Source: Tetragonia tetragonoides
Lineage: Eukaryota; Streptophyta; Magnoliopsida; Caryophyllales; Aizoaceae
Reading direction: 5' to 3'
DNA length: 64,000 nucleotides
NCBI GenBank assembly: GCA_038025085.1
Contig: CM076150.1
Coordinates: 1,738,501-1,802,500, forward strand
Shown here: positions 1-64,000 of the stretch, piece after piece
Position numbering within the stretch: position 1 is the first letter of the stretch
Layout: every line of letters starts with the position of its first letter
Made by a program: the position numbers and the translations under genes
The notes under the pieces: model-generated
Seen by the model: only the letters and a program-made list of their open reading frames with translations
Databases searched by the model: none
Told to the model about the DNA's origin: nothing

Positions 1-677
1 TTGTTTTGATATTTTAATCCGTATGGTGATCTCTCCATGAGTTGTATTCTGTTAATCTGGCCAATTGACTTGAGTTGAGGTGTATGACAATTGTTTTACT
101 ACGCACTCAGATGGTGACCCATGAGTTATTGAAGCTTGATTGCAGTTTATATGATCAGTGTATAGTACTTGGGTGAATACTTACTTGTATGCCTCATGTT
201 TTACAAGGGTTTGTGCTTGAATTTTCTTGATTATTGAAACTTCATGACTTGTATGCTATATGACCATGTGTAGTGAGTCTGTATGACAGATTTAGGTTAG
301 TGTTTGAGGTTTCATTGTATGCATGAATGGTGTTTCATGTTTAGCAAATGAATACAGACGTACATATACATTATGTATCTACAGTCTATCCTATCTGTAG
401 CTTGTTAAGATAAACTCAGTACTAGTAGACAAGAAAAGAAAGTGATCAGAGTGCGCAACGAAAGCATAGTAAAAGAAAGCTTTATATGCTCTTTTGAATT
501 CTGTTTCGATTAGAAGTATATGCGTAAATGTTAGTTGAGACACAATGTTCTCATTTTACATGATTTATTTTCGAGATGAAAATCTTTTAAGGGGAATAGA
601 GTGTGAAACCCCATATTTTCCTAGAAAATTATTTTACGGAAGTTTCGAGGACGAAACTTTTTGTAAGGAGGATAGAA
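1..677 (+). mobile_element. 3' internal/untranslated tail of a chromovirus-like LTR retrotransposon
   Basis: No open coding region is visible here. The stretch ends in a purine-rich run (AAGGAGGATAGAA, 664-677) immediately before an LTR that starts TGTAATACC, which is the normal position of a polypurine tract. A phrase resembling the last codons of Tekay/Del polyproteins (TTCGAGGACGAAACTTT, about 647-663) lies just before it. The matching pol gene and 5' LTR must lie left of the window. Class assignment rests on junction wording only. Confidence 0.5.
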
Positions 678-700
678 TGTAATACCTAGTATTTTTATAG
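574..700 (+). repeat. Tandem, diverged duplication of the polypurine tract / LTR start junction
   Basis: Two similar phrases lie about 75 bp apart. The first (about 572-622) reads TTCGAGATGAAAATCTTTTA, then a purine run, then TGTGAAACCCC. The second (about 646-700) reads TTCGAGGACGAAACTTTTTG, then a purine run, then TGTAATACC. Each has the order GAGG/GATGAAA, T-run, AAGGxGxATAGA, TGTxAxACC. The second copy is taken as the real LTR start because it pairs with TTACA at 9371-9375. Confidence 0.5.
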
Positions 701-1033
701 CATTTAAATAATAGGGAGTATTAAAATGATAATTTATTAAAATAATTTAATGGTTTCATTAAACATTAGTATTGCTAGTAGTGATATTCTTGTTATTGTT
801 AAATGATATTGTTCTTTTGTGATTATATATGATAGCTTGTATTAGCTAGATTAGCATGTTTACTGAGTCATAACTAGCAATTAGCTAGGAGATAAGATTA
901 GAGCTGGGAGATCATGTTTAAGAGCTATTTAGAAGTCACTTAGATATACATGTATAGTAGCCTCTAGTAATAAAACAAAACCCACTAAGAGGACGTTAGT
1001 ATTAAAGCCCAAATAGAAAACCCAAATGCTAAG

Positions 1034-1041
1034 TATAAAAG
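1034..1041 (+). promoter_or_regulatory. Probable TATA box of the chromovirus LTR
   Basis: AAGTATAAAAGC about 355 bp into the LTR, followed by a CT-rich, CAT-rich leader-like stretch (1090-1210) as in other plant LTR R/U5 regions. Confidence 0.45.
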
Positions 1042-1763
1042 CACATGAACTTATCTAGAAAGTTTAGAAAACCCATTTCACTAAGGATCCTCTTATTAAC
1101 CGACACTTCCCTTTCCCCTTGTAGATTTCTCTCTTTCTAAAAGAACCCATCAGGCCATCACTCATCATCGTCATCACCATCGTCCCGCCATCATCAAACA
1201 CCACCAGCGCACCGCTACCGTCGAGCCTAGCAAGCTCCATCCGAGTTTATGCGGCGAGCCACTGTTCCTCGGTTTTGTTGTGTCGTGCCCAGTAGCAGCT
1301 GCCACATGTAGTCCACCATCGGGCCTAAATCCGACCCAAAGAGCCACAAGGTCACCACCCCAGCAACTACTAGTCGAATTAGGTGGTGGTCAGTCAGCCA
1401 AACACTTCTTGTTCTGCTTTACGTTTGTAATTGAACCCCTAAGTTAAGTTGAGTCGATTTCCTTTTTAAAGTTCAGATTATGTGAATGCTAATTTCGGTG
1501 ATTTGGGCATAGATTCTGTAGAATTGAAGTATAAGCTTGTGGGTATGATCGATTAGGACCTCAACCGCAACTAAGGTAACTATATCTACTACGTAGGGTT
1601 CATTTTACATTCGTTTTGAGCCTAATTATGTGTAATTGGGTTAATTGAATTGTCTCCTATGTGACTTTTTTTAGATAAGGAAAAATTTTATTGATCAAAT
1701 CGTGAAAGAATACAAGAATAGAGGATAAGGTATCCTCAAATATCAAAAATTAAAGTAAAGTAT

Positions 1764-4700
1764 CTACAAATCACGCCAATGGCGTTGAATGACCGTCAGT
1801 GGTACCCCCTTGAAGGCACCAACCGCCTTCGCCCACAGGGATGCCAAATAAACTATATGTTCCCACACTAAATCGATACTCTTTCCCGCGTCAGAAAAAA
1901 TCCTGGAATTCCTCTCTAACCACGTGCACCAAAGAATGGCTAAACAGGCACACCGCCACAACAACCTACCCTCCTTCCCCCTCCGCATAGCAGTAAAACG
2001 CATCTGTAGGAATTGCCCCACAGTAGCGGGGCACACAAAAGACTCCTCACACAACAGCCTATCCCACAAGGCCCTCGCAAACTTACACATCACAAACAAG
2101 TGCAAGCAACTCTCTCCGTCTTGCCGACACATCACACACATGCTGGGAAGAAGACTCATATGTGGCCTCCGCCGTTGCACCATATCACTCGTGTTCACCT
2201 TACCAAGCACCAAAGTCCACACAAAAGCACGAACCTTCAGAGGAACCTTTGACTTCCAGATATAAGAGGAAAGTGGAAAATATGGAAACTGTGACGGAAG
2301 GCTAAGATGGTGGAGGAAGGACTTAGAAGAGAAAACCCCAGAGGAGTCCCCAATCCAAATCCGAGAATCGCCCCTAGGGACCAGAAGCCTAGTGTGAAGG
2401 ACACCCAGGAGGGAAACGAGTTCCTCCATTTCTATATCACGGGGTGGCCGTCGAAGGTGTAAGTCCCAGGAACCACCAGCCCCTGAGTAAAAATCAGCCA
2501 CAGACGCCCCATGAAGAGTGGACAAACGAAAAACTCGCGGATATGCAGAAGAGAAAGAAGTTTCACCATTCCACACATCCTCCCAGAACCGGACCCGTTG
2601 ACCATTACCCACATCATACCTGACCAGAGGAAAGAATAAAGACGATACCTGGAAAACGAACTTCCAAGGGCAAGCATGGGAGACAGTGGAGCTAGCTCTC
2701 CCGTCCCACCCATTGTGCTGAAGACCGTACTTGCTTCTGATAACTCGGTGCCATAGGGAGTCAGATTCCGGGGGAAAACGCCATAACCACTTACCCACTA
2801 GCGAAATGTTCTTGGACACCAACCTACCAAGACCCAAGCCCCCCTCATTTTTCGGCCGGCAAACATGGTCCCAGCTAACCAAATGATCCCCCTTACCCTC
2901 GCCAGCCCTCGACCAAAGAAAGTCCCTCATCATCCTCTCAATTCTATTAGCTACACTAACCGGAATTTTAAAAAGGGAAAGGTAGTAGAGAGGGATGCTA
3001 GCTATGCAGGAATGTAACATAGTGATCCTCCCCCCCAAAGAGAAATACACCCCTTTCCAACCGTCTAAGCGCTTAGCCACTCTCGACACCACCGGTTCCC
3101 AAAAGGAAACCGATCTAGGATTACCCCCGAGGGGCACCCCCAAATAAGTAAGCGGCCACTACTGAACCTGACAACCCACTAGACCAGCCAGGGAATTTAA
3201 AACCTCCTCCCCCACGTTGACCCCCGCCAAACTACACTTAGACAGGTTAATTCTCATCCCCGACACAACCTCAAAAACTTGTAAGAGCGTAAGGACCCTC
3301 TTAAAGCCTTCGGATTCCGCCGAAAGGAAGAGGATCGTATCGTCAGCAAACTGCAAGTGGGAAACACAGACCCCTTCCCGACCCACCCGAAATCCCTCAG
3401 CAAGCCCCCGCTCCACACCCCTATCTAACATTCGACCAAGAACATCAACAACAAGGGTGAACAGAAAAGGGGAAAGGGGATCCCCCTGGCGCAAACCGCG
3501 TGACGAAGTAAACCAATCACGCGCCGCCCCATTAACAAGGACAGAAAAACTAGCGTTAGACAAACAACCCCGTATCCAGGTGCGCCAACGCCCCCCAAAG
3601 CCCTTCCTATCTAAGACGCGATCCAAAAAGCCCCAACTAACTCGATCATAAGCTTTCTCAAAGTCCAACTTAAAAACATTCCCAGAGTGGTTATTCCGGC
3701 GAGCACCATCAACCACCTCATTAGCAACCAAAGCTGCATCAATGATCTGGCGACCCTCCACAAAAGCGTTCTGGGCAGCCGAGATAGTCCCAGACAAAAC
3801 CGCCCCAAGTCTAATGGACAAGACCTTAGTTAAAATCTTATAGACGCTGGTGACCAAACTAATAGGCCTAAAATCCCTCACCTTAATCGACCGATCCTTT
3901 TTAGGGACGAGGGTGATAAAGTTAGAGTTCATACTCTTCCCAATCACCCCTGTGGCATGAAACTCAGTAAAAACCCCAAGCAGATCCTCCTTGACGACCT
4001 CCCAACAATCCTGGTAATAGGCCATAGTGAATCCATCCGGTCTCGGGGATTTCTCTCGATCCATCCTAAACACCGCTGCCCGAATCTCCTCTAACTCAAA
4101 GGGTCGCTCAAGCCAGTCCCGAAGCACTGGTGTAATAGGGGACCACTCCACTCCCTCCAACATTGGTCTATCACGCACTTCCTCCTCAAAAAGACCCTTA
4201 TAGAAAGCTGTAATCTCATCACTAATCCTACTCACATCAGTCACACGCTCACCATCATCAGTCTCCAACTCCTGTACAAAACTCCTCCTCCGCCTCCCAT
4301 TCACCACTTTAAAAAATAACCTAGAACTCACATCACCCTCCTTCGCCCACCTCCCCTTCATCTTCTGACGCTGACTCTGCCTTTCCTTTAGCAGCACCTC
4401 CTCTAAACTATTTTTCAAATCAACACTCTTCCTCAGCAACCCCTCATCATGGCCCTCCTCACTCAAAGCCCGATCTGTCACCAAAATCTCCTTAAGGAGC
4501 TCCCCCTTTCGCACCCGCACATCTCCAAAAATCTCCTTATTCCAGACTTTCAAACGTTCCTTAACGAACCTCAACCTCCTCATGAAACAGTACCCCCTCC
4601 AGCCCTCAACCTCACACTCCGCCCACCACTCCCGAATCTTAACCCCAAACTCCGCATGGGAGCACCACATATTCTCAAAGCGGAAAGGGGTCGGGCCCCA

Positions 4701-5403
4701 CTGAATGGGAGCAGAATGTAAAACAAGGGGAAAATGATCAGAACACGAACGGGACAGGATCTCCTGTACCAAAGATGGAAACTCGTCCTCAAACTCATTC
4801 GTAACAAGGAACCTATCAATCCGAGAGGCTACATCCCGCCTCCCGCTCACACCCCAAGTAAACTGAGCATTAGCTAAAGGCAAGTCACGAAGGGCGGACT
4901 CCCTGATAAAGGAATCAAACTCCATCATACCCCCAGTCAGCCCCCTTCCACGCCGTTCCCCCGCGTGCCGAATCACATTAAAGTCCCCCCCAATAACCCA
5001 CCTAGGGGAACAGAGACCAGCCAGAGCCGCCAACTCCTCCCACAACAACTCACGGTCAGCAACCCCACACGGGCCATAAACAGAAGACACCCACCAATCA
5101 CCCCTCCCACGAACACTCAACAGAACCGACACAGTAAAATACCCAAAATGAGATTCAACTCGAGACGCAAAACGGGTGTCCCAAGCAATAAGAATACCCC
5201 CCCGACGCACCTACAGAAGGCAAACAAACCCAGTCCTTAGACCCCGCCTCCCAAAGACTTCGAACAAAAAAAGAATCTACTCCCTCAACCTTCGTCTCCT
5301 GCAACATCACCACATCCGGAGACGCCCGACTGACAACTTCCTGCACTAGACTACGTTTCTCTACCCTCCCCAGACCATTGACATTCCAACTCAAAATCTT
5401 CAT
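1764..5403 (-). pseudogene. LINE ORF2: endonuclease, reverse transcriptase, zf-RVT (broken)
   Basis: ORF2 begins with MKILSWNVNGLG at 5403, the typical start of the apurinic-type endonuclease of plant LINEs; GGDFNVIRHAGERRG and SDHFPLVL follow. Reverse-transcriptase boxes are clear: GLRQGDPLSPFLF and FADD (codons at 3339-3350). The C-terminal part has the zf-RVT cysteines (CVMC, HLFVMC) and ends with WRDL and a stop at 1764. Two lesions are visible: a frameshift near 5200-5215, just after VGASGG, and one in-frame TAG at 3159-3161. The rest is open for over 1,100 codons, so the copy is young but probably inactive. The start overlaps the ORF1 stop. Confidence 0.85.
5400..5403 (-). promoter_or_regulatory. 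ATGA stop/start overlap between LINE ORF1 and ORF2
   Basis: On the minus strand ATGA holds the ORF2 start (ATG, 5403-5401) and the ORF1 stop (TGA, 5402-5400). Such overlaps are compatible with termination-reinitiation for ORF2; this is inference from the arrangement. Confidence 0.6.
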
Positions 5404-7643
5404 TTAACACCACCGATACCCCTAGACCTACGACTCCCCCCTTCCCCATAATTAAGGGTCGTCGCAAGACCCCTGAGCTCCCTAACACCAACCCTGTTTC
5501 TCCGAGAGGGAGGTCCCCTCGGAGACACCTGAACATTAGCTACCTGACCTGAAGTACCAACAACCCGAAAATCAAGATCACGAAGAAGAGACTGAGGATC
5601 TCGGTCGTCCCTCTCACCCGCCAATGGTGGAATGGTCACAACCGTCCCCCCGGCCTCTGACTCCCCATGGCACAACGGAGCAGCAGAATCTTCCGGTGCT
5701 ATCGACAAAACTGGCGTTACGACCTGGCCAACAACCCCATCGCCCCCGCTTGCACCTGAAAAAACATTAGCAGATAACATCTGGTCAGCAATAGAACAAA
5801 CAGGTGCACTTTGGGGAGTAGCAACAAAAAGAGAATAAAAGGGTGAAGGGGAAAAGGAAGCAGAAAGGTCCTCTTGGGCACGCGCCCTGGTATCCTCGGC
5901 ACAAAGCAAAGGAACACTGTGAATGGGCTCCGAGATTTGCTGCGGAGTCACAGCCCGAACCATCTCAGCGTTAAACAAGTTCACCTCCTCTATCTCCTCC
6001 ACCTCCTCGTCGTCAAATTCCCTAAGACTATCCAAAAGCAGATCCTCATCGCCATCAATAGAGCTAAGGAGACCATCCTCGTCACCCACCAAACCCGACC
6101 CCCATAAAAGAGAGCTCTGAGTAACATGATCAACACGAAGATCTCTCCTCAAACGCGCCTCTGTCTCTAAATCAGGAACATCCTGCCGAGCTGCCCTCTG
6201 AACTCGTGCTCCCACCGCTACCAGCCAAGACCCAACTAGACACAACTCCCTCAAAAAACCACCCTGTGAGGACGTTGAAGGCACAACAGGAAGTTGCGTC
6301 TCCTGCCCATCACCTCCCGACAAGGTTTCAGCCACCCTTGACACAACCACGCCCTCCCCCACACCACCCCCCACGTCGCCAGTCCGTACCGGCTCCAAAG
6401 TCGGAGATCCGGGCAAAACCCGACTAGCCATAGCAGAACCAGCCCCCCCAGAAGCTCCACCCCCTTTCGTTTCACCACCATTAGTGGGTTCGCCGGACTG
6501 AACAACCACCGGCGACCCTCCCCTGTCAGTCGGCTGCTCCCCCGACAGCCGCGACACCTCACCCGTCACTGGCGGCCCTCCTGCACCACCCTGCTGTGCC
6601 CGTCGAACCCAGATCAACCCCCCACGATGATCGCCGGCATTTTCCGACGCCGTGGGTCCCTGTCGTGGCGCTGTAGCCTCCGGCTGTGGCGGTCGGCCAC
6701 CGAAGCTCTGTCGACCTGCAACCGAAGATGTCGCGTGGTCGCGAAGTTGAGCTGTCGAAGAGCGCAGTCCAGAAAATGATCTGGGCCCCTTCCCTAATCG
6801 CAAAAAGGCCGAAGTTCTTGGCGGCCCAGCATCGTGGGCTCGAGCCCCGCTCTTTGCAAAACCCTGCTGTCGACCTGGGCCTCCAACACCATAAGAAAAA
6901 GGCCTAGAGTCATTCTTATAGTAGACCCTTTGACCCTGGGCCTGATTTCTCCCACTAGCATCTGGCCCACAATTCATTATATTATTTGGACCATTTACCA
7001 GTTGAGCCCCAAATCCATTACTTGGCCCAAAATTCGTAATAAACCCATTACTAGTCACTCTACCATTCCCCTGCCCACGTGCACCCTTAAAATAATTTAA
7101 ATTCTGAGCTAAATCCCCTTTCCAAACGGGTCTTCCAGAATCTTCGCTCCCCCACCGACTCTCACGCCCGTAATCATCTCGCCTACCAAAGCCGTTTCTC
7201 CTGCCAGTTTGATAACTGCTCGCCGGAAATGATGGCCGACGACGATCCATTTCTTCCCGGCGAACATCCCGGCGTGACCTACCATCCCAATCGATTTCCG
7301 TGGAGCCACATCTCCGACAACAAGGTGGAATCGAAGGTGGCCTTGGTACAGGAACACAGGGTGGCCGTGGTGCTGTAACAGAAGGCGGTCGTGGAACAGC
7401 CAACGGCCGCCGGGGAACAGTGACAGGTGCCTGTACTTTATCAATCGCATCCAACATAGCCGTCCAGCCTTCGCCCTTCACCCCCTCCGGTATTCGAAGT
7501 GCCACAGCCCGATCATCAAATGGGATTTTCTCCAACAGGAAGAAACGGCCACCATAATTGACCGCAATTCTCAGAACCAGGATATACCTGCTCGCCACCC
7601 ACTTGAGGATTTCTCGCCCCCCCGCCTTTCCTGTCCACAGCAT
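5400..7643 (-). CDS. LINE ORF1-like protein (about 747 aa)
   Basis: A long open frame starts at the ATG at 7643 (a TAG lies just upstream in frame) and stops with TGA at 5400-5402. The N-terminal 65 residues include NYGGRFFLLEKI and IPEGVKGEGW, resembling the folded N-terminal part of some plant LINE ORF1 proteins. A proline-rich segment (VPRPP repeats) and a region with CCRRCG follow, then low-complexity Gly/Arg/Asn-rich sequence and an acidic C-terminus. The role in the family is nucleic-acid chaperone/RNP assembly; that is inference here. A G7 run next to the start may hide a frameshift from a longer N-terminus. Confidence 0.6.
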   Translation of the reverse strand: MLWTGKAGGREILKWVASRYILVLRIAVNYGGRFFLLEKIPFDDRAVALRIPEGVKGEGWTAMLDAIDKVQAPVTVPRRPLAVPRPPSVTAPRPPCVPVPRPPSIPPCCRRCGSTEIDWDGRSRRDVRREEMDRRRPSFPASSYQTGRRNGFGRRDDYGRESRWGSEDSGRPVWKGDLAQNLNYFKGARGQGNGRVTSNGFITNFGPSNGFGAQLVNGPNNIMNCGPDASGRNQAQGQRVYYKNDSRPFSYGVGGPGRQQGFAKSGARAHDAGPPRTSAFLRLGKGPRSFSGLRSSTAQLRDHATSSVAGRQSFGGRPPQPEATAPRQGPTASENAGDHRGGLIWVRRAQQGGAGGPPVTGEVSRLSGEQPTDRGGSPVVVQSGEPTNGGETKGGGASGGAGSAMASRVLPGSPTLEPVRTGDVGGGVGEGVVVSRVAETLSGGDGQETQLPVVPSTSSQGGFLRELCLVGSWLVAVGARVQRAARQDVPDLETEARLRRDLRVDHVTQSSLLWGSGLVGDEDGLLSSIDGDEDLLLDSLREFDDEEVEEIEEVNLFNAEMVRAVTPQQISEPIHSVPLLCAEDTRARAQEDLSASFSPSPFYSLFVATPQSAPVCSIADQMLSANVFSGASGGDGVVGQVVTPVLSIAPEDSAAPLCHGESEAGGTVVTIPPLAGERDDRDPQSLLRDLDFRVVGTSGQVANVQVSPRGPPSRRNRVGVRELRGLATTLNYGEGGSRRSRGIGGVK

Positions 7644-7670
7644 CAATGCCGACTAGCCCCAGGGAAACTT

Positions 7671-8565
7671 GTGTTATGTGCAGTAGTAAGATATATTTTA
7701 TAGGAGATTTAGTTTCTGCTTTGTTACCGTTCTTGTTGGGTTGCTACTAAATGTGTGGGGAAAATATAAAAGCATGTTTTGTTGAAATTAAGTTGATTTA
7801 TGAACTAGTGTCTATGCCATGGTTGGGTAAATTGTGAAACTATGTAAAGATTGGTTTTGCCTGAGTACTGCAAATGCATAAGCTTGACGTAGTGCTAGAT
7901 AGACCAAGTTTTGCTATTATGCGTTACCAAGTGAAGTTAGTGCATAACGTTTTAAGTGTGTTCAGTAATGATTCAGGTTGATGTCCTGATGGTAGTTTGG
8001 TGCTAGAAATCATGTTAAAGTGTATAGTTAAGATGCAGGTCATTGCCTTTGTTAAATGTGTGGGCTAATTAAAATTTTTTGTACTGTAAATTATGTGAGA
8101 TTATAGACTTGCTAACCAAGCTGAGCTACTATACCAGTTTATTAGAGTTATGAAAAGATAGCTAGCTTATCTCTAGAACCTTATGATATGCTAGTGAGTA
8201 AAGAAGTAATGTGAAACAGAAAAGAAAATGATAAAGTGCTCTAGTGCTATGAGCTTGAGACGAATGATATGAGCAAGTATATGACGTACAGTGAAAACGT
8301 CATAAGAAAGGAAAGAAATGAAGAGTTACTGAGATACCAAATAATTAATCGACATAAGGAAAGAATGCATATGTATTTTTATGTTGAATGGTATGAATAA
8401 GATCATCTCGAGTAATGATGATCTCAAGAAGAGTTTATGATCTAAAGTTACTTAAGCTACTAAGAACGTAAAGTGAAAGATATGGCAGTTGGGCAATAGG
8501 AACCTATGGGTACTCTGAATGTATTATAATGAGTTTTATGGGAGACGTCCCTTATGAGTTTTGAA
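7671..8565 (+). mobile_element. Non-coding continuation of the chromovirus LTR
   Basis: AT-rich sequence without coding signal, read as the LTR part right of the LINE insertion. It holds no recognisable gene. Confidence 0.5.
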
Positions 8566-8700
8566 CTGTGCCCCCAGAAGCGGCCATTGACCCCCAGATG
8601 TGGTCAGCAGTTCCAGGGCCCCCAGAAGCGGCTTGACCCCCAGAAGCGGTCAAGGGTTTAAACGCTCCCAGAAGCAGCGGCCCGAGGAACCTAGCTCCCA
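8566..8700 (+). repeat. Short CCCCCAGAAGCGG repeats inside the LTR
   Basis: The phrase CCCCCAGAAGCGG or close variants (CCCCCAGATGTGG, CTCCCAGAAGCAG) occurs about five times in 130 bp, spaced 15-35 bp. It is a GC-rich island in an AT-rich LTR. Confidence 0.7.
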
Positions 8701-9375
8701 TATGCCCAGTTCAGTAATGCAAGACTAATAATAAAAGCTATCAAGATAACTTTAGGTTATCTGAAGTAAAAATCGAGACTTACTTATGTTAGAGTATGAT
8801 TATAGGTGTTCTTTTCAACGTGAATGCTATAGTGTAAACAGAAATATACATAATAGCCTTAAGATTAAACATGACTTAAATGAATGCTCTATATGAATTA
8901 TGACTAATTGTTTTAGACTTGATTTGAATTTAGAATGAGCTTTACGTACAAGATGTGAGTTACCAACATTGCTGACGTTGCATAATTTCACCTTTTTGCA
9001 GATTGAAGTTTATTTTTATACAGATAGTGTGAGGAACGCTTTCAGATAGACGTATGCAAGAACTAGTGGTTGTTCTTTCCTAGAGTTGATTCAATTGTAA
9101 TAAATAGACCATCTAGAATTATTTTTGAGATTATTATTAATAGTTTCAGTTAAACAGCCTTACACTCATTCGTATGAGTGAGTGTGGCGGTAGCGCCCCG
9201 AGTTATTAAAGTCTTCCGCTGGGATGTTTGGATATTGTTTTATTTTTATTAACCAGGTTTATATAAGTCTTTTTAGACTGGTTTATTCAGTTTACAAAAG
9301 GAACTTTATCGAATTTTCGGTTCGAGTATATTTATTTTTATTTATTTATTTTAGTAGGAAATTCGGGGTGTTACA

Positions 9376-10002
9376 AATAGAGTCTAGGATCTTATCTTTT
9401 TAGGAAGCAGAATCCCTGTATGATTCCGATGATGCTAGTGACCATGTTAAGGAGACGTTCCTTTCCATAAGAATTAGATTGCATGCAAATAATATATACC
9501 CGTCAATAATCTTTCACAAAAAAAAAAGAGTCCAATTTCATTCCATATGCAAGTCAATAGTATTTCTCTTTTTCTAAAATTAGGGAATTTCATCCCATAT
9601 GCAAGTGAAGAGTATTTATAATTCTAATAGTTTCGAAAGATCATTGATTAGAATATGCTATTTACATAAAATCGCGTCTTACCCAAAAGATCACCATGTT
9701 GAGGATTAGTGCTAGATTCTCTTCCCACATTTGTTTTAAAATAAAACTCTTTTTTTTATTATGTGGAAGTTCCCATTTGATTTCTATTTTCTTAAACGGG
9801 CCTTTTTAGGTCCATAATTAGTAGAAGTAGAGATACTGGTTCTAGGGAGTGGGAGAGAGACGAGTCCAGCAAGAGGTTAGTCCGTAAATTGTCGTTTGAA
9901 CCTTCACCACAAGCACAGTTCGTGGGCCCCGTTTGGCTCGATTACCTTCGTACACCGCCACTGTCACTTCAAGCCTCACCACCCGGTTCACCTAAGTCCG
10001 CC
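9376..10002 (+). mobile_element. Probable 5' untranslated region of the Tat-type element
   Basis: After the chromovirus LTR ends, no primer-binding site or second LTR start is seen. The gag frame is open upstream to about 9800 but without ATG, so translation probably starts at the ATG at 10003. A roughly 57-bp imperfect duplication (CCATATGCAAGT at about 9544 and 9597) lies here. The sequence is read as Tat 5' UTR separated from its 5' LTR by the chromovirus insertion; this is inference. Confidence 0.4.
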
Positions 10003-12168
10003 ATGTCTGAAGACGCCAAGAGAACCGCTGACCAAAAGATGGATGACCTTTTAGTCCAAATGGTCGTCATGAATGCTAGATTCACTGATATGGAAGCCCG
10101 TGTCGCCAAGTTGGATCCCCCTACTAAAGATGATGATGAGCCCAAGCCCGATGGGGAAAACGCCGAACCCTCCACTAAAGAGGTCCAAGAACTTCAAGCC
10201 AAGCTGAACAGGCTTGAATATGTCTTAGGCAAGAGTCGTGTCTTCAACGACATGATCATCAATTTTGAAGGCTATGCTCCCCACATCAAGGGAAAATTGC
10301 CCACTAAGTTCTCCATGCCTGAAGTTCCCACATTCAAAGGAACCGACGATCCACAAGATCACATTAGGGCCTTTACTACTGCATTGGGCCTTAGAGGCAT
10401 TGAACAAGGGCTGTATGTTCACCTCTTTCTCCAAACCTTGGATCCTGTTGTCAGGGCCTGGTTCTTCAAATTGCCCACCCAAAAGTTGGAAAAATGGGAA
10501 GACCTATCCACACTATTCCTCCAGAGATATGCTGACAATGTCTTGCCACCCATGACATTAAGGGAGTTGGACATCACCAAGCAAGGTGACAAGGAAGGGT
10601 TCACTAGTTTCGTGAGAAGATGGAGGACTAAGGTAGCCGAAATGATTGATCGTCCATCTGAAAGGGATCAAATCAGAATGCTAGTCCAAAATTTGGCATC
10701 TGAGTACCGTGAATACATGAAGTTTCAACCCATAACCACCTACGCTCAATTAACTGAAGTGGGTATGGCCATTGAAACTGACCGACTCCAAAGGGGGAAG
10801 AACAAGGTCACTTACAATAACAACACAAGTGGATATAAAGATAAGAAATACACTAATACCAATCATGCCTCCACAAGTAGAGGAAATGAAGTGAACGCCA
10901 TAGTTGATAGGCGTCCAAGAAGGTACACTCCCCTCGGAATGACTTATGTCAAAGCTCTAGACAAGTTGATCAAAGGAGACTATCTACATCCGATTGGGCC
11001 TACTCCCGATCCACCTGTAGTGAAAAGGTCACCATATTGGAACGAGTCCGCATTCTGCAAATACCATAGGGGGCGTGGGCACGACACTGAAAAGTGTTAC
11101 ACCCTCAAGGATAAAATCCAAGACTTGTTTGACAATGACACAATACCATTGCCTAAAGATGCACCACCACCCAGCAACAACAATAATTCCCTCGGGAATT
11201 CCTTTGCCATTGACATAGAAGAAGGGTTTGATCCATCCTATTTGATCACACCTATTGGACAGGCCATACCACCATACCCAAGCCCAAGATCCACGCTGGA
11301 TGTCTGCGGCCTTTGGGATAGCGATGAGGAAGATAATGGGTCACATACTGATCCAGAAGACGTGTTGACTTCTCAAGTCCATGACATAGCTAATGGCAAA
11401 GCCTGGTATGCTATTTCCGATGACGAGAAAGAAGAGGATGACAAAGCTCTAAACTATCTCACAAGATCAGGACGCCAATTCAGGCCCGAAAACATCTATA
11501 TGGATCCATCTCAAATCCAACCCGTAGAGCCTGTAGCTCTCCCCAATAGGGATTCGGCCCAAAGGAAAATGGTAAAAGAAGATGATGGGACCAATATCCT
11601 CAAGCAACTGCAAAGAACAAAAGCCGATATATCCATTTGGCAACTATTGGCCACTTCTATCACTCATAGAAGGGCCGTGCTAGAGGCCTTGAATGCAACT
11701 ACCATTTCTCTGAATGCTACCCCTGAAGAGGTAGTCAACCTCCTGGTCCAAGGAAAGTCATCCACGCCCATCACTTTTTCTGACAAAGACCTTCCACTTG
11801 AAGTCATTCACCACAACAAAGCACTTTATCTTACTGTAATCTGTCACCAAAGACAAGTCCCTATGACTTTAGTTGACAATGGCTCTGCTGTAAATGTATG
11901 CCCCTTGAGGACTGCTGAACACCTCAAAATAGACTGCAACAATCTCGCGCATTCCGCACAAGGGCTAAGGGCTTATGATAATTCCAAAAGGAATGTATTG
12001 GGTACTTTCTCCATGAATATCAATATTGGGCCCCTCGAGAAAATGGTCCAGTTCCATGTAATCGACATTCCGGCCACCTTCAACCTAATCTTAGGAAGGC
12101 CTTGGTTACACGGGCTAAATGCTGTAGCCTCAACCCTGCATCAAAAGGTAAAACTATCCTTGGCATGA
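10003..12168 (+). pseudogene. Tat/Ogre-type Ty3/gypsy gag and protease
   Basis: The frame is open from about 9800; the first ATG is 10003 (MSEDAKRTADQ). A coiled-coil-like acidic N-terminus is followed by a retrotransposon Gag core (PEVPTFKGTDDPQDHIRAF, LRELDITKQ, FVRRWRTKV) and a C/H-rich segment (CKYHRGRGHDTEKC). Near the end VDNGSAVNVCP (codons from 11872) is the aspartic-protease active site in the DNG form seen in Tat/Ogre elements, and LGRPWLHG closes the protease fold. The TGA at 12166-12168 interrupts a frame that continues in phase as pol, so gag-pro-pol was one polyprotein. The product would form the particle and process the polyprotein. Confidence 0.8.
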
Positions 12169-14928
12169 TCCACCGTGGAAGTCTGCACCGATACTATGGT
12201 AGCCCAGATTGAGAAAGCTCCAGTCCTAAAGATAGAGCATAATGAGAAAGACGAGGAGTTAAAGATAGCCCAGATTGAGGCATTCCAAGACTGCTTCACC
12301 ATGAGTGAAGACACACCCATACCTCCTAATGAGGGCCAATCCACTAAAGATTGGGCTAATGATATGGCACCCAACGACTTTGGGCTCTTGTTCGGCGAAG
12401 AACATCGTCAATACGACGAAACCGCTACCAAACTTCCCCTTACTGTGCTTTTTAATGAAGGTTTCGACCCGACCAAGCTGATCGCCCCAATCGGGCCCGA
12501 CCGCACCACCTGGAAGCACGAGACGAATTGGACTCCGGTCAAGGAAGCCAAGTACAAGTTCACCATCCGCAACGGTCCTACATGAGGTCCCATCTCTGAT
12601 TCTGAGTCTGATTCCGAGTCCGAGCCTGATTCTGAGTCTGTTATCTTAGAAGTGTCGTGTAGTCCACCCCAGTCTATTCCTGCTAAGGTCCTTAGCGATG
12701 ACCTCATTGATGTATTGTCCGCTTCTATTAATATTATGAACGTCAATTTTGCTTACTCGGATTGCCTCACCGCTAATAATTCAGAAAATATAACGGAATT
12801 GCCGAAAGAAGTTATTAAAGCACTAATCGAACATGAGCAAAAGACTTCAATAGTCGAAGAAACGGAGACAATAAACATTGCAACTAAAGATGAGCCTCGC
12901 CACGTGCAAATAGGCTTGTCTTTAACATCTAATGAACGCGAACAATTCGTAACACTCCTAAAGAATTATACGGATGTTTTCGCCTGGTCCTACAAGGACA
13001 TGCCAGGCATAGACCGCAAAATTGCTCAGCATACCATTCCGGTAAACCCCGACTGCAAACCAGTCAAACAAAAGCTAAGAAGAATGAAGTCAGAGTGGGC
13101 TCTTAAGATCAAGGAGGAAGTCTAAAAACATCTAGAGGCAGGCTTCATAAGAGTGGCCAATTACCCCGATTGGGTAGCCAACATTGTCCCAGTCCCAAAA
13201 AAGGACGGACGGGTCTGAATGTGTGTAGATTTTAGGGACTTAAACAAAGCAAGTCCAAAAGACGACTTTCCCCTACCTCATATAGACGTCTTGGTAGATA
13301 ACACCGTCGGACAGGCCCTTCTATCGTTTATGGACGGGTACGCAGGATATAACCAGGTCCTAATGGCCAAAGAGGACGAAGAGAAAACCACTTTCATCAC
13401 ACAGTGGGGCACTTATTGCTATACCGTAATGCCATTCGAGCTTAAGAATGCGGGAGCCACATACCAAAGAACCGCTACGACCTTACTCCACAATATGATG
13501 CATAAAGAGGCTGAAGTGTACGTAGATGATATGATCATAAAGTCCAAAGACAGAGAAGGGCATGTACCCCCACTTTAAATGTTCTTTGACAGGCTTAGGA
13601 AGTACAATATGAGGCTTAATCCCAAGAAGTGCGCATTCGGAGTTACATCCGGCAAACTTCTAGGATTTGTCATAAGCACCAGAGGAATAGAAATTGATCC
13701 ATCCAAGATCAAGGCCATAATAGACATGCCGCCTCCGAAAACGGAAAAAGAAATAAAAGGCTTTCTAGGAAGAATCCAATACATTAGCAGGTTCATCTCC
13801 AAGTTGACCATCACTTGTGAGCCCATATTCAAGAAACTAAAAAAAGAGGTAAAGACGGAATGGGACGAGCAATGGCAAAAGGCCTTTGACAAAATTAAGG
13901 CCTACTTATCTGAACCACCTGTTCTAGTACCGCCCATCCCAGGCATGCCTCTAATCCTCTACCTTACGGTCACTGAAACGTCAATGGGGGCCATGTTAGC
14001 CCAAGAAGTTGATAAGGAAGAGAAAGCTATATACTATGTGAGCAAGAAATTTCTTGAATATGAAACCCACTATTCATCCCTAGAAAAGACATGCGTAGCT
14101 TTGGTAGCAACTACCAAAAAGTTACGACATTACATGCTCCAACACACGATCCACATAAGATCAAGAGAAAATCCTTTGAAATACATATTCGAAAAGCCCA
14201 TACTAAATGGTAGAATAGCAAGGTGGACCGTTCTCCTCTCAGAGTTCGACCTTAAATTTGAACATCAAAAAGCCATAAAAGGGCATGCCATTTCAGAATA
14301 CCTGGCCGACCAAGCCATAAATGAACCAGATCACAAGGATGAATGTCACTTCCCAGACGAAGGGGTTATGACCTTAGACACCGAAACTTGGCAACTATAC
14401 TTCGACGGAGCATCCAACCAAAAGAGTTTTGGAGTAGGAATACTGATAGTATCCCCTGAAGATGCACATACACCTATTTCAGTCAAACGGGACCATGAGG
14501 CTACAAATAATGGCGCCGAATATGAAACTTGCATAATAGGACTGCAATCCGCCATAAGCCTTGGCATTAAGACACTCCGAGTCTATGGTGACTCGTCACT
14601 CATAATTAACCAAATTTCCAAAGTATGGAAGGTTAAAAGTGAATCTCTGGCATTCTACCAGGAATACTTAGACAAGATCATAGTGTATTTCAATCAAATA
14701 CACTTCACATACCTTCCACGAGAAGATAATCAATTTGCAGAAGCCTTGGCTGTGTTAGCAAGCATGATCAACATACCTGAAACCATCCGGATGATGCCCA
14801 TTTGCATACAAAGGAGATCCGAACCTTCATATTGCGACACCCTGGAAGTGTTCCACGATGAAGAAGATGAATGGTACACCGATATAAAAAATCTACTTGT
14901 TTACCAGCTCTACCCTCCTGATTCTTAG
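12169..14928 (+). pseudogene. Tat/Ogre-type reverse transcriptase with two RNase H domains (decayed)
   Basis: The same reading frame continues from gag-pro but is cut by stops at 12583, 13123, 13216, 13576 and 14926. RT motifs are clear: FRDLNKASPKDDFPLPHID, FMDGYAGYNQ and the catalytic YVDD (about 13519-13530). The first RNase H is degenerate (YLTVTETSMGAMLAQ lacks the usual aspartate). A second, archaeal-type RNase H follows from about 14395, with FDGA, NNGAEYE and YGDSSLI giving the catalytic acids and AEALAVLAS at its end. This dual arrangement is a hallmark of the Tat/Athila branch. Several stops fit C-to-T decay, e.g. the TGA in KKDGRV-stop-MCVDF. Confidence 0.85.
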
Positions 14929-14929
14929 C

Positions 14930-16117
14930 CGAAGAGCCCAGAAAGCACTCAGAAGGCTCGCGGCCCAATTCTTAGAAGTACAGGGTGAAATATAAAAGAA
15001 AAGCCCAAATGGAGTCAACCTCCGCTGGCTAGGTACCGAAACGGCCCATAAGGTCTTAAGAGAGGTACATGCAAGAGTATGTGGACCGCACATGAACGGT
15101 ATGATGCTATCTAGAAAGATAATAAGGCTTGGGTATTATTGGACAACGATGGAGAAGGACTGTTGTGAGTTTGTCAAAAGATGCGTACAATGCCAGACCC
15201 ATGCAAATCTAGAACATCTACCACCAAGCCCATTATATACCTTCACCTCACCTTGGCCTTTCTCAACTTAGGGAATCGACATCATCGGTAAAATAACCCC
15301 AACAGGAAAAGGGGGCCACGAATATATCCTGGTCGCAATCGACTACTTTACCAAATGGGTTGAGGCGCAATCATATGCGAAGCTCAAAGCAAAGCATGTG
15401 GTTAAGTTCATTAAGAATAACATAATAGCTAGATATGGAGTTCCCCAAGAGATCATCAGTGATAATGGGTCACACTTCATGAAAGAAGTGATTGAGCTTT
15501 TAACCCAGTTTAAGATCCAGCATCGAAAGTCATCTTTCTACAGACCGCAAACAAACGGTGCAGTAGAGGCAGCTAACTAGAACATCAAGAAGATCATTGA
15601 AAGAATGTCGGAAAATTATCATGACTGGCCAAACAAGCTGCCATTCGCACTTTAGGGTTATAGGACATCAGTTCGCGCATCAACAGGAGCAACGACATAC
15701 TCCCTGGTTTATGGAATGGAAGTCGTATTGCAAATCGAACTAGAGTTCCCATCTCCAAGGATCGTTTTAGAAAGTCAAATCCCAGAGGTAGATTGGGTCC
15801 AAGCCCGCTATGACCAATTAGTCCTGCTAGATGAGAAAAGGTTACAAGCTTTGCACAATGTAAGAGTCTATCAAAAAAGACTAACTAGGCACTTTAACCA
15901 AAAGCTCAAAATGAGGGACCTTAAGGTTGGAGACTTAGTACTTAAAGAAGTAAGGGTCAATGTCACTGACCCAAGAGGCAAGTTTCGACCCAACTGGTCA
16001 GGCCCGTTTATCATCACAAAGATCTTAACAGGTGGCGCTGCAAGATTGGCAGATTTAGACGGAATCGAATTTAGTCAATGGATAAACATGGATCAATTAA
16101 AGAGGTTCTATGCTTAG
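14930..16117 (+). pseudogene. Tat/Ogre-type integrase (decayed)
   Basis: The frame shifts by one base relative to RT/RNase H near 14928. The integrase zinc finger is visible (EVHARVCGPH then CVQC), followed by the catalytic core: GIDIIG for the first Asp, SDNGSHF for the second, and PQTNGAVEAAN for the Glu region. The C-terminal part (LKVGDLVLKEV, GKFRPNWSGPF) is the usual post-core segment. Stops lie near 14993, 15268, 15578 and 15653. The real end is TAG at 16115-16117. No chromodomain is seen, which fits Tat. Confidence 0.8.
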
Positions 16118-16167
16118 GCAAGACATCCAATATAACACTTTCGAGAGGCCCACACAAGGCTAACTAA

Positions 16168-16172
16168 TCCCG

Positions 16173-16209
<37 letters not shown>

Positions 16210-16215
16210 GGGATT
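16168..16215 (+). repeat. A36 tract enclosed by a 7-bp inverted repeat
   Basis: AATCCCG (16166-16172), then 36 A residues (16173-16208), then CGGGATT (16209-16215). The arms are perfectly complementary. It lies 50 bp after the pol stop codon. Confidence 0.8.
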
Positions 16216-16229
16216 GAATGTTAAAAAAA

Positions 16230-16290
16230 AACGGATAAGAACTACGAGTGGCCTGATTCCCCTAACAGGATACGTAGGACAACCCAATTG
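16230..16290 (+). other. Tat-family conserved box downstream of pol
   Basis: The phrases AAGAACTACGAGTGGCC and AGGATACGTAGGACA resemble a conserved untranslated box I associate with Tat/Ogre elements. This is from memory of the family and was not checked by alignment. Confidence 0.35.
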
Positions 16291-16561
16291 CAATTGGGCC
16301 CGGCCCCTTCAGCAAATTCGCATTCAAAAGTTGTTAAAATTTGTGCACATAATAAACACAAGGTTGCAATATTAAAAAAAAGGCATGTCTCCATAAATAA
16401 TAATAAAGTCCATTACAAGACTTGGCAGCAATTCCTAAATAATAAAAACAAATTAACTGAATCTAAAAAAAAAGAAGGGGCACATCACTCTTATTGAATT
16501 TAAAGCAATTAAAAGGCAATCCTAAGCTAGACATGTTCCAAAAAGAGTATTTCCTAATAGA

Positions 16562-18115
16562 CTACTCCGTAGCCTCGGTAGTAGGGACAACATCCTCAAT
16601 GGGTTCATCAACCTTTGGGCCTTCCACTTCGCGTTCCTTGGGAGCCCATCTCTCTCGGACCACGGGCTCTTCTTCTTTTTCAACCTCCATTAGAGGATCA
16701 CTTGTAGAGGCCTCATGATCATTGGCCCGAATTTGGGGCTTCTCCTCCGGCTTGGTAGTGATCTTGGCTAAAGCTTTCTTGGCCTTTGGGTTAAGAACAC
16801 TTTTCACATGCTTGACTCCCTTTTGTTTACCCTTCCTTTTAGGATCATTGGGGTTAGAAAGCCTTATGCTAGCCTTGACCGATTGGGCCTTAAGATCATC
16901 TTGTGCGGATTTTCTGCATGCACGACGACCTTCCACAGTCTTACAATCTATCCAAGCTTCGTAAGCTGAAGATATGGCCGTTGGGGCCTTGATATGAGGA
17001 ATAGTCCACTTAGGGCGACGATCCCATGCACACTCCCATGATCTTACCATACTAATAGTCAAAACCCGGGTTGCAAGTCCAACACTATCCTTCTGTGGGA
17101 TAATCTGGCATTTCCCATATTGCCGCATGATACGGCTAGGAAAAATGTAAGTCAAATTTTGAAGACCAAGGATTTGATAATATCCCGCCTCCTTGCTACA
17201 TCCAATCGCAGATTTTAAGTCCCACCACTTGACAATCCATCTTAGCAAAGGGCAAGCTTTAAGATATCCACGCCATTCATCAATGGTGGATTCATAATAA
17301 AGCCTTCGGCGGGCAGGAAACTGCTTTGGTTGGTATTTGAGCGCATTAGCCGGCCTCTCAATGAAGCACATATGCTCCAAAAGCCAAATCTACAAACACA
17401 AACAAACACAAATAATAATAAAGTTACGTATCCATTAAAGATTCAAACTTTACAAAAAAAAATCCAAAGTACTTATTCAAGCACTCACTTGAAGGAGAAC
17501 AGGACTTCCCGTCCATCCACCATGCGATGATTCTTGTTTCTTGCGGTCCAAGCACATTAGGGTTTCACCAAGAACAAGAGACATAGGGGTAAAATCGTTT
17601 TGAATTTGTTCAACAATTCTAAGCATACAAGTTTTACCATTATTACCTCCACCAACAAAGAGGTACCTATGTAAGAGACATAAGATAAAAGCACGCCTAT
17701 AATATGTTTCATTATGATCATCCCTTACCTTGGGGAAAAAGATGTCAATCACACCATTAAGGTCTAGCTCACTAGTTCTAGCCACAGAAGAGGCTTGTGT
17801 TGGGGATAAACCAAGATACCTTTTATAATAGCCTTCAAGATTGGCACCGAGCCATGGAGTTGCAGGAGCTTGATCATGAGGGAACCCAATTATGGCAGCA
17901 AATTATCCAGGAAGAGGACACAGTTCGTTATACCCGAATCTAAAAACATGAAGCTTGTCATCCCAAAATTCAACCGCAGCCTCAAGAAGGTTCCACACAA
18001 CCTGGACTTGCTTCAGATGGAAGAAAGCATTCAAGTGAAAGGGCACAAGTCTCATCCTCTCTTCATGGGTCATAGATTTCAATCACTTATCGAACTTAAC
18101 CTCAAAAGTTGCCAT
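16562..18115 (-). pseudogene. Gene A1: antisense PMD/DUF7745-like protein in the Tat element
   Basis: Two exons on the minus strand: 18115-17489 and 17389-16562, with donor CAA|GTGAGT and acceptor TTTGTAG|ATT, phase 0. The product would be 484 aa. Exon 1 holds VVWNLLEAAVEFWDDKLHVF, ELCPLPG and RRAFILCLLHRYLFVGG; exon 2 has IFPSRIMRQYG, a WW pair near LLRWIVKWW, and a Lys-rich then acidic C-terminus. This resembles the plant-mobile-domain/DUF7745 proteins found in plant genomes and retrotransposons. Two in-frame stops (TGA 18083-18085, TAA 17903-17905) break it; the splice sites are intact. It is antisense to gag-pol and sits between pol and the 3' LTR. Function is unknown. Confidence 0.7.
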
Positions 18116-18213
18116 GGCTGAATTCTAAATTAATTGGAGGTTTCTCTCTCTAAAAAGCTCTCTATTTCTATGGCATTATAAAGGTGATGTCCCAAAATCG
18201 GACTAACCCAAGG

Positions 18214-18221
18214 CTTATATG
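18214..18221 (-). promoter_or_regulatory. TATA box of antisense gene A1
   Basis: CATATAAG on the minus strand, about 100 nt upstream of the A1 ATG (18115). About 99 bp further upstream lies GGGCCCTGGCTGCC, which also occurs upstream of the LTR TATA box. Confidence 0.5.
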
Positions 18222-18269
18222 GGGCTCGCACGAAAAAAGACGAAATTAAGGCAACCCGTCGAAAAATAA

Positions 18270-18490
18270 GCTTCAGCGGCCCATAGGGCAGCCGCCAAAG
18301 GCTTGGCGGCCACGATATGGCAGCCAGGGCCCAGCGGCCCAACCGCCGAGCTTCAGCGGCCAGCCGCCTAGTCTCGGCGGCTCAGCCGCTGAGTCTGGCG
18401 GCCCCACTTTTGACCCCCGCTCTTTCGCGTCAGCCGCTGAGCATTCCTTTGGTCGCCGAGCCGCTTTTTCGAGACAACACTCTTCTACCC
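18270..18490 (-). promoter_or_regulatory. GC-rich palindrome-dense block upstream of A1
   Basis: Dense GCGGCTGAGCCGC-like palindromes in otherwise AT-rich DNA. GGGCCCTGGCTGCC (minus strand, plus coordinates 18319-18332) is identical to LTR positions 23206-23219, and the next 20 bp are similar (CGTGGCCGCCAAGCC versus GTGTGGCCGTCGAGCC). Read as a promoter module related to the LTR promoter. Confidence 0.5.
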
Positions 18491-18499
18491 GGTTTTGGA

Positions 18500-18875
18500 C
18501 ACTTTCCTTAACCGTTCCGGACTCCAATTTGGCTTAGTTTCCTATCTCTTCTATTATTACTATTTTTCTTTAATTTTCTTAATTATTTATGGGAACTCCA
18601 CAATTTCTTTTTTGGATGATTATCATCTTTTATTTTATTATACTTATTAATTTTATTTCATCTTTTGCACCCCTTTCTTTTTTCATTTTTTTTTAGGGGG
18701 GATAGGGTATACCCAATTTTAACTTTTTGGCTGTACCATTTTTTGCTACGTGGCTATTACTTGCGCTTTTTGCTTGACTACTTGTGCATTTGCATTAGCC
18801 TAATTATATGCAAGGACCAATAAAACAGAAATATGTTACAAAAGCAAAGTCCGAATGTTTGTTCAACACAAATGT
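18500..18875. other. Spacer between antisense genes B1 and A1
   Basis: AT-rich, T-rich sequence without coding signal; it would contain the 3' end of B1. Nothing else is recognised. Confidence 0.5.
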
Positions 18876-21649
18876 TCAAGAATGTATTTCATACAAATGC
18901 ATTATCAAAAAATCATCACCCGCATCAGCATCAGTGCGGAGCACCTCAAAATGATCCTCCAACCTCCGTGGCTCATCACCAAAGATCGACGCCGCCAGCT
19001 GGCCCGGGTCAAAGGAAGAATGATGGGCAGGCTCCCGATATGAGCACCCCTCTCCAGCATAACTCGAATCATACCCCCAAGAAGAACGAGGAGGCATCGT
19101 AGGCATCATAGGAGCAGGGACAGGAGGCTGGTAGTAAAGACCACCATAAGGAGCATACCCCGCATACCCGGGATAAGAAGGATACATCGGCATATGCATA
19201 GGAGTTGGATCCGCAAACTGAGTCATCCTACTCCCACCAGGACGGTCCGTCCGATGTACGGGTTCCCTCTCTCTCCTAGGACTCTCCCTCCGAGGGCTCC
19301 TCTCGATCACGAGAAGAACTACGCTCAGTCGAGCTCACAACCTCATCATCCGACATAACCACCTGTCGTGACCGACGAGGAAGGGGTCGACGGTACACAA
19401 CCTGCAACCCACCAAACATATAAGATACATTTCTCAAAGCATACAACTTTGAAAATGCAAATCAAGTTTACCTTATCCAAGTCAGCTCTGGAGCAAGTAC
19501 CCTTCGAGAGAGCTCGAGAAATCCAGAACTTCATGGCATGCATCATCTTAAAGACCTTCACGGTCTGCTCACGGTCAAGCTGCACAAAAAAAAAGTCAAT
19601 ACAAGCATGAAAGCGGTAAAAATCACATGCAACAGGTAAAATAACGAATTTACCCCTGGATGCCCAACTGGAAGAGGAAGGCCCTGGATGTCCTCATCAA
19701 GGTCCTCCGTCATCGGAACCTCCCCCCAACACTCCTTCCCGCCATAATCCCGACCTCAGACCCGCATATCCGGGACATCCACATCGATGGCGTCGACCCG
19801 AGGCTCCTATGAAGCAAAGAAGGTTAGCACTCAACAAAACAAGAAAGGCATAGAATAACAAATATAAAATTCTTACCTTCAAACCCACAAATGAAGGCAT
19901 GAGGCGATCACGACGGAATTGCTCGTAGTGCCCCGCAAGGTCCTCCGCAGGCTCCCTCAACTACCGCATAGCATCCGAGCCCACCATGGCCTCCGCAACC
20001 TGCTCACGAGACAAGCACCTCACCAAGAACATGGTCGAGGGAGGATCCAAGGGAATCCTCGGGCCCGCCACGTCAGGATAAACCTGACGGAAGATCCGCT
20101 CTCCCAAATACCACTCAAAAGAGAACGGACCCACAATCAGGATCCTCCGGCGGTCTATCGCCCTAGAGGAAAGGATAGCATCCGAGGCCAACCCATGGTA
20201 CTTCGCCCATGGGAAGTAGTCAATCTACACAAACATGTAATATAAGATATTTCCACACCAAGAAGTACAATCCATGCAACAAAAAAATCAAAATTGCGTT
20301 ACCTTGTGCCAGTCTAGGCGCAGGAGGGCCTCCCTATACTGCTGAAGAGTCTGGAAGGGCGCAGGACCCCTATGACGCCACGCCCTGCAAACCGAAAAAT
20401 CCAACTCCCAGCCCGTAGGCGCCATGTCTGGGAAATGCTCAAAGAACCAAGGTTACGTCGAAACATGAAGCTAAGCACCATACACTTGAAATCATGCAAA
20501 TCATCAAATGAATACAAAAGCAAAACGCACCTGCAAGGCCTTCCAAAAACCGCACAAGCTCACGGGAGGAAGAGTTGTCTGCTTGTATCCCTCATCACTC
20601 ACGCGGCAAGCAAACCGCATGCACCTCAAGAGGTTGGCGTAGCCCGGCAACCCCCAGTTGTACTCTCTCACCCTCTCCCAATCCAACAAGCTAGGGAGGT
20701 AAATAGCATGGATACGCTCTCCCTTGTCACCAAAGATGGTGGTGGCAAGGAGATAGGCGATAAACTTCCTCGCCTTCTGTTCCACCGAGGTAGTCCTCTT
20801 GTACCTCACATCAGTCAAAGCGGCATAGAGCTCGTTGTAGGGACGATAATGGTGACCCCAGGTATTCCCTCAAGGGCCGAACAACTCCACCATCTCAGTC
20901 TTACGTTTCCAGATGGAAACGTCATACACAATGGGCGTACCCACGCAAGGCACTCCGGTCAATATAGAAAACTCCGATGGAGTGATCATCATCTCCCCAT
21001 TAGGAAAGTGGAACGTGTTGGTAGTATCCCAAAAACGCTCCAAAGACAAGCGGACAATGTATCTCTTGACTCGCTCAACCGAGTCCGCCGCTTTCAAAAG
21101 GGGCCCAAACCCCGCACCCAAAACCGCACTCTGCACCTCTTTGGGCAAAGTCTTAAAGACCTTCACCGAATAACCATAGTTACCATGGGGCTTCAAATTC
21201 CCATCGGGTTCCTATGATCAATTCGCAACCTCTTAGGTTCACATTTCAATCAAATGTTCAATCCTAAGCATGTTTCTAAGTTCGTTCAAGCCGCGCAAGA
21301 TCACATGCGCTACAAACTTGACAATTGCATACAATTTCTACTCAAGGCAAAGCATATAAACTAAACTTCAACGCATACAACTATGAATTCAAAGTTTGAG
21401 GCTTACCACAAACTTAGAAGCATGGGAACTCAAGTGAGTCTCTGGTCGAAAGAGCAACTCCGACCGATCCCAAACGATGTCGGGCATCCTATCCGACCGT
21501 GTGTACCTATCTTGAGGAAAAGCCCCATTGGGCTTCCTCTTGGAAGGCTTGACATGGGAAGGAAAAGCTTTGGTGAAGATATCAATTTCTTCAACCTCTT
21601 CCCGAACCTCGGCCCTGCTACTTCTCTTCTTCACCAATTTGGGAGCCAT
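18876..21649 (-). pseudogene. Gene B1: seven-exon antisense plant mobile domain (PMD) protein
   Basis: Exons (minus): 21649-21407, 21211-20531, 20452-20303, 20224-19877, 19806-19654, 19579-19472, 19401-18876. Exons 1-6 have lengths divisible by three, so all introns are phase 0. Starts MAPKLVKKRS. Exon 2 carries the PMD signature TPSEFSILTGVPCVGTPIVYD; exon 4 has GPFSFEWYLGERIFRQV; exon 7 is Arg/Ser-rich, then Pro/Tyr/Gly-rich. The family (aminotransferase-like PMD, as in MAIN/MAIL1) is found in host genes and transposons. Breaks: TGA at 20870-20872, TAG at 19961-19963, a TGA in exon 5, a frameshift in exon 7, and AA instead of AG at the exon 3 acceptor. It is antisense to gag-pol. Confidence 0.75.
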
Positions 21650-21955
21650 GAAGAAATATGAGCAAAGCAAGCAAGACAAACAAGCAAAGATGGAGAATTG
21701 GGATTTTCTCTCTCCAAGGGTTTCAAAAATCCACTCTCAAATTCACCCCAAATTTGTGAGAAATCACAAATAAACTTCAAATTATGCAAAGATTATGCAA
21801 AATCAAGCAAATGCAAGCAAAAAGAAGCAAATTTGAGCAAATTTGAGCAAGAAATGAGGTTTGGGCAACAATGGAGGTAGAGAGAGAGAGTCTCGAATTT
21901 TTGGGGAGAAATGACCCAAAATTCGGCTCCCTCACAAAAATACCCATTTTTTCGC
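21650..21955 (-). promoter_or_regulatory. Leader region of gene B1
   Basis: Between the B1 ATG and a GC-rich block there is a GA/CT-rich leader-like stretch (about 21880-21896) and a weak TATTTTTG on the minus strand near 21935-21942. No strong TATA box is seen. Confidence 0.3.
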
Positions 21956-21959
21956 CTCT

Positions 21960-22165
21960 GAACCGGCCCGGCGGCCAGGTTCAGGGCCGCCCAGGCTCAG
22001 CGGCCCAGCCGCTGGCCCTAGCGGTCAGTCGCTCAGCCTCCGCGGCTGAGCCGCCCGGCGTGGCGGCCCCTCTCATGGCCTTCACACGACAACTTTAGCC
22101 GCCGAGCGAGCCCGTAAAAGCCGCCCAGTGTTCGACGGCCCTGCGCATGGCCGCCGAACCAGATT
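21960..22165 (-). promoter_or_regulatory. GC-rich palindrome-dense block upstream of B1
   Basis: GCGGCTCAGCCGC, CAGCGGCTGGGCCGCTG and similar palindromes cluster here. The vocabulary matches the blocks at 18270-18490 and 23105-23260, so all three transcription units of the Tat element carry one. Confidence 0.5.
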
Positions 22166-22289
22166 TTTCGTTTGTACTCTTGGGGCGGGCCCACGAGTTC
22201 AAAATTCCGCGCGAGATTGCATTTCTCGACCGTTGGAAGCCCGGGAGATTTGAATATATCGCCCAAAATGACTCTTTTCCCTCCACAGC

Positions 22290-22412
22290 TTGGTTTCCTA
22301 TCCCAGGGACCCGGCATTATCTATTTTTGCAGGCACGAGCCTTATATCTAACTTTTTACAGGCACAGGCACTTCATTATATTTTTTGCAGGCACAATTTT
22401 CCAAACACATGC
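22290..22412 (+). repeat. Three TTTTTGCAGGCAC-type direct repeats
   Basis: TTTTTGCAGGCAC, TTTTTACAGGCAC and TTTTTTGCAGGCAC recur about every 34 bp. Confidence 0.5.
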
Positions 22413-22415
22413 GCC

Positions 22416-22665
22416 ACTAAAGCAGAGCAACGCACCGCTCTTTGACGTTGAAGCTAACAAAATTAGCGTCGTGTCGACAACAACTAAAGCAGAGCAACGC
22501 AACGCTCTTTGACGATGAGGCTATCAAAATTAGCGTCACATTGGCAACAACTAAAGCAGAGCAACGCACCGCTCTTTGACGATGAGGCTATCAAAATTAG
22601 CATCACGTCAGTATCCGCAAAGCAGAGCAATGCACCGCTCTTTAAACAAAGCAGGTAACCCTGAC
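22416..22665 (+). repeat. 67-bp tandem repeat, about 3.6 copies, before the 3' LTR
   Basis: Unit starts ACTAAAGCAGAGCAACGC at 22416, 22483 and 22550; a partial fourth copy starts near 22617. Copies differ at a few positions. Tat/Ogre elements are known to carry hypervariable tandem repeats in this 3' untranslated region, some of which seeded satellites. Confidence 0.8.
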
Positions 22666-22781
22666 CATAGGCGGTCAGGAGTCTATCTTTTCTTCTTTCT
22701 AACATAAAGCATTTTCAAAAAAAAAAAACATTGCAGGCATTTTTAGCAAATACTTTGACCTTCGTTTTTACAAGCTCGGCC

Positions 22782-22795
22782 AAAGTGGGGGCTTC
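22782..22795 (+). promoter_or_regulatory. Polypurine tract of the Tat element
   Basis: AAAGTGGGGGCTTC directly before the LTR start TGTAGACACCC. This is the plus-strand primer site in LTR retrotransposons. Confidence 0.75.
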
Positions 22796-23104
22796 TGTAG
22801 ACACCCTAATTGGTTCTCATCCCCTGACACCGCAACGCCCGATGATGATGGTAATGGATTAACATGGACGTAAGTAGAAAAGGACATTGCTCGGAAATCT
22901 AGACCAAATTATTTGAAACCTCAGTCTTTGGATAGCCCTTGTTATAAGGATTCCAACGCCTTTGACCTTGCCTCAATCAGGTTCCCGGATCAAGAGATAT
23001 CGCGTCTCGAAGATTCGGGTCAAAACCGCTCAATCCCGACCCCCCGGGTCAGCCCAAGGGCAATTTCATAATTTACAGAGTACAAAAAGTCAAAAACCCT
23101 AGTC

Positions 23105-23260
23105 ACGCGCGCGCCGTCAGGTCCAGCGGCTGACGCGACCTGTCCGGCGGCCAGCGCGTGACAGCGGGGGCCATTAGGCCAGCCGCTGGCCCCAGCGGCG
23201 GCCGCGGGCCCTGGCTGCCCTCCGTGTGGCCGTCGAGCCAGTTTTTTGGCTGCACCGAGT
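23105..23260 (+). promoter_or_regulatory. GC-rich block of the LTR promoter
   Basis: Contains CCAGCGGCTGACGCG, CCAGCCGCTGGCC and GGGCCCTGGCTGCC (23206-23219), the last identical to the block upstream of antisense gene A1. Confidence 0.5.
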
Positions 23261-23308
23261 TTTGGCGCCGGGCTTCTTGCCCTAAGCCCCTAAATCTGTC
23301 CCCTAACT

Positions 23309-23318
23309 CTATAAATAC
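23309..23318 (+). promoter_or_regulatory. TATA box of the Tat LTR
   Basis: CTATAAATAC, 90 bp downstream of the shared 14-bp GC-rich word, followed by CTCCTCTTCACCC. Confidence 0.6.
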
Positions 23319-24429
23319 TCCTCTTCACCCTCTTTTGCATGGGGTCAGTCAGTTCATAATTTTGAGAGCATTGAGAGCATATATTTCCCCAAATCAAAGA
23401 GAATTCAGAAATCTGAAGATCCAAGCAAGCATTACACCTAGCCTAGCACCCAAGATCAAAGAGCAATTCCAATTCTACTAGTCCCGTTCGTATAGAACGT
23501 CCAGGCTAACCATCCTGAGGGCCTAATTCTTTATTAAATCTCTTATTTGCTGCTTATTATTCATGTTTTATTTAGCCTTTGATTATGGTTGAATTAAATT
23601 TGCATGTTTTGGGTTTTGTACATAATTATGCATGATTAGTTAATATAAAGTTTGCGTCTTTTTATTAGTTTATGCAAGTTTGCATCTTTTCCTAGTTTTT
23701 GCATGCATATAGTAGCCCCCTAGGTTTATTTTAGCATAAAGTTAATGTCTTTGCATTATTATTATTCTTTTGAAGATACTAACGGTTTTTGTTAATGTGC
23801 ATATGCAATACATGGCGCGTTTAGCAAAGTTAGTAGGTTGGAGCGTTAATTTAATACTTTATATCATGTTTATGGTTGTTAATAGAATGCATGTAAATCG
23901 GATATAAATCGTGCAAAGTGATAACATAGGTAATTTGGTTCTTCTTAACCCGCCTAGTTAATTTAGGATCATTGGACGACCGGATTTGTACGGAACCATA
24001 TAGCATAAATAAATACTTGACATGGATAAGCTTGGTAGAGGCCGTTAATACGGGCGATTTAGATGAGATTCATTTTGTTTATTTCGTACCTACATCCCCG
24101 AACTCAATATTTAGTCCCCATGGGCATGAGTCAATTCCCAATAGGAATTAGGGTGCACTTTTGATGGTTTTCAATTGTTTCCTTAAAAATTGGTGGCGGC
24201 TTCTTATTTGCAAATTATTGTTCTTTATAATTAATTTGAATCACATGTGGCATATATTTAAGAACCATTAATTCCAACTAAAAAATCGAAAACGCGCCGG
24301 AAAGGCGAGGGTTCTTACATACTCGTTCAATGATAAATGAAATACAATATCTCTCTCTTCTTTCTCTACAATTCAGCTTACTCTCTAGCTAAGCTAAGTA
24401 GTTCATATCTCGATCATCTTCATGAATCA

Positions 24430-25318
24430 TGTTGATCCTAATGAACTGCTGTTGTTTTCTCGAGCAATTTTCTGGGCTAATTTTCTTGATTGATTCTCAC
24501 ACCCTTAGGGTTATTGGTTCATTTCAACTTGTCTCTGATTTAATTAATGTTGATCAGTGTTGCTGGAAATATGATGTCATCGAGGGCATTTTTAATGAGA
24601 GGGATAAACATTCGATTATGGGAATCCCAATCAGTGAACGACTCTCAAAGGATTTACAAATTCGGGCGTTCTCGAAAGATGACGACTATGTGGTTCGTAC
24701 TGGATATTTGTTTGGGAGGTCGGTGAATATGGACATGGTTGATGAAAGACCACAACGAACTATCTCGTAGACGAAAGGCTTTGGTTAGCTCTATTTATGC
24801 TACTAGCTCTTCTGTATGGTCACCTCCTGCGACTTTGAGTTTCAAAGGAAATGTTGATGCTCATGTTAATGAGGAGGGCTGGGTAGGTCTGGGAGAGGTA
24901 GGCAGAAATTAAGAGGGCGATGTTGTGTTTGCAGGTGTGAAGCGCTTGTGGGCTAGGTGGTCCCCCTTGATTGCGGAACGCAAGGCCCTGCACTTTGGTC
25001 TTAAGACAGCGTTGAAGCTGGCTATAATCATGTTTGTTTGGAGTCTAATAGCTTTACTTTTATTTCCCGGATCTCTAGTAGTTCGTTTTCTGTCAATGTC
25101 GTCCTTGAGGACATCTCTAGATTGTTGTTATCTTTTGAGTTAGGCTTTTGGAGTCAAGTTAAAAGGGATGGGATTTATGTTGCCCATCACCTAGCTAGAG
25201 ATAGTCGGACTGAAACTGAGAAGGTTTGGGTTCATTGTTGCACGCAGTATGTCTCTCCATGGGTACTGATGGACAGGTTATCTATATAAAACCTTCGATG
25301 TTTACCCTCAAAAAAAAT
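24430..25318 (+). mobile_element. 5'-truncated LINE tail with C-terminal RNase H
   Basis: Decayed coding sequence. First a zf-RVT-like segment (DDDYVVRTGYLFGRSVN), then an RVT_3-type RNase H after a frameshift: FKGNVDAHVNEEGWVGLGEV, AERKALHFGLKTAL, then in another frame VAHHLARDS. It ends with A8 near 25311-25318, taken as the poly(A) tail. RNase H at the C-terminus marks a LINE subgroup different from the one at 1666-7670. Confidence 0.6.
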
Positions 25319-25344
25319 GTGGGTTGAATTCTTTATTTTACTCT

Positions 25345-26109
25345 ATGTGGCTGTAGACACATCCTAAAGCTAAGGGATTATGGAAAACTGCTTTTCCACA
25401 TCTGGACAAGTTGGATCTCATCTTTGGCGTTGATAGAGCTACTGGGGAGAATGCAGAATTTATTGAAAAATCTGTGAACATGATAGAAAAAGAGACCATC
25501 AACGTTGACAAGGACAATTCCACATCTTGACAAGTTGGATCTTATCTATGGCGTTGATAGAGCTACTGGGGAGAATGCAGATTTTGTTGCAGAATCTGTG
25601 AACATGATCGAAAAAGAGACCATCAACGTTAACAAAGGATAATAATGAGGATGAGTCTCTCATTAGAGACATTGATTTTGAGCTTTATGCCCATACTAAC
25701 TCAGAAGTTCCACCTCTTATGAAGAAAGTGAAGAGAGAAAAGACCCCACAAAACAATAGGAAAAGGAAAACCCCTGAAATTGTAGACTTGACTTGTGTTA
25801 ATAAGTTATCCTCTTGAGCTTTCAGGTTTTTGCAAGGGCATGACTGATCATATTGCAACTTCTATGAGCATCACTCAGCAGCATGAGGAAGCGATCATGC
25901 TTCGTGAGCAAGAAGTGACTGAACAAAAGAAAAATTTGTCGAAAGAAGTATCTAGCATTCCAGGTTTGACAAGAACTAACGCAATCAGAGCTGCAAAGTT
26001 ACTTTCAGCAAGTCCATTTGACATGGATATTTTCTATTCAGCAGATTCTCTTGATATGAAGAAGGATATTGTAGTTGACCTTCGTAGGCCGAGCACCCCC
26101 CCTTCTTGA
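25345..26109 (+). pseudogene. Myb/SANT-like (Harbinger ORF1-like) protein, 3' part, broken
   Basis: THPKAKGLWKTAFPHLDKLD then LIFGVDRATGENAE is the end of the Myb/SANT-like domain of L10-interacting-MYB-type plant proteins, which also accompany PIF/Harbinger transposases. KVKREKTPQNNRKRK looks like a nuclear-localisation stretch. The C-terminal part (MTDHIATSMSITQQHEEA, then GLTRTNAIRAAKLLSASPFD and MDIFYSADS) ends with a stop at 26107. A 124-bp internal duplication (25394-25640) shifts the frame. The upstream half is missing, probably cut off by the LINE tail just before it. Confidence 0.6.
25394..25640 (+). repeat. 124-bp tandem duplication inside the Myb-like pseudogene
   Basis: Copies 25394-25517 and 25518-25640 differ at about eight positions. 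The period is not a multiple of three. Confidence 0.85.
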
Positions 26110-27060
26110 ATATTCTAGTTGACTTGTCTTATTTTGGATATTAGACTTTGGATAGTAGTAATGTTTTGGATACTTTGCATGGTAGTTTGAAGTATTTTGA
26201 ACAGTTGAGTTGATGTAATATTTTGGATACTTTTGCAGGGTAATTTGAACAGTTGGGTTAATGTATTAGGATTGAGTATAGGTCCTTAGGATGATGATGG
26301 ATGGATTCACAAGACTCTGAAGATGATTTGGATGCATATTGACATATATGTTTATAGGTTTTTGGGTGAAACATTTCGATTATGTTCGTACAAACAGAAC
26401 ATCTATGTGCTTTTTGTGATGTCTATGACACTTTTTCCATTCATATATTTTTTTTTTGGCGTACTTGTATATTGAGAAGATTTTTGATAGGAAGAGAATG
26501 TTGAATAATTCCAACTTTGAAAAGAGTATTAATATTGAAGTTTCATAAATACTTACTGAAATTTTGAGGTTCATATTATTATTTTTCTAACCTTTATATT
26601 TCACTATAAAACATATACAGACAAAACTGTCAAAATTAGATTTTCATTTCTGATTCCATAACTAAAGTATACCAAACAGTTTGAAAGGGAATCAAAATTC
26701 ATTCGAGAACTGAACCAAACAGAGGATATTAGGAATCACATCAAAAACCCAAACCAACATGGTTTCATTCCTAATTCCAAACTCATACCAACTTTTGAAC
26801 CAAATGGGTCCTTAGATTAGTTTGGTTAGAAACGGGCTCTTGGCCAGGGGCGGACCTAGTGCGGGGCTTTAGGGTTCGATATCCAATATTGGACCCATTT
26901 TAAAGTATGATTTGAGATCTTTTCGAAAATATATTTATCATTACTAATTTATTGTGGAATACAAAATTATCTGAGCAATAAAATTACACATGAACTGAAC
27001 TGTATCAAACTGAATTTAAGTAAAATTAAGTTGCATAAAACAGACCCTAAGTACTACAAA
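26110..27060. other. Non-coding flank with a possible Harbinger end
   Basis: AT-rich, no gene. AACCAAATGGGTCC followed by TTA (about 26803-26818) resembles a PIF/Harbinger terminal inverted repeat with a TTA target site; no left partner was found. CCAGGGGCGGACCTAG (26844-26859) resembles an hAT-type end, also unpaired. Confidence 0.3.
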
Positions 27061-27339
27061 CAATACCACCCTCTTTGGCTCTTGGCAACACAGAGGATCT
27101 CATCTCCAATTGCAGAAAAGTTTCTACAAAACACCTCGTCTGCAATGAGTCAAAAAAAAATATATGCACAATCGGCATCATCCCCATTAACAAAGCACAA
27201 AAAATAGGGGAAGTCATGGTATCAATTGATCGAAATTTAGTGCCTTACAGAAATATTCAAATCGTTAGGGCATGCGAAATACAACCATCTCCTAAATTTA
27301 TAGTTCACCTGAAGAGGACAAACATTATTACATCACAAT

Positions 27340-27345
27340 TTTATT
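27340..27345 (-). terminator. Probable polyadenylation signal of SDH2
   Basis: AATAAA on the minus strand, 95 nt downstream of the SDH2 stop codon. Confidence 0.5.
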
Positions 27346-27439
27346 ACAGCCCTCATCCTTCCAAGCATGCAAGTTGACGAACAATATTCCAAATGTTTCA
27401 CTGTACTTCACAGCAAGCAATGTAAAAATTGAAGAGATT

Positions 27440-28204
27440 TTAAGAGCTTGTAAGCTCAAGACGCTTGATGCTCTGGATCTGTTTTGCAGGGTTCAAACCC
27501 TTTGGGCAGGCTGCAGTACAGTTCATAATTGTGTGGCACCTGTACAGTTTGAATTCGTCGTTGATAGCTTCGAGCCGCTCCTTGGTATACTCATCACGAC
27601 TGTCAGCTATCCATCTACAAAGCAGATTACAAGATTACAACGATAGAATGCAACATAAATGCCAGCAATGGGAAAAAATAAATTTCAGTCTTTATGAATA
27701 ATTATGCCTGAATCCAATATATGTAAGAGTATTGGAATTCATGATGTCTTGATAAGTCAGAAGTCTTTCACAATCCTGAAACAAACATCAACGGCTAGCA
27801 ATGGTGAATCTTTTGACATGCATCAGTCAGATCACCTGGCTGACTACCAAAGATGCAAAGCACACAAATATCAACTGTAACTCTGTAACCACCATTGCAT
27901 TTAAGGGAAATTTGTCAAAAATCACATTTTAATTTTGCTTATTTTGCAAGAAACTACTATAATACTTCTTGTCACAAAACCACCTTTTACGACACTTTTT
28001 GATGTAAATTAGTATATTTAAGCCCAAAAAAATAGGGTAAATTGACACTCAGTTAACCACCATTTTGTTAATCAAAAGCCAGAATGGTGACTACCCCAAC
28101 TATCAAATTAAAACCAGCAATTTGGAGAGCAATTTAAGGTCAAAGTAGGTCGTCTTTTAACTTAAATCAGAAATCAACAAGCTAGTTCTGCCACGCAAAA
28201 ACAG

Positions 28205-28241
<37 letters not shown>

Positions 28242-31200
28242 TCCTAATACAAGGTGATATCTATCTACAACCTAAATAATGCGAAATTTAGGCAAACATA
28301 TACAGTGTCAAGTACAAATCAAATCTTTAAATGTAAACTACGTTGCCTCAGACAATTTGTTACTCTTATCAGACATTTATTACATCGTACCACTCTCTTC
28401 AATCTTTTAGTTATCATTGGCGGTGGTGGACTGGTGGTTTAGGGAGAAGTTACAACCACTAAAAGCATATGAAGGGGCAATTCATGCATTATGTCCGAAC
28501 TTTCCCGTCCCAGCGGAAGACAACGGCCAAATCCAAAAATGAATCCATGAAGATTGTCTATCAAGTGGCATTAAAGCAACACTCACTAGACTCGCTTTTA
28601 AAATTTGGAAAAGCCAAAGAAACAAGTGGTGGCAGAGACTCAAATAAACTTAGTTTAAGTGACTAAGCAACATAGTACACAATGTCACGGACAACTGCGC
28701 GTCTAATATCTTTCGAGGAATTTCATAACAAAAGAGTAGCAAATAATGCAACGTCTGGAACCTAGCCTGAAGATGTCCTTGAAAGATATGCTCTAGAATT
28801 CATACACAAATAAGTTTTCATTGATTAATTTTTTGATCGAAAATTATTGTACATGGTTTGAACATAATTCTCGTGTTCTTCAAGGGTATCCCAATTGGAG
28901 GACTTAAGTTTGGGATAAGGCGTTGTATTTGATATGGGCCAAAGCTGCTAGTTTTTTTAAGGGAGTGTCAATTACTAATAGTGAACAAAATTGGGGATCC
29001 TTGTTGGATTTCTTTGTGAGGATTTCTTGTCCACATAGGTTGTAGGACTTGTAGCTCTTATTTGGTATTGTCGGGAGTTTCTATTATTGAATTTCATCTA
29101 AATATGATTAAATCAAAGGTATTCATAAAGTAAACGTTAAGTGGAGTGCAAAGGAGGGTCTCAATATAAACAAAATTTTGAGCTAGAACAAAGTGTGCAT
29201 TGCTAAGAGGATCTGGCTTTTGGCCCATTTATAACGGCATATTTAGAGTTCCAAAGGCATATCCTTGTTTTAGAGGGCCAGGCAGCAATGTCAGGTGGTC
29301 TAAGATCCTTTTGGAGGATATGGGAGTACCTAGGCACACGATAATAACCTGGCTAACTGGATCTGGAAAGCTAGCAACAGTTGATAACCGTCAAAGGAAA
29401 GGCTTGGAGTTTGATGCAGCTTGCAAACTGTATGGCCATAGTGAGGAGCCCATTCCCATCTCCCATCTTTGTTTTGGTGCTCCTTTTCTGAAGAAGTATG
29501 GTGTGCAGTTGCCATTAGTTGGGCGTTACTAGGAGGCCGTGGAGCTTGACAAGGGAACTGAACTGGTTCAAGACTCACTGTAGACACAAAAAGAAGCCTG
29601 CTAAGCTACTTTGTTCTGCATTATTTATATGCTATGGCTAGAAAGAAATGTTACTCCCTCCATGTTTCTCCTCTTTTCAATACTGTCACTAGCAGGGATA
29701 TTACCGTCCTTCCCATGCTGCCGCCCCCCAGGCCACTGAGTTATCAAACCCCAGCTGCTGTAAGCAGGCAGCCGTTCGCCGCCAATGCTTCCCCACACTA
29801 TGCCTCTCCCACTACATTTCTCTCTTCTCAAACCCGAGTTTGCCCACTCGACCAACCAAGTAAATCGTCAATGGCACTGCCGCTCTCACTCACCTCCACT
29901 TCGCACCGAGCTAAGCGTCAAAATGGAGCAATGAAAATGAAAATTCAACAAATGCAATTGAGCGTTGATATGCTTAGTTGATTAGTTAAGCCCAATACTC
30001 TTGAGAAGTTGGCCATTGATATGCTTGCTAGGTAGGAAAGAAACGTAGATAGGATCCTTTCGTATCCTTTGGAGAAAAGAGGGTAAATGTGGCGTAATAG
30101 AAAGGAAAAGAGGGTGATCAAAAAAATGAAAGGAAAAGAGGGGTAACCTCGAAAAATCTAGGTTCCAGGTTCGAGCCCCCTCTGGTTGTTAACTTCAGAG
30201 GCCATGGAATAGTCAAGGAAAGCTTGGATATGAATGTTATCTAAAAAGAAAAAAGGAAAAAAAAAAAAAAAAGAAAGGAAAAGAGGAGAGAAAAATCGAC
30301 AGAAGAATAGGAACAAACTTGAAAATTGAACAAGAATAGGTAGCATTCATTTACTGCCTGGTTAATGATGCAGAAAAGGCCGTTGACAAAAGATAGGTTG
30401 ATAGCTAGAGGACATATGGAATGTAGGTGCGTGCTGTGTGATAATGCAGATACCCATGAGCATTTGTTCCTGTCATGTGTGTTTGCTCGACAGCTTTGGT
30501 CACAGATCAGTGAGTTTATGCAATTCAAAGCTCCTCCAGTTGATTGGGATTCTGTTCAGACTTGGGGGCTCAGGTATATTCGTGGCTCTTCAGCGCACAG
30601 ATCATCATGCAAGGCTTCAGTTACTGTGTGTATATACCATATTTGGATTACGAGGAATCATGTGATTTTCAGGCAACAATCAGCAGATGTGGATAGAGTT
30701 ACAGCTAGAATTCATTTTGAGTTGAGAGTACAGTTAAGCAAGATAGAGAAGATCAAAGATACAAAGAGAAATAGCGATTGGTGCAACAAGGTTGGGGTTC
30801 AACCCAGGTTTACATAGAATACATAGATACTGTTTTGATGTATAGGAGGTGGGGTTTACATAGGTTTGATGTACAGGCTGTTTGTTTACAGATTGCCTAA
30901 GGGTGCTTAGGTAGCCCCTTATGGTAATGCTGGTTTGATGTATGCTCTCAGCTTGATTATATTTTGGTAATATTTGCTCACATTTTACCAAAAAACAAAA
31001 AAACAAACTTAAAAATTGAAGATTTATATTATTCCCATCCAAAATGATAGATAATGTAATGGGAAAAATCTAATGAGCTATAGAAATGAAACCTAGTAAA
31101 ATGATCAACATACTTAATTATTTGAACTTGTTTCATTTTATGATCTTGGTTTCTACACATGATGACCATTGAACGTATAGAAGTGATGAACCTGACAGTT

Positions 31201-34200
31201 ACACTTATATTTTTGCGAAAATTAGTTTAGTAATAAATCTATAGTTTATTAGTTATTAGTTCAGAACACATACTTTATTAAATAAGCACCTATACTTTAT
31301 TTGGTTCAACATTATAGGAAAAAATCAGTGTGAAACTTGATACCCCTAGGTACAGATTGGTAACTCATTCTTGTATCACTTGTTTGGTTGGAACATGGAA
31401 ACAATCCAAATCTGATTAATTTTCCTTTTCTCATTACTCACCAACGAGCCCATATCGTACGTCAATGAAACTAGATTGGAGGTCGAAGACCCCACCGCTG
31501 CTTTGTGTTTTGTTTTTACAAATTAGTTAGTTAAGAGAATAGTGACAAGAATCTACATACATGGATAATTAATAATTCAATATTGAGTGTATTTTAAAAA
31601 TTTACCAAACAAAAAAAGAAAAATTAAGCAAAGTAGTACAGAAGGTAAAAAGTAAAAATTGTATAGTACAAAGAAGACAAAAAGGTAAAAAGAAAATAAG
31701 GTAGCAAAAAAAGAAAAGAAATTCATGAAAGAGGAGAAAGGATGAAAATTAAGTTCATGGCCAACCGCACCCCTCTTTTGAGTTCTACTACCCTCAATTC
31801 CGGGTGTACCATGCTCTGTGAATCTAAGCACACAGTATACGAATTGAGTATAAGAAAATATTCTCAACAAACTACAAAGCACAAACATCTCGAATAGATG
31901 TCGCATCGTCTATCCAACAATATATTTTGGGTTTCATATTTATAAAAGGCACCTCCCCTTGTGGTCATGTGCAAAATGTATTCATAGTGGTGTTTGTATC
32001 TGTGTTTGTGCCATAATTTCAAGCAACACTATTCCATCGGGTTCCCGTATCCCACACCAAAGGTCGATAGCAATATAGCAAATTAGGTCAACCGAGGGCA
32101 CCGTATTGATTAAGTAAGGGACAGTAGAAAGGCTATGAAAACAAAGGAAGCATAAACGCCAAGCATGCTCAATTATGAATGCCTATTTCCACACACGCAG
32201 GAATAATGGTGGCTCACCCATAAGCATCTAACTATCTTAAGACCATCACAAATAGCTGTTCAATGTCGACCATATATTGAGTGTGCTTTTGTATTCATGT
32301 ACAGAAAAGTAGCAATATACAGCAGCATATTTTGTCCATCAACAAGTGGTGTGAAAATTAAAAAGAATATTATTCTAATCTCAGAAGGTATAAGGGTACA
32401 AAATGGCTATGGAGAACATGGAAAATTTGGCTCGACAACTGGCTAGGAGATTTCGGCAGCACGTTTCTCTCCAAGAATTAGAAGTCTTATACCATTTAAG
32501 ATTTTGGGATGGACTTGAATACGTGGAGTTTAATACGGCACGATAACCTATTCCAATTTGGACATGAAACTTGTTGTCAATGATCAACAAAGTATTGTTC
32601 AGTAAGATACAAGAGATGTGCTTCATCACAGTTATGATAACAAGGGGCATTTCAGTATTTTACATTACAATTTCTCGTCAAAATCTTTGGTCAGCTATTT
32701 TCTATGTAGTGATCTCAATGTTACGGTATCACAGATATAGGAAGGTGTTCAAATTATATTGAACCGGGTAAGGTGAAATGAATATTTGCGACAAGAATCA
32801 AACTTGGACTTTGGGCTAACGACTGGTGGATTGATTTCCATACCGTGTGCAGCAGAAGAATCTCAAGAAAAGAGCAGTAGTAGACCACAACAAACAGGGA
32901 ACAGCATCAGCCAAAATCCTTGAAATAGAACACTGACGGGTGCTCACTTCGGAAGTCTGGATTAGCGGTATCGGAGGTGTCTTGAGGGATTAATGGGGCA
33001 TCCCTAGTGTAAAGTTTCAGCATCAGTTGGGATGCAGGATTCCAGTAAAACAAAACTCTTGGCAGAATATATATATATAGACACCCAAGGTTTTTTTTAC
33101 AAGTTAAGTGTAGCACACGGTGCAATGGCTCGCTCTTCCCCTCTCTCGCATTCTCTCTCTCTTTCACCCTTTCTCTCTCCCCATCATCTAACCCTTCCTT
33201 TCTCCATTAATCATGACACCCACTCAATAGGTTACTCTTCAGATACAGGGGAAATCTTTTGATCTCTCCTATGAGGGTATACGGGATGGGGGTTTAGTTC
33301 AGATTTTGGAGAAGAGTCACAAATAGACTCGTCGTGTGGTGCTGCCAGTAACAATGGCTTCGTGGGTCTGCGAGTCGTAGTAGACCACTTTCGCTGACCT
33401 TAGCAGATCGGAGAAGAAGAGAAGGTTTGGTAGACTTCTCGATTGGGTTAGGGTTCGATCTAATGCAGCCCATTTTCTTGAGTTAGGTCTAAGTTCTAGG
33501 GGAAGATCGTCATCGATCTTCGTTCCTGGTGTCGCGAAGGCTGATAGGTGGTCGGAATTTCAGGCGACCTTGCATGCGGTGGTAGATCCACCACTGTCGA
33601 TTATGCTCTTTGATTGCGTGTGAATGCTTCACCAAGATCTGGTTCTGGTGGTACCGCGACAGAGGGGTGTCGGTTCTGCCTGAGTGTAGGAGGCCCTGGA
33701 CTGAAGGCTTGGGTAGCCGGCAGCCAGGGTCGACAGGGAGCAGTACTCAAGCATGTGAAGCGCGTGAGACGCGGGGTATGGCGCATGTGGCACGTGGTGC
33801 TTCTGGAGGGTCATGAGTGGCGCGTGAAGGTTCTGGAGTGGCACAAGAGGTGCATCAAGGATCGGGACTGGCGCGTGATGGCTCTGGAATGGCGCGTGGG
33901 GACAGTGGGATCGTTCATGAGTTGCCTGCTGGTGCGCCTAGTATTGTACGTACCCATGCAGGTTTGTTCGGGTGATAGAGTGGATGGCTTTCAAAGCTCT
34001 AATTCGGGATTGACTATTAATATTGTATTGGAATTGGGACAATTAATCTCTCCTATGTTGGTGAATGTTGTTGCCAATGCTGATATTCCTATAGAGGGGT
34101 ACAACTCGGGTTAACCTTAGGAAGTAATCAACAACATGGAGGGACTAATCCTGGTGTTTCTGGTGCGGAGGGGTTGGGCTCGCCTGTATTCGGGGATGTT

Positions 34201-36374
34201 TCGCAGCAAGGTCTAGACTCTTCTTGTGGTGGTTTAATAGGTGACAAGAGCGGGGAGAAACTCAGGTCCAAGGAGGTATTCCACCTCCTCCAATTGATCA
34301 AGGAAAAGGTAAGTTTGGATCAGGAGGTATTTCTTTGAAATTGGGCACTGATAAGGTTTGTTCCAGTAAGGAAATTGAGCATGGGCTTTCTTTGGAGGTG
34401 GTTGAGGAGAGATTTTTAATTCAAAGGGCAATTATAGCTCTTTCTATGACGATGATTTTAGTGTAGGGGGAAATGGTTTGTTGTTAGATGATCTTAGGAG
34501 GGCCAATTTGAGGGAGGAGTTGGCTTCACTTGTCTCCGAAACTCCTACTGTGGATTTGCAAGGTGTTGGCCTGTTCAATGAGGAGGAGGTGGGTTGTTCT
34601 TTGAGTCAAGGATTGACTAAGATGGGTACTTCACAGGTTGGGTCTTCTCAAGAGTCTGTACAACAGCCTACGCAGGCCGATTCTGTGCAACAGGATGTAG
34701 GCTCTTTGCAATAGGATGTAGCCACTAATTGTGGGGATGGTATTCTCCCAACCCCGTCACTGCCAGGTCCTACGCTTGGTAGTGAGGAGGCGGAAGAGCG
34801 AGGAAATGCAATTGGTTAGGCATTGGGTATTACTTTTGTCCATCGTATGGGTAAGAGGCAGCCCTAGGTAATCAGGTTATTTCTCGGAAAAAGAAGGGTA
34901 TGCGAGAGCTTGATCACTTAAAGTCTAGTAATCTATCATAAATTATGACGGGCGTGGGTTGAGGACAGGTTTTTTGAATAAGCATTGGTTCTGTATAGGC
35001 TTATTCTCATAGGATTATTGGTTTGGTTAGGGTCCTTCATTGAGTACGTTTCTACTCATGTATTCTTCTCTATATTTCTTAATAAAATCTTTTTTCTTAT
35101 CTAAAAATAATATATATCTAAAAATCAATAGCTCTACAATTCTTCCTCCCACAGCCAACCAATATCAAAAAACATTTCCATCCATGCTGTTTCCAACAAT
35201 AATTAATCACATCAACAAGAAGCTGTGTATGTTTCACGCTTTCACCCTCAAAAACCCATCAACTTGTACAAATTAGACCTTATAAGTTAGACGACATTCC
35301 TATCTGCCAGAGAAGGCAGCCAAAGCCAATAATCAAATATAAAAGCATATTCTAACGAATTAAAAGCAACAAAATTCACAGAAACCCACACACACGCATT
35401 ACTGCATTAGCATAACTTCAATTGTAAAACTGTGGAGATTCACCTCTAAAATCCCATCAAGTTGCACTAATGAAACCCTAAAAAAACATCCCTATCTACA
35501 AGAGAATGCAAAAAGCCAATAGTCACACATGAAAGCATAGTCTAGCGAGTTAAAAGCAACAATACAGAAACCCACACATTAGTATAACATCAATTGAAAC
35601 TGTGCTAAAAAAGCAATCAACTTCCACAAATTGAACCTTATTACAGAACATCCGTATCTACCAAAGAATGCAATCAAAAAAATTACAGAAAACCAAACAT
35701 GAATATTATAAAATCATGAGATATTGGACTCACCTATGAGCATGGAGCAAAGCCGCAGGGCCCAAATAAGATTCAGGGTTCCACCAATAGCTAGGGCAAG
35801 AAGTGCTACAACAAGCACAAAGAATACACTCATACATCCCATCAAGTTTCTTCCTATCATCCTTGCTTTGTGGGTACTCTTTCCCAATTTCAGGAGCTGG
35901 GTTCTTTCTCTTAAGCCATGGTTCAATACTCTTATACTGATTGTAAAAATTGGTCATGTCAACCACCAGATCTTTGACAACAAACATGTGGGGTAATGGT
36001 GTAATTGTTGTGGCATCACTTGATGATTTAGGGATCTTGGTGAGACAAGCTAAGCCATTACAGCCATCAATGTTCATCGCACATGAACCACAGATCCCTT
36101 CACGACAAGATCGACGGAAGGTGAGAGATGGGTCCATTTCGTTCTTGATCTTGATTAAAGCGTCTAAAACCATAGGCCCACATTCTTTGAGATTGATTTC
36201 GAAGTTTTGAAGCTCTGGTTTTGATGGGTTTTCAGGGTTCCAACGGTAGATCGAGAAGGTTTTCATTGTTTTGGTTGATGATTCGGCTTCTGACGCGTAG
36301 AGTCTGGGTTGCACGCGCCGCCACGATGGTGGTGGTTGTAGCCTTGATACACGGCGGAGGAGCCCGGTTGCCAT
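27440..36374 (-). CDS. SDH2: Succinate dehydrogenase iron-sulfur subunit, mitochondrial (complex II)
   Basis: Two exons: 36374-35734 and 27614-27440, joined at AG|A (phase 2), donor CATAG|GTGAGT, acceptor TTTGTAG|ATGG. The protein is 271 aa without stops. It has an Arg-rich, acid-poor mitochondrial presequence (first ~28 residues). Cys90, 95, 98 and 110 (CREGICGSC... C) hold the 2Fe-2S cluster; C183[10 protein letters not shown]193 and C240...C246TAAC250PKG supply the 4Fe-4S and 3Fe-4S clusters. It passes electrons from the SDH1 flavin to ubiquinone in the inner membrane, linking the TCA cycle to respiration. The length is close to the ~280 aa of other plant SDH2 proteins. The intron is 8119 bp and packed with retroelement debris, none of which touches the exons. 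Confidence 0.92.
27615..28829 (-). other. SDH2 intron, acceptor-side part
   Basis: Intronic AT-rich sequence. It contains an A34 run (28205-28238) and no recognisable coding sequence apart from background. Confidence 0.6.
28205..28238 (+). repeat. A34 homopolymer in the SDH2 intron
   Basis: Uninterrupted A run after ACGCAAAAACAG; it may be the tail of an unrecognised retroposon. Confidence 0.7.
28830..29610 (+). mobile_element. LINE fragment in the SDH2 intron (antisense to SDH2)
   Basis: Weak coding remnants in the plus direction. [20 protein letters not shown] and [12 protein letters not shown] resemble the zf-RVT region of plant LINE ORF2, which usually reads PRH..I.WL...L.T.DRL. It is decayed and lacks RT. 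Confidence 0.4.
29611..30340. other. Intronic spacer with possible Stowaway-like start
   Basis: TTACTCCCTCCATGTTTCTCC (29651-29671) resembles a Stowaway TIR next to TA. A partly matching GGAAAAGAGGGGTAA lies at 30131-30145, but pairing is poor. No gene. Confidence 0.25.
30360..31000 (+). mobile_element. 5'-truncated LINE tail in the SDH2 intron
   Basis: An open frame from about 30365 to 30817 carries the zf-RVT signature: [20 protein letters not shown], then [14 protein letters not shown] and FARQLWSQI, and ICIYHIW-like [13 protein letters not shown]. An A-rich tail near 30985-31010 follows. Antisense to SDH2. Confidence 0.65.
31001..33289. other. SDH2 intron, middle part: nothing recognised
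   Basis: AT-rich sequence with a short AT microsatellite (about 33067-33079) and a CT-rich stretch (33131-33200). No coding region or transposon end could be supported. Confidence 0.5.
33290..35100 (+). mobile_element. Probable LINE-derived remnant (ORF1-like leader joined to a 3' tail)
   Basis: A GC-richer stretch with broken coding character, including an acidic, Gln/Ser-rich segment (34460-34714) like the low-complexity parts of plant LINE ORF1. It ends CTTAATAAAATCTTTTTTCT (35078-35097), typical of LINE 3' ends here. No RT is seen between them, so it may be an internally deleted copy. Low certainty. Confidence 0.3.
35200..35700. repeat. About three diverged direct repeats near the SDH2 splice donor
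   Basis: Recurring block: Ctaac/ATCAACTTG, then GACATTCCTATCTGCCAGAG or ACATCCCTATCTACAAGAGA or ACATCCGTATCTACCAAAGA (about 35291, 35489, 35649), then AAAGCATA and GAATTAAAAGCAACAA. Spacing is about 200 and 160 bp. It lies in the intron within 550 bp of exon 1. Confidence 0.6.
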
Positions 36375-36420
36375 TTGCTACTTTGGAATGACGAAATCGG
36401 GTGTTAATGAAATTTTCTAG

Positions 36421-36429
36421 AATATATAG
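36421..36429 (-). promoter_or_regulatory. Probable TATA box of SDH2
   Basis: CTATATATT on the minus strand, about 50 nt upstream of the ATG. This would give a very short leader; an upstream start cannot be excluded. Confidence 0.35.
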
Positions 36430-38530
36430 AGTATTTCGTTTCTAAAAGCGGTGGTATTATTGGTATAGTGTCCAACTTGGTTTTAACCTGGGGTAATCTA
36501 ATTATATAAACCACTGGTGCAAAATTAGGTGGTACTGCTACGTAGTAAATGGTTAAGCCGCTAATTTTCTGGATTTGACTAGGGGTAGGGAAGGCTGAGG
36601 ACGTGGAAATTAATATGGCCGCGAGTCACTTTAGTGTTGTAGTTTGTGCTTCAGGAATCGCGGGCTGATTATGGACGGAACACTCCGAAAACCCTGGCCT
36701 TCTTAGCCCGCAATTTGAACGGATACGGATAAGATTTTTGAAAAAAATTATTTAATGGGCGGACTTAGCCCTGCCCGTTTAAATAAATGAGCGGATAAGG
36801 ACAATACAATATGGCCTGTAGGTGGGTCCATCCGGCCTGTTTAATTTTCTTTACTTCAAAAATTGTGACTGTTTTATTTGTTTGTGTGTTGTTAACTCTT
36901 ATTTTGTGTGAGAAAATACCAAAATTATCTATAACTCTTATAGAAAGGAATTTCTGACCTTTTGGTGTCAATATTTTGTACTCCTCATTTTACCTTCTCT
37001 CCATTTTTAAGGGGTTAAGTTGTCTATAAGTAATTCAGGAAAAAAGGAAAAAATTATGAGAAAAAATTATGAAAAAAAATATTAAAAAAAAATCACAATA
37101 CACGTTCCAACTCCTTCCTTCACATACCCAACTCCTTCCTTGCCATAGTAACTTCCCCACATCAATTTCCATTTCAAACTTTTTTTTTTTATAGGAATAA
37201 ATAACAAAAAAACAAAGATCTATTCAAAAACGTAGAAGATGGGGACACGTATGTTTAGAGCAGTTGTCCCTCAAACCATTTCTTTTTCCATCTAAAAAAC
37301 GGTTATGATAATTTCCTATCAATTAACAAAAATTGAAAAAATAAAAACAGAAGAGTTTCATTCTCATAAAACTGTATTTTTGCCCACAATCCCACTTCAA
37401 CTAGCTAATCGGTTTTTGTTTTCTTCCCCTCCAATATCTCTTGCTCTTGCAGTTATTGTCCAGGAACAAAACACCATGGCAGCATATCGAGTAGCCGTGG
37501 GATACTAAGGTTAGATGCTGGAGATAGATGGAGGGGATTGTGTAAACTTGAATATCTCTTTGTTGCAGTATATAAATCAGGCCGCCATATAAATCAATAT
37601 TACTCATTTTTGTTTACTTTAAATTCATAACTTGCAAATATTTGTTTGCTATAATTAATGGTTATAGAAGTTTTAATCCCGTGTTTTTAATTTTGCAGAT
37701 GTTTAAGTCCAATATCAACTGATCAAAAACGTTTCATGGAATCTTTCATCATAGTTTCAGGTCGGGAGGATCAATTTAGGTCATTTTCGGCCTGTATTTG
37801 ATGTTCTTCATCTAGTTTGACTCTAATTTCTACTCTTTTTCACTCTAGGTGGAATAAATTTCTCTCCCTTTGTGGAGTTCTTTGGTTTTTTCATTTCTTC
37901 CTCTTCGTAGGATTCTCTTTTCGCCTATAGTGTGATTTCTATTTTATAGATTCAATATGATTTTGGGGACCGGATATACATACAATCAATGGTATCAAAT
38001 AGAGTTCTGTAGGCAAGTCATTGCATTGCTCGCGGTGAAGATCTCCACTTCCGTCAAAGATGAAGATACATCAAAGGAAGCACATGGTTACTATGCATGT
38101 TGGGAGTCCCACCGAGGTGTCCTTGTCAATTGTCTTGTTAGCAAACATTGTGTTGTTACTGTTAGTATATTATAGGGTTATTTTGATTGTAGATGCAATA
38201 TGGCTTTTCTTTTAATGAAAATTTCCTATTCCCCTCTCAAAAATGTTCCATGGAATCGAAATGTGAAGAAGGTGATATGTTTCGTACACTTTTTTTTTTC
38301 ACCATTTATTTATAACTTCTACCATTTATTTTTGTACACAATTCACAATCTCAATGCATATGCTAAGTATACAGATAACTCTCATTTTTACCCTTTCCAC
38401 CGTTTGGCCTTGAATAAATATACTTTTACCCATTTTCTTTTACAAATTTCAAATCAGTGCATTTTGTGATATTTATTGACATAGTTTTATTTATTTTATT
38501 TGTTTTTATTATTTAAAAAATAATATATAA
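36430..38530. other. Intergenic region between SDH2 and the B2 pseudogene
   Basis: AT-rich. No gene is seen. AATGGTATCAAATAG (about 37988-38002) vaguely resembles a tRNA primer-binding site, and CTTTTAATGAAAATTTCCTA (about 38208) resembles a retroelement 3' end, but neither can be tied to an element. The right part probably belongs to the Helitron-like element ending at 38563. Confidence 0.4.
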
Positions 38531-38563
38531 TCATGCACCCATTGCGTGCAATAAAATACTAGT
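38531..38563 (+). mobile_element. Helitron-like 3' terminus
   Basis: TGCACCCATTGCGTGCA forms a 7-bp stem with one mismatch and an ATT loop, followed 8 bp later by CTAGT (38559-38563). A hairpin shortly before CTRRT is the Helitron 3' signature. No 5' TC end was identified, and the base after CTAGT is G rather than the usual T. Confidence 0.45.
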
Positions 38564-38589
38564 GAGTATGTGCAGTATTACGCTTGATT

Positions 38590-41320
38590 TTGGAGTTAAG
38601 TTGCATTTTAATATTAATTTTGGATAACATTATTGAGGACCTCCTCTTCCGTACCAGGTTCCCTTTATCTTGGAGAACTCCTCATTACTACATGGACCGG
38701 GCGAACTTGTACCAGGATTCATTTATGTGTATGGACTGGCGACCTGCGGAGGCTTGGGACCGTAGCGTGCTTCTGCTCGATTGCGTCTGGTATGCTTCTG
38801 ACTTTTTTTGGTTTTGTTTATTTTGTTCTGAAAAGTTGAATTGTAAGTGTTTCAACACATGAACAAATTGGGATTATACTGAATTGATGGTCAGCTGTGT
38901 AGAATATTTGTGTAGAATTATCTGGGTTGGAATTGTAGTATATAGGGTATTGAAATTTTTTGACTATTTGTTGGCTAGGGAGTTGGCATGTATTTACAGG
39001 CTCATGGGTTCACTTCACACTGGTCCATTATGCTAGATTCTTTTTCTGAGGGGACAAGGGAGTTGATTCGGGCTTCGGGTTTTGAGTCATTTTTGTCTGT
39101 TATCCCATCTTACCATTCGGGTGATACTCGAGTGATTTCCCGGGGGTTGCTAGAAGAGGTTATGGGATACCACGAACACTTTTCATACCCCTGCGGGAGA
39201 GATGTTCCCTACCCCGTATTAGTTTGTTGTACTGACGGGTTTGTCCTTTAGAGGGCGTCCTTTGTTGTACAACGCGAGCTACCATTTGCTGGTAGACAGA
39301 GTGCTTGAGCTGTATGGGCATGTTGCTCTTTTCTTTGATAGGGACTGAGTCTCCTTGTCGAAGTTGTGGGAGGCTTTGACTGAGCAAGGGGTCACTGAGT
39401 CTCAGAGGGCCCGTATCTTTTTAGCTTATCTGTTAGGGGTGACTATTTTTGCCCAGAAGAAGAGTGTATGCCAGATCGGGTTTCTTCAATGTCTGAGGAT
39501 TTGACCGTGGTACATGAGTACAATTTTAGTGCTCCTGCTTATGCTTCTTTGGTGAGATGGTGTCGACAGGCTTGTAGGCTTAGGTCGACGAGTCGGAGGA
39601 CGTCTATTTCTGGTCGTTGGAGGATACTGGAGGTAGGCATGTCTTTTTGTTCTATGTACACATGCATGTTCCGTAGTTGACTCAAATCTGATTATTTCCA
39701 CTTGTATGGCAGTTGTGGTTTTTTGAGTATTTCCCGTCTTTCAGTCCTCATCGTCCTAGTTTGAGAATGTTCCCACTAGGTGCACGGTGGGGTGGTAGAG
39801 ATAGTCATCCGTTTTCCTCTTTGGAGGATTTCCGGGTTTCATTTGAGAGCCGAGCTGCGTTGGAGGTATGTTGTTCTCGACTTGTTTTTTCGGTTCATTT
39901 GGTGTGAATGAACTCTGACCTTGCTTTCTGTAGGTGATGTGGACCACTTTTGACAATGTCCATGGGTCCTGTCTCACATCACTACCGAGTCCTACAGGGT
40001 ACCTTGCGAATAGTGTTTGAGGGACCGTTTGGTTTTGAGTGGTACTTAGGAGACCATCTGACTCGGCTGATATCTCCGCACTTTGGTAGCCATTTGGTTC
40101 CGGAGGATCCTCTCATGACCATGTTTCACTTGCGTTGTCTAAGCGTAGCTGACTTGGCCGTCGTTGTTAGGGGTGCTACAGCCATGTAGTTTGTATTACC
40201 AGAGGCTGAGGATTTAGACCGTACAACGGTATACCTCGCCTACATCTTGGATCGCTTGATGTCGGACATTACTTTTAAGGTAAAATCTTGATTCATGTTT
40301 TGTAGTTATATATGCAGCATGCTGACTTTTATGTCTTCGCAAGAGGATCGTGCGGCTCCCAGTGGGAATAGGAGATCTCGTCTTAGAGTCCCTGACAGTC
40401 AGCCCCCGAGCATAAGCTTACTAAGTATTGAGGTGAGGTATATTGGAGAGAGTGGGGGTCGCATAACGGAGGAGTTTCCCCTACATGGTGCTGATGGAGA
40501 GGCAGTAGAGAGTTTACCGTTGCCTTATGATTGTGTGTGGGTAAGCTTTTATCCTCTCTTGTTTGTTGACTTGTACTGTTTTCAAATGCTGACTCTGTCT
40601 CTTGTCTTTTTTGTAGCTGAACCGGGAACAAACTTCTCAAGTCTTCATGCTCATTCACTTGTTGAAAAAGGGCTATAGCCGGGTGATGAGCTGAGGAAAG
40701 AGTTCTCGATCCGGGACTGCAAGTGTAAGTACTTTTTGTCTTCTTGTTTAAGCAAGTGAGGTGCTTAGTTTAACATTCTTGTTTTGATCTTGTGTAGATG
40801 TCGCAGTCTTCATCTTCAGTGGGACCATGACACTCGTCGGAGAGAGCTTCTTCGACGAGTAGACCATCTTTTGCTCGGTCTCGTACTGTTGTGGTGACTA
40901 GGTCTTCTCCTGCTGAGGTGTCTGGGCCGTCTAGGCCACACCTTCATTTGCCGGAGATGTTTCCTGCAACAGGTTTTCAGCCTTCTTTGAGTAGTAGGCC
41001 CGTCTTGACTCCTATGAGTGGAGGTTGGGCAGATGCTCATGGATGGGGTGTACCTCAAGCTGGGCCTTTGCATCAAAATATGGCTACTTACTTTGCTAGC
41101 CAGGCTGCGGAGAACATCTTCGGACTGGGGCCTTCGACAGGTACCTCGTACATGCGCCTTTGTTTGATGGGCGAGATATGAGGCCTAATTACAGCAGGCC
41201 GATATACAGCTCATTCAGCATCCAGGGCTCTTTCTACTATTGGGGGGGGGGGGCTTTAGTCACGGGCCCGCTGCTGAGGATGAAGTTGATAGCAATGGTG
41301 TTGATAGCCCAAGTGACGTC
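38590..41320 (+). pseudogene. Gene B2: second copy of the seven-exon PMD gene, broken
   Basis: Same architecture as B1. Exon 1 ends near 38788; others are 39000-39632, 39713-39865, 39934-40279, about 40332-40540, 40617-40724 and from 40798. Exon 6 is 108 nt in both copies; exon 3 is 153 versus 150 nt. Matching segments include LTGLSFRGRPLLYNA (PMD core), VHEYNFSAPAYASLVRW, GPFGFEWYLGDH, EEFPLHGADGEAVESLPLPY and LNREQTSQVF. Splice sites are mostly intact. Frameshifts in exons 2 and 4 and stops (a TAG in the PMD core, a TGA in exon 6) break it. Exon 7 is Ser/Pro-rich and contains a G12 run (41242-41253). Transcribed toward A2. Confidence 0.7.
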
Positions 41321-41919
41321 GTTTGAGTAGTGTAGACTTGACTTGTAGACTTTTGACCTTTGAAATTTTGAACACATGTTTATGCATTTTATGACTATGT
41401 ATGCTATTATGACTCAATTATGCCCGTCTGATCTCTAAATATGCAACATGTTATGCAGTAAAGAGAAGGGCAAAATTTAGGAAATAAATAAAGAATAAGG
41501 TAAAAATTGCAAAAGAAAAAAACAAAAATTACACATATTATACCGCCTAAAAAAATAATAAAAAGAAAAGAAAGAAAACCGAAAAAGTTAAAAATAAGAG
41601 AGTCTCGGGTCTGTAACCGCGTTGTTTTTATGAATCGGACTCGGAACCATGTAGAATGGACCGGTTGGACGGACGAGGGAAGGACAAAAAATGGGTTGGA
41701 CCGAGGTTAGGGACGCTAGCGGCCCTGGTCACAACAGCTGGCGGCTCTGGCCCTCTGCTGAGGGCTGCTGAGGGCTGCCGACGGCTCTGGCTTTGGGCTG
41801 TTTGCGAATTTTTGAATCTTTTTATGGCCCAGTTTTTTGACTATAAATAGGATTGACGGGATGCCCAATGTCGTATCTCTTTTCAGATTTTTACTCCCAA
41901 ATTTCACAAATTTTTTATC
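41321..41919 (+). promoter_or_regulatory. B2-A2 spacer with A2 promoter
   Basis: After AT-rich sequence, a GC-rich block (41701-41800, GGCGGCTCTGGCCCTCTGC and CTGAGGGCTG repeats) precedes GGCCCAGTTTTTTGACTATAAATAGG. The TATA box is TATAAATA (41841-41848), about 75 bp before the A2 ATG. CCAGTTTTTTG is also found in the Tat LTR (23236-23246) between its GC block and TATA box. Confidence 0.5.
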
Positions 41920-42069
41920 ATGGCGAAGTCCTTTGAAAATTTGTTCGATGCTTGGTGCAAAAATCTGACTGTGGAAGATAAACTAGAATTGGCTCCCTAT
42001 TATATTTCCACCCTATTGTCTTTGAAACTGACTAAAATTCTGTGGCCTCTTCTACGATCTGCTCTGAAC

Positions 42070-42267
42070 CAGAGGCGGAACTTGCAAAAAAATACTAGGA
42101 GGGCCAAGGCTTGAACCCCCAACATCTTGTTTATGAGAAACATACTTCACCAATATGCTAAAGCTTTTTTTGTGTATATTAAGTGCAAGAACATCTATAT
42201 ATTATGGAATATTTTTTTTGGCTGGGGGGGCCACATCCCCTTCCGCCCTAATGAAGTTTCGCCACTG
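42070..42267. mobile_element. hAT-type MITE (198 bp) with 8-bp target duplication
   Basis: Ends CAGAGGCGGAACTT and AAGTTTCGCCACTG (inverted repeat of about 14 bp with three mismatches). Flanked by CTCTGAAC at 42062-42069 and 42268-42275. 8-bp duplications and CAGxGGCG ends fit hAT. It interrupts gene A2. Confidence 0.85.
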
Positions 42268-42890
42268 CTCTGAACTATTGGGATCTAGAATTGCATGTCT
42301 TCCACTTGGTAACTCTGAATTATGCCCTTTAATAGAAGAATTTGCTGCTATTACTAACATGTTGATGTTCTTCCCCCAGTTTTGCCTTATTTGAGGGATG
42401 GTTTTAGCAATAAATACAGAAAGTCTCTTGGCTTGTCATCTGCGGAAGCCAAAAGTATGATCCTTGGTGTCTATGTGGACTTGGTCCAAATCTGTGTGAA
42501 ATTTGCTTCCTCTTCTAGGCAGGATGTAATATTCAGGCATTGTCGTCGACGGGCCTTTGTACTCTGTTTATTAAACCGCCTATTGTTTGTCAATGCAGAA
42601 TCATATGATTTGGGTAGGGCCTCGTTGTTGCGAGTAGTAGATCAAATGGTTGAAGGACATTCTCCTTTACATCTGGTTGTAGGAGAAACCATTCTAGGGC
42701 TTGACAGGTTGAAGATATTGCCTAGGGAAGCATTTTCTAGCAGTCCCATGTTGCTTCAGATTTGGCTATGTGAGCACTTGAGGTTGATAGAGTCACCAGA
42801 AAAGATGATAGCTCATGGTCCTAATTCTTGGAGGAGAAGAACTTATACCGCTGCTAGTTTTCTGGTCAGGAAAAGGTTGTATAGTGAGAA

Positions 42891-45214
42891 ATTTGTTGAT
42901 ACCATTACTAAGGTCTGGCACCAACCTGTTGAAGGTCAGGCCATGAACACAATATGGCTCAAGCTGCGGAAATGCCATGTTATTCCTATTAAGGCTTTGT
43001 CTACAAAGGACTTTGGTAGTGTGGATACGAGAATTGATCTTGCTAGATCTGAATTAGTAGCTGTGCAGAATCTTATGATTGACAATCTTACTGATCCTGA
43101 CTTGGTGGCTAAGGAAAGATTTAGCTTGGCAGAGTTGGAAAAATGGTCTAATGTACAAGAGAAGATTTACAAGCAAAAATCCAAGGCTCATTGGATTAGT
43201 GTGGGAGATAGTAACTTGAAGTACTTCTTTGCTGTAATGACTGACAGATTTAACAAAAGCACCTTAACCTCCCTAGTTACTCGGTCTGGTAGGAGATTGG
43301 TGAAGAGTGAAGAGATTAAAGAAGAGGTGCTGGGTTTCTATATCGTGGTCTGCTTGGGTCCTCTGCTACTCAACTTTTTGGCATTGACATCACTGTTATG
43401 AGGAGAGGAGCCCAGCTTAACCTTGAACAACAACAACTCTTATGTGCGACTGTAACAGATATGAAAATCAAAGATGTTGTCTTCTCGATTGGAGATGACA
43501 AAGCACCTGGTATTGACGGGTTCAATGCATGTTTCTTCAAAAAGATGTGGCGTGTCATTAGCTCTGAGATATGTTGTGCTATCCATGAATTCTTCAATTC
43601 TGGTAACATGTTTCCTGTTATAAACAATATTGTGATCACTATTGTGCCAAAAGTTGCTCAACCTACATCTGTAGAAGAATTTAGGCCTATTGCATGTTGT
43701 ACCACATGGTATAAGATCATCTCTAAGGTGATTACGCATAGGCTTCAACATGTTATTGACTGTGTTGTTAGTAGTAGTCAATCTACTTTTGTGCCAGGCA
43801 GGCTTATTTCTGATAACATTTAATTGAGTCACAAGCTTGTGAAAGGGTATGCTAGAAAAAATATTTCCCCTAGATGTATGATGAAAGTTGACTTGCAGAA
43901 AGCTTATGACTCTGTTGAGTGGGGTTTTATTGAGGATGCCATGAGGAAATTGGGCTTCCCTGCTACTATTTTGCGTTGGATCATGAAATGTATCACCATT
44001 GTTTCTTATACTATCAAGCTGAATGGTGAGTACACTAAGTCTTTTCCAGCTAGAAGAGGCTTACGACAAGGAGATCCTATGTCCCCATATTTGTTTACAA
44101 TATTAATGGAGTATCTACACGAGTGCTTGTATACTCTTCATAGTAACAACCTCTTCCGATACCATCCTCGTTGTAAGAGATTGGGGATAACACATCTTTG
44201 TTTTGCGGATGATCTTCTTTTATTTGCAAGGGGTGATGTGAGTTCAGTTAGACAACTCCATGAGAAATTCACTCAATTCTCTCTTACATCTGGGTTAAAG
44301 GCTAATCTAGACAAGAGTCAAGTGTTTTTGGTGGGGTGAGCCCTACGGAGAGGGTCCAGATTTTGGATGTTTTAGGGTATACTATGGGGAGCTCCCAGTA
44401 AAATAATTTGGAGCCCCCCTTGCTAGCAAACGACTTCAGGTGACTCGATGCAAGATTCTTATTGAGAAGATGACATCTCAAATCAGAACTTGGGCTGCGA
44501 GATTTTTGTCTTATGCGGGGAGACTACAACTGATAAGATATGTTCTGTATGGCATCCAAGCTTACTGGAGCCAACTCTTCGTTCTCCCACAAAAGGTTTT
44601 GAAATTAGTTGAAGCTACTTGTAGGAGCTATCTTTGGTTCGGAGAAGCTCAGATTTCTAGGAGAGCTTTGGTGGCATGGGATAAAGTATGTCAGCTAAAG
44701 TCAGCGGGTGGTTGTAATTTGCTTAACTTAAAAATCTGGAACCAGGCTGCTATTTGCAAGCTCCTATGGGCTCTAAGTTTGAAACAAGATAAGTTATGGA
44801 TTCAGTGGGTTCATATATACTACGTGAATAGTCAGAATTTTTGGCGTATGAAATCTCCTTCTTAGGCTTCTTGGATGATAAAAAAAATCTTCCAGGCTCG
44901 AAAACATTTTGGCAAAATTGGAGATGGAGATTGGCCATCTATTGTTAGTAGAGGCAAGTATTCTGTTAAACAGGCTTATTTGAAGATTATGGGACAGATA
45001 GAGAAAGTTCAATGGAAGACTCTAATTTGCTCCAATGCTGAATCCCCGAAAGCAACGTTCATATTGTGGTTAGCCTTGTTGAATAGGCTTAGAACTAGAG
45101 ATATCTTGAATTTGTGGGGTGCCACTTCTGACACCGCTTGTGTGTTTTGTAATGGACTAGATGAGACTATGAGCCATATATTTTTTCTGTGTCCTTACAC
45201 TAGGGATGTTTGGC

Positions 45215-45246
<32 letters not shown>

Positions 45247-46046
45247 GGTCAATAAACAAACTCATTTTATTAACCAAGAATAAACGTGACATTACAACTG
45301 ATGGTTTGACACTTCCCATCAGATACACATAATAGAGAATAAAACTCTAAAGAGAATAAACTCTAAACTAGTTGCAAAAACTATCAGTAGACCTAACTTG
45401 GCACCTTCTAGGAAGGGTACAAGTTAGTATCTTCATCACTTAGTAGCATACTAGCATGATTACAGTTGGGGATAGCTATTTAGTTGCACAAGGGCTTTCT
45501 GCCACTTCTATTTTACAGTGGCTGCAGATTCCCAGACATGTACTTATTTAGGAAGATGAGTGCAAAATTGTTATGAAGCATTCACGAGGTAAATCTGTTG
45601 CTGCTTGTGCGTTGAATGAGCTTTACCTATACTGTGTATGCTATATGGATAGAGAGGAATATGAGAGTGTTCCAGAAGAAAGATGCACCTGTTAGTCTGT
45701 TGATCAGGCAGATTCAGTATCACATCTTTGTACGTGCGCAGAAGAACTCGAAATTGCTGCAGTACCTTGAGAGATTAGGTTGAGTGTTCTCATTTTCTTT
45801 CTCTGATTTGGAGTTTTTGTGAATATCTCTGTCACCATGAATGGAGAGGGAGATAAGATGTGAAACCCTTCCTAGAAGGCGGGCACATCCTTTTCCCTCA
45901 TTCCAGTTTCTGTTTGTTTTTACAGAGGGTGTGAGACCTAGGTAAATAGTGTTTTCTGCTTTGAGAGGTTCTGGTATATCGGAACTCTGTGCTGTAATGT
46001 TTTTATCCGGTGATTAATAAAATTGTTAATTACCAAAAAAATTAAA
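42891..46046 (+). mobile_element. 5'-truncated LINE inside gene A2
   Basis: Lacks ORF1 and the endonuclease; begins in the region before RT. RT motifs: DDKAPGIDGFNACFFKK, FRPIACC, GLRQGDPMSPYLF and FADD (44202-44213); zf-RVT cysteines CVFC and HIFFLC; tail YAIWIERNMRVFQKK and LLQYLERLG ending at 45782. The 3' UTR ends CCAAAAAAATTAA. TGAGAA at 42885-42890 and 46047-46052 is the target duplication. Stops at 43821, 44337, near 44400 and 44863 break ORF2. It is itself interrupted at 45219. Confidence 0.85.
45219..45455 (-). mobile_element. LINE 3'-end fragment inserted antisense into the LINE
   Basis: T28 (45219-45246) followed by GGTCAATAAACAAACTCATT is the reverse complement of a LINE poly(A) tail and 3' UTR; the host LINE ends with a similar phrase (AATAAAATTG...TTACCAAAAA). 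It cuts the zf-RVT region after YTRDVWQG. The far end, where host coding resumes (VAQGLSATSILQWLQIP), is near 45455; no clear target duplication was found. Confidence 0.65.
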
Positions 46047-46646
46047 TGAGAAGACCCTTGCTGAATGGGACGCCTTTTTCAGTGTTAGACCTGCTATCCG
46101 TTGGTATGTACCTTGGTGGGGTTTGACTTCTTTGGTGCCTACTGTAAGAACATCCCATATACTAGAATAGTAAGTATGTATATGAGTACATTTTTCTTCC
46201 CTTCTAGGATCATGAGGCGATATATGGGTTGAAACAAGCCTCGTCAGGAGACTACAAGACAAACTGTCATGACTTTCACAACTGATTTTGCTCAGAGCTG
46301 GAGTGTATACTAGCGAGGCAGGGATCGTTGGACAGTGCAGTGATACCCCAATATTTTCTATAATTATTATATTGATTTATAAATGATTTATAAATAGTTT
46401 TAGAGATTAAATCGTTATTACATTCAAGGATTCAATTTATTCAATTAACGCCATAATAATATAATTATTATCATGAGACTTTCATAAATTGTATTTATCA
46501 AATTTGGGGAGTTTAATTAAAATATTTTATATATGAATAAGAATTATTCATATTGTTTTAATTAGTTTTAATTAGCAATTTAAATCAGAAAATTATTTAA
46601 TAATTTTCTAAACCTATTAGAAATTTACTTTGGTTGACTGAGGGCC

Positions 46647-46654
46647 TATATAAA
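46647..46654 (+). promoter_or_regulatory. TATA box of the solo LTR
   Basis: GCCTATATAAAGG, followed 40 bp later by a TC-rich leader. Confidence 0.55.
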
Positions 46655-48227
46655 GGAAAAGATGGGGCACTTAGTCAGTTTTCACAACTGATCAAACCTT
46701 CATCACTTTCTCTCTCTTCTTCCCTCACAAACACACGACACTCCTTCTCTTTCTCTCCTTTCTCTCACGCGATCTTACTCTCTCTCCCCCTCTCACCAGC
46801 GTCGCCCCTGCTCGCCGGAAACCCCTCACGTCGGCGATAAGACCGCCCTCCTCCTCTCCCTCTCTTCTTCTCTTTCTTTTTCTCTTTCTTTCTCCTTCGC
46901 CCTCGCGTGCGATCGTGGCTAGCCGCAACCACCGCCAGGTCGCCGCCTGGACGGTGGCCGGCGACTTCCAGGCACAACGTCCCAGCCGTCGCGGCCCTGC
47001 CCTCCCTCGTGCTCTTTCGTTCTCTCTTTCTCTCTCTCGGTCGCAACTCTCTCTCTCTTCTCTCCGTCGTGGCTCCGACGAACCACCGACCACCACCATC
47101 GGCCATGGTGGTCAGTGGGTGGTGGTGATGGTGAAGGGTCAGGTCATGGGCCCCATGCATGGGTAACCATGACCTAGACTTGGTTTTGAAGTTAGGGTTT
47201 CGTTTTGTATTTTCGTAATTATTTATTTTGATTTTCACCAGATTTTCGTTTATTGTTTATATTTTTGTGCACTCATTCGGAATTGGAATACAAATTTTCA
47301 AAAGCCTAGATTAGTTGAATAAATCAAGGAATCAAATAAAATTATTAGATTAATATTTGGTCACTGTTTGGATTTTCGTATTTAATAAACTCAGTTTCGG
47401 TATTTGTTTTTAATTAGGGCCTAACGAGCAAGCGAGATAATCTTTGTACGTGGAGCTTACATACTGTTTGGTAGCATTTTATTAGGTAAGTGCTCATGCC
47501 TACCTTCTTCCAAAGCCCCATCAAAACAATTTTGATGTGTAATGTGCTAATTGGGAATTGTTTGTGAATTTAATATGCAAAGCATGATTAAATTATATTG
47601 TCGTTATTTTGAGATTTACTAAGCATGTTTACTACTGTAATTATGGTTTATGATGAGCATGTCGATATTATCATGTCTCGAGAATTAATTAGCTCATATG
47701 TGATTATTGGACAATTGTTGAATGGTGAATTATTAGTATTATTATGCTACTTAATACTTGCTAATTGGTATGAGTATTATTGAGTGCTAGTGAGCACCTA
47801 TAAATATCGTTGGATGTCTTGGATGAATTGTGATTTTTGGATATCATATTACCCTGCCGAAGTGCTGCCGAAATTGTGCTAGACGTTGCATGTCATCTTT
47901 GTTGAATTATCGTTATATGTTTAATTCTCATCGTATTGAATTATCATTATCCTCGTCATTTATTATTCACTGTCAAGAGCATGAAATGAATTAGTAAGTC
48001 GTGGTCTCGTAGTACCACTATGTCAACCAATGCAAATCATGTGAATTGAATTAAATGATGAGAGTAAGACTCCTAATGGATCTCTAGGAGTAGTCGAGCA
48101 ATCGGGATTACACCGAATGGTGTAGTTCAAGGGATGCGTGATTCCCAAGTTACTTATGGACACCTCATAGTATGTCTGGGACGGATCATTTCCCATTATT
48201 AAGTCCTCTAGACTTGTTTATTATATA

Positions 48228-48330
48228 AATTAGCGGATTTGCTAGTCAAATCCTCTAAATAACCTAAATCCGCTAATTTTACCTCAATCCACTAATCACC
48301 AAACAAGGCCTAGTGTTATGGATGATTTTG
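48228..48330. repeat. Short hairpin, possible MITE remnant
   Basis: AAATTAGCGGATTT (48228-48241) and AAATCCGCTAATTT (48267-48280) are perfect reverse complements around a 25-bp loop. CACCAAACAAGGCCTA follows (to about 48311), a typical MITE-end phrase. A related AATTAGCGGATTT occurs at 53471. Confidence 0.5.
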
Positions 48331-48417
48331 TATCGTTGGTGTAATTTAAGTGATTAATGAAATTATCCTTCTTTCTAGCTAAAAAAAATGGAAAAAAAGG
48401 GCTCACGAGTCGTGACA

Positions 48418-48523
48418 ATTGACATGAACACTCAAGGGGAGTTGGTCTCTCCTATTAGTATTGACCGAGTTGACCCAATGGCCACATCAGATTGTTTGCG
48501 AGTTCCAACAGGACAGCAGTACC
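48418..48523. other. Short spacer before the CCCH gene promoter
   Basis: About 100 bp between the LTR and the TATA box; nothing recognised. The LTR therefore sits directly next to this host promoter. Confidence 0.5.
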
Positions 48524-48531
48524 TATAAATA
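48524..48531 (+). promoter_or_regulatory. TATA box of the CCCH zinc-finger gene
   Basis: CCTATAAATATC, about 160 bp before a 5' UTR intron donor (CTCTC|GTAAGC at 48690) and 610 bp before the ATG. Confidence 0.6.
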
Positions 48532-48689
48532 TCTTACAGCAAGACTTCAACACTTCACCTCACTCTGTTCATTTCTTCACATGTTAGGAGAGAGAGGAGA
48601 GAGAAATCTGCGAACGTCTTGTTCATCGAAGATTGAACACTTTCTTCTCCATTTCAGCGATAGTTCCACCATTTCTACATCGATCTCTC

Positions 48690-49122
48690 GTAAGCTATTT
48701 CTCACTTCTAATTTCTACGAATTTTATGAATTTCAAATAGATTAAGGTTCTGATTCTTTATGAAACCTAGATCTTAAGTATCGTCTTCAACAAATTAATT
48801 TGCTGTCAAAGAATCTAATGTTTGCGAAAACTTTCAATTTGGACGAGATTTTAAGCTCATAAAGCTCACTCAAATTTTTCTAAAATTTCAATGTCGTTAT
48901 GAAGTCGCCATCTTCAAAGCTTCAATTCGATTTGATGATTGCGAAAATGTTGAATTTCGACGAAATCAAGCTTCTGATTTCTTCATTAAACCTAAAGCTC
49001 ACTCAAAATCATTCCGCATTTAATTTTTTAACGTTGGATGAAATCGCCATTTTCAAAGCTTCAATTCGATGTATTTTCCGCCATTAATTTCATCTAATCT
49101 CTCAATTTCATCTTCATCGCAG
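48690..49122 (+). other. 5' UTR intron of the CCCH gene
   Basis: Donor GTAAGC at 48690 and acceptor TCATCGCAG at 49122, 15 bp before the ATG. The retained-intron alternative cannot be excluded without RNA. Confidence 0.5.
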
Positions 49123-49137
49123 AATTAATCGCACAAA

Positions 49138-52100
49138 ATGAAGAGCTATTTCGGTTCACCAAAACTCAATCAGCTAAACGACAGCGTTTCACATTCACCA
49201 ATCAATTCACCACTTCGAGACATCAGCAACAACATCAATAACAATTCAATCCTAATGAGATACCTCCGATCATCATCATCAAGTCTATCACTGTCCGATC
49301 AAAATCCTCAATTCTCATCGCCAATTTCCAAGCGTCCGATTGCCAATTACCACTACCACAAGTCCACCAGTAGCAGCGGTAACAGTGGTTCCAGTTCCAT
49401 ATCGCCATTATCGTCAATGGAGAGGTCACCGGCGGTTCTTAATGTCGATGACGATGTGCTCGTAATGGACGGAATTCTGGTAAATTCATCATCGGCGACG
49501 AACAAAAGCGTCGGAAAGTTGTTCCGGTCACCGACGGCGTTTCATGATTCCAGCGGAAATTCGTTTTCGTCGCCGAATTCTATGAATTCCAGTGGTGGTA
49601 GTGGTTATAAGAGGGAGATGTGTTTGTCTTGGGAGGATACTGGAACTTGTCGATATGGTCATAAGTGTCAGGTGAGTTTATGTTGTTTTGATTTTGATTT
49701 TGTATTTGATTTGTATTTCTATACTCTCCTGTTTATTGCTGAAATTGGCCCGAGTATGCATAATTGTTGACTGTTGTGGTGGTGATTGGTGATTTATGTC
49801 AATTTGATTATAGTTGTCGATGTTTTGGTCGGAAATTGTTATTGTTAACAGTCCTAATTGTTTTTCTTCAATAAAATTGTAAAAGAAAGAACAATTATAT
49901 GCTCACTCCAAAAAAATAAAAATAAATTATATGCATGTAGAGAAGTAAAAAATGATGTACTACATCTAGGTATTGTTTGACTTTTGACTTTTGAGTTTAG
50001 AGATAGGTTCTTCTCAACATTTGGTTCTTGTAGGTGATTGGTGACAGAGTTAATGATTAAGTGATATAAGATATTGGTTGTTTACGACTTCTTCTTAGAC
50101 ACAATCATGAACTATGGGGATCGTAATTTCTTATAGACATTGCTCAAAGTTTCCAAAATACTACTACTTGATTATACTGGATGGAAAATATTTGGTTGAC
50201 CCAGTGGGTGTGTAACTCATACTCCTTTTGTATCTATTTCTCTTACCTTGAATGTCATTTCTTGGAAATAGATGAGAGAGAAATTGAACATAGATGAGAG
50301 AGATAGACTCAAAGGGGTAGTGGGTTACCAACCCAATGGGTGAATGTATCATTCTCCATATTGGATACATTGGGTTGTATGTTTTTCAAGATCGAAATTT
50401 GACTATTCTTTTCTATAGCTATGTCTAACAATCATGAACTATGGGGATTTTAATTTCTTATAGACATAGCTCAACGTTTTCCAAATTACTACTACTTGAT
50501 TATATTGGACACATTGTGTTGTATGTTTTTCAAGATCGAAATTTGACTATTCTTTTCTATAGCTATGTATTATCAAAATAGTTTTTTTTTTAAGGTTATG
50601 ACATATATTAAATCTATGTATTGGAATTTTGTTTTACGATTCACCAAATAAATTTGTCAAAGTTATCAAAGTTTGACGTTTGCAAGTCAATGATTGGAAA
50701 ATAATTTGGGATAATAAGTACTAAAGGAGTAGACGTGTTTCATAAATTTACTGTATAGTTTTGCTAAATTTGTTTTGTTCAAATAATATCATTGAAACTT
50801 TTTTCGAGAATAGGAAACAAATCGCTTATTAACTTACAGGTTTTGCACCAAAAAAACTTACAATATTCAAATACATTTTAATATGTACTCATTTTTAAGA
50901 AAGGCTAAGAACTCCTCAACCCTTACAACTTTTTATGAGAAATTTATTACATATTTCAAGTAGGTAGTTTCTAGCCCCAAGGAGTTGGTCTCTAAACTAT
51001 TTCAAGGACTATTTTAATTAACAATATTAATTTAAGTTTCCTTTTAAGAGCTACGCCTGGATCGATTCTTGGTGCAATTTTGGCTTGCACCACAAGGCAT
51101 ACTCTCTAATTTCTTTTTATTTATTTATTTGGAAGGATATCCCAAGAAATTTATGTATTTCGCCTTAATTTATTTTGCGTAAATTCCCCGGGCAACAGAG
51201 TGCAGAAGCCCAAAAAGGCAGCTTTAAATTCTACTTAAAGGGGTTGAGACCATCTTTTAGAAACTTTGGTTCTTACATCTTTCTTTTTTTCGTTCCTCTG
51301 TTTCTGACTCCAATCTTCTTCCTCTGTTTATTACCCTCTTCCCCAAAACATTGCATCCCCTTCTAAATTACTGTTTGTCATTAAGTTACATCGCCATGAA
51401 AAAGAAAGGAGGAAACAGAATAGAGGTTAAACCCCCAAAGGTAGAACTTATTTTATGGTGCTGAACTGTTGATAAACCCCCTTCATTAAGTTTCATAGTT
51501 TTGAATGTCTATGTTAGGATAATAGCATGTCCATAGTTTTTGCTTTCTGATGTTGTAATGTGATATATCTTAGTCAGAGTGGGTTTGCCCTTTAAAAATT
51601 TCAACTTGTGCCTATTTTGTTTAAAGATCTAGCAAGAAAACACAAAGATTTTCAAGGTTCTGGTGTATCGCATTCGTATGATTATTATACTGATGCTTCT
51701 TTATGTTTTTCTTTAGACGTAATAATTGGATCAAATTATTCTGTAAAGTATAGAATTCGAACAAATTCAGTTGCCCTTTCTTCATAGCTCAATAGTCAAT
51801 ACTCTATGCTTCTTGTGACTTAGGTCAGTGGTTTCTCTGCAATTAACTTTCATAGAGTTAGGATTCAGTTTTAGTGGTATGTTTTTACCTTGCAAAAGAA
51901 GGTAGTTTATGCAACGCGTTTATATTCCATGAATTTGACATTCTTACTCTCTTGATTCTTGAATTACTTTGGCTATTCTCTGTTTCTGATAACCTTCTCT
52001 TGCACGATATAGAAAAAGATATACTAACAAAAAGGAGAATAAACTTCATAAAGTTGAGATGTATTATTGTATTCCATAAAGAATGTGAATTTATTGTGAG

Positions 52101-53288
52101 AACCATGAGTTTCTGGTAAACCGTGGGCAAGAGAAGCAGAAGTTCATGCCATGCTTTTGGCTCATTCAATGTAGAGTTTATTGTCAAAATCTTCATGATT
52201 ATCACATTGATAATAATTTTGATATGCTTTGAAGTTCATGGAATTGGGTCAATTTTTTATGTGTTATATGATAAATTAATGGATTCCCTCCCCACCTTAA
52301 GCATGAGAATTATAAAGAACAAAATCTTGTGAATATCTGTGCTGTCTGATCAACATGTCTTACAGTCTTAGCTTTTTCTTCGATGATTTGATCAAAATGT
52401 CTTGCTCCTTAAAGATATATATCTTGAATTGTCTACATTGCCTTCCACCCTTTTTCTGAAGTACTAGCTGGAAAACTGAGAAAGGAAAGGCCTTTGATGA
52501 AGGTTCTGTCAATCACATACATAAAATTACTCAGAAAACTAATTGTGACTTATCTGATTGTTTTCCTTCTTATTTTCATAGTTTTGTAAGACAATGCCAA
52601 GTACATTCAAGGTTCTGACAATTAGCTACATGACATTACGTTGACAACTACTTGTGATTATTTCTGGTTTTTGCAATTCCACTTCTTTGAACTTGTGTTT
52701 TAAAAATTCAGTTAACCTTTCCCAATAGTATTATTAACTTTTCTAACCATGTTTTGATCTCTGGGCATGCAGTTTGCACACGGACAAGAAGAGCTGCGTC
52801 CTGCTCAAACTCGTCCCCAGAACAGAAACATATTGGAGGTAAGCACTCTGAAAACTATATGACTGGTTTCTCAATACTGCTAGTTTCTACAGCAAATAGG
52901 ACTTACTTTAGCTCTGCTTACAATGGTAATGCAGTTGGGCAAGAGCGAGCCGTATTACAGTCCACGATCAAGCCAGAAGCATAGTCCAATAATTATCCAA
53001 CAGACTCCTGAGACCAAAAGACCTGCAGTCACAATCAGAGCGCCACCAGCAACATCGAAGTTGAACAAAGGTACACCTGTTCATTTGAAGGCTATCCCAC
53101 CCACTGTTACTGCTAAAACCACAAGCAAAGACTGGTCTCCCTTCGATGATGGCATTGCAGTTACACTACCTTCTTCAACTGGTGCATCGCCTTCGAGAGA
53201 AGCTGTTGATGCTCACATTCACAATGTTCTCTATGGTCTTACTCGAAAGAAAAGGCTTCCGGTGTTCGTTGATATTTGCCCTGAGTAA
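49138..53288 (+). CDS. CCCH-type zinc-finger protein (317 aa)
   Basis: Three coding exons, all phase 0: 49138-49671, 52773-52838 and 52935-53288, with consensus splice sites. The N-terminal 155 residues are Ser/Asn-rich and disordered. One zinc finger C162-x8-C171-x5-C177-x3-H181 (CLSWEDTGTC...KCQFAHG) is split by intron 1 right after KCQ. The C-terminal 115 residues contain DWSPFDDGIAVTLPS and a basic TRKKRLP near the end. CCCH fingers usually bind AU-rich RNA; plant members act in mRNA turnover or nuclear regulation. Which subgroup this belongs to is not recognised; most relatives have two fingers. Intron 1 is 3.1 kb and hosts a foldback MITE. Confidence 0.8.
50101..50570. repeat. Direct duplication in CCCH intron 1, one copy with an insertion
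   Basis: Unit: ACAATCATGAACTATGGGGA ... CTACTACTTGATTATAxTGGA, then TACATTGxGTTGTATGTTTT ... TTTCTATAGCTATGT. Copy 1 spans about 50101-50424 and contains the MITE at 50182-50357; copy 2 spans about 50425-50570 and is uninterrupted. Confidence 0.8.
50182..50357. mobile_element. Foldback MITE (about 176 bp) in CCCH intron 1
   Basis: The two halves are reverse complements over most of their length: GACCCAGTGGGT on the left pairs with ACCCAATGGGTGAA on the right, and CTCATACTCCTTTTGTATCT pairs with the GACTCAAAGGGGTAGTGGGT side. Flanks ATACTGGA (50174-50181) and ATATTGGA (50358-50365) are an imperfect 8-bp duplication. The second copy of the surrounding repeat gives the empty site. Confidence 0.75.
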
Positions 53289-54500
53289 TAACTAATAGCT
53301 TTCTGGGTACCTGAGTTACAGCAAAAAGAACCAGGGTCAAACTCAGTTCACTTGCAGAGTAGGAACTGTTCAATGGTATTATACTTGATATAAGATTGTA
53401 AATAGCTAGACTTCTACTGTCATGTTTGGTCGGAAGCATGTAGATTGCGTAGGGTTAGCAGATGAGATGCTAATTAGCGGATTTGGCCAATCACTCGTCT
53501 AATTGAAGTGTGTAGTTAAATAGCGGATTACATGAGTGGATTGCTTGTTAGAATCGTTTTTTTGCTAACGATTGTCCTAAGGGCAATGGTTATGATATAA
53601 TAAATATAGGTATCTCTTATTTTCTGGAAAACGTGTTTATATTCTGATTTTATATTAAGATTGACATGCCAATAAATTCATAGCATGTCAAATCAAAGGT
53701 CGTCAAATATTCTACTTTATGCTAGTTGTTGATTGACAAATCAAATGACAATTGAGCGTTAAGGCTAAACAATTGCAAGCCAAAGTGAAGAAGATCAAGA
53801 AGAGATCAACAAGAGTTGATGGAATATGATTACTAGAGTGGTACTGGTAGTAATTGTTCTTGTTGTTATAGTGCTAGCTCATTTCTCCATGTTGTGCACT
53901 TTCCTTCGTTTTGGATCTTCACATTCACGTTAGGTAGATTTAGCATTAGGGTTGTAGTTTTAATCTTTTCGAGAATGGAGCCCCAATGTAATCATCATTT
54001 CTTATTTTTCGATAAAAAAAAAACCCTGCAAAAGAGCGTTGAGAAAATCCTTTCTGAGCGAAAAGTCGGGAGTTTATTTCATAAAATAACTATAAGATTT
54101 TTTTTTTCCTTAATCTTGTATTTATAGGATGATATTTGGCAAGTTTTCCTTAACATGGTTATTTCTTTTTGGTTCGACCACAGGTTCACCTAAGCTCTTT
54201 CAGCCAAAACTAATCTTGTTTGTATCAGGTCATAACCCACGAAGGGGGTAAAGTGCTCCCACTAAATAGTTTCTTCATTCACTAGATTTGAACCCTTGAC
54301 CTCGCTTAATGGATGAGAGTGCCGAAATACTTACACCAACCACTTATTGTTTTTGTTTTGTTTTTTTTAAGGCAATCAGCAAAGCACGCTGTTAAGATTC
54401 CATTAAACCAACCAAATCAGAGTTTAATACAGCAGCAACATTACTCGGGAAATCCGAGCTCAATACGACTCCTTAAATTCCAAGGTTGGACATGAGCCAA
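53289..54500. other. Intergenic, no gene recognised
   Basis: Includes the CCCH 3' UTR at its start. A phrase CAATGTAATCATCATTTCTT followed by A10 (54013-54022) resembles a LINE 3' end. AATTAGCGGATTT and ATAGCGGATTAC (53471-53530) recall the hairpin at 48228. Confidence 0.4.
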
Positions 54501-55492
54501 TGTTGAGGAAATTGGCACAACACAAATTAAACACACAACATAAATAGTAAAAGAGTATCGAATACACGATATTTTACGTGGAAAACCCCTTTCAATAAAG
54601 GGTAAAAGTTACGGTGCGGATCTCCACGCACTAAAATATAATCCACTATGATAATCAAGGGAGTACAACAAGATCACAACACTATGCCATACGACAAGTA
54701 TACATTATCTCTACATCTAGTACAACTAGTACCGTTTACTAAGTAGTACCCTCTTGGAGGTTAGAGATCTAACCAGATACCTGTCGCTGAACCGGAATAC
54801 CGTCTATTCCTGTGCCGGAACTATCTCCACCTCGATCATCCACCACGTACACGAAACCACCACTTGAGAGCCCTCTGATTCTGTGACCCCGACTTAGTCT
54901 CGACTACCTCCATGAGCCGCTGCGCGCCACCCGAATCATCCTCTCACTCATCTGTGGTTTGTGTCACTCCATCATATCTGATTAGGTCGCCCCCTAATTA
55001 GATCTCTCTCTACTCTCAAGTCCCTCTCATGGACGAAAGCTTTCTTTTTTCTTCTTCTTGTTCCTCATCCTCACTACCGATAAGAGACCCTCCCCCTCTT
55101 AGGCTTTCACTCTTGTTACCGGTTCTCACCCACAAAAGAAGGACTCTGCCTCCTTGTGTTTGCGGCAACCCTTCACTGGTGCAACTCCTCTTGGTGCACC
55201 ACCCTCACATTGGGTACACCCCTCTCGGTTGCACACCCAAAAAATGCCGCCTCCTTCTTCTATTTATCACGTGAGGTTGACTCTTGTCTTTCTAGAGAAG
55301 TCACTCATAAAAGCTTCTTTCGCAAGCCAAACCTCCAAAGTCAACAAGTAGGGCCCAATCATCAAATCAACATGTGGGATAAACCCAACAAAACCACACA
55401 CAACCGGAATACAATTTTGGTTCTCTCTCTCCTTTCCATTTTTCTCTTTTACTTTTATGTAGGTCCCACAAGTTGGGACATTTACCCCAATG
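54501..55492 (-). repeat. TRIM-like LTR copy 1
   Basis: Begins TGTTGAGGAAATTGGC (plus-strand reading). Its right end reads CCCCAATG where the other copies have CCCCAACA, so the terminal dinucleotide is mutated. It carries extra bases (GTGGAAAACCCCTTTC) near 54580 that copies 2 and 3 lack. Confidence 0.75.
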
Positions 55493-55695
55493 TATCTCCC
55501 CCTCACAATTTGTGGGATACTTGCCTCAGATCCACACATCATCCATGGCTTCTGTCAACACCTACTCGCCATCGCTGAACCTGCACTTTCGGCTCAAACT
55601 GTATGTGTTCCCAAAGTCCCCCAAAAATAGCAACAACAAACACTTCTCCCGAGTCCGCAACACTCGACTCTGCAACCATCAGCTCTGATACCAGT
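55493..55695 (-). other. Miniature internal domain 1 with PBS and PPT
   Basis: PPT side TATCTCCCCCTC at 55493-55504; PBS as GCTCTGATACCA at 55682-55693 (plus-strand reading), two bases from the LTR. Confidence 0.75.
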
Positions 55696-56900
55696 TCTTG
55701 GGGAAATTGGGGCAGCACAAATTAAACGCACAACACAAACAGTCAAAGAATATCGAACACACGATATTTTTCCACGGTCCGGATCTCCACGCATGCACTA
55801 AATATAATCCACTATGATAATCAAGGGAGTACGACAAGATCCAAACACTACGCCATACGACAAGTATACATTATCTCTAAATCTAGTACAACTAGTACCG
55901 TCTACTAACTAGTACCCTCTTGGATGCTATTGATCTCGATCACCAGATACCTGTCGCTGAACCGGAATTACCGTCTATTCCTATAATGGAACTATCTCCA
56001 TCCCGATCATCCACCACGTACACGAAACCACCATTTGAGAGCTCTCTAATTCTGTGACGCCGATTTAGTCTCGGCTACCTCCATGAGCCGTTGCGCGCCC
56101 CCCGAATCATCCTCTCACTCATCTATGGGTTGTGTCACTCCAACTGGTACCCTCTTGGATGCTATTGATCTCACAAGATGCCTGTCGTTGAACCGGAATA
56201 TCATCTATTCCTGTGTCGGAACTAACTCCACCCCGATCATCCACCACGTACACGAAACCACCACTTGAGAGCCCTCTAATTCTGTGACCCCGACTTAGTC
56301 TCGGCTAACTCCATTAGCCATTGCGCGCCACTCGAATCATCCTCTCTTTAATCTGTGGTTTGTGTCACTCCAACACATCTGATTAGGTCTCCCTCTAATT
56401 AGATCTCTCTCTACTCTCAAGTCCCTCTCATGGACGAAAGCTTTCTTTTTTTTTCTTCTTCTTCCTCATCCTCACTACCGAAGAGAAACCCTCACCCTCT
56501 TAGGACTTCACTATTGTTACCGCTTCTCACCCACAAAAGAAGGCTTCTTCCTCCTTGTGTTTGTGGCAACCCTTCACTGGTGCAACTCCTCTTGGTGCAC
56601 CACCCTCACATTGGGTACACCCATCTCAGTTGCACACCCAAAAAATGTCACTCCCTTCTTCTATTTATCACGTGGGGTTGACTCTTGTCTTTCTAGAGAA
56701 GCCACTCACAAAAGTTTCTTTTGTAAGCCAACCCTCCAATGTCAACAAGTAGGGCCCAATCATCAAATCAACATGTGGGATAAACCCACCAAAACACACA
56801 CAACCGAAATTGTGAAATACAACTTCAGTTCTTTCTCTCCTTTCCATTTTTCTCTTTTAATTTTATGTAGGTTCCACAAATTGGAACATATACCCCAACA
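55696..56900 (-). repeat. TRIM-like LTR copy 2 with internal duplication
   Basis: About 1205 bp; longer than the others because about 225 bp (CTCTTGGATGCTATTGATCTC at 55917 and 56150) is duplicated in tandem. Confidence 0.75.
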
Positions 56901-57111
56901 TATCTCCCCCTCACAATTTGTGGGATACTTGTCTCGGATCCACACATCATCCATGGCTTCTGTCAACAAGTAGTCGCCATTGTCGGACCTGCACTTTCAG
57001 TTCAAACTGTGTGTGTTCCCAAAGTCCCCCTAAAACAACAACAACAAACACTTCTCCCTGGTCCGCAACACTCGACCCGCCGGGAACGCAACCATCAGCT
57101 CTGATACCAAT
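56901..57111 (-). other. Miniature internal domain 2 with PBS and PPT
   Basis: PPT side TATCTCCCCCTC at 56901-56912; PBS as GCTCTGATACCA at 57098-57109 (plus-strand reading). Includes CATCATCCATGGCTTCTGTC, also present in domain 1. Confidence 0.75.
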
Positions 57112-58064
57112 TGTTGGGGAAATTGGCGCAGCACAAATTAAACGCACAACACAAACAGTAAAAGAGTATCGAACACACGATATTTTTCCACGGTGCGGAT
57201 CTTCACGCACTAAAATATAATCGACTATGATAATCAAGGTAGTACAACAAGATCCAAACACTATGCCATACGACAAGTTTACATTATCTTTACATCTAGT
57301 ACAACTAGTACCGTCTACTAATTAGTATCCTCTTGGTTACTAGATACCTCACCAGATACCTGTTGCTGAACCGGAATACCGTCTATTCCTGTGCCAGAAA
57401 TATCTCTACCTCGATCATCCACCACGTACACGAAACCACCACTTGATGATTCTGTGACCCTGACTTAGTTTCGGCTACCTCCACGAGCTGCTACGCGCCA
57501 CCCCAATCGTCCTCTCACTCATCTGTGGTTTGTGTCACTCCAACATATCTGATTAGGTCTCCACCTAATCAGATCTCTCTCTACTCTCAAGTCCTCTCAT
57601 GGACGAAAGCTTTTTTTTTTTTTTTCTTCTTCTTCTTCTTCATCCTCACTACCGAAGGAGACCCTCCCTTCTTAGGCTTTCACTCTTGTTACCGCTTCTT
57701 ACCCACAAAAGAAGGCATCTGCCTCATTGTATTTGCGGCAACTCTTCATTGGTGCAACTCCTCTTTGTGCACCACCCTCACATTGGGTACACCCCTCTCG
57801 ATTGCACGCCCAAAAAATGCCGCTTCCTTTTTCTATTTATCACTTGAAGTTGTTCTTGCCTTTCTAGAGAAGTCACTCACAAAAGCTTACTTTGCAAGTC
57901 AAACCTCCAAAGTTAACAAGTAGGGCCGTATCATCAAATCAACATGTGGGATAAACCCACCAAAACCACACACAACCGAAATACAATTTTGGTTCTCTCT
58001 CTGCTTTCCATATTTCTCTTTTACTTTTATGTAGGTCTCACAAGTAGGGACATTTATCCCAACA
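57112..58064 (-). repeat. TRIM-like LTR copy 3
   Basis: Begins TGTTGGGGAAATTGGCGC and ends ATCCCAACA (plus-strand reading); contains a T16 run near 57611. Confidence 0.75.
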
Positions 58065-58069
58065 ACCAA

Positions 58070-58282
58070 CTCATTACCATCACAATGAACAAATAACCAA
58101 GACACATTATCAAACTTAGAAACAAGCTCAAAAATACCATCGACTACTAAATAAAAAATAGACGATCCTCAGTCTATTCCTAGACACCAAAGCATTAATA
58201 ACAGAAATATTATGAGACTCCACTTATTGGTTTTTAGCATGGTTCATTGAAACAACCAGTAGAAATGTCTTACTATTTTAAT
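58070..58282. other. Short spacer, nothing recognised
   Basis: AT-rich; no gene, repeat or transposon end found. Confidence 0.5.
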
Positions 58283-58291
58283 TAAAAAAAA

Positions 58292-58952
58292 GCGTAATTT
58301 GGTGAAAACCACCTGAAAAGTTACACTTTTTGTCCAGTATCCTCTGAATTGTTGTTATTTGTTCAGTACCACCTTAAAAGTTGATTCCGCCCTGTGAGTC
58401 ACCCCTTAAGTAATTTTCGGGCCAAATTCCTTACTTTGCTTCCCGTTTTGCCCTCACGCATACTCCACGACTTTTAATTTTTCTTGACTCCCCATCCATG
58501 GCTTCCTCTTCTCCCTACTTCCCCAATTCACAATTCCCCCTAATTTCCTCTCTCCTCCACATTCATGTCTTCCCTTTCTCCCTTCTTCCCATCCATGGTG
58601 GTGGACTGGTGGTGATGGGGATTAGGAGAGAGAGTGGGGTTGGACTTTGGTGGAGATGTTGGTTGTTGTGGAGTGAAGAGGGAGGTGTCTTCTTGTTTAA
58701 GAGATTGATGAGGGAGAAGGGGAAGTCATGGATAGGTTGATAGCCATGGATGGGGAGGAATGAAAATTAAAAGCTATGAAGCATACATGAGTGCAAAATG
58801 GGAAGAAAACTAATGAATTTGGCCCGGAAATCATTTAAGGGGTGACTCACAGGGCGGAATCAACTTTTAAAATGGTACTGAATAAATAACAATAATTTAG
58901 GGAATATTGGTCAAAAAGTGAAATTTTTCAGGTGATTTTCACCAAATTGCGC
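58292..58952. mobile_element. Mutator-like foldback MITE (661 bp), 9-bp target duplication
   Basis: Long terminal inverted repeats of about 210 bp: left starts GCGTAATTTGGTGAAAACCA, right ends TGGT/TTTCACCAAATTGCGC. Inner pairs include GGGTGACTCACAGGGCGGAA and CCCATCCATGGC. The 9-bp TAAAAAAAA flanks both sides (58283-58291, 58953-58961), which fits Mutator. The 235-bp loop holds no credible gene. Confidence 0.85.
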
Positions 58953-58969
58953 TAAAAAAAAATCCAACT

Positions 58970-59297
58970 AAAGAGAAAAGAAAAAGACACTGCGCACTCC
59001 AAAAGCGAAAGGTGGTAAAAAGAAAGAAAAGTCACGGGGTCGAAAATGTAGCGTTCACACGCATACATCCAAGATAGTACATAAAGCAAAGCAGAGGGGA
59101 GATAAAGAAGATAAATATCGTGGCAGTAGCGAAACGTTTAAGTTGATGGCGGGGCTTACGCGTACGCCTATTACAAGCTCAACCCATCTTTTCTCTGCAC
59201 TCTTTCCCATTTTTCTCTCTCTCCTCTCTCTCCGGTTAACCCTCCTCGATCGCTCAGCTTTCTCTTTCTCTGGAGACGCAATCGCTGTTGAGTAATA
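58970..59297 (+). promoter_or_regulatory. Promoter and 5' UTR of the LRR/RNI-like gene
   Basis: A CT-rich leader (59190-59270, repeated TCTCTCTC) precedes the ATG. No convincing TATA box; GTACATAAAGC (about 59076-59086) is the best candidate. Confidence 0.35.
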
Positions 59298-61418
59298 ATG
59301 GATTGCTTAACTTTGAAACAGAGGTATATATATATTTATAAATTTGTTTCCTGATTTTCCTCAATTTTTTCTGAATTAATTCAATTGTTAGCTTTGTTGC
59401 TTAATTGCTAATTGAATTCTACTTTGTGGCTTAATTATTCTACATTTACTAGTTTTTTTTTTGTAATTTTTGATATACTCTATCTTTTTTGTTGTTGATT
59501 ACTTTCTAAGGCATCTTTGTTGTTATCGATTGTCAGTTGTTTGATAAAGTTTCACTAATTTAATTAATATATTGGTAGAAAATTTGTCGGGGTAGATGCT
59601 TATATTTGGTTTTTAGATGATTGTATTGTCCAATTTAGGGTTGGTGCATTTGATTTTCAAGTTCCTTTTTGCCAACGGTGTAAACTGGAGTCGAAATGTC
59701 TACTTTTGAGTTGCAATTGTTGGACTAGGGTTTATGAAATGTAAGACTCTATGAAATAGGGTTTGGTAAATCTTCTTTATCTCTCTTCGCCTCCCAATTG
59801 ACCAATAGTTCATTATTTTATCTGTCAAGGTGAATGTGTTGCTCATAATTTGGCGCATACGTGACAATTATAAGTTCATTGGATTTGTATGTATTGGGTG
59901 ACGATTGTGCTTTACTAAAAAATTATTAGCTCTTGTGCATTGTATAGGAAAATTTTCAGTGACATACCCTAAGGCTTGTTTATACCCACATCTTAAACTC
60001 TTAAACTATAAGTCAAGAGAAGCCAAAATAAAACTGTTTAGGGAACTTGTTTGTCTTGCATGCAATGATTGTGGGTGTTTACGTGCTTTAGAATAATTAC
60101 AGAAGTTTAGTGTTCATACTTGCTTTAATCGTTAAAAAAGGGTAAAGTTTTCCTCTCACACCTTAAAGATAGGGTAGATATGCCAACTTATGTGTCTGAA
60201 AGTATTTTGGTAGTGATATTTTGGTGGTTGTTAACTTGTTACATCTGAAAATAGCGGCCACGTCATCAGTTGGTGACTGGAAACCATAATGTAGTATACC
60301 TCATGAAATTAGTTTAGTAATAATATATCTCAATAGTGATTTACAAACCCCATGATAAATCAAAGCGAACTTCATGGTATGCCATTGCTACTTTTCCTGT
60401 AACACAATTGATCTGTACAAGTGTCCTGCAAAGTGGCTAATTATCACATAATAGACTACTTATGACCCTATTATGCTTTACCAGCTGTTATGTTTACAAG
60501 TTCCTCTGCATCTGCTAATCTATAGAACATTGACTTCTATTGAACTTTCTTATTGTATTATTGCTGGTCTTAGGTATATTGATGCTTGCAGAAGACAGGG
60601 AGTCTTACCAGACAAAGGCATTTGCTTATCGCTATTCATGGTAATACTTGTTCTGAGCAAAAATTTAAACATACACATTCAACCCTAATAAGTTATGAGG
60701 ATGTTTTCTTTATTTTTTTGGCAAGTTATTTGTGCCACTTTGTAGGATATCGTCCTGCCCTGAGATACCATTCATATAGTTGACATGTGCGCTCACTATC
60801 AGTTCCCCACTTCCATGGTTGTAATAAAGCAAGAAGTTTTCCTCTTTTATTCTCCTTTTAGCCACACACTTTTTTTCCCTATTTTTTTTGGTTGTATTTT
60901 TCTCACGGAATTCTCTTGGTTTTGAGAGTACTCGATTGTATTTATTGTCATTTTCACTCACAAATCATTATTTAATTCGGGGGAGAACTCAAGTATGTGA
61001 AATGCTGGGTTTGAACTGCTCCCTCCCTTTTTTTAAATTTAGGGAGCTTGATGCAGACATATTTAGCTAAAACATATGTTATATTCCGACCAACTCTTTC
61101 CAATGGTTTAATGTCAGTCTGAGTTCCTCAATGCAATTGTAATCCTCTATTTGCTTACATGCAGGTTGAAGTAAACACTTCTCAACGTGAGCAACGTATC
61201 CTTGAGGTTTCCTTGGATCATCTGAAGGATTCGGACTTCCTGCCTCTTTTTACACTCTTCTCAGACATTGATAACTCTGTCATTGATGGGGTTAACATAT
61301 ATAATAAAATCCCATGTGTCATGAATGGAAGTTATGTATTGTCTTTATTGCGTGTTATAAACAAGAAGCTCTACACTGTTCATCTGAATGACCTGTCCTT
61401 AGAAAGGGGCTTCTTGAG
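59298..61418 (+). CDS. 5' exons of a probable LRR/RNI-like protein (partial)
   Basis: Three exons: 59298-59323 (MDCLTLKQ, phase 2), 60574-60640 (RYIDACRRQGVLPDKGICLS) and 61165-61418, all with GT-AG borders. Exon 3 encodes LEVSLDHLKDSDFLPLFTLF, IDNSVIDGVNIYNKIPCVMN and SLLRVINKKLYTVHLNDLSL, with repeating Leu spacing. It resembles the N-terminus of a plant RNI-like leucine-rich-repeat protein whose exact function I do not know. The frame is intact through 115 codons and leaves exon 3 in phase 2, so the gene continues to the right, probably past 64000; the downstream intron contains a Tourist MITE and LINE debris. Confidence 0.55.
59324..60573 (+). other. Intron 1 of the LRR/RNI-like gene
   Basis: Opens with a short (TA) run. 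AT-rich with no other feature seen. Confidence 0.5.
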
Positions 61419-61543
61419 GTATGTTACAGTTGTCACTGATGTCGTCATGCACTAGTTCATATATGACTTCGTGCTGTATATGCTAGGTGTAATATTTGTC
61501 TGTCTCAAGCAACTTTATTTGTAAATCAGGATGGATTGACTTA

Positions 61544-61920
61544 GGGCATCCACAATGCATCAGACTCTTCAGACTTCACAGACTTGACACATCAGCTTTC
61601 CACTTACTTTTTGTTTTCCAGACTCAACTTCAGACTCTTCATACTTTCCACCACAATGCTATACAGATTTTTCAGACTTTGACCCATCAACTTTTCACTC
61701 ACATTTTTGTTTTACTCAATTCAGTTTCAATTTATTTAAGTTTATTCCTTTTTTTTTTTTGACTAGTTGGGCCCCAAAATTGAGTCTTAAAGGGAGTCTT
61801 GAAATCTAAATACCCAACTTAAGACTAGCATTTTTTTTGCCCACCACAATGGCACAAGACCTTTAAGATTTCTAAGACTCTTAAAAATCAAGACTCATAA
61901 GACTAGGGATAATGATGCCC
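61544..61920. mobile_element. Tourist-type MITE (377 bp), TTA target duplication
   Basis: Ends GGGCATCCACAATG and AATGATGCCC (GGGCATC/GATGCCC), flanked by TTA at 61541-61543 and 61921-61923. Internally it repeats CAGACTCTTCAGACTT-like words. TTA duplications and GGGC ends fit PIF/Harbinger-derived MITEs. Confidence 0.8.
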
Positions 61921-62149
61921 TTAGATGTGTGTTTGGATTAATGAAAATGAGGTTTTTCTTTAAGAAGAAAATTATTCTAAATTAATGATTAAGTTTCCTG
62001 CCTTTATAGTTGGTGTGGGTTTAAATGGATACATGTGTGAGTTGTGACTTTTAAGCATCACCACAAATATACACTGGAGGATCTCTGTGGTTGAAATCCA
62101 GTAGGGTTTCAGATGGTGGGTGGGATATAAGGTACAAGTTTGGCAGGGT

Positions 62150-63165
62150 TGTTTCATAAAGGTCAGATTCTTCAAAGAGGAACTTATTACTAAGAGGAGT
62201 AATTTGAGGATTCAGTGATAAACAGAAAAAAATGGATTCTCTGCAGATTAGATTTTGGAGGATTCAGCCTTTCTGCGAGCGGTTCCCTACAGTTTCCAGT
62301 TGTCTACAGTACATGATGCTCCTGTTGCTGATTTTTTTCCAGTTTACAGACTGTCTCTTGGAATCTGCTTTTAGTAAGGCCCCCTCGGGACTGGGAGACG
62401 GATGATCGTACTACATTAATTGAGCTCTTGGATCCGGTGGATCTTTCTAGCAATGATGATTCTAGGAAGTGGACTGGGGATTCTTCGGGAGAGTTCTCTT
62501 GCAAGTCCTATTTTCAGTGTTTGGGAGCGCCACAACCTTGATTCGTGGTAGTAAACTTTATTTGGAAGGCAAGAGTGTCTCTTAAGGTGTGGGCATTTAT
62601 ATAGACTTTGGCTTTCGATAGGGTTAAACATTAATGCCAATGATTTGTGTCAAAGAAGGAGGCCATATACTATCTTATCAGCGGATATATGTTTGCTCCT
62701 CAGGGCAAGTAGTGAGATAGCGTAACATGTCTTCCTAGGGTGTGATGTGACATGGTCTCTATGGGGTTGGGTATTTTGGGAGCTGTGGGTGTTTACTTCT
62801 AGTGTGTGGAGTTCTTATAGGTATAATTTGTGGGTTTCGGGAGACGGAAGGAGAAGAGGTTGTCGTGGGCCGTGGCAGTGTGCGCATTTGGTTGGAGAGG
62901 AATGCAAGGACTAGGGCTCTTGAGATGCTATGAGATAGGATAACTTTTTTCTTTGCTTTTCAAACAAGAGGGTGCAAGATGGGATAGGGTTACTTATTAA
63001 GCATCTCTATGGACTAGGGCTACAGGGGCATTCAGGAGTTATACAATATCTGAGGTCCAACAGAATAGGGCTAACTTGTAATTATTTATTTGGGATGTCT
63101 TGTCCTCTCAAGCTGTATAGCTGACCATCATTATTATGCTTTCTTTCTCAAAAATAAAATAAAAT
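62150..63165 (+). mobile_element. Decayed LINE tail (zf-RVT region)
   Basis: RPPRDWETDD, WTGDSSGEFSCKSYF, FIWKARVSLKVWAF and LCQRRRPYTIL match, word for word in order, the zf-RVT part of the LINE at 1764-2450 (RPPRDIEMEE, GDSSGVFSSKSF, IWKSKVPLKVRAF, QRRRPHMSLL). Several frameshifts and stops. It ends near CAAAAATAAAATAAAATG (63150). Confidence 0.7.
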
Positions 63166-64000
63166 GCTGACAAGCTGTATAGGTCCATTTTCTTGAGCTT
63201 AAAATGGCAAAACGTTTGAGCTTAGGCATTGAGGAGGTTTATTAGGAGATGGAAGGTGTGGGAAAAGGTGCGCACTATACTTGTTCCTTGCTTATTTAAA
63301 CAACTGCTAAATTGGAGACAAAAATAAGGATGCTTGAGGGAAGATTAGAAGATCTGTAGGTAGCATCTGAGGTCTGAATTTCTTGAGGAACTTGAAAATT
63401 TGGAGCGCTATCGCACAAAGTGTGTTATCCAAACTTTGTTGATTGCATGATATGGGAATAAAATCACGGCAGCAATCCTTATTGTGCTTGTGTAAAGGTA
63501 GGTTAATAGGTGTTGTGTAATAGGTCGTGGCTATCGCGGCATCAATTTCAAAGTGGCCATTCAGCTGTGCCAGCTTTTTATTATATCGGCCGATGTCCCT
63601 AGGTATCGCCGTATCGGGCCTATCAGGCACCCGTTACGAAGGTTTTTACGTATTAGCAAGCTCAAAAACAGATACGTATTGGCCGATATGACGATATTGG
63701 ATTCCTTAGGTTTGTGATGCCTGATTTAGGGTCTTAATTATGCCTTGTACAGGGATAGTCCGCCAGTGACTTTGCAATGTATATCTCTTTCTTGTGTCCT
63801 TCCCACTGGGGGGAGGGGAACCCAGCAGAGCAGATTAGGCTGCTGTCATTTATTGCTCTGGATAATGGGGTGGATACGGATGTAGCAAAATAATTATTGG
63901 AATGTCATTCTTTCTTGTGTCCTCCCCAGTTGGCGGTGCACTTTTCAATTATTCCTCTTGGCACCACGGTCAGTCAATCATTGAGGCTGAGATTTTGGTT
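63166..64000. other. Right end of the window, nothing firmly recognised
   Basis: TCTTTCTTGTGTCC occurs at 63786 and 63909. Short exon-like pieces follow each (e.g. AEQIRLLSFIALDNGVD in one frame), which could be downstream exons of the LRR-like gene, but no frame can be tied to it. Confidence 0.3.

What the first reader, a model, noticed from the sequence alone, without database searches (positions are those of the whole stretch)
16562..21649. Two intron-bearing PMD-type genes carried antisense inside a Tat/Ogre retrotransposon
Between pol and the 3' LTR the element carries genes B1 (seven exons) and A1 (two exons), both antisense to gag-pol. Seen directly: GT-AG introns, all phase 0 in B1, and PMD-like sequence. 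Antisense extra ORFs are known in Tat elements, and PMD proteins are known in transposons. Inference: because the genomic RNA is the opposite strand, its splice signals are invisible, so introns survive each retrotransposition cycle. The element would then be a vehicle for a spliceable two-gene cassette, possibly acting on host silencing as MAIN/MAIL1 relatives do.
Basis: partly seen in the sequence, partly recalled or inferred. Interest (0 to 1): 0.82.

Follow-up and report, generated by a model that had tools for sequence, protein, structure and literature searches.

The report
Intron-bearing gene pair antisense in retrotransposon
A decayed plant retrotransposon carries, on the strand opposite to its own genes, a pair of related intron-containing genes, and a second diverged copy of the pair nearby keeps most of the introns in the same places, which suggests that facing backwards protects introns from being lost when the element copies itself through RNA.

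Summary
The gene pair is real. Between pol and a PPT plus 3' LTR (22796-24319) of a Tat-clade Ty3/gypsy element lie B1 (7 exons; PMD, 75 bits, cut-off 34.9) and A1 (2 exons; remote PMD, 22 bits, below cut-off), both antisense, 7 of 7 introns GT-AG. 'Ogre' is not supported. New: a second, diverged B-A pair at 38.6-46.3 kb, same order. Five of six B introns share site and phase with it; the sixth matches at its acceptor. A1's intron lies at the site of B intron 2; A2 lacks it. This supports long survival of introns in an antisense cassette, though no gag-pol or LTR was found beside the second pair. Sequences upstream of A1 and B1 share a GC-rich motif cluster with the LTR U3. PMD in Gypsy elements, antisense accessory ORFs and TE-encoded PMD as counter-silencing are in print; in ten searches I found no intron-bearing antisense pair. 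The window's genome could not be searched (tool busy 13 times).

The parts
9796..16117 (+). gag-pol of a Tat-clade Ty3/gypsy element, decayed (9 internal stops, one frameshift near 14900-14926)
   Evidence: Pfam: gag 18.4 bits (below cut-off 24.1), RVT_1 49.9, RT_RNaseH 83.4, RVT_3 68.4, Integrase_H2C2 36.0, rve 50.2; stops
16562..18115 (-). gene A1, two exons (18115-17489, 17389-16562), intron 17488-17390; stops at 18085 and 17905
   Evidence: PMD 22.1 bits, below cut-off
18180..18520 (-). upstream region of A1: GC-rich motif cluster, TATA-like ATATAAG at 18220
18876..21649 (-). gene B1, seven exons (21649-21407, 21211-20531, 20427-20303, 20224-19877, 19806-19654, 19579-19472, 19401-18876); stops at 20872, 19963, 19758; frame breaks in exons 3 and 7
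   Evidence: PMD 75 bits
21900..22200 (-). upstream region of B1: GC-rich motif cluster, 69% identical to that of A1 over 144 bp
22780..22795 (+). polypurine-like tract next to the 3' LTR
   Evidence: sequence; identified by eye
22796..24319 (+). 3' LTR, TGTAGACACCC...TTCTTACA, 1524 bp, TATAAA at 23310; termini read by eye, no second LTR to confirm them
23090..23310 (+). part of U3 with the motif cluster shared with the A1 and B1 upstream regions
38600..41330 (+). B2, diverged and decayed relative of B1; exons 2 to 7 recognisable (38979-39632, 39713-39865, 39934-40279, 40346-40540, 40617-40724, 40798-41330), exon 1 unclear
   Evidence: a 102-aa piece scores 36.4 bits to PMD
41620..41870 (+). 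upstream region of A2 with a weaker GC-rich cluster and TATAAA at 41842
41920..46337 (+). A2, relative of A1, no intron at the LLQ|IW site (42748), split by a LINE-type insertion (about 42.9-46.0 kb) and a small insertion (42070-42266), 3' end missing

Best explanation
The stretch is the antisense accessory region of a decayed Tat-clade Ty3/gypsy retrotransposon whose 5' end is lost. It carries two tandem genes of PMD type in the order B then A, transcribed from the 3' LTR side towards pol, each probably from its own promoter. The genomic RNA runs the other way, so the introns of B and A appear in it as CT...AC and should not be spliced out; they pass through reverse transcription, while the antisense mRNAs are spliced and translated. 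The intron site shared by A and B suggests that the pair arose by duplication of one intron-bearing PMD gene that entered the element as genomic DNA, not as cDNA. The likely role is nuclear: the two PMD proteins, like the interacting host pair MAIN and MAIL1, would act on expression or silencing of the element, possibly through the GC-rich motif shared by the LTR U3 and both antisense upstream regions. Shown: the anatomy, the conserved intron sites in a second pair, the shared motif cluster. Inferred: expression, splicing, the nuclear role, the target sites, and that the second pair was also carried by a retroelement.
For: Genes lie between pol and PPT/3' LTR. B1 is PMD at 75 bits. 7 of 7 introns GT-AG and AT-rich. 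A second B-A pair in the same order; 5 of 6 B intron sites match at both borders in phase 0, the sixth at its acceptor. A1's intron and B intron 2 at the same LQ|xW site. Stop density of gag-pol (9 in about 2115 codons) and of B1 plus A1 (5 in 1077) alike, Fisher p 1.0. Third codon positions differ most between the two pairs. The A1 and B1 upstream regions resemble each other and U3 beyond 400 of 400 dinucleotide shuffles. No flanking terminal inverted repeats.
Against: No other copy of this element was seen: the genome search did not complete (13 calls). B2-A2 has no gag-pol or related LTR nearby. The 3' LTR has no partner in the window. B1 and A1 found no relative in the protein database, which does hold plant proteins. 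A2 lacks the intron, so protection is not complete. The GC motif was chosen after inspection, its plain count in U3 is not unusual (149 of 2000 shuffles), and antisense comparisons also score high (0, 1 and 1 of 400). No expression or splicing data.
Confidence: 0.65

Rival explanations
1. A1-B1 and A2-B2 are ordinary host PMD gene pairs with introns. The Tat element lies around one pair by chance, or captured it once, in this copy only.
For: B2-A2 stands in the window without gag-pol or LTR. Host PMD-B and PMD-C genes exist in angiosperms (PMC5418596, passages). No other copy of the element could be inspected.
Against: B1 and A1 lie between pol and the PPT/3' LTR, where Tat accessory ORFs sit; they decayed at the same rate as gag-pol; their upstream regions resemble U3 of the same element.
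Confidence: 0.12
2. The antisense transcripts matter as RNA, not as protein: they pair with the genomic RNA and feed siRNA control of the element.
For: The genes face pol tail to tail and the genomic RNA covers them; a dsRNA role for antisense accessory transcripts is proposed in PMC7264820 (parts 1 and 2 of 3 read).
Against: Exons open apart from decay stops, splice sites in register with the frame, and a third-position excess between two diverged pairs point to protein.
Confidence: 0.12
3. A DNA transposon carrying PMD genes (MULE type) inserted between pol and the 3' LTR of this one copy.
For: PMD occurs as fusions with MULE transposases in several grasses and Amborella (PMC5418596, passages).
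Against: No flanking terminal inverted repeats; no transposase domain in B1 or A1; upstream regions resemble the LTR U3.
Confidence: 0.05

Closest known systems
PMD extra ORFs of Ogre and other Gypsy elements (Neumann et al. 2019, PMC6317226; Ikeda et al. 2017, PMC5418596, clades PMD-A1 and PMD-A2; PMC9289625; passages seen of each)
   Same: A PMD protein encoded by a plant Ty3/gypsy element; PMD reported in 57% of Ogre elements and as the most frequent non-canonical Gypsy domain
   Different: No intron or pair is described in the passages seen; the 2019 survey called unspliced ORFs of at least 250 codons. That Ogre's extra ORF lies 5' of gag in sense is recalled, not checked.
Retand antisense ORFs between pol and 3' LTR (Vicient 2025, PMC11963269, parts 1-3 of 5 read and a word search)
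   Same: Antisense coding region between pol and 3' LTR of a Tat-clade element with RNase H between RH and INT; tandem repeats near the 3' LTR
   Different: Retand ORFs carry TRP28, not PMD; the paper's text has no occurrence of 'PMD' or 'intron'. LTR and pol-LTR region here are larger than its range.
Grande gene23 (described in PMC7264820, parts 1 and 2 of 3 read)
   Same: Antisense accessory gene after pol with its own promoter, nuclear protein
   Different: No similarity tested; one gene; introns not mentioned in the parts read
MAIN/MAIL1 host PMD proteins (PMC7156037, PMC8616336, passages)
   Same: PMD domain; two PMD proteins that work together and affect TE silencing
   Different: Host genes; whether the pair here interacts or affects silencing is unknown
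HTLV HBZ antisense gene (named in PMC11963269; that its mRNA is spliced is recalled)
   Same: Retroelement gene on the antisense strand at the 3' end
   Different: Unrelated protein; animal virus
VANC proteins of VANDAL transposons (PMC5735166 and PMC10398659, abstracts)
   Same: As a model only: an element-encoded protein acting on repeated motifs in the element's own noncoding DNA
   Different: DNA transposon, unrelated protein; binding here is untested

Membership tests
Tat clade of Ty3/gypsy (Ogre/Retand group) | Second RNase H between RH and INT | tested here: met
   RT_RNaseH then RVT_3 in 13579-14928, then Integrase_H2C2 and rve; definition from PMC6317226
Ogre | Two ORFs with a spacer/intron between GAG-PROT and RT | tested here: not met
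   One frame from 9796 to about 14926 broken by five stops, no spacer
Ogre | PBS for its tRNA type | not testable with these tools
   5' LTR and PBS not found
Ogre | PMD extra ORF (57% of elements) | tested here: met
   B1 PMD 75 bits; position and orientation in Ogre not checked
Retand | Antisense coding region between pol and 3' LTR | tested here: met
   A1 and B1
Retand | TRP28 domain (PF04195) in the antisense ORF (97% of clusters) | tested here: not met
   No PF04195 in joined B1 and A1 at E 0.1 or in six pieces at E 10
Retand | LTR 315-1194 bp; pol-LTR region about 2.9-6.6 kb | tested here: not met
   LTR 1524 bp, region 16118-22795, 6678 bp; both just outside the range in PMC11963269
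PMD, PF10536 | Score at or above Pfam cut-off 34.9 bits | tested here: met
   B1 75 bits, B2 piece 36.4
PMD, PF10536, gene A1 | Score at or above Pfam cut-off 34.9 bits | tested here: not met
   A1 22.1 bits; A2 piece no hit
DUF7745, PF24924 | Score at or above Pfam cut-off 26 bits | tested here: not met
   A1 13.3 bits whole, 14.3 for exon 1 alone
MAIN/MAIL1-like silencing factors | Mutual interaction, PP7L binding, effect on TE silencing | not testable with these tools
   Needs experiments; described for the host proteins in PMC7156037 and PMC8616336 (passages)

The most novel reading that the evidence does not exclude
Tat-clade retrotransposons carry an old, heritable two-gene PMD cassette whose introns survive round after round of retrotransposition only because the cassette is antisense. 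The two proteins form a MAIN/MAIL1-like pair that acts on a GC-rich motif which the element keeps in its own LTR and in both antisense promoters: a retroelement-borne, sequence-specific counter-silencing system with spliced genes.
Probability: 0.2. Interest if true: 0.82.

Novelty: new variant of a known kind. Interest (0 to 1): 0.6.

Why it matters
Retroelements are expected to lose introns, since they pass through spliced RNA. An antisense cassette with intron sites kept across strongly diverged copies would show a simple way for a retroelement to carry spliced genes, and would explain why surveys that call unspliced ORFs see such genes only in pieces. It also makes the open question of where the plant silencing proteins MAIN and MAIL1 came from more testable: intron sites in element-borne and host PMD genes can be compared directly.

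Tried and rejected
Whole-genome search for further copies: asked 13 times in the same form, never answered. Protein searches with B1 and A1: none at E 1e-3 among 7997 and 3702 scored word-sharing candidates; a search with the RT-RH ORF gave 1550 hits, with many of the 120 listed named as angiosperm, so plant proteins are held. Viral contigs with one B1 and one A1 piece: no relative. PDB sequences with B1: none at E 1. Structure of B1 exon 2 alone: mean pLDDT 35.8, discarded, no fold search made. A first B1 model had exon 3 in the wrong frame for what follows and was replaced. The B2 exon 2 and 3 starts were corrected. In one search the A2 start was one base off, so piece A2a (41 codons) and piece A2d (2 codons) are meaningless; they are left out of the A codon-position test but are inside the 258-codon A total. 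For B the codon-position test used 4 of 8 pieces (268 of 423 codons), leaving out the four least similar (e2 5' part, e3, e4a, e5; at least two of these were misaligned by the program). Considered and rejected: MULE insertion, Ogre membership, DUF7745 membership. Literature: ten answered searches. Steinbauerova et al. 2011, the paper most likely to mention introns in such ORFs, was not seen.
Full report
WHAT IS THERE. The window is plant nuclear DNA with LINE and LTR elements. A Ty3/gypsy gag-pol runs on the + strand from 9796 to 16117. Pfam on its pieces finds RT, RNase H, a second RNase H (RVT_3) and integrase in that order above cut-off, and gag below cut-off (18.4 bits, cut-off 24.1). A second RNase H between RH and INT is the mark of the angiosperm Tat subclades Ogre and Retand (PMC6317226, passages). 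A polypurine-like tract at 22780-22795 is followed by a 1524-bp LTR, TGTAGACACCC...TTCTTACA, 22796-24319, with TATAAA at 23310; its ends were read by eye. No partner LTR was found in 1-9900 or in the rest of the window: the 5' end is lost.

THE GENE PAIR. In the 6678 bp between pol and the 3' LTR two genes lie on the - strand. B1 starts at 21649 and has seven exons; A1 starts at 18115, ends at 16562 and has two. All seven introns are GT-AG, 70-195 bp long, 61-74% AT against 46% and 55% in the exons. Joined B1 scores 75 bits to PMD (PF10536, cut-off 34.9); A1 scores 22.1, below the cut-off, and 13.3 to DUF7745, cut-off 26. The exon frames are open beyond chance: three stops in 593 modelled B1 codons against 62 in 1174 codons of the other two frames.

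THIS COPY IS DEAD. B1 has stops at 20872, 19963 and 19758, a frame break in exon 3 and one in exon 7; A1 has stops at 18085 and 17905. gag-pol has nine internal stops and a frameshift. Stop density is alike, 9 in about 2115 codons and 5 in 1077, Fisher p 1.0, as expected if all parts were intact at insertion and decayed together.

A SECOND PAIR. tblastn with A1 and B1 against the window found a diverged relative of each on the + strand, B2 at about 38.6-41.3 kb and A2 from 41920, in the same order and direction, B then A. A 102-aa B2 piece scores 36.4 bits to PMD; an A2 piece and a second B2 piece gave no Pfam family. The tblastn matches have 29-42% identity. Aligned piece by piece, B has 36% over 423 codons (41-44% in the four better pieces) and A 34% over 258 codons, totals that include some misaligned pieces. 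A2 is split by a LINE-type insertion (RT match 27.8 bits, just under the cut-off 29.6) and by a small insertion with a 9-bp duplication, and its 3' end is missing. No gag-pol piece and no related LTR lies near it, so that B2-A2 was also carried by a retroelement is an inference.

INTRON CONSERVATION. Five of six B1 introns (2 to 6) have both borders at the same site and in phase 0 in B2, allowing one codon of length difference before intron 4; exon 6 is 36 codons in both. Intron 1 matches at its acceptor, seven codons before a shared xHG; its donor in B2 is unclear, since exon 1 of B2 is decayed. For intron 4 of B2 two acceptor AGs are possible and I chose the one in frame. The intron of A1 (LLQ|IW) lies at the site of B intron 2 (LQ|TW in B1, LE|LW in B2), so A and B probably descend from one intron-bearing gene. 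A2 reads through this site without an intron (SPMLLQIWLCEH, near 42748). The pattern is what intron survival in an antisense gene predicts, with one clean loss. In exon 3 of B1 the AG leads into a frame that soon closes; B2 has 18 residues ahead of the aligned part of this exon, of which B1 keeps at most two, so I read it as a deletion.

PAST SELECTION. In 268 codons of the four better B pieces, 48%, 40% and 66% of first, second and third positions differ; in 215 A codons 53%, 41% and 67%. The excess at third positions suggests selection on the proteins before decay. The alignments were made on protein, which favours this result to some degree, and the four least similar B pieces and two meaningless A pieces were left out.

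SHARED UPSTREAM SEQUENCE. Of the 300-bp windows taken every 100 bp, those with six or more GCGGC/GCCGC lie upstream of A1, upstream of B1 and in U3 of the LTR, nowhere else in the 64 kb. Of 21 copies of four 7-mers of this type, 18 lie in these three regions, 863 bp in all; the motif was chosen after inspection. The A1 and B1 upstream regions are 69% identical over 144 bp; A1-upstream and U3 align over 107 columns with an exact 14-mer, each in its own sense direction. Local scores of the three sense/sense pairs exceed all 400 dinucleotide shuffles. The antisense comparisons are also high (0, 1 and 1 of 400 shuffles reach them), so orientation is not a firm point. A2-upstream is weaker: 2 of 400 with A1, 10 of 400 with B1, 13 of 400 with U3. 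Against the idea, the plain GCGGC/GCCGC count in U3 is not unusual (149 of 2000 shuffles reach it), though the 7-mer count is (0 of 2000). No terminal inverted repeats flank the pair.

HOW IT PROBABLY WORKS. The genomic RNA is the + strand. In it the seven introns read CT...AC and offer no splice sites of their own, so they are copied into cDNA and kept. The antisense mRNAs, made from promoters on the 3' side, are spliced. Two PMD-type proteins made side by side recall MAIN and MAIL1, which interact and act in TE silencing (PMC7156037, PMC8616336, passages). TE-encoded PMD as counter-silencing is already proposed in print (PMC8616336, and for MULE elements PMC5418596; passages). KPSKRKP in B1 and KRKGKQKG in A1 look like nuclear signals by eye; no tool was run. 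The shared motif would be a natural target, as with VANC proteins and their repeated targets (PMC5735166, abstract), but this is a guess to test.

WHAT IS KNOWN. PMD is reported in 57% of Ogre elements (PMC6317226), as the most frequent non-canonical domain in Gypsy consensus elements (PMC9289625), and as two clades encoded only by Gypsy elements (PMC5418596) (passages of each). Antisense ORFs between pol and 3' LTR mark Retand, but with TRP28 (PMC11963269, parts 1-3 of 5 read). Grande gene23 is antisense, nuclear and has its own promoter (PMC7264820, parts 1 and 2 of 3 read). The 2019 survey used unspliced ORFs of at least 250 codons, so it was not built to see introns. In ten answered searches I found no report of intron-bearing antisense PMD genes in a retroelement; the library lacks most subscription papers, and Steinbauerova et al. 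2011 was not seen.

VERDICT. Observation partly confirmed, interpretation partly supported. The domain and the place of the genes are known kinds; paired genes with introns kept across diverged copies are a new variant, as far as my searches reach. The genome-wide test remains open because the genome search did not answer in 13 tries.

Noticed in passing
3159-7652, - strand: LINE with endonuclease and reverse transcriptase in 3159-5210 (Exo_endo_phos 37.0 bits, RVT_1 115.7); the ORF at 5400-7652 beside it was not tested.
   Followed up: partly
about 7660-9384, - strand: Sequence that ends at 9384 with the reverse complement of TGTAACACCCCGAATTTCC, which by recall is how some other Gypsy LTRs begin; it may be what removed the 5' end of the Tat element.
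   Followed up: no
22416-22616: Three tandem copies of a 67-bp unit between the B1 upstream region and the PPT; such arrays are common near the 3' LTR of Retand elements (PMC11963269).
   Followed up: no
18643-18743 (- strand) and 41502-41598 (+): The spacers between B and A in the two pairs share an A-rich stretch with a CCTAAAAAAA core (67% over 103 bp, E 1e-6 without masking); low complexity may explain it.
   Followed up: partly
42061-42275: Small insertion in A2 flanked by GCTCTGAAC on both sides, with ends that look like short inverted repeats: MITE-like, seen by eye.
   Followed up: no
54497-58064: Tandem repeats of a unit of about 1.4 kb, 87-88% alike.
   Followed up: no
58291-58953: Stretch that matches its own reverse complement at 71%, a long imperfect palindrome.
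   Followed up: no
35730-36377, - strand: Exon with a 2Fe-2S domain (Fer2_3, 117 bits), by recall a succinate dehydrogenase iron-sulfur subunit, so B2-A2 lies close to host genes.
   Followed up: no
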